A stretch of 32,196 bases of DNA. It comes from Candidatus Rokuibacteriota bacterium. GTDB lineage: Bacteria > Methylomirabilota > Methylomirabilia > Rokubacteriales > CSP1-6. The notes beneath the pieces are model-generated. The model had not been told where the DNA came from. It did not search any database and saw only the letters and a program-made list of their open reading frames with translations. Where the stretch lies: the NCBI GenBank assembly GCA_030647435.1, contig JAUSJX010000044.1, positions 1 through 32,196 on the forward strand. The letters are read 5' to 3'. The translations under genes and the position numbers were made by a program. Positions 1 through 32,196 of the stretch are shown piece by piece; within the stretch, counting starts at the first letter, position 1, and every line of letters starts with the position of its first letter.

Positions 1-36
1 CTAGCCTCGATTTCCACGCCCCCGCCAACGACTAAC
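1..36. repeat. Left terminal inverted repeat of the IS
   Basis: Compared with the reverse complement of 2073-2108, bases 1-17 match perfectly. The next 12 are diverged, and bases 30-36 (GACTAAC) match in the same register, giving 29 of 36 identities. The conserved inner block may be a transposase-binding segment separate from the cleavage end. This last point is inference. Confidence 0.85.
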
Positions 37-288
37 GGCTGAGGGTCGCGATTGCCCGAATGGCGGCCTGTTGGGCCCATCTTCGTTAGTGATATCGAGT
101 ACGGTTAAGAGTAAGACTCACCGAGCTAGACACTCCGTTCTCTCGTTCATGGATGTCGGGGCGGCCGGGGAGCCGCTGCGCCTCGTGGCACCAGCTTCCC
201 TCGGACATCCACGACCTGAGGGGGAGGGCCCGAGGGCCACTCACTATATCTGGGCCATCCGAGGGAGGAGCGATAGTATGATGTCATT

Positions 289-2049
289 GTGTCGAGCACT
301 CCTCGGAAAGCACTAACGCCCTCCCGTGACGCGCGGTTCTTTCTCGCCCCCGACTCGCCCCTCCAGCGGCAGTATGAAGCGCTGCGGGGCTTCTTCGTCG
401 AGGGGGCCCCCTCCCACGTCATCGCGCGCCGCTTCGGCTACTCCCCCGGGGCCTTCCGGGTCCTCTGTCATCAGTTTCGGCACGATCCCACCAAGCGCGC
501 CGGCTTCTTCCAGCCGATCAAGCACGGGCCGCAGACCGCCCCGGTGCGGGACCGGGTGCGGACGCTGGCCGTCGCCATGCGGAAGAGGAATCTGTCCGTC
601 TACGACATCCAGCGGGAGTTGGCCGAGGCGAGCCACACGATCAGTATCAATGCCTTGACCGTCCTGCTGCGCGAGGAAGGCTTCGCCCGCCTGCCTCGCC
701 GCGCGGATGACGAGCGGCCGCGGCGCGTGAAGCCCGACGCGGCGGCCGTGGCCGACGTGCGGACGCTGAGCCTGGCGCCGCGCTCCTTCCGCACGCGTGT
801 CGGCGGCCTCTTCCTGTTTGTGCCCCTGATGCGCCAGCTCGATCTGGCCGCGGTCGTGCGCCGCGCGGCCCTGCCCGCCTCGAAGATGATCCCGGCCGCG
901 CAGGCCGTGCGGACGCTGCTGGCCCTCAAACTCCTGGGCAAAGAGCGCAAGAGCCACGTCATGGACTTGGTCTTTGACCCGGGGATCGCCCTCTTTGCCG
1001 GCCTCAACGTGGTCCCGAAGCGGTCCTATCTGGCGGCCTACAGCTCGCGGATCGACCGCCGCGGCACGCGGCGCCTCATGGACGCCTGGTTCGACGCGGT
1101 GCACGGGGCCGGCCTGGGGCGGGGGACATCGATCGATCTGGACTTCCATACCGTGCCCGCGAATGCCCAGGTCGAGCCGCTGGAAAAGCACGACGTGTCC
1201 AGCCGCAGTCGGAGTCAGAAGGGGATCCTGGTCTTTCTGGCCCGCGACGCCACCGAGCGCGTCCTCTGCTACAGCCAGGCCGGCATCTCCAAGGCCGAGC
1301 AGCCCGACGAGATCCTGCAGTTTGTCGCCTTTTGGCGGCAGCACACCGGCCGGCCGCCCGAGGAATTGGTCTTCGACTCGCAGCTGACCACGTACGCCAA
1401 TCTCCACCGCCTCAATCAGCAGGGCATCCGGTTCATGACCCTCCGCCGCCGGTCCAAGAAGATGCTCGGGGAGATCTGGAGCCGGCCGGCATCCGCGTGG
1501 CAGCGCATCACCCTGCGGTCGCTGACACGGACCTTTCGCACGCCGAAGGTTCTGGACGAACGCATGCACCTCAAGGGGTACACCGGCCCGCTCCGGCAAG
1601 TGACCGTCATCGATCTCGGCCACGAGGAGCCGACCGTTCTGCTCACCAACAACCTCACGGTGGGCGCCGCGGCGCTGGTGACCCGCTATGCCCAACGCAT
1701 GCTCATCGAGAACGGGATCTCCGAAGCCATCCAGTGCTTTCCTCTCGATGCCCTGTCCTCAATGGTCGGCCTCAAGGTCGATTTCGATCTGCAAATCACC
1801 CTCATGGCCAGCGCCCTCTACCGCCTCATGGCCGACCGGATCGGCCACGAATATGCGCGCGCGCAGGCCAAGCAGATCTTCCGCAACCTGCTGGATCTGT
1901 CCGCCACCGTCACGATCGACGACGCAGGCGTCATGGTCACCCTCGACAAGCGAGCGCATAATCCCTACCTGGTGGCCTCGCGGCTCGCGGATCAGCCCAC
2001 GCCGATGCCGTGGCTGGGCGGCACGTCGCTGCGCATCCGCTTCGCGTGA
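289..2049 (+). CDS. DDE transposase of the insertion sequence
   Basis: This 586-residue protein is predicted to cut and join the element's ends. The N-terminal 25-65 looks like a helix-turn-helix DNA-binding region, with a segment enriched in Arg/Lys to about residue 155. The catalytic core shows candidate acidic residues at D283 or D285 (context IDLDFH), D363 (VFDSQ) and E474 (context YAQRMLIENGI). Tyr, Arg and Glu of the last motif fit the Y-(2)-R-(3)-E pattern of IS4-like transposases, but the lysine expected six residues after the Glu is absent. Family assignment is therefore tentative. The start is taken as GTG at 289. A purine-rich GGAGGAG lies about 20 bases upstream, longer than ideal, so a different start is possible. 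No frameshift or internal stop is present. Confidence 0.85.
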   Translation: MSSTPRKALTPSRDARFFLAPDSPLQRQYEALRGFFVEGAPSHVIARRFGYSPGAFRVLCHQFRHDPTKRAGFFQPIKHGPQTAPVRDRVRTLAVAMRKRNLSVYDIQRELAEASHTISINALTVLLREEGFARLPRRADDERPRRVKPDAAAVADVRTLSLAPRSFRTRVGGLFLFVPLMRQLDLAAVVRRAALPASKMIPAAQAVRTLLALKLLGKERKSHVMDLVFDPGIALFAGLNVVPKRSYLAAYSSRIDRRGTRRLMDAWFDAVHGAGLGRGTSIDLDFHTVPANAQVEPLEKHDVSSRSRSQKGILVFLARDATERVLCYSQAGISKAEQPDEILQFVAFWRQHTGRPPEELVFDSQLTTYANLHRLNQQGIRFMTLRRRSKKMLGEIWSRPASAWQRITLRSLTRTFRTPKVLDERMHLKGYTGPLRQVTVIDLGHEEPTVLLTNNLTVGAAALVTRYAQRMLIENGISEAIQCFPLDALSSMVGLKVDFDLQITLMASALYRLMADRIGHEYARAQAKQIFRNLLDLSATVTIDDAGVMVTLDKRAHNPYLVASRLADQPTPMPWLGGTSLRIRFA

Positions 2050-2072
2050 TTCCGCCCCCGGGGGCCCCCAGT

Positions 2073-2108
2073 GTTAGTCTTTCCCCGCACCGTGGAAATC
2101 GAGGCTAG
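2073..2108. repeat. Right terminal inverted repeat of the IS
   Basis: This is the inverted partner of bases 1-36: the outer 17 bp are perfect, and GTTAGTC at 2073-2079 is the complement of GACTAAC at 30-36. Bases 2105-2107 also serve, on the minus strand, as the TAG stop codon of the adjacent small gene. Confidence 0.85.
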
Positions 2109-2470
2109 CCGAGGGCGCCTTCGAGGATCTCCGCGTCGGCCGCGAGGATCCCGTCGCGCATCAGGAGCCCGGCCGCTTCGATCCAGCCCCGAACCTCGGC
2201 GAGCTTCTCCTCGGTGAGGGCAGCGAGCTTGTCGGGGACGCGGAAGCCGTGCTCCGTCACCTCCGCCCGCTGCCGGCCCACCACGAGCCGCCACTCCGTC
2301 CAGCTCTCCCAGTCCGCGTGGGCGGAGACGATCACCCAGCTTGTGTAGCGCGGGAGGCCAGCGCCCGCGCACGTGCTCTGCATCATGGCCGCAACGCGCA
2401 CGCCGTCGACCTTGCCGCGTTCCTTCAGCTCGGTGAGGAGCGAGCTGAGCGAACCGTGTATCACTTTCAT
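2105..2470 (-). CDS. Hypothetical protein, 121 aa, 3' end at the IS junction
   Basis: Unknown function. The protein is small, soluble and mixed alpha/beta, with a Trp-rich centre (SWVIVSAHADWESWTEWRLV, around residues 44-63) and a helical C-terminus. A strong Shine-Dalgarno GGGAGG sits 4 bases before ATG at 2470, which supports a real gene. The stop codon TAG lies inside the terminal inverted repeat of the insertion sequence (2105-2107). The last residues may therefore differ from the original protein, and the true C-terminus may have been cut off by the insertion. I do not recognise a family. It is transcribed away from the 2491-2516 inverted repeat, which could be its operator. Confidence 0.6.
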   Translation of the reverse strand: MKVIHGSLSSLLTELKERGKVDGVRVAAMMQSTCAGAGLPRYTSWVIVSAHADWESWTEWRLVVGRQRAEVTEHGFRVPDKLAALTEEKLAEVRGWIEAAGLLMRDGILAADAEILEGALG

Positions 2471-2490
2471 GACGCCTCCCGGTGAGCGCG

Positions 2491-2516
2491 CATCCCGTTG
2501 CCGCGCCGACGGGATG
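2491..2516. promoter_or_regulatory. Perfect 8-bp inverted repeat between divergent ORFs
   Basis: CATCCCGT at 2491-2498 pairs with ACGGGATG at 2509-2516 across a 10-base spacer. It lies 20 bases upstream of the minus-strand start at 2470 and just before the plus-strand candidate start at 2539. It could be an operator or a small hairpin. Arms of this length can occur by chance in GC-rich DNA. Confidence 0.35.
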
Positions 2517-2538
2517 GCAGGAAAGCAGGAGCGATGCC

Positions 2539-2727
2539 ATGGGCGCAGACACGCCCGTGAGAGTCGGCGAAGTCCGCGAGATGCTTGGGGAGTTACGGCG
2601 TCAGGAGATGGGGACGCGGCGCGATCACGCCGGACGGCGGATGGTCAGTTGTCGATTGGTTGTCGATTACTTGTCGATTAGCGGGCCGTGCCCGCGGACG
2701 CCTGGTGAAGTAGCAGCGCCGCGCTGA
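2539..2727 (+). CDS. Possible small protein, 62 aa
   Basis: Weakly supported. An ATG at 2539 is preceded by AGGAG (2527-2531) at a 7-base spacing and opens a 62-codon frame rich in Arg and Glu, beginning MGADTPVRVGEVREMLGELR. The frame runs through the three 11-bp tandem repeats at 2649-2681, which argues that part of it may be non-coding. It ends 6 bases from the stop of the converging gene at 2734. No family recognised. Confidence 0.25.
   Translation: MGADTPVRVGEVREMLGELRRQEMGTRRDHAGRRMVSCRLVVDYLSISGPCPRTPGEVAAPR
2649..2681. repeat. Three tandem 11-bp repeats (TTGTCGATT core)
   Basis: The units are TTGTCGATTGG, TTGTCGATTAC and TTGTCGATTAG at 2649-2659, 2660-2670 and 2671-2681. The first nine bases are identical in each. 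The 11-bp period is close to one helical turn, so all copies face the same side of the DNA, as in regulator-binding sites or iterons. Function is inference. Confidence 0.7.
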
Positions 2728-2733
2728 CGCGCC

Positions 2734-3036
2734 TCAGCGGAGCATCCGCTCGAACTCTGCGGCCTCCGTCGCCTCCTCCACCGGCGACAGCTCCCCGATC
2801 CTGTTCACCATCCACGCCCCGGCCAGCCGGCGCATCTGGAGCGCCGGGCAACGTCGGCACTCTTCGACGACGGCCGTCTCCTCCCCGGCGTAGACGGACC
2901 GGATCGCGCGCCACCGATGCTTGTGCCGATGTCTCGCCCACCACTTCGTCCGGCGCCGCTCGGCGGCCTGCACGGCGGCCCCCACGCACATCATGAGCCC
3001 TGCCACCAGCAACATGGCCCCGATCATCGTGCCCAC
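2734..3036 (-). CDS. Small membrane protein with a C-x2-C motif, 100 aa
   Basis: Residues 4-24 form one hydrophobic segment (IGAMLLVAGLMMCVGAAVQA), followed by a strongly basic stretch (RRRTKWWARHRHKHRWR) and an acidic C-terminal half containing E-C-R-R-C. The positive-inside rule would place the soluble part in the cytoplasm. GTG at 3036 is chosen because AAGGAGG lies 7 bases upstream. It follows the HD hydrolase gene on the same strand with a 44-base gap, so it may be the last gene of that operon. Function is unknown. The cysteine pair could bind metal, but two cysteines alone are weak evidence. Confidence 0.55.
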   Translation of the reverse strand: MGTMIGAMLLVAGLMMCVGAAVQAAERRRTKWWARHRHKHRWRAIRSVYAGEETAVVEECRRCPALQMRRLAGAWMVNRIGELSPVEEATEAAEFERMLR

Positions 3037-3080
3037 GTCCCGTCCTCCTTCATCCCGGCGTCAGGGTGTGAACCTCGCCC

Positions 3081-3740
3081 TCATAGCGCACGCGCAGAGG
3101 TGGGAGACTCCTCCTCCGACGCGGGCCACGTCAGGGTTGGGGCGGCCAGCCTTCGCAGTTCTCGAACGACCCGCTCGAGCTCCTCGGCCAGCCCTCCTGG
3201 GCGGCGCTCCCTGAAGACGTTCACCAGGCAGGCGTAGTACCAGAGCGTCCCGGCCTTGCCGCCCGTGAAGCGGGTGAACAGCGCATCCTCGAGCGTCCGG
3301 TAGTCGGCGAGGATAGCGCGGGCGTTGTGGAGCTTGTCGGCACAGGAGACGCGCAGGACCTCCGGCGGCGCCGTGCGCAGGTGGCGGATGTAGCCTTGCT
3401 TACGAGGAAGCCACTCGGGCTTGGGGACGGTATCGGCGTCCGTGCATCCTTTGACGATTCGGGCCACCTTTTCGCCGAAACGGGTCCGGATGTCGTCGAG
3501 CCGGGGCTTGCCGCCCTGGTCCTCGACAGCGTCGTGAAGGAGCGCGGCGATGGCCTCGTCCTCATCGCCGCCGTCCTCGATCACCAGGGAGGCCACACTC
3601 AGGAGATGGCCGATGTAGGGGATCGTGGTCTCCTTGCGCGTCTGCCCCCCGTGCACGTGGCAGGCGTAGATGAGCGCCTGCTCGAATCGGTGTGTGAGCG
3701 CGGGGACGCCCGGTGAGGAATCAGCAGCGGTCGCAGTCAT
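3081..3740 (-). CDS. SpoT/RelA-type HD-domain hydrolase, 219 aa
   Basis: This is a stand-alone HD domain of the RelA/SpoT hydrolase kind, predicted to be a metal-dependent hydrolase of (p)ppGpp or a related nucleotide. All signature residues are visible: H45 in PYIGHL, H69-D70 and E73-D74 in ALLHDAVED, and D135 and N139 in CADKLHN. There is no synthetase, TGS or ACT domain, so it resembles small alarmone hydrolases with an extra C-terminal helical extension of about 60 residues. Its ATG overlaps the TGA of the DUF4236-like gene by 4 bases (3737-3740), which indicates translational coupling. It belongs to the minus-strand cassette that begins with the NERD/UvrD-like helicase. Actual substrate is unknown. 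Confidence 0.82.
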   Translation of the reverse strand: MTATAADSSPGVPALTHRFEQALIYACHVHGGQTRKETTIPYIGHLLSVASLVIEDGGDEDEAIAALLHDAVEDQGGKPRLDDIRTRFGEKVARIVKGCTDADTVPKPEWLPRKQGYIRHLRTAPPEVLRVSCADKLHNARAILADYRTLEDALFTRFTGGKAGTLWYYACLVNVFRERRPGGLAEELERVVRELRRLAAPTLTWPASEEESPTSARAL

Positions 3741-4072
3741 CGAGAGCGACCCTCCTTGGGGAGGACCGGGATGGCCGTCTCACCCTGTCGCTTGCCGTCC
3801 ACCCCGAATCGCTCGACCTTTCCTGCGCCATCGACACGTCCATATCCCGTGCGCCGGCTCATCGTGTCATAGAAGTCCACGCGGCCGGTGTCCCGATCGA
3901 CAACGGCGTATCCCGTGCGGCGCCCATGGGTATCGAAGAGGTCCACTCGCGCGGACTCACCGGCATGCGCGAGCCCCACGCCCAAGACGATGCCGATCAC
4001 CCCAAGACCCTGCTTCGACAGGTTCACGCGGAGCGGGCCGACACGAAAGGACTTCCGGAGAAACCAGCCCAT
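3737..4072 (-). CDS. DUF4236-like protein with repeats, 111 aa
   Basis: The N-terminus (MGWFLRKSFRVGPLRVNLSK, residues 1-20) matches the general form of the short DUF4236 domain. A Gly/Ile/Val-rich hydrophobic stretch follows (residues 23-37). The remainder carries about three copies of a roughly 20-residue unit with the pattern RVD-[LF]-[FY]DT-x2-RRTGY-x2-VD, the third degenerate. The ATG at 4072 is preferred over an in-frame upstream start at 4105 because GGGGGAGG lies 9 bases upstream of it. The gene is coupled to the HD hydrolase by an ATGA overlap and lies 85 bases after the helicase stop on the same strand. The role is unknown. A membrane-associated or sensor part is conceivable. Confidence 0.65.
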   Translation of the reverse strand: MGWFLRKSFRVGPLRVNLSKQGLGVIGIVLGVGLAHAGESARVDLFDTHGRRTGYAVVDRDTGRVDFYDTMSRRTGYGRVDGAGKVERFGVDGKRQGETAIPVLPKEGRSR

Positions 4073-4134
4073 CACACTTGTCCTCCCCCTTGGGAATTCC
4101 CCCACCTCGGCACACGGCGAGTCTCCCTCACCTC

Positions 4135-4153
4135 TGTGACAGGGGAGGTCACA
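4135..4153. promoter_or_regulatory. TGTGAC-N7-GTCACA inverted repeat
   Basis: TGTGAC (4135-4140) and GTCACA (4148-4153) form perfect 6-bp arms with a 7-base spacer. The site lies between the helicase stop codon (4158) and the DUF4236-like start (4072). The arms resemble the general form of CRP/FNR-family half-sites, but no promoter elements could be confirmed, so an operator role is speculative. Confidence 0.3.
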
Positions 4154-4157
4154 CCTC

Positions 4158-5822
4158 CTACGGGTCCAGAAAACGCCGGTTCAGCGGGTTCGTCGCCCGC
4201 ACCACCAGCTCCAGGCGCACCGTGGCGCGGGTCATGCCGGCGAAGAGCAGACGATCGGTTCTCTCCGGCTCCGGCGGATCCGGGTCCACGTCCACCAGGA
4301 TGACCGCCGGCGACTCCTGCCCCTTGAAGCGACCGACGCTGTCGAAGGTGATCTGCCCCGGCGTCGTGAGCTGATTGCCGAGGAGGTCGTACTCTCCGGT
4401 GAACCGGCGCAGCCGGTAGTTGCCGACTCGCTCGGGTCCGTCGAGCACTGACCGAGCCGCTCCAGGGGTGACCACGTGATAGGTCGTGAGCACGGCGATC
4501 TGGCTGTGAGAGAAGCCGCGGCCCAGGAGGTCGCCGATGACCTTGGCGACCAGGCGAGGCTGGTCCTCGGGCGCGTCGTACTGGCTGACGCCGACTCCGA
4601 GGCCGGGCAATTCGTTCATGGCCTCGAACTCGAAGGGCAGCGTGCGCCGGATGAACCGCGCGATGGACTGCGGTGATCGGTAGTTCGCCCGCGCGCGGTA
4701 GCCCACGAACCCGGGCAGGACCACTGATCGTTGGTCGCGGAGATTCTGATCGGGATCCTCGAGCCAGAGCACATCGTGAGGGTCCCGGAGGAAGAGCCCA
4801 AGGATGTCCGCCCAGACGGGCTCGAAATCCTGCCCTTCGTCCACGATCACCGTGTCGAACTTCCAGTGCTCGGGCACCGCCTCGGCGATCACGCGCTCGG
4901 ACACCGTCTCCCAGAACCGGGGGTCGCGCTTCATCTCGTCGAAATCGAGGCGCTGCCCCCTCTCCTCGAGAAACCGCGCGCACAGGCCGTTGAACGTCAC
5001 GACCATGCCTCCGGGCCGTACGACGACCTTGAGGCGCTCGCTCAGCGGCCGGTTGAAGCAGACCAGGAGCGGCCGCCGCTCGCGGCGGAGGGCATCGTCG
5101 AAGAAGTGCCGGGCGATCTGTGTCTTGCCCGATCCCGCCGTCCCGTAGATACGCAGGCGCAGGGGGTCCATCTCGAGCCCGCCGAGCAACCGCACCAGCC
5201 CGCCGCTCAGCCGCGTGAAGGCCTTCTCCTGGCCCGTCACGTGCGCGTGAATGTCCGGCACCAGCTCGAAGGTCTGACGGAGGAAGCCCCGGACCGTCTC
5301 GGCCCATGCCTCCCGATCGGGATTCCCCGGCCCCAGGCACGCGTCGATGCGCTCGGGGAGCTGGGCGCGCTGGGTAGCGTCCACGACCCGGCTTGGGTCG
5401 AGGGCCGCCGCGTTGATCCCCACGAGTCGATGGGCCGGGCAGTAGATCAGATAATCGAGATCGATGGCCCGGCCGCCCTGGGTCCGCCGGAACTTGTCGC
5501 GCACGTTGTCCAGCGCGCGCTGCACCTGATCCACGACGCTCTTGGACCGGTCGGCGTAGTGGGCGATCAGCCCGTCCTCGGTTTCCTCGAGCGTCCCGTC
5601 CTTCTGCTCGATGAGCAGCGCCTTGCCGGCCCGGTTGACGACCACGAAGTCGAGCTCGCCGAACACGGTCTCGCCCGGCCACTCCCGCGTCCAGTGGACA
5701 CCATGAAACACCGTGTAGCTATCGGGCAGCCGGGCCTGGAGCAGGCGCAAGGTCTCGATCTCGTGGCGATTGGCGCCAGCCAGCTCCAGCCGGGCAATGT
5801 CGGAGGGAACGATGCGCGCCAC
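4158..5822 (-). CDS. NERD-type nuclease / UvrD-like SF1 helicase fusion, 554 aa
   Basis: A predicted DNA nuclease-helicase. The N-terminal part resembles a NERD/PD-(D/E)xK nuclease, with D58 in GELDF and E72-x-K74 in LIEQKDG. The C-terminal half is a superfamily 1A helicase: Walker A around K233 (GTAGSGKT), Walker B at D328-E329 (VIVDEGQDF), motif III DPDQNL, motif IV ANYRS, a late motif with RFKGQESPAVILV, and motif VI FAGMTRATVRLELV. At 554 residues it is compact, lacking the large insertions of true UvrD, as is usual for NERD-fused helicases. It is the first gene of a minus-strand cassette and diverges from the ARPP-1 gene across 138 bases. Similar fusions occur in phage-defence islands. 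That role is inferred. Confidence 0.85.
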   Translation of the reverse strand: MARIVPSDIARLELAGANRHEIETLRLLQARLPDSYTVFHGVHWTREWPGETVFGELDFVVVNRAGKALLIEQKDGTLEETEDGLIAHYADRSKSVVDQVQRALDNVRDKFRRTQGGRAIDLDYLIYCPAHRLVGINAAALDPSRVVDATQRAQLPERIDACLGPGNPDREAWAETVRGFLRQTFELVPDIHAHVTGQEKAFTRLSGGLVRLLGGLEMDPLRLRIYGTAGSGKTQIARHFFDDALRRERRPLLVCFNRPLSERLKVVVRPGGMVVTFNGLCARFLEERGQRLDFDEMKRDPRFWETVSERVIAEAVPEHWKFDTVIVDEGQDFEPVWADILGLFLRDPHDVLWLEDPDQNLRDQRSVVLPGFVGYRARANYRSPQSIARFIRRTLPFEFEAMNELPGLGVGVSQYDAPEDQPRLVAKVIGDLLGRGFSHSQIAVLTTYHVVTPGAARSVLDGPERVGNYRLRRFTGEYDLLGNQLTTPGQITFDSVGRFKGQESPAVILVDVDPDPPEPERTDRLLFAGMTRATVRLELVVRATNPLNRRFLDP

Positions 5823-5960
5823 GGTTCTGCCCTGGGTGTGGGCGCAGGGAGCGTACCACGCGAGGGGGATCGTGCGGTCTGTGACCTTCCCTGTCAGAGC
5901 ACCCGCCTATCCTGCATTCCACAGCACAGAACCCGCAGCGTCATCGAGGAGGAATTGTTC

Positions 5961-6893
5961 ATGCCCCATGCGGCCGAAATCAGTCCGATCGCGCGAATAT
6001 TCGGAAACATCTTGGTAGGCGAGCCCCTGAGGCACGGAGCGCTCACCGTCGTCCCCATGCTCGCGCCCATGCTCACCGAACCCGCGTGGCTCACGCTGGC
6101 CGAGGCCGGCGACCGGGTGCAGGTCACCGAGGTCGACGAGGCGGGCTCCGTCCCCACCCTCAAGGTCGCCAACATGGCCGACCGGCCGCTGCTCCTCCTC
6201 GACGGCGAGGAGCTGGTGGGCGCGAAGCAGAACCGCATCCTCAACGCCACCGTCCTCGTCGCCGCCCGCACCGAGACGACGATCCCCGTGAGCTGCGTCG
6301 AGCAGGGGCGCTGGGGCTACCGCGGGCGCCACTTTGCACCGGGCGACGCCTCCCTCTTCGCCTCCGTGCGCCAGAAGAAAGCGGCCTGGGTGACGCGCTC
6401 GATTCGCGCCGGCCGCGGGCACATGGCCGACCAGGGCGGCGTCTGGGACGAGCTCGCGTCCAAGACCGCCGAGCATAGCGTCGCGAGTCCGACCGGAGCG
6501 ATGCGTGACTTCTACCAGCGGTACGAGGCGGAGATGGCCGACGCGCGCCGGGAGCTTGCGCCGGTGCCGGGGCAGATAGGTTCGCTCGTGTACCTCTCCG
6601 GCCGCTGGGCGGGCATGGACCTCCTGGCCGGTCCGAGCCTCTTCGGGAAGGTTTGGCCGCGCCTCTGCGCCGGGTATGCGGCGGATGCGATTCGCCGGAA
6701 ACCCAGCAGCTGCCTCATGCCGAGCCCGAGCGCGGTGCTCCGCCGGCTCTCGGGGTGTCCCGTCGAAGCAGCCCAGGCCGTGGGCCTCGGGACCGAGTAT
6801 CGCCTCACCGGGCAGACGACTGTCGGCGCCGCCCTCATCGCGGACGATCGCGTCGCCCACCTGATGGCCTTCCCAGTCGTCGGCGCCAGGTAA
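5961..6893 (+). CDS. ARPP-1 family protein, 310 aa
   Basis: The whole protein resembles the ARPP-1 domain, an uncharacterised family associated with ARG/rhodanese/phosphatase neighbourhoods in conflict-type systems. Visible features are a conserved-looking core around residues 60-100 (VANMADRPLLLLDGEELVGAKQNR is positions 70-93), the segment IPVSCVEQGRWGYRG (about 111-125), and a C-terminal half with YLSGRWAGMDLL and the closing HLMAFP. The frame is open far upstream, but ATG at 5961 is chosen because GAGGAGG (5947-5953) gives an 7-base spacing and the upstream part is antisense to the helicase gene. No catalytic residues can be assigned. It opens the plus-strand operon that leads to the AddAB-like pair, although a 150-base gap follows it. 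Confidence 0.75.
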   Translation: MPHAAEISPIARIFGNILVGEPLRHGALTVVPMLAPMLTEPAWLTLAEAGDRVQVTEVDEAGSVPTLKVANMADRPLLLLDGEELVGAKQNRILNATVLVAARTETTIPVSCVEQGRWGYRGRHFAPGDASLFASVRQKKAAWVTRSIRAGRGHMADQGGVWDELASKTAEHSVASPTGAMRDFYQRYEAEMADARRELAPVPGQIGSLVYLSGRWAGMDLLAGPSLFGKVWPRLCAGYAADAIRRKPSSCLMPSPSAVLRRLSGCPVEAAQAVGLGTEYRLTGQTTVGAALIADDRVAHLMAFPVVGAR

Positions 6894-6906
6894 AACTTCT
6901 GTGCTA

Positions 6907-6935
6907 TTGACAAGGCCTTGCGACCCGCCGAACAT
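6907..6935 (+). promoter_or_regulatory. Candidate sigma70 promoter before the TY-Chap gene
   Basis: TTGACA at 6907-6912 is a perfect -35 box, followed after 17 bases by GAACAT (6930-6935), a poor -10 match. It lies about 110 bases upstream of the start at 7044, in the only sizeable gap of the plus-strand operon. The -10 is weak, so confidence is low. Confidence 0.3.
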
Positions 6936-7043
6936 CACGGCACTCCCTGCCGCGGGGGAACCAGCTCACCCGTCAGTTGCAGCGGTGTCTGTCGAGAACT
7001 CGAGCACGACGACGAGTCGAAACGCTGCAAGCAGGAGATGGCC

Positions 7044-8501
7044 ATGAAAACGAAGGCGCTGCTGGCGCCGGTTCCTCACCTCCAGCTCGCGAATGCCCTG
7101 GAGGTGTGCCGGCGCGAGGGAAGGGTTGCCTTCGCCAGTAACGTCTGGGAGCTCTCCGGCGACCTCCAGGCCGGGATGCCCGTCCTCCTCTACGCCTCAA
7201 GAAGCAGCTTGCCCGAGGGCAAAGTCCCTGAGCCCGAGGCGCAGTGGCGTCACCCGCACGTTACCTGGCTGGGCTCCTTCGTCCGGTACGTGTCCGCGGT
7301 CGACGGCCGTCATCCGGAAACGACAAGCTTCCAGCCCACCGTCATGGCCCCGGGCGAGCAGGACCATATTCTGGGCTTCTATGAGGTCGCGGACCTCGAG
7401 CAGTTACCCGAGGAGCGATGGATCCCCGTTGAGCAGCTCCGGGACCAAGACGACCGCCCGTACACGCAGGCGTTCATCCCCGGACGCCCGATCATCGTCT
7501 TCTGGGATCGGCCGACCGAGGATGCGGCGACCACGCCACCGGCCAGCAGGTCAGAGCCTTCCGATGGTGCGGAGTCTTCGTGGTCCAGCTTCACCCAGCA
7601 TCTCGCGGCCGGCATCGCGAAAATGCAGCGCGATCAATTTCTCATTCTCACGGTCACCCCCCTTCCAGATGGGGCCGAGCGCCCGTGGTACTACGTGCAG
7701 TTCGCCTGCGGCGGCGAGGAGGGCTTCCGAGCCGAAGCGGTGTCGAATAAGTTCCTGGCCGATCGGTGGAAGCTTCCGGAGAAGGCAGCCGAGACACTCT
7801 TCCGGCTTGGTTGGCATGCCCCCGAGCCCAGCGCCGAGCTCAAGGGGGGAAAGGTTAACTACTGGTCCGACTGGCCGGCCCCTCCGCACGCCGCCGCGAT
7901 GGCACAACTCGCCGTGTCGACGCTTCGCCGTGTGTACGGGGTGGCCTCGTCGGACCGGCTCGAGTATAAGTACTTCGACAAGGCCGGTCAGCAGCTGGAG
8001 CTCGCTGACCTCGGCCTTCGCCGTGAGGTTGCCACCAAGGGCTGGGACGGTACCGTGGAGCGCCTCCGACCAATCGTGGAGAAAACGCTCCGTGAGGTTC
8101 TGCACGTTGGCGAGCTCAAATACGATGAGCACGGCGACATTCCCATCCGGTTCGGCAGCGCGATGGTGTTCGTCCGTCTGGTTGGCGGGGAGACCCCGAA
8201 GGTCCAAGTCTTCTCTCCGCTCCTCTGGGAGGTCTCGTCGACCAGCGGCCTCGTCGAGGCGCTGAACGACATCAATACGCGTCTCTCGTTCGGACGCGTG
8301 TTCTGGGACGGCGAGCAGGTCATCGCCGCGATCGACCTTCCGGCTCCTGGACTGTCGGGCGAGTACGTCGCGCGGGCCTGCTTCGAGATCGGCTCCCTGG
8401 CGGATCACTTCGACGAGGAGCTTGTTGAACGCTTTGGCGGCAAAACGATGTTCGGCGTGTCGAAAGTGTCGAAGCCGTACGAGCCTCCCGGCTACCTGTG
8501 A
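7044..8501 (+). CDS. TY-Chap / YbjN-like chaperone-fold protein, 485 aa
   Basis: Three parts can be seen. Residues 1-155 form an unassigned globular domain (VAFASNVWELSG, GMPVLLYASRSS, FIPGRPIIVFWDRP). A Pro/Ser/Ala-rich linker spans about 155-175. Residues 175 to the end form a tandem chaperone-like region: a segment starting WSSFTQHLAAGIAKMQRDQF resembling a TY-Chap domain, and a C-terminal YbjN/type III secretion chaperone-like domain (IPIRFGSAMVFVRLVGGETPKVQVFSPLL within about residues 370-400). Such domains are known from predicted conflict systems, with unknown biochemical function. ATG at 7044 follows a GGAG at a 6-base spacing. The next gene starts 15 bases after the stop, so co-transcription with the WYL regulator is likely. 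Confidence 0.65.
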   Translation: MKTKALLAPVPHLQLANALEVCRREGRVAFASNVWELSGDLQAGMPVLLYASRSSLPEGKVPEPEAQWRHPHVTWLGSFVRYVSAVDGRHPETTSFQPTVMAPGEQDHILGFYEVADLEQLPEERWIPVEQLRDQDDRPYTQAFIPGRPIIVFWDRPTEDAATTPPASRSEPSDGAESSWSSFTQHLAAGIAKMQRDQFLILTVTPLPDGAERPWYYVQFACGGEEGFRAEAVSNKFLADRWKLPEKAAETLFRLGWHAPEPSAELKGGKVNYWSDWPAPPHAAAMAQLAVSTLRRVYGVASSDRLEYKYFDKAGQQLELADLGLRREVATKGWDGTVERLRPIVEKTLREVLHVGELKYDEHGDIPIRFGSAMVFVRLVGGETPKVQVFSPLLWEVSSTSGLVEALNDINTRLSFGRVFWDGEQVIAAIDLPAPGLSGEYVARACFEIGSLADHFDEELVERFGGKTMFGVSKVSKPYEPPGYL

Positions 8502-8516
8502 GCATTGCGGGGCTTC

Positions 8517-9605
8517 ATGGCGCGCGGGAACCAACTCACCCGGCAGTGGCATCTGCTACAACTTCTCGACCGACCAACCGGAGTCGTGGTCGATGACGCG
8601 GCGCGTGCCCTCGACTGCGCCGTCCGGACCATCTGGCGTGACCTTCGCGTGTTACAGGACGCCGGCTTCCCGATCTACGACGAGCAGGACGCCGACGGGC
8701 GCCGGTCAGTCTGGCGGGTCGATGACACGTTCAAGCAGCGGCTGCCGCTCAAGCTCACCCTGGCCGAGCTGGCCGCCCTCCTGATGAGCCGCGAACTGCT
8801 CGCGCCCGCCGGCGCCGGCGGACTCGGCCCTGCCATCACCTCCGCCTTCGAGAAGATCGGAGGCGTCCTCAGCAAGGACGCCCTCGGCCTCATCGACCGC
8901 ATGCGCGAGACCATCGGCGTGCGCACCTTGGGCGCCAAGCTCCAGGCTCCGGCCGCCGAGCACGTCGCGGCGATCCAGGGCGCGCTCATGGAACGCCGGC
9001 GGCTCCGGCTCCGCTACTACTCCATGAGCCGCGACGAGGTCAACGACCGCCGCGTGGATCCCTATCACCTGACGCTCTACGCCGGCGGGTTCTACCTCGT
9101 GGGCTACTGTCATCTCCGTCAGGCGGTGCGCATCTTTGCCGTCGAGCGCATCCGCGAGTGCGAGGTGCTCGCCGTCCGCTTCGACGTGCCCGAGAAGTTC
9201 GACGTGGAGAAGTACCTCGCGGGCGCCTGGGGCATCATCCGCGGCGACATCGTCAACGTGAAGGTCCTTTTCGCGCGCTCCCTCGCGCGCTACATCCGCG
9301 ACCGCCTCTGGCATCCGACCCAGAAGTTCCGCGACCTCGACGACGGCCGGCTCGAGATGACGCTCCGGGTCGCGGACACGCTTGAGGTGCGGCGGTGGAT
9401 CCTCGGATTCGGCCCAGAAGCCGAGGCCGTCGAGCCTGCGGCTCTCCGCGAGGCACTCCGGCACGATGCCGAGGCCCTCGCCCGGAGGCTCACGCCCCAG
9501 CGCATCCTTCCAGCGCAGGTACCGGCGTCGCCCGAGGAGGCGCGGTTAGGCTCTTCGCGGGCGCGAATGCGCCGCGAGCAGGAAAACTTTCGCACCAGCA
9601 CGTAG
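8517..9605 (+). CDS. WYL-domain transcriptional regulator, 362 aa
   Basis: A typical bacterial WYL regulator. The N-terminal winged helix-turn-helix occupies residues 1-65 (QWHLLQLLDRPTGVVVDDAA, RTIWRDLRVLQDAGFPI), a helical linker follows, the WYL domain spans about 150-220 (RRLRLRYYS, RRVDPYHLTLYAGGFYLVGYC, RIFAVERI), and a C-terminal WCX-like domain covers about 230-330 (FARSLARYIRDRLWHP). WYL proteins sense ligands, often nucleic acids or nucleotides, and commonly regulate defence genes. That they do so here is inference. ATG at 8517 is preferred to the in-frame TTG at 8505, which has no better ribosome site. The extreme C-terminus from about residue 335 is a basic tail beyond the usual domain. 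Confidence 0.88.
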   Translation: MARGNQLTRQWHLLQLLDRPTGVVVDDAARALDCAVRTIWRDLRVLQDAGFPIYDEQDADGRRSVWRVDDTFKQRLPLKLTLAELAALLMSRELLAPAGAGGLGPAITSAFEKIGGVLSKDALGLIDRMRETIGVRTLGAKLQAPAAEHVAAIQGALMERRRLRLRYYSMSRDEVNDRRVDPYHLTLYAGGFYLVGYCHLRQAVRIFAVERIRECEVLAVRFDVPEKFDVEKYLAGAWGIIRGDIVNVKVLFARSLARYIRDRLWHPTQKFRDLDDGRLEMTLRVADTLEVRRWILGFGPEAEAVEPAALREALRHDAEALARRLTPQRILPAQVPASPEEARLGSSRARMRREQENFRTST

Positions 9606-9625
9606 GAATCTCCTAAGGAGCCTCA

Positions 9626-10168
9626 ATGAGTGACGCCGTCGTGACCCTAATGCGGGCGCTGGACTTTGCAGCCCGAAAGCACCGCGATCAGCGGCGCAAG
9701 GGAGCCGCTGCCGAGCCCTACATCAACCATCTCACCGAGGTTGCCCTCTTGGTGGCGGAGGCGACCCGGGGCAGAGACCGCCTCGCCGTGCTGGGCGCCC
9801 TGCTCCACGACACGATTGAGGACACGACAACGACCAAAAAAGAGCTGGAAGCCGAGTTCGGCGCGGAGGTCGCGGCACTCGTGGCAGAGGTCACCGACAA
9901 CAAGCGCCTGCCCAAGCACGAGCGCAAGCGCCTGCAGGTCGAGACGGCCCGCCACAAATCACGGCGCGCCAAGCTGATCAAGATCGCCGATAAGACGAGC
10001 AACCTGCGGTCGGTCATCGAGAGCCCGCCGGTCAAGTGGAACGCCACGCGACGCCGAAAGTACCTCGAATGGGCGGCGCGCGTCGTCAAGGGCTGCCGCG
10101 GGGCGAACGCGCGGCTGGAGGCCCGGTTCGACAAGGCCTACCGTCGCGGCCGTCGGGTGCTCGGGTAG
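9626..10168 (+). CDS. Small SpoT/MESH1-like HD hydrolase, 180 aa
   Basis: A single HD domain of the same size as MESH1-type small alarmone hydrolases. Metal and substrate residues are intact: H35 (PYINHL), H61-D62 and E65-D66 (LLHDTIEDT), and D122 and N126 (IKIADKTSN). No synthetase domain is present. AAGGAG (9615-9620) is 5 bases from ATG, one of the strongest ribosome sites in the window. It lies 20 bases after the WYL regulator and 9 bases before the AddB-like gene, so it is embedded in the nuclease operon. Expected chemistry is removal of pyrophosphate from (p)ppGpp or reduction of a related nucleotide. Whether the substrate here is a defence signal or a housekeeping alarmone is unknown. 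It is a distant paralogue of the HD protein at 3081-3740. Confidence 0.85.
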   Translation: MSDAVVTLMRALDFAARKHRDQRRKGAAAEPYINHLTEVALLVAEATRGRDRLAVLGALLHDTIEDTTTTKKELEAEFGAEVAALVAEVTDNKRLPKHERKRLQVETARHKSRRAKLIKIADKTSNLRSVIESPPVKWNATRRRKYLEWAARVVKGCRGANARLEARFDKAYRRGRRVLG

Positions 10169-10177
10169 CCGGGGCGC

Positions 10178-13100
10178 ATGGACCCGTTCGCCTCCCGGCT
10201 CGCTGAGCTCTGCCGCACCGAGCGCACCCGCGCCAAGTGGGTGGTCGTGCCCTCGCACGCCCTTGGGCACACGCTCGGTGAGCGGCTCGCGCTCGCAGGT
10301 ACGAGCTGGGCGAACCTCCGCTTCACCACCCCGGTCGATCTCGCCCTACCGATGGCGGCTCCGTTCCTCGTCGAGCGCGGAATCGATCCCGCTCCAGACG
10401 AGATCGGCCCGGCCCTGATCACACGGCTGCTTCTCGAGCTGCCGGGCGCGGTCCCCGTCTACTTCCGGGAGATGGCCGAGCAGCCGCGGATGGCCGAAGC
10501 GTTGTGGGCCACGATCCGCGAGCTGCGCCTGGCGGGGATGCGTGCAGCTGATCTTCGCCTCGAGGCGTTCACGAGCGCCGCCAAACATGCCGAGCTTCAG
10601 GCCCTGCTCACCGCGTACGAGGAACACTTGGCGACGCGCAAGCTCGCCGACACTGCCGATGTCTACCGCGAGGCGCTCCAGCACCTCGATATCTGCCACG
10701 TCCGCCCCGAGGACCTCTGGATCGAGCTGCCCGGCGCCATCTGGGCTCCGCTCCAGCAAGCACTCCTGGACAAGCTTCCCGCGCTCCGGATCACGCCGCA
10801 CACGCTCCGAATCCCCGGCCTTCCGGAGCCCGCACGTCTGCGCGGCGCGGTCGAGTCGCTGGAGCCATCGCTTCGCGCCGACTCTGACTTGCTCGCCTTT
10901 CTCATGCGGCCAGGCGATGCGCCGGCACCGAAGGGTGACGGCAGCCTGGCCATGTTCCGCGCCGGTGGCCGGGAAGCCGAGGTCGAGGAGGTTTTCCGGC
11001 GTGTCCTCGCAAGCGGTGCGCGCCTCGATGACGTCGAAGTGGCCTGCGCGTCGGCCGACTACGTCACCCTCCTCTGGGAAAAGGCGCAGCGCCACGGCTG
11101 GCCCGTGACCGTCGGCCCCGGCCTCCCGGTCACGCTGACGCGGCCGGCGCGCGCCCTGCTGGCCTTCTCAGAGTGGGTGGAGGGTGGCTACCCGGCTGTC
11201 GGACTCCGCCGCCTGCTCCAGTCCGGCGATGTCCAGCTGGATCTGGCCGATGGCCCCTCGGCCGGCCAGGCCGCGCGACTGCTCGCGCAATCCGGGGCGA
11301 CATGGGGACGCGAGAGCTATGCCCCGGCCATGACAGGCCTCGCCCGCTCGTACCGGCAGCGCGCAGCCGACGTCGAGAACGACGACGACGAGGCGCGAAC
11401 GCGCTACGTCGAGCGCGCCGCGCAGGCCGAACGACTGGGCGCCTGGATCGCCGGGATCCTGGAGCTCGTCCCACCGGCGGCGGCGGACGGCCGGCTGCCC
11501 CTGAGTGAGCTGATCGACGGATGCATCACGCTCGTGCGCGGCACCGCGAGCAAGCAGAACGAGATGGACGGCGCCGCGGCGGCCGTGCTCGCGGATGCGC
11601 TCGTGGCGCTGCGGGCCGTCGGGTCCCTCGCGCGCGGCGCGCGCGAGGCGTTCGCGCTGATCCGCCACCAGATCGAGCCGCTCACCGTGGGCGCCGATCG
11701 GGCGCGGCCCGGCCATCTCTTCGTGACCATGCTGCGCCAGGCCGGGCATGCCGGCCGGTCCCAGACCTTCGTGGTCGGGCTCGAGGAGGGCCGCGTGTTC
11801 CCAGTGCTCATGGAAGACGCGGTGCTGCTCGACGACGAGCGGCGGGCCCTGAGCCCCGCGCTGCCGACCTCCGCGGATCGTGTGGGGGAAGCGCTCTACG
11901 CGGTGGTCTCTCGCCTAGCGGCGCTCGGCGGCTCGGTGTGCCTGAGCTTCTCCTGCCGCGATCTCCGGCGGCACCGTGAGACCTTCCCGTCCTGGCTCCT
12001 CCTTCAGGCCCTGCGCGTGGTCAAGCGACACCCGGACTGGACGTATCAAGATCTGAATCGGGAGCTGGGCGAGCCCGTGTCGCTCGTTGCGTCGGGGGCC
12101 GACCGGGCGCTGAGCGACGCCGGGTGGTGGCTCGCGAAGCTCAATGGCCTGGGACCCGTGGTCCTCCCGAGCGTGCACGCCCACTTCCCCTGGCTCGCCC
12201 AGGGAGAAGCGGCCGAGCTGGCACGAGAGTCCGACGTCCTCACCGCCTATGACGGCCTCGTCCCGGCGGCCGGGCCTCGGCTCGATCCGCGCGCAACGGG
12301 TCACGCCATCTCCGCCACGGCGCTCGAGGACCTCGCCAAGTGTCCGTTCCGGCACTTCCTCAAACGCGGCCTGAAGCTCGATGCCACCGAGGAGGCCGAG
12401 CCCGATCGTGACCGCTGGCTGGGCCCGGCGACGCGCGGCTCGTTGCTCCATGGTCTCTACGCGGCCATCCTGCGGGAGCTGCGCGAGCGGAAGGAGCAGG
12501 CTGATCCGAAACGGCACGGCACCTGGGCCCGCGAGGTGGCCGACGCCCGCTTGGCGGAGCTGCGCGCGCTGATCCCGCCGCCCTCGACCGATGTCTTCGA
12601 CCGCGAGCGGCAGGAGCTACTCCGGGACCTCGACCTCTTCCTCCGTCTCGAGGCGGCCGCAAAGGAGCGTCGGCCCGTTGGCTTCGAGGTCTCGTTCGGC
12701 GGCGGAGCCACCGAGGGCGAGCCCCTGGCGCAGGCCGAGCCCGTCATGATCGACCTGGGTACCGGCCTTCGCTTCGCTCTGCGCGGACGGATCGACCGGA
12801 TCGACCGGCTGGCCGATGGCAGCTACGAAATCATCGACTACAAGACGGGCCGGTATTGGCCGGACAACTACACGGGAACGTTCCAGGGCGGCCGTCTGCT
12901 CCAGCATGCCCTCTATGCTCTCGCCGCGACCCATCTCCTTCGGCGCCAGGATCCGAAGGCGCGTGTGAGCGCCAGCTCGTACTATCTGCCGACGGCCCGC
13001 GGCCAGGCCGAGCGCGCCACCTTTCCCGCCAAGGCGGCGGGCCTCGAGGATGTGCTCCGCGACCTGTTCGACATCGTGGGCCAAGGCCTCTTCGTCCACA

Positions 13101-13240
13101 CCGCAGACGAGGATGACTGCAAGTTCTGCGAGGTGGGACGCGCGTGCGGGCGCGACCCCTATGCCCGCGCGGAACGGAAGCTCGAGAACGATGCCAATGA
13201 CTCGCTCAGGCCGTACTGGAGGCTCGGCGAGCATGAGTGA
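10178..13240 (+). CDS. AddB/RexB-like PD-(D/E)XK exonuclease subunit, 1020 aa
   Basis: Predicted partner of the downstream AddA-like helicase in a two-subunit end-processing nuclease. The N-terminal two-thirds is an inactive helicase-like scaffold. The position where a Walker A could occur (VVPSHALGHTLGERLA, residues 24-39) has no lysine. The C-terminal nuclease has D873 (GRIDRID) and D887-Y-K889 (EIIDYKTGRYW). Cysteines C722 (AKCPFRHF), C981, C984 and C990 form the C...C-x2-C-x5-C pattern of an AddB/Cas4-type [4Fe-4S] cluster clamping the nuclease domain. Length is near that of AddB proteins (about 1000-1170). The stop overlaps the AddA-like start by 8 bases. A housekeeping recombination role is possible, but the WYL/HD/ARPP-1 setting suggests an accessory version. 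Confidence 0.85.
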   Translation: MDPFASRLAELCRTERTRAKWVVVPSHALGHTLGERLALAGTSWANLRFTTPVDLALPMAAPFLVERGIDPAPDEIGPALITRLLLELPGAVPVYFREMAEQPRMAEALWATIRELRLAGMRAADLRLEAFTSAAKHAELQALLTAYEEHLATRKLADTADVYREALQHLDICHVRPEDLWIELPGAIWAPLQQALLDKLPALRITPHTLRIPGLPEPARLRGAVESLEPSLRADSDLLAFLMRPGDAPAPKGDGSLAMFRAGGREAEVEEVFRRVLASGARLDDVEVACASADYVTLLWEKAQRHGWPVTVGPGLPVTLTRPARALLAFSEWVEGGYPAVGLRRLLQSGDVQLDLADGPSAGQAARLLAQSGATWGRESYAPAMTGLARSYRQRAADVENDDDEARTRYVERAAQAERLGAWIAGILELVPPAAADGRLPLSELIDGCITLVRGTASKQNEMDGAAAAVLADALVALRAVGSLARGAREAFALIRHQIEPLTVGADRARPGHLFVTMLRQAGHAGRSQTFVVGLEEGRVFPVLMEDAVLLDDERRALSPALPTSADRVGEALYAVVSRLAALGGSVCLSFSCRDLRRHRETFPSWLLLQALRVVKRHPDWTYQDLNRELGEPVSLVASGADRALSDAGWWLAKLNGLGPVVLPSVHAHFPWLAQGEAAELARESDVLTAYDGLVPAAGPRLDPRATGHAISATALEDLAKCPFRHFLKRGLKLDATEEAEPDRDRWLGPATRGSLLHGLYAAILRELRERKEQADPKRHGTWAREVADARLAELRALIPPPSTDVFDRERQELLRDLDLFLRLEAAAKERRPVGFEVSFGGGATEGEPLAQAEPVMIDLGTGLRFALRGRIDRIDRLADGSYEIIDYKTGRYWPDNYTGTFQGGRLLQHALYALAATHLLRRQDPKARVSASSYYLPTARGQAERATFPAKAAGLEDVLRDLFDIVGQGLFVHTADEDDCKFCEVGRACGRDPYARAERKLENDANDSLRPYWRLGEHE

Positions 13241-16200
13241 GCGACGGCGCCTCCCCGACCAGCAGGCGCGCGACCGCATCGAGGCCGCGCTCGACATCAA
13301 CCTGCTCGTGGAGGCGGGCGCGGGCTCCGGCAAGACGCAAAGCCTGGCGCGGCGGATGGCCGCGGGCATCGCTGCGGGGGTGTACGAGGTCGAGGGCATG
13401 GCGGCGGTCACCTTCACCCGCAAGGCGGCCGCCGAGCTGCGGGCCCGCTTCCAGCTCGAGCTGGAGAAGCGACTCGGCGCGGACGACGACCCCGCTCGCC
13501 GTGAGCGGCTCCAGGTCGCACTCCGGCATCTGGAACGGCTCTTCGCGGGGACGATTCACGCCTTCTGCGCCCATCTGCTGCGCGAGCGGCCCGTCGAGGC
13601 CGGCGTGGCGCCGGGGTTCACGGAGCTGGACGAGATCGAGGATGCCGAGGTGCGCGGGCGCGCCTGGCGCGACTACCTCGACCGCGAGCGCGCGCTGGGG
13701 TCGCGGCTGCTGGCGGAGCTTCAGGACACCGGCATCCGACCGGCCGATCTCGACGAAGCTTTCCGGACAGTCTGCACCTTCGCCGACGTCACCTTTCCTC
13801 CGGGCGATCGCGAAGCGCCCGATCCGGCGCCGGCCTGGGCGGCGTTGGATCAGTTCTGGCAAGCGCTGAGCGCGCTCCTCCCCGACCCCTGCGCGCCGGA
13901 CACGACCTGCAAGGTCCAGAGGGCCGCCCGGCGCTATCGGGGGCTGCTTCGCGTCGCGGACCGGGAGCGCCCGGCCACGCTCGCCCAGCTCCTCGACTGC
14001 TGGAGCGGCAAGCTCTCGATCACGCAGAAATGGTGGCCCGGCGGCTCCACGGCCACCAAGGCGCTGAAGGCTCGGATCGATCGTCTTCTCGGCGATTTCC
14101 AGGAGGCAGCCGTCCATCCCTTCCTCGCGGCCTGGGGAGCGTACATCTATCGCCTCGCGATCACCCTGCTGTCGGCCGCCCGCAACTTCGCGAGCGAAGC
14201 GCGGCGACGGGCGCTCACCCTCAACTATGGCGATCTGCTCCAGGTGGCGGCGCGGCTCCTGCGCGACAACCTCCCCGTGCGAGCGGCGCTTCAGCGCAAG
14301 TATCGCTGGCTCTTCGTTGACGAGTTCCAGGACACCAATCCGCTTCAGGCCGAGGTCATCCTGCTGCTTGCTGCCGAAGCGCGCGGCGAGGCGGACTGGA
14401 CCCGCGTGCGGCCTCGCCCGGGCGCGCTCTTCGTGGTGGGCGACCCCAAGCAGTCGATCTACCGTTTCACCGGAGCCGACATCGACATCTATAGCCGCGT
14501 GCGCGACATCATCCAGCGCGAGGGCGGCGAGGTTGTCACCCTCACCGCCTCGTTCCGATCCATCCCCGCGTTGTGCGAGTGGGCCAACGGCGTGTTCCCG
14601 GACTTCTTTCCTCCCGAACCCACGCCGCAGCAGCCGGCGTTTCATCCCCTCGAGCCCGTGCTCCCAGGCGGCCAGGCGAGCCGGTCGGGCCTCCGCACCC
14701 TCACCATCCCCGACAGCATCGAGAAGGACGGGGTGCATGCCGCCGACGCCCAGGCCATCGCCCGCTACATCCGAGCGGCCGTGGAGAGCGGGACCAACGT
14801 CTGGAGCGACTTTCTCATTCTCACGAGGAAGAAGAAGGGGCGGCTTCACGAGTACCTGGCCGCGCTCGACGCGCTCCACATCCCGGCATCCGTCACCGGC
14901 TCGGTTGCCTTCAGCCGCTCGCGTGAGGTCTCGGTCCTGGCCGACCTGCTGCGGGTTCTCGCCGACCCGGACGACGGTGTCGCCCTGGTCGGACTTCTGC
15001 GCGGACCGCTCTTCGGCGTGAGCGACGAGGAGTTGTTCCAGCATCACGAGGCCGGCCTCGGCTTCATCCTGACGGCCCCGCTTCCCGATGAGGCCTCGGG
15101 GCCCGTCGTCGACGCCATCAGGAAGCTCCAGCCCATGTTCAAGTTGACCCGCACCCTGCCCGTCGCGGCCGCCGTGGAGCGCATCCTCGAGGAGACCGGG
15201 ATCCTTGCGCGGGCCGTGGCCGTCACGCCGGGCGCCGCCGAGGCCGGCGATGTCCTGTACGCCCTCGACCGCGTGCGGCAGATCACCGAGGTTGGCGGCA
15301 CCCTCGCGACTGCCGCCGAGGCGCTCGACAAGGATTTCGAGGCCGCCGAGATCGAGTCTATTCCGCTCGAGCCCGGCCGGCAGGATGTCGTACGCGTGAT
15401 GAATCTCCACAAGGCCAAGGGCCTCGAGGCGTCCGTGGTCTTTCTCGCTGACCCGCTCGCCGGCGTCAAGGCCCGCGCGGGCGTGCGCGTGATCCGCGAG
15501 GGCGCCCGAGCCACTGGCTACCTGCGCCTGATCCGTACGTGGGGCGAGGGCCGCTCGGACGAGCTGGCCGAGCCCGCGGGCTGGGAGGAACACGCGGCGG
15601 CGGAGCTGGCTTATGTCGAGGCCGAGGAGAAGCGTCTCCTGTACGTGGCCGCCACGCGCGCCAAGGATCTCCTCGTCGTCAGCCGCTGGGCCAAGGATGG
15701 AAAGGGCGAGCGCCCGTGGGAGCCGCTGGCCGCCTATCTTGCCGCGGCGCGCGAGCTCAAGGTCCCGCCCGCGATTGTGGTGACACCTCGCGCCCTGCCA
15801 GATCTGAGTGTGGGCGCGCGCGCGGCTGCCGAGTCCGCGCGCAACGCCGCTCGCGAGGCCGCCGCTCAAGCTTCATGGGTCGTCGAGTCCGTCACGGGGA
15901 CCGCCCATCGGGCCGGTCCCTACGGCCACCCGATCTCGGAGGGCCGTACCCGCGAGCCCGACACCGGCATGGCCTGGGGCAGCCTGATTCACGCCCTGCT
16001 CGAGCACGCCATGCGCGGCCCCGCCCGCGACCGCGCTCACCTGGAGCGTCTGGCCAATTGGCTCACCGTCGAGAACCCGGAGCTTCGTCGCGTCGTCCCG
16101 GAGGCGCTCGACACCGTCGAGCGTGTGACGGCGTCGGAGTTCTGGCAGCGGGCAACGGCCGCGGACCAGCGTCTCGTGGAGGTCCCGTTTGCGGTCAAGG

Positions 16201-16448
16201 TCGAGGCGGGTGACGGGCCTCCGAAGATCCTCCACGGCGTAATCGACCTGGCGTTCAGAACGTCGGCAGGCTGGGAGCTAGTCGACTACAAGACGGACCA
16301 GGCGACCATCCACTCACTTTCCGCTCGCTACCATGGCCAGGTTCAGGCGTACTGCCGCCACTGGGCGGTCGCCACTGACGCGCCCATCAGGTCGGCGGCG
16401 ATTTACGCAGTCCGCACCGGCGAGGTCTCCGAGAACCTCCAGCCGTAA
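13233..16448 (+). CDS. AddA-like UvrD helicase with C-terminal nuclease, 1071 aa
   Basis: A superfamily 1A helicase-nuclease. Walker A is GAGSGKT with K34, followed by motif Ia VTFTRKAAAEL, motif Ic GTIHAFCAHLLRERP, Walker B D363-E364 (FVDEFQD), motif III VVGDPKQSIYRF, motif IV ASFRSIPALC, a late motif at RVMNLHKAKGLEASVVFLAD, and motif VI LLYVAATRAKDLLVV. The C-terminal RecB-type nuclease has WGSLIHALLEH from residue 915, D1005 (GVIDLAF) and D1018-Y-K1020 (VDYKTD). All catalytic positions look intact. ATG at 13233 lies inside the end of the AddB-like gene, typical of stoichiometric addB-addA coupling. The reading frame is open upstream, but only as a shadow of the preceding gene. It is the last gene of the plus-strand operon and converges on the minus-strand gene ending at 16496. 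Confidence 0.9.
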   Translation: MSERRRLPDQQARDRIEAALDINLLVEAGAGSGKTQSLARRMAAGIAAGVYEVEGMAAVTFTRKAAAELRARFQLELEKRLGADDDPARRERLQVALRHLERLFAGTIHAFCAHLLRERPVEAGVAPGFTELDEIEDAEVRGRAWRDYLDRERALGSRLLAELQDTGIRPADLDEAFRTVCTFADVTFPPGDREAPDPAPAWAALDQFWQALSALLPDPCAPDTTCKVQRAARRYRGLLRVADRERPATLAQLLDCWSGKLSITQKWWPGGSTATKALKARIDRLLGDFQEAAVHPFLAAWGAYIYRLAITLLSAARNFASEARRRALTLNYGDLLQVAARLLRDNLPVRAALQRKYRWLFVDEFQDTNPLQAEVILLLAAEARGEADWTRVRPRPGALFVVGDPKQSIYRFTGADIDIYSRVRDIIQREGGEVVTLTASFRSIPALCEWANGVFPDFFPPEPTPQQPAFHPLEPVLPGGQASRSGLRTLTIPDSIEKDGVHAADAQAIARYIRAAVESGTNVWSDFLILTRKKKGRLHEYLAALDALHIPASVTGSVAFSRSREVSVLADLLRVLADPDDGVALVGLLRGPLFGVSDEELFQHHEAGLGFILTAPLPDEASGPVVDAIRKLQPMFKLTRTLPVAAAVERILEETGILARAVAVTPGAAEAGDVLYALDRVRQITEVGGTLATAAEALDKDFEAAEIESIPLEPGRQDVVRVMNLHKAKGLEASVVFLADPLAGVKARAGVRVIREGARATGYLRLIRTWGEGRSDELAEPAGWEEHAAAELAYVEAEEKRLLYVAATRAKDLLVVSRWAKDGKGERPWEPLAAYLAAARELKVPPAIVVTPRALPDLSVGARAAAESARNAAREAAAQASWVVESVTGTAHRAGPYGHPISEGRTREPDTGMAWGSLIHALLEHAMRGPARDRAHLERLANWLTVENPELRRVVPEALDTVERVTASEFWQRATAADQRLVEVPFAVKVEAGDGPPKILHGVIDLAFRTSAGWELVDYKTDQATIHSLSARYHGQVQAYCRHWAVATDAPIRSAAIYAVRTGEVSENLQP

Positions 16449-16495
16449 GACAGCCACCTTGGTCCCGACCTGAACGGTCACAGGCAGTCGATACG

Positions 16496-17101
16496 TCACT
16501 CCTTCGCCCTCGACTTCACCAGCATCTCGTCTACCGCATCCGACAGCGTGAAGAGCTCCTCGAAACCCCTGGCGGCGAATTCGAAGAGCTCGTCCGGACC
16601 CGAGATCAGCCGAACGCGTAGCTGGTCGTCCGTGTCCGTCAGGTACTTCCCCAACGGCGCGTCGGCATCGTCGGTGTCGGCGTTGAGCCAGGGCTTGGCC
16701 CTATCGCCGAGCACGCGCCGCAACTCGCGCGCGAACTCGATCCGCTCCGCGTCCTTCATCTTGAGAAACTCCAGGTTCTCGGTACAAACCCACAGATATG
16801 GATGGGTGTCTTTGATACTCCGGTAACCCATCGGTGCAAAGCTTCCGACGACGTAGTAGACCTCGGCCTCGTCCTTGCGCCGATTTACCCAGGCGGGTTT
16901 CCACGCATAGAATTCCGCCCTCTTCGCGTCGGTCTCGAGTGCGTACCCGCGCTCCTCGCCCCATTTCTCGAGACGGTTCCCCACATCATCGATCAATTCC
17001 CCAATTCGGCCCTGTAGTTCGTCGTGCGCCTCCATCAATCCGATCACGTCATGCCATCGTTCCAAGATCAGCTTGTCAACGTTCGTATACTCATCCGCCA
17101 T
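16496..17101 (-). CDS. Unknown 201-aa protein, last gene of the DUF6361/PLD/helicase cassette
   Basis: No family recognised. The protein is acidic and soluble. Residues 1-55 are helical (ERWHDVIGLMEAHDELQGRI...), the centre has many aromatic residues (AEFYAWKPAWVNRRKDEAEVYYVV, about 62-86, then YLWVC), and the C-terminal third is helical with Asp-rich stretches (NADTDDADAPLGKY). GGGGAGG is 7 bases upstream of ATG at 17101. The gene starts 49 bases after the helicase stop on the same strand, so it is probably the fourth gene of that operon. It may be an adaptor, inhibitor or small accessory subunit. This is inference from position only. Confidence 0.6.
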   Translation of the reverse strand: MADEYTNVDKLILERWHDVIGLMEAHDELQGRIGELIDDVGNRLEKWGEERGYALETDAKRAEFYAWKPAWVNRRKDEAEVYYVVGSFAPMGYRSIKDTHPYLWVCTENLEFLKMKDAERIEFARELRRVLGDRAKPWLNADTDDADAPLGKYLTDTDDQLRVRLISGPDELFEFAARGFEELFTLSDAVDEMLVKSRAKE

Positions 17102-17150
17102 GTGTGTGCCTCCCCGATCCTCAGATTAGCGAGCGCCCCGCGGTTCGCCG

Positions 17151-20100
17151 TCACGTCCTGATTCGTACGAATTCGTTCAGCAAGGCGTGGTATCCCTCGA
17201 CGCCTGCGTGCGGCACGACGTCCGGTCTGGTTCGCACAAACATATCAAGGAGTTCACGTAGGCGAACCGTCATGTCGGCTTCTCCGCCTAGTGCTGGTGA
17301 CACGGCCATAGTCGCATCTATAGCCTTGCCGATCTCGGGCAGTGCGATGAACTGGTCCAGCACTTCGCGGAGCCGCTCGATCGAGACAGTTGTCTCTCTC
17401 GCCCGGCCTCGATCTACCCCGTGAGCCCCGGCCTGCGCCTGCATCGCCCCTACCTGGTGGAGCAGTTCGCGCAGACCAGCGACATCCATCGCCTTCGGGA
17501 GGCGTCGTCCATCCCTCCTGGCAACTCCGCGAAGCTCGGCGTAGCGGTCGAGCAACGCGGCGACTTGGTCGGTCATGGGCGCCGGACCCATTGATGTCGT
17601 CAGGCTCCAGCGGTCGGGCTCTGTACGCACGGCACCGCGGTCACCGGCCAAGTCGGTTCCGAACCCCGGCAGTTTACGCTGAACCGAAGGCGGCGGGGTC
17701 AAATTGATCCTGAGATCCTCAGCTGCCCGCTTGCGTGCAGGTTCATCCAGCTGCTGCAACAGGAAGTCGACAACGTCTTGCTGCCTGGCCTGGCCAAAAG
17801 CCATGCGATAGACCGCCAGCGACCTCCGGATCGCGTCTGCACGCGCGGCGTCCCGGCTGAGCGGCAGCGCGAGCACGTGCCGCTCGATGCGCGCGGCACC
17901 GGGGTCGTCCACCAGGTACAGCCAGTACGGACTAAGGCCCGAGTCGTCGCGCATGTCAGTCGCCTCGGCGGCGGCAAACATGCGCGCCCAGGGATCCGGG
18001 CCCTCGCCCGCCGTGAGTACGGCAGCGCCGTGTTTTCGCGCCACGTTCTTGCGAACGGCATGCCCCTTATACCGATGCACTCGGCCCTCTCGCTGCTCGA
18101 GGTCTACAGGATTCGACGGCACGTTCCAGTGCACCACTGCGTGGCAGTAGGGATGGAAGTCGAGACCCTCCTGTCCGACGGATGTGGAGCACAGCACGAA
18201 CGGCCAGAACGGCGAGTTGAAAGCGCGCTGCACGGACCTGTTTCGATCAACCCCTCTGACGTCCTCAAGGCCCTGCCCACCGTAACTCACGGCGAACCGC
18301 GTCCGGAACCCGAGCTTCTGCGTCGCAGGCAGGTGTCCCGTTGCGTCGAGTTGTACATCGTCGGCCGTCAACGTGGCTGTCATGATGGTCACACTCTCGA
18401 CCATACGCCCGGCGACTTTGTCCATCGCTGCGGTAAGCGTTCGGTCCCGATCGCCAATGGCACCCGACAGGAAGTGCGCGTACTCGTCAAGGACGGCCTG
18501 CAACCCACCTCGAGCTGCGTATTCGAGCACGCGGCGCCAGTATGCTTCGCCAGAGTCGATCACAGTGGTGCGCGTGATGGCGGAGATGACCTCCACTTCG
18601 TTGAACAGCGAGCGGAGCGCGTCCGCGACCCGCCCGGCCGCATTGCGCGTGGCGATCTGCGGCGCCAGGTGCAATCCGCCCACGACCCGGCACAGTGCCC
18701 GGAGCGCGGTTACCGCCGGGCCGCCGATCGCGAGCCAAGCGACTACCTGCGCAAGATCTGCGGGTCGTAGGCCAAGCGTGACGCCGCCCTCCACGAGCGT
18801 CTTCGCCGCCGCGACATGTTTGGCCCAAGCGCTGCCTGCCGCCTGTGACTCCTCGGCCAACGCACCCACGTCTTCGTCTAGGTCACGACGGCGATCAGAG
18901 CCCTCGCCTCGCCAGTCGGTCGCCAAACGAGGCTGCTCAAACCAGGCGCGCGTCGCGGCATTGTGGCGATGCAGATCCAATAGGATGGGCGCAGCCCAGT
19001 ACCAGCGTTCGTCCGCCCGCCCCGTCGCTTGCTCCTGGCCCGGCAACTCCCGCAGTGCCCTTTCGACCCGGCGCTCGGTTTCTTCTCGAACCGAATCAAG
19101 TGAGGGCAGGATGCCGTCCTGATGACGGCGCAGATCAGACGCGATCGCCAGCGGATCGCAGAGTTGGGCGAGCACGATCGAGGGGTACATGAGTCCCAAT
19201 GTCGTCATGCCACCAGGTCGCCCGCCGTCGTCCCTGAACTGAAGCAGTCGGGACCGGCCCCTCCGCGTCCCCCTGGTGTTCGCGGCGGGCTCGCCCTCCA
19301 GTGGAACACCAAACAGCCGCCGCTCCGCTTCGTAGCTGAGCAGCGTCGCCACCACTTTCGGCACGACCTGCCAAGCGGAGAAGACCAGGCTCTTGGTGAA
19401 CGTCGCGTGGTCAGCGTTCGCAAATGGGCCCTCGAGCCCGTAATAGGGCAACGCCGGTGGGATCCAGAACAGCTCCCCCACGCCTCGATCGAGGGTGACG
19501 GCGAGGAGCGCCCGCAAGCGAGCATTGGCAGGATCAATCAGCCGGTACGATTCGATGTCGGTCCGCGAAAGGATGGCATCCGGAACGCTCCTCAGGGCAT
19601 CCTGCAGAGCCGTCCCGGCGCCAGGACCCCTGACCGCCTCCAGGACCTGGCGCTTGAGCTGGTAGTCGTCCATGAAATTCAGCAGATAAGAGGCCGACTT
19701 CCAGTACTCCAGCGTGTCGCCATGGCCAACTGCACGACCGATCCGTTGTAGGGCGAGGTAGTGCGACACATCTGCCGGCCGCAGCTGGAGCGTGGGTGGC
19801 ACGTCGACGAGCATGCCGCTTCGATCCTCGGTCACCGCCAACCGCTCGGTTCGAACCATCACGCGCCGCAGGCGGTTTTCGATTTCCTGCCTCCTCCGCA
19901 CGACGGAGTCTGCCGTCTGGGCGTTGTAGGTGAACAACTGCTGCCCATAGGTCGACAAGAGGCGGCGGATGTCGGCAATCGCCTCTGGCGGTTCGGCTTG
20001 CTCTCCGCTTCCGCCATGCAGGAACTCGAGTGTCTTGATGAAGTCGCCGAAATGGTCATCCCCCTCGGCGTCCTCGTGCAGCGTGTACATCTTGTAGGGC

Positions 20101-21008
20101 GTCGCCGACAGTAGCAACACACGCGCCTGCTGCCGGCCTTCCTTGTCGGCGTAGTCGAACAGCGCCCTCGCCAACTCGGCTGCGGGATCATCGCCGTGCA
20201 GCAGATCCTTGAACCGCTGGAACTCGTCCAGGATGATGAGGTCAGGCTCGAGCGCGTTGACACACGTCCTGGCGAGCGTGCCGCGCAGCTCGCCGACAAT
20301 CGCTTTCCGTTGGCGGCTTTCATCCTCACCGAGCTTCTCTTTTCGTCCCAGGCGCTGGCTCAGCTCCAGGAATCGGGCCTGGAGGGTCGGCTGGCCGTCA
20401 CGCTCGGCCGCATCGCCAACCCGGTTTAGCGCTTTCTCGAAGCTCTCGCGCAAGCCGTCGTTAAGCGTCATCGGGGCCTTGACGCGCTCCTGGAACCGCG
20501 TGCGCTCGACGCCGCCGGCCAGCAGCGATACCACCCCCGGATCCCCCGTCTTCCACGCCTTCGGCAGCATCCAGTACAGCAGGGTGCGTTCCTCCCACCT
20601 CCCTGTTCCCCCACGCACGTTGAACGACGTGCCGGGTGTAAACGAAATGAAATTCACGTCCGGGCTCAAGTGCGGGAGATCTCGTGGCAGGAGCGTGATG
20701 CGGTCCGGCAGCGTCTGTTCCCTCCTGTCCGTCAGGTTCAAGCTGGCGATGTTTTGCTGGGCGATGCTGGCGTTCGAGCAGATGTAGACGATGTCCACCC
20801 GCCGGTCGTTCTTGGCGCGCAGGTGCTCGATCGCTCGAGCGATAAGGCCGCGCGCCACCATCGTCTTGCCCAGCCCCACCTCGTCGGCCACGAGGAACCG
20901 CCGCGTGGGTGGCGTGTCGCCGTACATCCGCTGAAAGACATAGTCCACGGTGTCGCGCTGAAACGGCTTTAGTTCCCCAAGAATTCGGGCCGTGTCGATC
21001 GGGATCAT
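17151..21008 (-). CDS. Large SNF2/SF2-type DEAD/DEAH-like helicase, 1285 aa
   Basis: A predicted double-strand DNA translocase or remodeller. The N-terminal ATPase lobe begins with LKPFQRDTVDYVFQRM and has Walker A DEVGLGKT (K48), D261-E262 in IILDEFQRF, and the SAT motif at S301 (LLLSATPYK). The second lobe, around residues 930-975, has CSTSVGQEGLDFH and the arginine-rich motif VI region DLEQREGRVHRYKG. Long insertions separate the two lobes (about residues 330-900). A C-terminal extension of about 150 residues has repeated short helical units with the pattern LRELL/LREVL. ATG at 21008 overlaps the TGA of the PLD-like gene by 4 bases, so the frame's upstream extension is not used. Such helicases next to PLD-like nucleases occur in several defence systems, but this architecture does not match one I can name. 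Confidence 0.85.
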   Translation of the reverse strand: MIPIDTARILGELKPFQRDTVDYVFQRMYGDTPPTRRFLVADEVGLGKTMVARGLIARAIEHLRAKNDRRVDIVYICSNASIAQQNIASLNLTDRREQTLPDRITLLPRDLPHLSPDVNFISFTPGTSFNVRGGTGRWEERTLLYWMLPKAWKTGDPGVVSLLAGGVERTRFQERVKAPMTLNDGLRESFEKALNRVGDAAERDGQPTLQARFLELSQRLGRKEKLGEDESRQRKAIVGELRGTLARTCVNALEPDLIILDEFQRFKDLLHGDDPAAELARALFDYADKEGRQQARVLLLSATPYKMYTLHEDAEGDDHFGDFIKTLEFLHGGSGEQAEPPEAIADIRRLLSTYGQQLFTYNAQTADSVVRRRQEIENRLRRVMVRTERLAVTEDRSGMLVDVPPTLQLRPADVSHYLALQRIGRAVGHGDTLEYWKSASYLLNFMDDYQLKRQVLEAVRGPGAGTALQDALRSVPDAILSRTDIESYRLIDPANARLRALLAVTLDRGVGELFWIPPALPYYGLEGPFANADHATFTKSLVFSAWQVVPKVVATLLSYEAERRLFGVPLEGEPAANTRGTRRGRSRLLQFRDDGGRPGGMTTLGLMYPSIVLAQLCDPLAIASDLRRHQDGILPSLDSVREETERRVERALRELPGQEQATGRADERWYWAAPILLDLHRHNAATRAWFEQPRLATDWRGEGSDRRRDLDEDVGALAEESQAAGSAWAKHVAAAKTLVEGGVTLGLRPADLAQVVAWLAIGGPAVTALRALCRVVGGLHLAPQIATRNAAGRVADALRSLFNEVEVISAITRTTVIDSGEAYWRRVLEYAARGGLQAVLDEYAHFLSGAIGDRDRTLTAAMDKVAGRMVESVTIMTATLTADDVQLDATGHLPATQKLGFRTRFAVSYGGQGLEDVRGVDRNRSVQRAFNSPFWPFVLCSTSVGQEGLDFHPYCHAVVHWNVPSNPVDLEQREGRVHRYKGHAVRKNVARKHGAAVLTAGEGPDPWARMFAAAEATDMRDDSGLSPYWLYLVDDPGAARIERHVLALPLSRDAARADAIRRSLAVYRMAFGQARQQDVVDFLLQQLDEPARKRAAEDLRINLTPPPSVQRKLPGFGTDLAGDRGAVRTEPDRWSLTTSMGPAPMTDQVAALLDRYAELRGVARRDGRRLPKAMDVAGLRELLHQVGAMQAQAGAHGVDRGRARETTVSIERLREVLDQFIALPEIGKAIDATMAVSPALGGEADMTVRLRELLDMFVRTRPDVVPHAGVEGYHALLNEFVRIRT

Positions 21009-22870
21009 TTCGCGTCGCACGCTGTCCGTTGCTTCCAGATCGTGTCGATGGGGCCCCAAATCTCATCGAACCCTGGCGGAACGACCGTCTCGCCTGGGTC
21101 GCGATGTCCGAAGTCCTTGAGCATCGCTGCCACGTGGACGAGCTGATCCGGCGTGCGGTCGAGGGTTCGAAGCAGCTGTTCGAGGAGACCCTGGGTTGGC
21201 ATCGATTGGCTCGCTTCGTCAGGCGACAACCTACCATCGCCCGATGAGCCGGCGACCAGCGCTCCGAGCTGGGCCGGATCGACGCTGCCGTCGCCGAGCA
21301 GCAGAAGCAGTAGGCGAACGAACTGACGCGGCGTCCTGACCATCTCACGCAAGACGCGCTCCACGCGATTGGCGGGCATCCCGTCGGCAGGGAGGTTCAG
21401 CACAAGGTCCTGGGGCGTCACGCCGCGATGTGACCTCAGCTCGATCCTGAACGCAAAGAAGCTCGTGAGTGCCTCGAACGACACATCGTCGAACTGCGCC
21501 ACGGGCCCGGTGAGGGTGTTCACGTTCTGGGCATGTCCATCGTTGAGGGTGATGGGCCAACACGTGACCGTCGCGTCGCCCGGCATCTTGACATCGCCCT
21601 CGGTGGCGCGAAGGAGAATGTCGTAGCGGTCGCCGTCCCGCGCAGTGATCTGTGCGCGCATGTCGGCATCAACGAGGGCTGTCCGTGTCGCCTCGATCGC
21701 TTTCTCGATTTCGTCTCTGAATGGATCAGGCGCTATCGCTACACGCTCCCCGGCATCCTGAAGCAGGTCAACGAGCCGCTGCGTATCCGTCTCGTGCGTC
21801 ATCAGGCTGTCGATGCCTAGGTCACTGCGAGACCCTGTGAGCTGCACCAGGAACTCGACGTTTCGCGAAAAGGCCGCATCCGTGGCGTTCGCGGACCCGG
21901 TCCACACGAGGGCCGTCCTGCCGTGTTCGCTCACGTAGCACTTGGCGTGCAGGTCACCAAGTTGCACGGCCTCGGCCAGCGAGGCTCCACTGCCTTCCTC
22001 GTCGATGGGCGTCAGCTCAGGTGTCGCGTCGGGGTTCAGCATCCAGAACCGCTGGTATCCGGCAGGGCGGCGGTCGAGAGAGCTCAGCGCCATGTCGGTC
22101 GAGACCAGGGTGGCCTCCTTGTGCCTGCTGGAGAGACGCTCGAGACAGCTGCGCGTGACAAAGGGCGACACCACGAGCATTCGGTCGCCTGCAGACTCGA
22201 ATGGCCACTCGCTGTGATCCTTGATCCCAAGCGGCCAGAAGCGCAGCGCTTCGACGCCGGGTGGGGTGGTGAACACGACCCGGCGCACCTCGGCCGCGAG
22301 TTTCTCGACGCCTTCCCGGAGGCCCGCATCGATGTGGCGGGCAAGGCCCGGCAGCGCCATCAGGAAGTCGGCAAGGGGGGCACTGTCTTCGACATCGCGA
22401 CCGGGCGCCGTCGTACCGTCGAGGGCCAGCAGGGTGTCCCACGACCGGGCCACCGTCAGGTTCCGGCTCAGGCACAGCATGCGGAACGCGGCATGACCAT
22501 CGTCTGCCACGTACCGCAGGACCCACACCTTAGGGTGGAACACCCCACCGCCCGGCGAACGGCAACCGACAACGGCCCGCTCAAGGTGCACCGACAGCCG
22601 ATTGTGAGACCTCGGGATGCTGATCCGGCCCGCCTGGCAGAACATCACGACGCGCGGCGCGTACCTGCGCAGGCTCCCCAGCAGCTCCAGCGAATTAGTT
22701 CGACTTTTCTCGTTCTCGTCGAGCAGATCGAACCAACTGAACGCTAGTGGCACCGTCAGCAGCGTCATTAGGTCGAGCGAGAACGTGGTCCCAACACAGA
22801 AGTCGAGCCGATGGCCATCGGGCGGGCGCAGGGCATCAAACAGGAGGGTCCGGTTGCCTGGCTCAAGCAT
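21005..22870 (-). CDS. Phospholipase-D-like (HKD) protein, 621 aa
   Basis: This protein has two HKD-type motifs, as in PLD-family nucleases that act through a covalent phosphohistidine. Motif 1 is H112-x-K114 (FHPKVWVLR) followed by CLSRNLT. Motif 2 is H308-x-K310 (LHAKCYV) followed by WTGSANATDAAF. The aspartate of the canonical motif is replaced by the Ser/Asn-rich region, as is common in bacterial defence-type PLD proteins. The first 110 and last 200 residues are unassigned. ATG at 22870 overlaps the DUF6361 stop by 8 bases, and the stop overlaps the helicase start by 4. The three proteins are thus likely made together. Substrate is probably DNA or RNA rather than lipid, because it has no signal peptide and is fused to a helicase operon. 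This is inference. Confidence 0.82.
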   Translation of the reverse strand: MLEPGNRTLLFDALRPPDGHRLDFCVGTTFSLDLMTLLTVPLAFSWFDLLDENEKSRTNSLELLGSLRRYAPRVVMFCQAGRISIPRSHNRLSVHLERAVVGCRSPGGGVFHPKVWVLRYVADDGHAAFRMLCLSRNLTVARSWDTLLALDGTTAPGRDVEDSAPLADFLMALPGLARHIDAGLREGVEKLAAEVRRVVFTTPPGVEALRFWPLGIKDHSEWPFESAGDRMLVVSPFVTRSCLERLSSRHKEATLVSTDMALSSLDRRPAGYQRFWMLNPDATPELTPIDEEGSGASLAEAVQLGDLHAKCYVSEHGRTALVWTGSANATDAAFSRNVEFLVQLTGSRSDLGIDSLMTHETDTQRLVDLLQDAGERVAIAPDPFRDEIEKAIEATRTALVDADMRAQITARDGDRYDILLRATEGDVKMPGDATVTCWPITLNDGHAQNVNTLTGPVAQFDDVSFEALTSFFAFRIELRSHRGVTPQDLVLNLPADGMPANRVERVLREMVRTPRQFVRLLLLLLGDGSVDPAQLGALVAGSSGDGRLSPDEASQSMPTQGLLEQLLRTLDRTPDQLVHVAAMLKDFGHRDPGETVVPPGFDEIWGPIDTIWKQRTACDAK

Positions 22871-24080
22871 GGGCGCCCTCCAGGCTGTTCACAACATCGT
22901 TGAGAAGGATCTGGGCGTTTGACCAGCGGTAGTCGAGCCGCCCTAGTCCAGAGGATCCGGTCCAACGGTCGCGCGGCTGCTGATTGTCGAGCCTCGCGAG
23001 CGCCCCCTTCAGTTGAACCTCACGCCGGCGAATCAGATCGTGCGCGGCCTGCAAGTCCACGACCCTGCGTGGGCCGGGATCGTCGAGCGCCAGGTCGATC
23101 CACGCGTTGACGAAGGTCTGCGTATTCTTCCCGGGCTTCACATCGGCCTGGGCCAACGTCATCCAGAACGCCTGCCGGTCCCAGGCGCGCAGCTCGTGTT
23201 CGCGCCGTTCAATCTCGTCGCACCACTCTTCGAACAGTCTGCGCACCTCGGTTTCCCGATTCCCCATGTTGCGCAACTGGCAGAGCCGTAAGTTGTACAG
23301 GATGAGGGCTCCGGCCATGACCTCCGAGAAGTTCCTCGCGTGCACCAAGGGCTGCGCCAGCGGCTCTGGCAGGTGAGGGGCCAGCTCGTGTGCCCAGGCG
23401 AACGGGGCATCGCTGGCGGCGTTCATGTGATCGAGGTAGTACCGCATCAGCGAACTGCTGGCGTTCGCCCGAATGCGTTCCCGGACGTACTCGGCTTCAC
23501 GGAGCGTCAATCGAAACGACGCCCTCTCCGGAAACCCGGCCGGCACTGGCGGCACACCGGCATGCCAGTTCGGGGGTGTCTCCTCGACGCGTTCCTTGTC
23601 AACGTTCTTAGGCGACGGCGACTGAGCTCGATAGAAACGGTCAAGACTGCGATGGTATTGGTCCTGCGAGAAGGGCGACGTCCGGATGCCCAACCTCCGC
23701 AGACCGTTCCAGTAGATGTTCGACGGCAGGCGTTTCAGTTTATCCCGCGATCGCTCGCCGATGACACCGCCCGCGTCCTCCTGCGCCGCAAGCAGGGCGT
23801 CGATAAGACCGACCTCGATCTTCTTTGCGCGGCCGACGATGTCAGACGAGCGAACCCGGTCGCCTTCGAGCTGCAGGTACATCCACGGGATGAACAGGAA
23901 GTAACGGGCGCGCCTCTGGAGCGAACCCGTCCCCGGGAAGAACAGGTCGGCGAAGCCGTCGCGAATCACGCTCAGGCCCACTTCGTCGCGCGTTCCGTGT
24001 TCACGGAAAGCGTCGATCGCATCGGTCAAGGCGTCCTGCTGAGCTTTCGAATAGTCGACCCACGTGAAGACTGATGGCAT
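22863..24080 (-). CDS. DUF6361 family protein, 405 aa
   Basis: The protein resembles the uncharacterised DUF6361 family, which I know from operons with PLD-like and helicase proteins. The N-terminus FTWVDYSKAQQDAL, the segment DGFADLFFPGTGSLQRRARYFLFIPWMYL (residues about 42-70) and the later ERASFRLTLREAEYVRERI look like the conserved core. It is largely helical with many aromatic and Arg residues, and no enzyme motif is visible. A target-recognition or structural role is possible. ATG at 24080 has no close ribosome site: AGGAGG at 24099-24104 is about 18 bases away. Initiation may be weak, or the message may be leadered differently. It is the first gene of the minus-strand cassette. Confidence 0.75.
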   Translation of the reverse strand: MPSVFTWVDYSKAQQDALTDAIDAFREHGTRDEVGLSVIRDGFADLFFPGTGSLQRRARYFLFIPWMYLQLEGDRVRSSDIVGRAKKIEVGLIDALLAAQEDAGGVIGERSRDKLKRLPSNIYWNGLRRLGIRTSPFSQDQYHRSLDRFYRAQSPSPKNVDKERVEETPPNWHAGVPPVPAGFPERASFRLTLREAEYVRERIRANASSSLMRYYLDHMNAASDAPFAWAHELAPHLPEPLAQPLVHARNFSEVMAGALILYNLRLCQLRNMGNRETEVRRLFEEWCDEIERREHELRAWDRQAFWMTLAQADVKPGKNTQTFVNAWIDLALDDPGPRRVVDLQAAHDLIRRREVQLKGALARLDNQQPRDRWTGSSGLGRLDYRWSNAQILLNDVVNSLEGAHA

Positions 24081-24129
24081 AGGCGTCTACTATTCGAGCC
24101 TCCTGGGCGGCCGCCCTGTGCCGATCTCC

Positions 24130-24141
24130 CACCCCGGGGTG
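24130..24141. promoter_or_regulatory. 12-bp palindrome upstream of the DUF6361 gene
   Basis: CACCCCGGGGTG is perfectly palindromic and lies about 50 bases upstream of the start at 24080, where an operator could sit. GC-rich palindromes of this size are not rare here, so the role is speculative. Confidence 0.25.
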
Positions 24142-24408
24142 TCCTCTTCGCGGTTTGCCCTCAAAAAGTGGCGCCGGCAGCCCGGGAAATCTAAGAATCG
24201 CGTCTGCCAAGACCACCGGTCGACAGGGACGGGACGATGACGAGAAGAACAGAAGAGACGAGGGAAAAGCAAGCAGGAAATGGGGCGGGTGCGGCGTGGG
24301 CCGAGATGCCTGCCTGGCTGGTGCCGGGATTGCGGCGACGCGCGCGCTTGCTGGCGTAGGTGCACGGGCGCGGGCTGGTCGCGCGACACGCGGTGTTCAA
24401 GGCGGAGC
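24142..24408. other. Intergenic sequence without a supported gene
   Basis: This is the stretch between the DUF6361 upstream palindrome and the gene remnant. Short frames exist on both strands, but none has a ribosome site or recognisable sequence. It probably contains decayed mobile-element DNA and the promoter of the minus-strand cassette. I could not locate convincing -35/-10 boxes. Confidence 0.4.
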
Positions 24409-24630
24409 CAGCTTCTCGAGCGCCAGGTCGAATCCTGGACCAAGGCCCAGCAGGTTCGCGCCTCCGTCGACGAGGTGGAGCGCCGCGCCCAAGCCAAGGA
24501 CAAGTCGATGGAGCCGGGTACCGAGCTCGCTGAGTGGATCGCCTGGGCCCGCCGGCATGCAGATCGACTGGATCCGTTGAAGCCCCCTCGGCTTGAAGAC
24601 AGAACCGCGGGGAGCCAACCGGGTGAGTAG
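24409..24630 (+). pseudogene. C-terminal remnant of a mobile-element-associated protein
   Basis: A stretch with clear coding character reads LERQVESWTKAQQVRA, then VDEVERRAQAKDKS, then ELAEWIAWARRHADRLDPL, and ends at a TAG. This pattern, a helical C-terminus closing with ...WL/IxWAxxxADxLDPL, occurs at the ends of proteins carried by transposable or plasmid-like elements. The upstream part in the same frame is Arg/Cys/Trp-rich nonsense, and no start with a ribosome site precedes it. The 5' part is therefore lost or frameshifted. Family identity is from memory and uncertain. Confidence 0.4.
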
Positions 24631-24778
24631 GGCCCCATGATCGCCGGGCCGGCCGGGGGCTTCCAGCAGGAACGCCTCCGGGGGATATTTTCCCAACGAA
24701 TTGATTTAGCCAAATGCGGATCGTAGGGAAAGATATGGTCTCGCCAAACGTAGGCGCTTGGGGCCGCAGGACGACACG
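24631..24778. other. Intergenic sequence, nothing recognised
   Basis: A short non-coding stretch of lower GC than its surroundings, between the gene remnant and the first 22-bp direct repeat. No gene, hairpin or promoter was found. Confidence 0.4.
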
Positions 24779-24800
24779 ACTATGCTCAAAACTATGCCCG
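24779..24800. repeat. 22-bp direct repeat, copy 1
   Basis: This copy matches 25004-25025 at 20 of 22 positions in the same orientation. Each copy itself contains ACTATG twice, 13 bases apart. The pair flanks the tRNA(Val)-half unit at a 225-base offset, as att-type or target-duplication repeats would. Confidence 0.7.
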
Positions 24801-24846
24801 CGAGGGGCCGAATTCGGGCCAAAACCACCCCCCGCCGCCCAACATC

Positions 24847-24891
24847 AAAAACAAAAACCCCTCGGCAAGTTCGCAACTTACTACCGAGGGG
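24847..24891 (-). terminator. Rho-independent terminator of the tRNA(Val)-half unit
   Basis: Read on the minus strand, CCCCTCGG (24891-24884) pairs with CCGAGGGG (24865-24858), and the loop contains a smaller AAGTT/AACTT hairpin. It is followed directly by TTTTTGTTTTT (24857-24847). The stem and U-tract are textbook. The terminator begins about a dozen bases after the tRNA-like segment. Confidence 0.85.
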
Positions 24892-24902
24892 CCTTCATTC
24901 GC

Positions 24903-24949
24903 CGGCCAGGTTTGTAAGGGCCGTGCTCTTCCAGCTGAGCTATCCGCCC
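24903..24949 (-). pseudogene. 5' half of tRNA-Val (UAC), broken after the anticodon loop
   Basis: From 24949 downward the sequence follows a tRNA(Val): acceptor 5' strand GGGCGGA, TA, D-arm GCTC...GAGC, anticodon stem CGGCC and loop CTTACAA with anticodon TAC at 24916-24914 (tRNA position 34-36). A canonical tRNA would continue GGCCG. Instead ACCT intervenes before GGCCG (24907-24903), giving a perfect 5-bp stem with an 11-base loop. After that no variable loop, T-arm (no GGTTCGA) or 3' acceptor (TCCGCCC) is found. It cannot fold as a functional tRNA. Promoter and terminator are still present. Confidence 0.75.
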
Positions 24950-24963
24950 GTGTCGGACAGTCT

Positions 24964-24991
24964 AGTCTAGGAGCTTCGCTCACACTGTCAA
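24964..24991 (-). promoter_or_regulatory. Sigma70 promoter of the tRNA(Val)-half unit
   Basis: On the minus strand TTGACA (24991-24986) is followed after 16 bases by TAGACT (24969-24964). A second overlapping TAGACT lies at 24964-24959. The predicted transcript starts near 24957, just before the tRNA-like 5' end at 24949. Confidence 0.65.
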
Positions 24992-25003
24992 CTCGATCCG
25001 CCC

Positions 25004-25025
25004 ACTATGCTCGAAACTATGTCCG
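25004..25025. repeat. 22-bp direct repeat, copy 2
   Basis: This is the partner of 24779-24800 with two differences, both transitions. It lies between the tRNA(Val)-half promoter and the stop codon of the 139-aa gene (25030). Confidence 0.7.
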
Positions 25026-25029
25026 TCGA

Positions 25030-25449
25030 TCAGTGGGACCGACGGTCTGGCTTCCGCCCAGCGCCCTGCCGAGGCCGACTTGTACTACGCGAGGGCCCAG
25101 CCTCTGGTGTCAGGAGAACCTCGAGTAGCTTCTCCAGAACCTCCCAGCCTGCCCCCGCACCCCGCGTTCTCGCATAGAGCGTCCGTACCCCGTCGAGGGC
25201 CAACGCTTCGCGCTCCTCGACCGGGCCCGTGACCGACTCGGAATACGAGGGCCCGAATTCCTCAGGCGCTGGTCCCTCCTTGGACTCGATCAAGCTCTCG
25301 ACGATCGCGTCCGTAACATCCCGTGGGAGGGGTGGGGCGTACCTCGTGCCCCTCGGGTAGCACTCGCGGTGCCGGCGACGCGCATAGGTCAGCAGTTTCT
25401 TCCGGTCCTCCACCTCGAAGATCGCCCTCAGCTCATAGCGGTCGGCCAC
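25030..25449 (-). CDS. Hypothetical protein, 139 aa, between two tRNA loci
   Basis: Unknown function. The N-terminal half is well structured, with MADRYELRAIFEVEDRKKLL followed by a basic RRRHRECYPRG segment and a helix VTDAIVESLIES. The C-terminal 25 residues are Arg/Ser/Pro-rich and probably disordered. GTG at 25449 is preferred over GTG at 25455 because GGGAGG then sits 5 bases upstream. The gene lies between the tRNA(Val)-half unit and the initiator tRNA, on the same strand as both. It could be island cargo or a chromosomal gene. No family recognised. Confidence 0.5.
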   Translation of the reverse strand: MADRYELRAIFEVEDRKKLLTYARRRHRECYPRGTRYAPPLPRDVTDAIVESLIESKEGPAPEEFGPSYSESVTGPVEEREALALDGVRTLYARTRGAGAGWEVLEKLLEVLLTPEAGPSRSTSRPRQGAGRKPDRRSH

Positions 25450-25541
25450 GGTCACCTCCCAGGGGATCTCGTCGCCCTCTTCTGTGCAAAGACAGGGGTG
25501 GTAGCGCCGCAGACCTTAGCAATCCATTAGCAAAGACGACG

Positions 25542-25572
25542 AAGGGGTCAGCCGGCACCCGGCTAACCCCTT
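25542..25572 (-). terminator. Hairpin terminator after the initiator tRNA
   Basis: Read on the minus strand, AAGGGGTTAGCCGG pairs with CCGGCTGACCCCTT over 14 positions (one G-U) around a 3-base loop. It is followed by the T-rich CGTCGTCTTTG. It starts 8 bases after the tRNA CCA end, so it most likely terminates the tRNA transcript. The U-tract is imperfect. Confidence 0.7.
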
Positions 25573-25580
25573 GTCTTACT

Positions 25581-25657
<77 letters not shown>

Positions 25658-25668
25658 GTGACCACTGC

Positions 25669-25697
25669 AATGTACCCGACGGGTGGGGAGGTGTCAA
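25669..25697 (-). promoter_or_regulatory. Sigma70 promoter of tRNA-fMet
   Basis: On the minus strand TTGACA (25697-25692) is followed by a 17-base spacer and TACATT (25674-25669). The tRNA 5' end at 25657 is 11 bases beyond the -10, a normal distance for a short leader. Confidence 0.75.
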
Positions 25698-25701
25698 CCT
25701 A

Positions 25702-25811
25702 GGCCCCCTCACCCTACCCTCTCCCCACTGGGGAGAGGGTAATTGTGGGCGCTCCCCTCTCCCCAGTGGGGAGAGGGGAACTGTGGGCGCTCTCTCTTGG
25801 GGAGAGGGAGC
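25702..25811. repeat. REP-like palindromic array, three 38-bp units
   Basis: Two perfect 12-bp-arm palindromes of the CCCTCTCCCC/GGGGAGAGGG type lie at 25716-25740 and 25754-25778. The third unit, near 25792-25808, is truncated. The period is 38 bp and the spacers read AATTGTGGGCGCTC and AACTGTGGGCGCTC. The first 39 bases (25702-25740) recur at 31867-31905 with one difference. Lying after the cupin stop, the hairpins may also end the minus-strand operon transcript. Confidence 0.85.
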
Positions 25812-25826
25812 CGGCAAGGGGGGATA

Positions 25827-26216
25827 TCACAGGGGTTTGCAGCCGGGGCGGTCGTAGCGGTGGAACTCGCCGCGCGCGTTGATGGCGACGCGGATGGTGG
25901 GCTCGCTGCCCACCGGCTCGACGTGGTGCCAGCGGTTCTTGGGGCCGAAGACGAAGTCGCCGGCTCGCGCGTGGACAGTCGCGGGCGCGTCCTCGATGTG
26001 CCAGTCGATCTTGCCCTGCAGCACCACCCACCACTCGTCGTGCAGGTGGTAGTGCGTGTCGTTCGGATGCCCGGGGGCGTGGCAGATGATGAAGGCCTGG
26101 ATGTCGTCGGTCATTACCATCGCTTCCGACCACGGCGGGGCGCCCTTCTTCGCCTTGAGGTCTCCCAGGCGCGCCTGCAGCGTGCCGATCTCCATGAGCG
26201 GGATGCGGTCGGCCAT
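25827..26216 (-). CDS. Cupin-domain protein, 129 aa
   Basis: A small single-domain cupin. Motif 1 is complete: G49-(x5)-H55-x-H57-(x3)-E61 (GHPNDTHYHLHDE). Motif 2 begins at G86 with P92 and H97/H98 (GDFVFGPKNRWHH). The three histidines and the glutamate would bind a divalent metal, with a beta-barrel fold. The specific reaction (dioxygenase, isomerase or binding only) cannot be told. AGGAG lies 7 bases before ATG at 26216. The gene is 20 bases after the glycosyltransferase stop, last in the minus-strand housekeeping run. Confidence 0.85.
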   Translation of the reverse strand: MADRIPLMEIGTLQARLGDLKAKKGAPPWSEAMVMTDDIQAFIICHAPGHPNDTHYHLHDEWWVVLQGKIDWHIEDAPATVHARAGDFVFGPKNRWHHVEPVGSEPTIRVAINARGEFHRYDRPGCKPL

Positions 26217-26236
26217 ATGCGTCTCCTGGATGCCGC

Positions 26237-27736
26237 TCAGGCGCCGGCGGCGCGGGTGATGCGGTCGGTCTTGCCGGACTCGTAGCGGCCGGTGCGGGCG
26301 ATGCTCCAGAGCACGCGCCAGGCCCCGCGCGTCGCCAGCAGCCAGTAGGTCTGGCAGCGGAAGGTGCCGAGGAACTTCTCCTTGAGGCTCTTGCGGCGCA
26401 GGTCCACCTCGCGCGGGAGATACGGCCGCAGCTCCTCGACGAGGTTCTGGGTGACGATGCCGCCCACCCACACGGTCAGGATCAGCGAGAGCGTCGGCGC
26501 GCCCGTCGCCAGGTAGAAGAGCCACGGGTGGCGGCCGCGGTACATGTAGGCGAGCCACCAGCCGAGGTAGCCCGTCGCCGGATACACGAGCGCGGCGATC
26601 GGCCACTCGACGACCTTGTTGCCGACGTGCCGGACCAGTTGGGCCAGGTTGAAGGCTGTCGGGCGCTCGCGGAAGACGCGCCGCAGGAACGGGATGTCGT
26701 CGAGCACGCCCAGGTACCAGCGCGCGTTCTGACGGACCATCTTGTCGGGCGTCTCGGGCAGATCCATCAGCTCGACCATCGGCATCGCCTGGATCAGGAT
26801 GCCGCGCGCGCCGAGCGCGTAGCCGAGCGTGGAATCCTCCGTGGCGCCCGAGGTCGGGAAGCCGCCCAGGGACTGCATCACGTCCAGGCGCACGAACTGG
26901 TTGTGGCCGAGGCAGATCTGGGAGCGGCGGAAGCAGAGCTCGAAAGCCGGGCGCGCGAGCCGCCCGAGCCGCGGGAAGCGCGCGGAGAAGCCGTCGAACA
27001 GCCGCACCCGCTTGACCTCGTTGATGAGCCGCGCGATCGAGACGCGGATGAAGATGGACGACTGCTGAATGGCGCAGATCTTCCCGCGGATGTCGAGCCG
27101 GTCGTAGTTGGCGAGCGACAGCGTGATGCCCTGGTACGCGAGGCTCCCCTGCCCCCCGAGCTCGAGCGAAGCGATCCAGCGGTACGTGTCGGGGTCGGGG
27201 ATCGAGTCGGCGTCGCTCACGCCGACGAAGACGCGCGACGGATCGAAGGAGTCGCCCAGGATCTCGCGGAGGGCCTCGGGGCGGAGCGCCCAGTTGAGCT
27301 GCTGCGCCTTGCGGCCGGGCCCCGGCATGACGAGATGCGCGAGGCGCTTCTGCTGGTAGGGCGGCAGGGTCTCGCGGAGCCGGCGCACCAGCTCGCCCGT
27401 GCACACGCCCATGGCCGGGTGCGGCGCGCGCTCTTCCTCCTTCTTGGTCACGACGACGACATGGAGGCCCGGGTGCGGGTAGCGCGAGGCGCAGAGCGCC
27501 TTGACCGTGCCCGCGATGTCGGGCTCCTGGAAGGCCGGGACGAGGTGGAGGAAGACGGGCGCCTGGGGGTCGTGCTCGAGCGCCTCCTCGGTCGGCAGCG
27601 CGGAACGGCGCGCGTACGCATCGCGGACGAAACGCACCGTCGTCAGCATGCCGCGCCAGTCGAGGCTCAGCTTGAAGGACGCGCGGACGTTCAAGACGAG
27701 GGCGACGACGAACAGGATCGGCAGGAGCGCGTCCAT
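26237..27736 (-). CDS. Membrane-bound family 2 glycosyltransferase, 499 aa
   Basis: A GT-A fold inverting glycosyltransferase at the membrane. It has an N-terminal hydrophobic anchor (residues about 3-17), then a nucleotide-sugar domain starting HLVPAFQEPDIAGTV with the acidic motif SDADSIPD, the acceptor region GATEDSTLGYALG and the Q-x-x-RW-type motif QNARWYLG. Two or three C-terminal hydrophobic segments follow (about 365-430). The sugar donor and acceptor cannot be inferred. A cell-envelope polysaccharide or glycolipid is likely from the membrane placement. It begins 15 bases after the ftsB-like stop. The start ATG has only a weak G-rich upstream sequence. Confidence 0.8.
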   Translation of the reverse strand: MDALLPILFVVALVLNVRASFKLSLDWRGMLTTVRFVRDAYARRSALPTEEALEHDPQAPVFLHLVPAFQEPDIAGTVKALCASRYPHPGLHVVVVTKKEEERAPHPAMGVCTGELVRRLRETLPPYQQKRLAHLVMPGPGRKAQQLNWALRPEALREILGDSFDPSRVFVGVSDADSIPDPDTYRWIASLELGGQGSLAYQGITLSLANYDRLDIRGKICAIQQSSIFIRVSIARLINEVKRVRLFDGFSARFPRLGRLARPAFELCFRRSQICLGHNQFVRLDVMQSLGGFPTSGATEDSTLGYALGARGILIQAMPMVELMDLPETPDKMVRQNARWYLGVLDDIPFLRRVFRERPTAFNLAQLVRHVGNKVVEWPIAALVYPATGYLGWWLAYMYRGRHPWLFYLATGAPTLSLILTVWVGGIVTQNLVEELRPYLPREVDLRRKSLKEKFLGTFRCQTYWLLATRGAWRVLWSIARTGRYESGKTDRITRAAGA

Positions 27737-27751
27737 GGGGGCCCCGGTAGT

Positions 27752-30224
<2,473 letters not shown>

Positions 30225-30254
30225 GGCTTACCGGTCTTCACGACTTGGCGACCT

Positions 30255-30494
30255 TCACGACTGGGCGTCCTTGTCCCACTCGAAGGGCTCGACCTTGAGC
30301 AGCCCCGACTCGTCCTTGGTGAGGAGCTCGATGCGCTTCTCGGCCTCCTCGAGGTACTTGGCGCAGCGGCGGGCGAGCGCGACGCCCTCTTCGAAGACCT
30401 TGAGCGACTGCTCGAGCGGCAGATCGCCGGCCTCGAGCTGGTCCACGATCTGTTCGAGCCGCTGGACCGCGTCCTCAAACTTGATGTCTTTCAT
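30255..30494 (-). CDS. xseB: Exodeoxyribonuclease VII small subunit, 79 aa
   Basis: Small helical subunit that binds XseA in exonuclease VII. It has the family signature KFEDAVQRLEQIVDQLEAGDLPLEQSLKVFEEGVALARRC and normal length. The start overlaps the 3' end of xseA by 20 bases, consistent with coupled translation. The C-terminus is acidic. Confidence 0.95.
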   Translation of the reverse strand: MKDIKFEDAVQRLEQIVDQLEAGDLPLEQSLKVFEEGVALARRCAKYLEEAEKRIELLTKDESGLLKVEPFEWDKDAQS

Positions 30495-31836
30495 CCCGTT
30501 CCTTGACGTCGGTCACGCGCGCTCCGAGCGCGCCTTGGTACAGGAGGATCTCGAGGGGGTCGCCCACGGCGACCTGCCCGGCGCTCCGCACGACGGCCCC
30601 CGAGGGCAGGCGCGTCAGGCTGTATCCGCGCGCCAGCACCCCCAGCGGCGAGAGGCTCTCGAGCCGGCCGACCGTCTCGGCGAAGCGGGAGCGCGACGCC
30701 TTCAGGCTGTGCGCGGCCGAGGCCACGAGCCGGCCCCTCAGCTGGCCCAGCATCGCCGCGCCGCCGGCAATCCTAGCCAAGGGATTGCGCGAGCGCAAGG
30801 CGCCGGTGGCGAGTGCCACGCGGTGCCTGACCTGGCGCTGGCTCGCGCGGAGGCCCAGGCGCAGGCGGCCCTGGAGCTCGTCGAGGCGGCGGTGGAGATC
30901 GCGGAGCGCCCGCGCGGGATCCGTCAGCACGCGGCGACGGCTCAGGAATAGGACGCGCTCCCGGTACGCCGCGACCTCGGCGGTCACGGCCTGCTTGAGC
31001 CGCGCGTAGAGATCGGCGAGCGTCTCGATCACCACGAGCTTCTCCCGCACCACGAGCTCCGCCGCTCCCGAAGGGGTCGGCGCGCGCAGGTCGGCCACGA
31101 AGTCGGCGATGGTGAAGTCCGTCTCGTGGCCGACGGCGGAGATCACGGGCACGCGGCAGGCCGCGATGGCGCGCGCGACGCCCTCGTCGTTGAAGGCCCA
31201 GAGGTCCTCGATCGAGCCGCCGCCCCTGCCGACGATGACGACGTCGAGATCCGGAACCGTCTGGAGATTCTCCAAAGCCTTGACGATCTCGCCGGGCGCC
31301 TCGTCGCCCTGCACGCGGACGGGAGCGATGAGGATGCGCAGGTCGCCGAAGCGGCGGCCGATGATGTTGAGGATGTCTCGGATGGCGGCGCCCGTGGGCG
31401 ACGTGACGACGCCGATCACGCGCGGGAAGGCCGGCAGCGGCCGCTTGCGTCCCTCGTCGAAGAGGCCTTCCGCCGCGAGCTTGCGCTTGAGCTGCTCGAA
31501 CGCGAGCTGGAGCGCGCCGAGACCCTTGGGCTCCATCATCTCGACGACCAGCTGGTACTGCCCGCGCGCGGCGTAGACGTCGAGGCCGCCGAAGGCCAGC
31601 ACCTGCATGCCGTCCTCAAGATCGAAGCGCACGCGCCTGCCCCGCCCGCGGAAAAGGACGGCCGAGAGCTGCGCGCCCTCGTCCTTGAGCGTGAAGTAGG
31701 CGTGGCCCGAGCCGGGCGTGCGCAGGTTCGAGATCTCCCCCTCGACCCACACGCCCGGAAATGTCTCCTCGAGCGCCGCCTTGAGCCGCACCGTCAGCTC
31801 AGAGACCGTAAAAACCCGCCGCTCACCCTCGCTCAC
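30475..31836 (-). CDS. xseA: Exodeoxyribonuclease VII large subunit, 453 aa
   Basis: Catalytic subunit of exonuclease VII, a single-strand-specific DNase. The N-terminal OB-fold (about residues 8-100) contains VEGEISNLRTPGSGHAYFTL. The nuclease domain has RVIGVVTSPTGAAIRDI, VGRGGGSIEDLWAFNDE and GHETDFTIADFVADLRAPTPSGAAE. A coiled-coil region and the C-terminal LARGYSLTRL complete the family. Length is typical. The GTG start (31836) overlaps the stop of the DUF559-family frame by 4 bases (31833-31836), and a tandem 15-bp repeat begins one base beyond it, so the leader is made of repetitive sequence. Downstream ATG starts are not seen close by. Confidence 0.95.
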   Translation of the reverse strand: MSEGERRVFTVSELTVRLKAALEETFPGVWVEGEISNLRTPGSGHAYFTLKDEGAQLSAVLFRGRGRRVRFDLEDGMQVLAFGGLDVYAARGQYQLVVEMMEPKGLGALQLAFEQLKRKLAAEGLFDEGRKRPLPAFPRVIGVVTSPTGAAIRDILNIIGRRFGDLRILIAPVRVQGDEAPGEIVKALENLQTVPDLDVVIVGRGGGSIEDLWAFNDEGVARAIAACRVPVISAVGHETDFTIADFVADLRAPTPSGAAELVVREKLVVIETLADLYARLKQAVTAEVAAYRERVLFLSRRRVLTDPARALRDLHRRLDELQGRLRLGLRASQRQVRHRVALATGALRSRNPLARIAGGAAMLGQLRGRLVASAAHSLKASRSRFAETVGRLESLSPLGVLARGYSLTRLPSGAVVRSAGQVAVGDPLEILLYQGALGARVTDVKERDERHQV

Positions 31837-32196
31837 AGCCCCCTCACCTCTGGCCCCCTCACCTCTGGCCCCCTCACCCTACCCTCTCCCCGCTGGGGAG
31901 AGGGTTTCATTCGAATAGGCCTTCCCGGACCCCTCTCCCCTTTGGGGAGAGGGTAGGGTGAGGGGGGAGATCCCTTGACGCCAAGCGCCTCAACGATGCG
32001 GTGAAGTACGCCCTCCGTATTCGTCAAGGCCTCGTTGTCCCAGAAGCGAAGGACCACGTACCCTTGGGACTCGATGTACTCCGTGCGTACCTGATCGTCA
32101 CGCAGCCGCAGCGCGTGCCGACCACCGTCGAGCTCGATAACCAGCTTGGCTTCCGTGCAGCAGAAGTCTGAGATGAAGGGGCCGATGGGATGCTGG
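31833..32196 (-). CDS. DUF559-family endonuclease, 5' end outside window
   Basis: The visible 120 codons begin inside the gene. They show the Vsr/DUF559 pattern: DF-x-C (DFCCTEAKLVIELDGGRH), the acidic/catalytic K-x3-E-x-D segment, and the distal GYVVLRFWDNEAL. This family is a predicted PD-(D/E)XK nuclease related to very-short-patch repair endonucleases. Its last 45 codons are translated from the REP-like palindromic element (31838-31966) and read PPSPYPLPKGERG and related Pro/Arg/Gly units. The true conserved domain ends near GVKG, about 31978. The stop TGA overlaps the xseA GTG. The N-terminus cannot be judged. Confidence 0.8.
   Translation of the reverse strand, partial: QHPIGPFISDFCCTEAKLVIELDGGRHALRLRDDQVRTEYIESQGYVVLRFWDNEALTNTEGVLHRIVEALGVKGSPPSPYPLPKGERGPGRPIRMKPSPQRGEGRVRGPEVRGPEVRGL
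31838..31867. repeat. Two tandem 15-bp repeats next to the xseA start
   Basis: GCCCCCTCACCTCTG occurs at 31838-31852 and 31853-31867. A third, diverging copy leads into the palindromic element. These lie in the expected ribosome-binding region of xseA and may influence its initiation. No Shine-Dalgarno is visible here (minus-strand sequence is C/A/G-rich without GGAGG). Confidence 0.6.
31867..31966. repeat. REP-like element with perfect 23-bp inverted repeat
   Basis: CCCCCTCACCCTACCCTCTC begins an arm at 31869-31891 whose exact reverse complement occupies 31944-31966, across a 52-base centre. Two smaller palindromes of the CCCTCTCCCC/GGGGAGAGGG type sit inside (31881-31905 and 31931-31953). 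Bases 31867-31905 match 25702-25740 with one difference, so it is a dispersed family, probably a non-autonomous palindromic element. Confidence 0.85.

Follow-up and report, generated by a model that had tools for sequence, protein, structure and literature searches.

WYL proteins encoded near defence genes are mostly known to act as local regulators, and several of them are repressors. The palindrome of the repressor CapW covers the −10 element, and the local operon is repressed (PMC9122588). SiwR, by contrast, is a homodimeric WYL activator with a 19-bp imperfect palindrome upstream of the −10 element (PMC10693628), and in PafBC it is the binding of single-stranded DNA (ssDNA) by the WYL domains that turns the regulator on (PMC11804915). 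Iyer et al. (2022; PMC9503650) predicted a class of conflict systems centred on an ADP-ribosylglycohydrolase (ARG), with ARPP, TY-Chap1 to 3 and WYL or Nudix regulators, an HD phosphatase akin to the alarmone hydrolases, and REase-fold nucleases accompanied by helicases; ARPP–WYL is one of the pairs that they list. Among small HD hydrolases, a bacterial Mesh1-L enzyme hydrolyses ppGpp, pppApp and NADPH (PMC9765508). Precedent of another kind for common control of unlinked defence systems comes from the Gac/Rsm pathway of pseudomonads (PMC11888443).

Here we describe a locus of a Candidatus Rokuibacteriota bacterium (phylum Methylomirabilota) in which an ARPP-1 gene, a TY-Chap gene, a WYL gene and a MESH1-type HD hydrolase gene precede an AddB–AddA pair. 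The window, that is, the whole stretch of 32,196 nucleotides that was analysed, is an entire 32-kb contig of a 5.8-Mb genome (G000). What is new here is a palindrome with a phased −10-like hexamer, which is found upstream of ARPP-1 and of the operon of a second HD hydrolase.

Gene content of the operon and distribution of its AddBA pair

The genes for ARPP-1, the TY-Chap3/TY-Chap1 protein, the WYL protein, the MESH1-type hydrolase (HD1), AddB and AddA all lie on the + strand between positions 5961 and 16448, and each is supported by a Pfam match (Table 1). They form one tight run, as the initial annotation had noted: the gap between the TY-Chap and WYL genes is about 3–15 bp, that between WYL and HD1 20 bp and that between HD1 and addB 9 bp, while addB and addA overlap by 8 bp. 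The sole longer gap in the operon is that from ARPP-1 to TY-Chap (about 150 bp). Scans of the operon for sigma-70 promoters and terminators gave nothing useful.

Directly downstream, and convergent with the operon, is a complete Azaca system, in front of which no WYL box (see below) was found. The left end of the island holds an IS1380-like transposase gene (289–2049, + strand; a weak match, under the curated cut-off), and a tRNA-Met gene (25581–25657, − strand) separates the conflict genes from a housekeeping block (enolase, ispA, xseA). The tRNA-Met was ruled out as an attachment site, a repeated tRNA end being absent from the window. On another contig of the same genome (C45; L174, 1899–6855), a second WYL-like gene is followed by the genes for a NERD helicase that shares 65% identity with the product of the window's 4158–5822 gene, and for a PDC-M55C-like protein; this locus is a paralogous conflict island within the genome.

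Table 1. Positions of the operon, its flanking genes and the putative promoter elements within the window.
Feature	Position	Strand	Evidence or remark
HD2, second small HD hydrolase, 219 aa	3081..3740	−	Pfam HD_4, 87 bits
111-aa gene, DUF4236-like N-terminus (by eye)	3737..4072	−	First gene behind the second box; 4-bp overlap with HD2
−10-like GAGACT of the second box	4120..4125	−	
Second WYL box (putative), TGTGACCTCCCCTGTCACA	4135..4153	−	Perfect copy (no mismatch); precedes the DUF4236-like gene and HD2
NERD-UvrD helicase	4158..5822	−	Divergent from the AddBA operon
First WYL box (putative), TGTGACCTTCCCTGTCAGA	5880..5898	+	62 bp upstream of the ARPP-1 ATG; conserved before ARPP-1 in G033, G013 and G006
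−10-like hexamer TATCCT	5908..5913	+	9 bp past the first box
ARPP-1 domain protein (PF20208), 310 aa	5961..6893	+	Pfam, 297 bits
TY-Chap protein: undefined N-terminal domain (about 1–160), TY-Chap3, TY-Chap1	7044..8501 (alternative start 7038)	+	Pfam PF22552, PF22551
HTH-WYL-WCX transcription factor, PafC/SiwR-like	8517..9605 (alternative start 8505)	+	Pfam WYL, WCX, HTH_PafC
HD1, MESH1-type small HD hydrolase	9626..10168	+	Pfam HD_4; phmmer; motifs
AddB-like subunit, C-terminal PD-(D/E)XK nuclease (PDDEXK_1), four conserved cysteines	10178..13240	+	
AddA-like helicase-nuclease subunit (UvrD + PDDEXK_1)	13233..16448	+	
Unnamed 201-aa gene	16496..17101	−	Between the AddBA operon and Azaca
Complete Azaca system: ZacC, ZacB, ZacA	17151..24080	−	PADLOC, 1127, 537 and 398 bits

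Motif inspection and an alignment of six relatives agreed with the intact AddA and AddB motifs and the Fe–S cysteine set reported in the initial annotation. AddA combines SF1 helicase motifs with a C-terminal PD-(D/E)XK nuclease (GAGSGKT, DEFQDT and GVIDL...VDYKTD), and its best match among solved structures is AddA. AddB, whose gene lies beside addA, carries GRIDRID, DYKTG and LQHALY, a C-terminal PD-(D/E)XK nuclease and four Fe–S cysteines (C722, C981, C984 and C990) that are invariant across the six relatives; its match to the B. subtilis AddB structures is confined to the nuclease part. The NCBIfam cut-offs for AddA and AddB (TIGR02784/TIGR02785 and TIGR02786/TIGR02773) were missed, with 243.7 versus 860.75 bits and 39–45 versus 486–904 bits, respectively. 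Judged by its sequence, the pair is a divergent clade of AddAB: it resembles AddAB and AdnAB in its UvrD-type AddA with a PD-(D/E)XK domain and in its AddB with a C-terminal nuclease and four cysteines, but it differs from them in falling far under the curated cut-offs, in its accessory distribution and in its WYL-box promoter.

Close relatives of AddB were found in 7 of the 95 genomes of the phylum examined (this one included). These genomes belong to scattered families, and the four other members of the genus that were examined have no such relative. Further relatives occur in Acidobacteria and Nitrospira; the search of genome contigs for AddB relatives recovered five loci only. The genes next to AddBA differ between all loci compared. 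Because the distribution is patchy and the neighbours differ, a housekeeping addAB operon was ruled out, and the pair is accessory. Conserved housekeeping synteny in close relatives was looked for and was not seen, so that the view that this addAB is not packaged as a housekeeping operon held up; its box, moreover, is common to conflict operons. A viral origin was also ruled out, since neither the AddB alignment nor TY-Chap had relatives in viral contigs.

Comparison of related loci, which come mostly from draft metagenome assemblies and whose genes are codon-based calls made in this analysis, revealed which genes travel together. The operon of G033 consists of ARPP-1, WYL, AddB and AddA and is missing HD and TY-Chap. 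A second, partly broken locus of G013 contains ARPP-1, WYL, an AddB-like protein (by eye) and the beginning of an AddA-like gene. ARPP-1 and WYL are followed in G006 by genes for a DUF4143 ATPase and for a type I restriction subunit. The WYL gene of G016 and an AddBA pair at some distance from it are divergently oriented, WYL precedes an AddBA-like pair on a Salinibacter plasmid, and cas6 adjoins the WYL gene of both G090 and G094. On the basis of these loci, the WYL/AddBA pairing recurs and ARPP-1 travels with WYL, while HD and TY-Chap, both of them also missing from the AddBA loci of G006 and G016, are additions of the window. The window's TY-Chap protein was the sole TY-Chap1 match in the 95 phylum genomes, and its N-terminal domain had no Pfam match. 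A small protein resembling this domain is encoded in a locus with WYL, helicase, ATPase and DUF1156 genes on a Bradyrhizobium plasmid (NZ_CP088279.1; L110, 1720–14384).

A phased palindrome and the genes behind it

The WYL protein has an HTH-WYL-WCX architecture and is nearest to PafBC, its best PDB match; the recognition segment of its HTH is invariant across nine relatives. Alignment of the ARPP-1 upstream regions of four genomes revealed a 19-bp imperfect palindrome, TGTGACC-N4-CTGTCACA, hereafter the WYL box. A genome-wide pattern search allowing up to two mismatches found 22 sites in seven related genomes (G000, 3; G003, 2; G033, 6; G013, 4; G006, 2; G034, 2; G016, 3) and one site in G054, compared with none in eight control genomes without a close WYL. 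The reversed pattern, used as a control, gave 1 site over all 16 genomes, and a first-order Markov simulation put the chance expectation at about 0.7 sites per 5.5 Mb for two mismatches and produced no site with fewer mismatches than that. G003 has two boxes, yet no WYL match at a cut-off of 1e-60.

The box is phased with a −10-like element. At 18 of 25 sites, the sequence exactly 9 bp past the box fits the hexamer pattern nAnnnT, whereas each of the other spacings from 0 to 24 bp was seen at 0–2 sites; the 9-bp phasing holds in 14 of the 21 sites outside the set from which the box was discovered. The exact mycobacterial PafBC motif was tried and rejected, since the ARPP-1 upstream region matched it at only 10 of 12 positions, no better than two other window sites; the palindrome and its spacing, which are common to orthologous promoters, stood the test. 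In Nitrospira sp. BO4 (L039, 5267), a 16/19 match to the box with a correctly spaced TATTGT lies about 550 bp upstream of AddBA.

Because the box lies at a fixed distance upstream of the −10 element, we read the WYL protein as an activator. The promoter geometry matches that of the activators rather than that of CapW: the protein resembles PafBC and SiwR in its HTH-WYL-WCX architecture and in a palindrome at fixed distance upstream of the −10, which is moreover 19 bp long and imperfect, as for homodimeric SiwR. It differs from them in that its targets are mainly defence operons, in the sequence of its palindrome and in its phylum, and its sensing of ssDNA is predicted. Like BrxR and CapW, it is a WYL protein tied to phage defence genes (PMC9122601, PMC9122588); unlike the CapW operator, the box stands 9 bp upstream of the −10 and is present also at loci unlinked to WYL. 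The description of the operon as WYL-regulated is thus supported by the promoter box, WYL and box being linked by co-occurrence and position.

Clear conflict targets are found at about half of the 22 sites, and the rest precede unassigned genes or, as with some two-mismatch sites, look chance-like. In G033, boxes lie ahead of a Cas3-Cas8a-Cas7 operon and of a CARF/Csx1...Cas10 operon (type I and type III CRISPR-Cas), as well as ahead of a type III methyltransferase and its AAA partner. Box-headed loci elsewhere encode ARPP-1, HNH and a Schlafen-type helicase (G003) or ARPP-1-WYL-PDC-S01-HsdR (G006). In G090 and G094 the box is followed by a small nucleotidyltransferase-like gene (by eye) and then by Cas8b-Cas7b-Cas3b, with WYL-Cas6 adjoining. 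AddBA itself has a box upstream in G016, and in G006, where the pair is unlinked to WYL, the box stands 22 bp ahead of the AddB start. On contig C116 of G033 (L175), one box precedes an 81-aa gene (5220–5541; orthologous site on contig C47 of G013) and another a MoxR-like ATPase and a 643-aa protein (5710–8521); these genes are candidate new conflict genes.

The targets that PADLOC or Pfam could name are mostly defence loci and, AddBA apart, include no classic repair gene. This composition argues against the main alternative, namely a DNA-damage repair regulon. In that reading WYL would be an activator of the PafBC type that responds to damage independently of SOS, AddBA would have been acquired as an enzyme for double-strand-break repair, and CRISPR and restriction loci would carry the box as part of a general ssDNA response. 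The established role of AddAB enzymes in repair counts for such a regulon, as does the PafBC match of the WYL protein; several relatives' AddBA pairs stand alone amid housekeeping genes, and the closest AddBA relatives, on contig C9 of G013 and in G054, G039 and Acidobacteria, have metabolic or transport genes around them and no WYL box. We rank it first among the alternatives because PafBC also raises the repair enzyme AdnAB in mycobacteria (PMC8151990), and the same wiring fits repair. Set against these points are the patchy distribution of AddBA and the presence in G000 of another enzyme, a separate single-chain UvrD-PDDEXK protein that is kept in one congener. On balance we consider a repair regulon unlikely.

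Relation to ARG-centred systems and to MESH1-type hydrolases

The initial annotation regarded TY-Chap and ARPP-1 as predicted conflict-system parts, in agreement with the published parts list (PMC9503650). Pfam identified the associated parts of ARG-centred systems in the operon, namely ARPP-1, TY-Chap1/TY-Chap3, a WYL regulator, an HD phosphatase and an REase-fold nuclease with helicase, including the named ARPP–WYL pair. Full membership was nevertheless ruled out, because the defining glycohydrolase, ARG (PF03747), is absent from the whole genome. It is also absent from G013, G006, G016 and G034, and the one copy in G033 lies on another contig (C4). Pfam found no rhodanese-phosphatase in the operon, and the operon further differs from ARG-centred systems in that its nuclease is a full AddBA pair, its promoter layout is of the activator type and its trans regulon includes CRISPR and restriction loci. 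A working mode similar to that of the ARG-centred systems is possible.

A specific version of such a mode is an ARG-less variant directed against phage ADP-ribosyltransferases, in which ADP-ribose products would be the substrates of ARPP-1 and HD, modified proteins the ligands of TY-Chap, AddBA a back-up nuclease and WYL an ADP-ribose-sensing repressor. This alternative overlaps the explanation that we prefer, in that both are conflict systems, and it draws on the shared parts named above and on a Pimelobacter plasmid that groups DUF6569/ARPP, ARG and a RecB-like nuclease. We regard it as quite unlikely, given the missing ARG and rhodanese-phosphatase and a box that lies upstream of the −10, as for an activator, and not over it, as in CapW.

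HD1 is, as the initial annotation proposed, a MESH1-like enzyme. It matches human and fly MESH1 above the bacterial RSH or SAH proteins of known structure (phmmer scores of 166 bits for human MESH1, structure 3nr1, and of no more than 63 bits for the bacterial RSH/SAH structures), and the metal-binding and catalytic motifs of its single HD domain are intact (YINH, HDTIED, KIADKTSN). It differs from MESH1 and Mesh1-L in being encoded in a defence-type operon, and its hydrolase role is predicted. A search of G000 with PF04607 found no alarmone synthetase besides the housekeeping RelA/SpoT. A role for HD1 as a toxSAS antitoxin was ruled out, as there is no second RelA_SpoT domain in the genome and no small alarmone synthetase gene lies beside HD1.

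When the neighbourhoods of MESH1-type HD genes were compared across 26 Acidobacteriota genomes, most proved to be vertically conserved or metabolic, with about 11 of the 26 loci having a conserved vertical neighbourhood in common. None had AddBA neighbours, so that linkage of HD and nuclease as a general rule was ruled out. On a Burkholderia multivorans plasmid (NZ_CP020399.1; L112, 1149–7230), genes for an SbcD-like metallophosphoesterase and a YhaN/SbcC-like ATPase are followed by a MESH1-type HD gene; this HD beside an SbcCD-like DNA-end nuclease pair is taken as an isolated case. A Methylocalor plasmid (OZ026885.1; L087, 5010–7961) brings together a MESH1-type HD, a TY-Chap and a PD-(D/E)XK-like nuclease (by eye).

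Direct gating of the AddAB nuclease by an alarmone or nucleotide signal under control of the HD hydrolase, the signal-gated machine envisaged in the initial annotation, is the least supported alternative and in our view highly improbable: although HD1 lies between wyl and addB in the tight run, both HD genes of the window belong to operons headed by a WYL box, and HD and TY-Chap homologues are again adjacent, tail to tail, on the Methylocalor plasmid, HD is missing from the AddBA loci of G033, G006 and G016, RelA/SpoT is the sole synthetase found in the genome, MESH1-type genes occur mostly elsewhere, in metabolic neighbourhoods, and Pfam found no ligand domain in AddA or AddB. We favour reading the HD genes as members of a regulon under common control, not as nuclease-gating partners.

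A predicted WYL-dependent defence regulon

From its sequence and that of its relatives, the locus is probably an inducible conflict operon, most likely anti-phage, that belongs as one node to a defence regulon under the control of the operon's own WYL protein. A WYL dimer would bind the 19-bp palindrome and, as the phase-locked layout suggests, would activate transcription from the −10 element 9 bp downstream, in the manner of PafBC and SiwR. By analogy with PafBC, the trigger would be nucleic-acid debris, most likely ssDNA, bound by the WYL domain during infection or DNA damage, and the activated protein would then raise expression of its own operon and of the other operons that carry a box. 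Once induced, AddBA may load on free double-stranded ends, for instance where a restriction or CRISPR nuclease has cut, and break down or process the linear DNA of an invader. ARPP-1, TY-Chap and both HD hydrolases would be induced together with it. The most likely substrates of the HD enzymes are alarmones, NADP(H) or ADP-ribose-type nucleotides, from which they would remove 3′- or 2′-phosphates; such phosphate removal could serve to reset a signal or to protect the host.

A broader proposal can be put forward only tentatively: one WYL activator and one phase-locked box may run a genome-wide immune regulon of Rokubacteria in response to infection ssDNA, comprising type I and type III CRISPR-Cas, restriction, AddBA and MESH1-type hydrolases, in which the hydrolases would clear nucleotide signals and AddBA would destroy DNA ends. 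In the literature searched, in which subscription papers were scarce, no WYL protein acting in trans on CRISPR, restriction and AddAB genes was reported.

The 19-bp box and its fixed spacing to the −10 make the entire regulon readable from sequence, and they predict a trans-acting activator of CRISPR, restriction and an AddAB nuclease. Since unassigned genes stand behind the same box, it offers a route to further conflict genes, and it lets one ask directly whether ssDNA is the alarm. Finally, our results suggest that an enzyme of the AddAB type can form part of an accessory set of defence genes under common regulation.

Follow-up and report, generated by a model that had tools for sequence, protein, structure and literature searches.

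An Azaca anti-phage locus with a fourth gene, a putative chaperone-like partner of the ZacC C-terminal tail

Azaca (ZacABC), which PMC10952713 credits to Millman et al., 2022, is a named anti-phage system, and it is the closest described relative of the locus analyzed here. Helicases with distant similarity to ZacC are found in DISARM (DrmD) and Dpd (DpdE). A different point of reference is provided by TAC modules and CmdTAC, in which an antitoxin carries a short C-terminal tail and a small, dedicated, SecB-like chaperone is encoded adjacent to it (PMC5105189, PMC11618068); in CmdTAC the chaperone is pulled off by a capsid protein (PMC11618068). The locus lies in a 32,196-nt stretch of DNA from a Candidatus Rokuibacteriota bacterium, referred to as the window in what follows. 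Checking the open reading frames of the window returned the four minus-strand genes within 16496-24080, with the coordinates that the first-pass annotation of this DNA had given, and two convergent neighbours:

10178..13240, plus strand: AddB-like nuclease of the PD-(D/E)XK type, convergent neighbour and island accessory (Pfam PDDEXK_1, 8e-35)
13233..16448, plus strand: AddA-like UvrD helicase with a PD-(D/E)XK domain, convergent neighbour (Pfam UvrD-helicase, 5e-46)
16496..17101, minus strand: G4, the fourth gene, 201 aa, no database family; putative chaperone-like partner of the tail
17151..21008, minus strand: zacC, SNF2-like SF2 helicase/translocase, 1285 aa from ATG (PADLOC ZacC, E 0)
21005..22870, minus strand: zacB, PLD-type nuclease, 621 aa (PADLOC ZacB, E 1.5e-161)
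22863..24080, minus strand: zacA (DUF6361), 405 aa (PADLOC ZacA, E 1.8e-119; Pfam DUF6361, 4e-58)

As had been read from the sequence, the first three genes overlap by 8 nt (zacA/zacB, ATGCTTGA) and by 4 nt (zacB/zacC, ATGA), and a gap of 49 nt, with GGGGAGG ahead of G4, separates zacC from the fourth gene. An alternative TTG start at 21059 would extend the zacC ORF to 1302 aa. On the evidence of profile matches, the trio is the already named system Azaca, since the ZacA, ZacB and ZacC profiles of PADLOC-DB 2.0.0 match it end to end, covering positions 1-394 of 396 (ZacA), 1-584 of 586 (ZacB) and 5-1016 of 1019 (ZacC), the latter corresponding to residues 22-1122 of the 1302-aa ORF. The three genes are adjacent on one strand in the order zacA-zacB-zacC, which is the same across the Azaca loci that were fetched. 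This trio order was found again in around 80 loci from many phyla and the four-gene order in six, so the arrangement is not due to chance. The initial view that one operon combines a nuclease, a helicase and a DUF6361 protein with a function in defence is thus borne out, as are the identities proposed for the three products (the Pfam DUF6361 match, a PLD-like half motif and helicase domains); the idea that the combination might be undescribed was wrong, and an unnamed defence system is ruled out, because PADLOC names all three core genes. Membership of DISARM was discarded as well: the four genes gave no DrmB or methyltransferase match, in line with the absence of the DrmA/DrmB pair and of a methyltransferase remarked on earlier, and only weak DrmC, DrmD and DrmA cross-matches appeared, while Dpd was represented by weak helicase and PLD cross-matches only. 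Despite the distant similarity to DrmD and DpdE, the ZacC profile scores far higher.

The residues expected of the core enzymes are in place. The HKD motifs of ZacB (H112/K114 and H308/K310 with G325-S-x-N) show a conservation of at least 97% across 84 ZacB proteins, and the same holds over 74 ZacC proteins for the Walker A lysine K48, the DEFQ box at 261-264 and the motif VI QREGR of ZacC. The AF2 model of ZacA is all-helical (pLDDT 90) and found no match in the PDB, an absence that is no proof of a new fold. From what is known of these families we presume that in this locus ZacC, as an SF2/SNF2-like translocase, would engage phage DNA, that its ATP hydrolysis would be coupled to the PLD-type nuclease ZacB, and that the all-helical ZacA would act as an adaptor; the products may form a single protein complex. 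With respect to the surroundings, AddA-like genes are present in 12 of 87 Azaca loci, every one on the zac strand, and this recurring AddAB-like neighbour suggests that Azaca often adjoins a DNA end-processing machine. A tRNA-Met gene lies at 25581-25657, and no direct repeat of its end, as a sign of integration, was found within the window.

What sets the window apart from canonical Azaca is G4 together with a repeat tail on ZacC, the PADLOC profile match ending at residue 1122 of the 1302-aa ORF, short of the tail. The LREL repeats noticed earlier at the helicase C-terminus are real, with five copies in residues 1147-1285:

17154..17690, minus strand: ZacC C-terminal tail, residues 1107-1285, with five copies of an LLDxFxxxR-type motif
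17523..17570, minus strand: tail motif copy 1, DQVAALLDRYAELRGV
17433..17480, minus strand: tail motif copy 2, AGLRELLHQVGAMQAQ
17331..17378, minus strand: tail motif copy 3, ERLREVLDQFIALPEI
17220..17267, minus strand: tail motif copy 4, VRLRELLDMFVRTRPD
17154..17198, minus strand: tail motif copy 5, EGYHALLNEFVRIRT

The distribution of G4 was evaluated in the 87 Azaca loci besides the window and in loci found starting from G4 itself. It stands directly after zacC in six loci (the window, L013, L014, L040, L096 and L102), and all six zacC genes encode the tail, which spans 90-180 aa with 2-5 copies of LLDxFxxxR; in the decayed L040 one copy survives. None of the 62 G4-less Azaca loci with an intact zacC end carries it, ZacC being around 1090 aa in G4-less loci. 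Two of the latter (L033 and L058) have long ZacC tails that are unrelated to the LLDxFxxxR tail, and hhalign did not support the possibility that they are a fused G4. Of 95 genomes from the phylum to which the window belongs, two contained ZacB, and these same two contained G4. No G4 was found by tblastn in plasmids and phages or by scans of viral contigs, nor in samples of four further phyla (0/246, 0/246, 0/200 and 0/201 genomes), an absence that constitutes weak evidence because these samples held no positive control.

The first-pass annotation had treated the four genes as one cassette, and this stands in part: the fourth gene recurs beside the trio and is coupled to zacC, but it is no general component of Azaca, given the 62 intact loci that manage without it, and the six ZacC proteins accompanied by G4 form one clade (SH-aLRT 99 in the ZacC tree). 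Since all Azaca loci with G4 and tail belong to that clade, their co-occurrence within Azaca amounts to a single acquisition event. It could therefore be argued that this is canonical Azaca with a passenger, an unrelated gene captured once in the ancestor of the clade, next to a tail that is a neutral repeat expansion, and the variation in copy number, from about 2 to 5, is indeed what drifting repeats would look like. Yet G4 and the tail have been retained together across deep divergence (G4 proteins are 41-51% identical and ZacC end branches reach 0.44-0.76 changes per column), and G4 overlaps zacC by 4 nt in L096 and L102. Wherever G4 is present, it is so tightly coupled to zacC as well as the LREL tail that it is probably a genuine accessory and not a gene placed there by accident.

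A further argument against a passenger comes from a locus outside Azaca, where the pairing of G4 and motif is found again. In L103 a G4 homologue overlaps a gene for a GmrSD-type restriction protein (GmrSD_N, GmrSD_C), the type IV restriction family with DUF262 and DUF1524. The last residues of this protein, SVAESLLDEFARVRNA, include the same motif, as SLLDEFARVR, whose score was matched or beaten by 3 of 689 control C-termini and by 19 of 20000 shuffles. Among six close GmrSD relatives, four stop short of the L103 tail and two carry different tails; close plasmid relatives lack both this tail and G4. This is the only case of G4 plus motif that is independent of the Azaca clade. In another locus (L112) a truncated Fic gene lies upstream of G4, without the motif that had been predicted there before inspection. 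Taken with the evidence from the Azaca clade, we consider the passenger explanation rather unlikely.

G4 matched no family in Pfam, NCBIfam or PADLOC, in agreement with the initial annotation. Its AF2 model (pLDDT 82), with a helix-strands-helix arrangement, weakly resembles type III secretion/YbjN chaperones: VIA-align gave weak matches to DR_1245 (Z 5.6), CesT (4.7 and 4.6), 3cxj (4.5) and 3epu (4.1), the highest Z (6.0) being for a Mediator subunit, an unrelated protein. Foldseek returned nothing below E 0.5. The weak likeness is to the TY-Chap, YbjN and type III secretion chaperone fold (PMC9503650), a beta meander with flanking helices, but sequence profiles do not support it, as G4 had no match among the Pfam TY-Chap models and hhalign, run against the window's TY-Chap1/3 regions, gave a probability <1%. 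The invariant residues of G4 are hydrophobic, Pro, Gly, Trp or Arg, and a catalytic set is absent.

With a probability of about 0.6, we regard the locus as a four-gene Azaca variant in which a chaperone-like G4 binds the ZacC tail, as in chaperone-addiction pairs. G4 would be a small non-enzymatic protein that binds the LLDxFxxxR helices, and this binding may stabilise ZacC or hold it in an inactive state, from which infection would release it by titrating G4 away. The likeness to TAC modules and CmdTAC (PMC5105189, PMC11618068) is one of logic only, namely an adjacent tail and dedicated partner able to sit on unrelated proteins; in those systems an antitoxin bears the tail and its chaperone resembles SecB, whereas here a helicase or a nuclease bears it, the Pfam and NCBIfam searches matched G4 to no SecB family, and the role of G4 as a chaperone is a prediction.

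G4 could also be an inhibitor or immunity-like regulator, comparable to an antitoxin, that holds ZacC or the L103 GmrSD protein inactive through the tail until infection releases it. Its small size, its position directly downstream with translational coupling, its partnership with two potentially self-toxic nucleases and the precedent of CmdTAC all fit such a role, but the Azaca core needs no inhibitor of this kind, because elsewhere it exists without G4 or tail, which makes this explanation quite improbable. It is very improbable that the tail recruits G4 as a specificity subunit for sensing phage or DNA, with no chaperone involved: the restriction of G4 to some Azaca lineages is reminiscent of the variable sensors of defence systems, but G4 matches no DNA-binding or nuclease family and its conserved residues look structural.

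Returning to a chaperone-like G4 that binds the ZacC tail, the fact that the Azaca helicase and, in a single case, an unrelated defence nuclease both carry the tail suggests a portable chaperone-and-tail control module. We put forward only tentatively that G4 and the LLDxFxxxR tail are a non-SecB chaperone and a peptide tag moving between unrelated defence effectors (Azaca helicase, GmrSD nuclease), whose activity would depend on the chaperone or sense infection through it.

The trio being already catalogued, what this locus adds is its fourth gene, which detection models limited to ZacABC overlook. Through G4 it becomes possible to test, as a question of mechanism, how the helicase-nuclease of Azaca is kept in check, and modules made of a tail and its partner may be common to defence systems that are otherwise unrelated, much as antitoxins share chaperone-addiction tails.

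The four minus-strand genes at 16496-24080 were all found as first described, with the overlaps of 8 nt (zacA/zacB) and 4 nt (zacB/zacC) that the first-pass annotation had reported present in the window sequence. A gap of 49 nt separates the end of zacC from the start of the fourth gene (G4, a name also used here for its homologues elsewhere), which is preceded by GGGGAGG. The genes concerned are the following:

22863-24080, minus strand, zacA
21005-22870, minus strand, zacB
17151-21008, minus strand, zacC
16496-17101, minus strand, G4 (201 aa)
10178-16448, plus strand, AddA/AddB-like pair (UvrD helicase and nuclease), convergent to the zac operon

The first three products had been thought to match no named defence system. 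This was wrong, since they match nearly whole PADLOC profiles for ZacA (E 1.8e-119), ZacB (E 1.5e-161) and ZacC (E 0), the first also matching Pfam DUF6361. Azaca is a PLD-bearing system from Millman et al. (2022), according to the list in PMC10952713, and ZacC has been named among the SF1/SF2 helicases of defence systems in a study on Hachiman. These matches, along with the literature listing, identify the trio by its sequence as the known system Azaca; no paper on DUF6361 or on the mechanism of Azaca was found in the open literature. The core is therefore already known, and the new part is the accessory formed by G4 and a C-terminal tail of ZacC. The G+C content is 59% in G4, 63-65% in zacABC and around 70% in flanking housekeeping genes, and the lower values of the four genes would be in keeping with a foreign origin.

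In a scan with a ZacB profile, 80 loci came up, spread over many phyla of bacteria and also in archaea; almost all those on a long enough contig keep the order zacA-zacB-zacC. The system is also found on plasmids (e.g. Cronobacter, Bradyrhizobium, Halomarina). Conservation is at least 97% at the residues of both HKD motifs in ZacB and at those of Walker A, DEFQ and motif VI in ZacC. Because these catalytic residues are conserved, the core probably combines an ATP-driven helicase with a PLD nuclease; the order of events in its action we infer. The AF2 model of ZacA is all-helical, with high confidence, and had no match among PDB structures.

Convergent to the operon in the window are the AddA/AddB-like pair, an HD protein, a WYL regulator, a TY-Chap1/3 protein and an ARPP-1 protein. 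Of 87 other Azaca loci, 12 (L008, L014, L019, L024, L026, L034, L036, L039, L047, L065, L072 and L086) have an AddA-like UvrD helicase gene within the flanking sequence retrieved, in all 12 on the zac strand, often accompanied by an AddB-like nuclease, and in several (L008, L024, L026, L034, L072) as an apparent operon neighbour. At 4731-8501 (plus strand) the ARPP-1 domain protein adjoins the TY-Chap1/TY-Chap3 protein and the WYL regulator, all three being parts of ADP-ribose conflict systems (PMC9503650). A tandem 38-nt repeat (25714-25789), its copies near-perfect palindromes (CCCTCTCCCC..GGGGAGAGGG), lies close to a tRNA-Met (25581-25657).

As first noted, G4 belongs to no recognised family (none in PADLOC, Pfam or NCBIfam), nor was there a significant PHROGs match. 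Within the phylum of the window, ZacB and G4 share their occurrence, both being present in the same 2 genomes out of 95 and in no others (search repeated with a profile). G4 was in place in 3 of the 80 scanned loci (L013, equivalent to G007, L014 and L040). Two further ones (L096 and L102), where it overlaps zacC by 4 nt, came from searches of whole genomes and clades. With the window, G4 directly follows zacC in 6/6 Azaca loci having it. The L040 copy (also L098; 3117-6726) is decayed: there is a break in zacC near the helicase C-terminus, the G4 start is disturbed, and the last tail motif is still legible.

In these Azaca loci, ZacC runs some 90-180 residues past its usual end (LRINLxPP), and in this tail a helix-like motif with the consensus LxxLLDxFxxxR occurs 2-5 times, with variable linkers in between. 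Leave-out matrices, built from the other loci, recovered the motif in 5/5 intact tails, most weakly in L096. No such tail was seen in the 62 Azaca loci that lack G4 and in which the zacC end is intact and followed by 600 nt or more. Two planctomycete ZacC among these (L033, 15151-15753; L058, 15157-15759) carry a different 190-residue C-terminal extension, unrelated to the tail, lacking the motif and not accompanied by G4. In a ZacC tree computed without the tail columns, the six Azaca loci with G4 form one clade (SH-aLRT 99). Tail and G4 thus seem to share a single joint origin within Azaca and to have stayed together over deep divergence.

A G4 homologue 32% identical to that of the window was found where there is no Azaca (locus L103, genome G144), overlapping the gene of a 670-aa GmrSD protein (GmrSD_N 9-252, GmrSD_C 460-603) whose C-terminal end, SVAESLLDEFARVRNAASK, resembles the tail motif of L014, ATISTLLDEFARIRDA. 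Of 689 control C-termini, 3 scored as high as this GmrSD tail or higher with the motif matrix, two of the 3 being duplicate entries of one protein; of 20000 shuffles, 19 did so. Six close GmrSD relatives from plasmids were compared: four stop at 620-635 residues and have no tail, while the tails of the other two are different and lack the motif. The prediction that genes upstream of further G4 homologues would carry the motif was made before two more loci were inspected. In L112 the upstream gene, a truncated Fic gene, has no motif, and in L113 G4 itself is truncated and comes after sbcC; the rule outside Azaca thus rests on L103, known before the prediction, with no clean second test. In L112 (9578-11104) the G4 homologue lies in an island with AddAB and an HmaA/DrmD-like helicase, and its C-terminus recurs 0.7 kb further on as a second remnant of 63 aa.

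The AF2 model of G4 (pLDDT 82) consists of a helix, four strands, a helix, a strand and helices, and Foldseek gave no significant match. VIA-align matched it to DR_1245 (Z 5.6), CesT (4.7 and 4.6), 3cxj (4.5), 3epu (4.1) and 1k3e (3.9), among unrelated matches of similar height, the top one (6.0) being a Mediator subunit. That the T3SS-chaperone/YbjN fold recurs among the matches is suggestive only. Comparing the profiles of G4 and of TY-Chap domains gave a negative result, and the invariant residues of G4 include no catalytic set.

The co-occurrence of G4 and the tail, and the one independent neighbour, lead us to propose that G4 may be a chaperone-like binder of the tail helices, with a role that could be stabilising, inhibiting or sensing. 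Chaperone addiction offers the nearest working analogy: there a dedicated SecB-like chaperone binds a short sequence at the C-terminus of an antitoxin, the pair being transferable to unrelated proteins (PMC5105189); in CmdTAC, the chaperone additionally senses a phage capsid protein (PMC11618068). Since G4 shows no relation to SecB and the tail is on an effector rather than on an antitoxin, the likeness is one of logic, not of membership.
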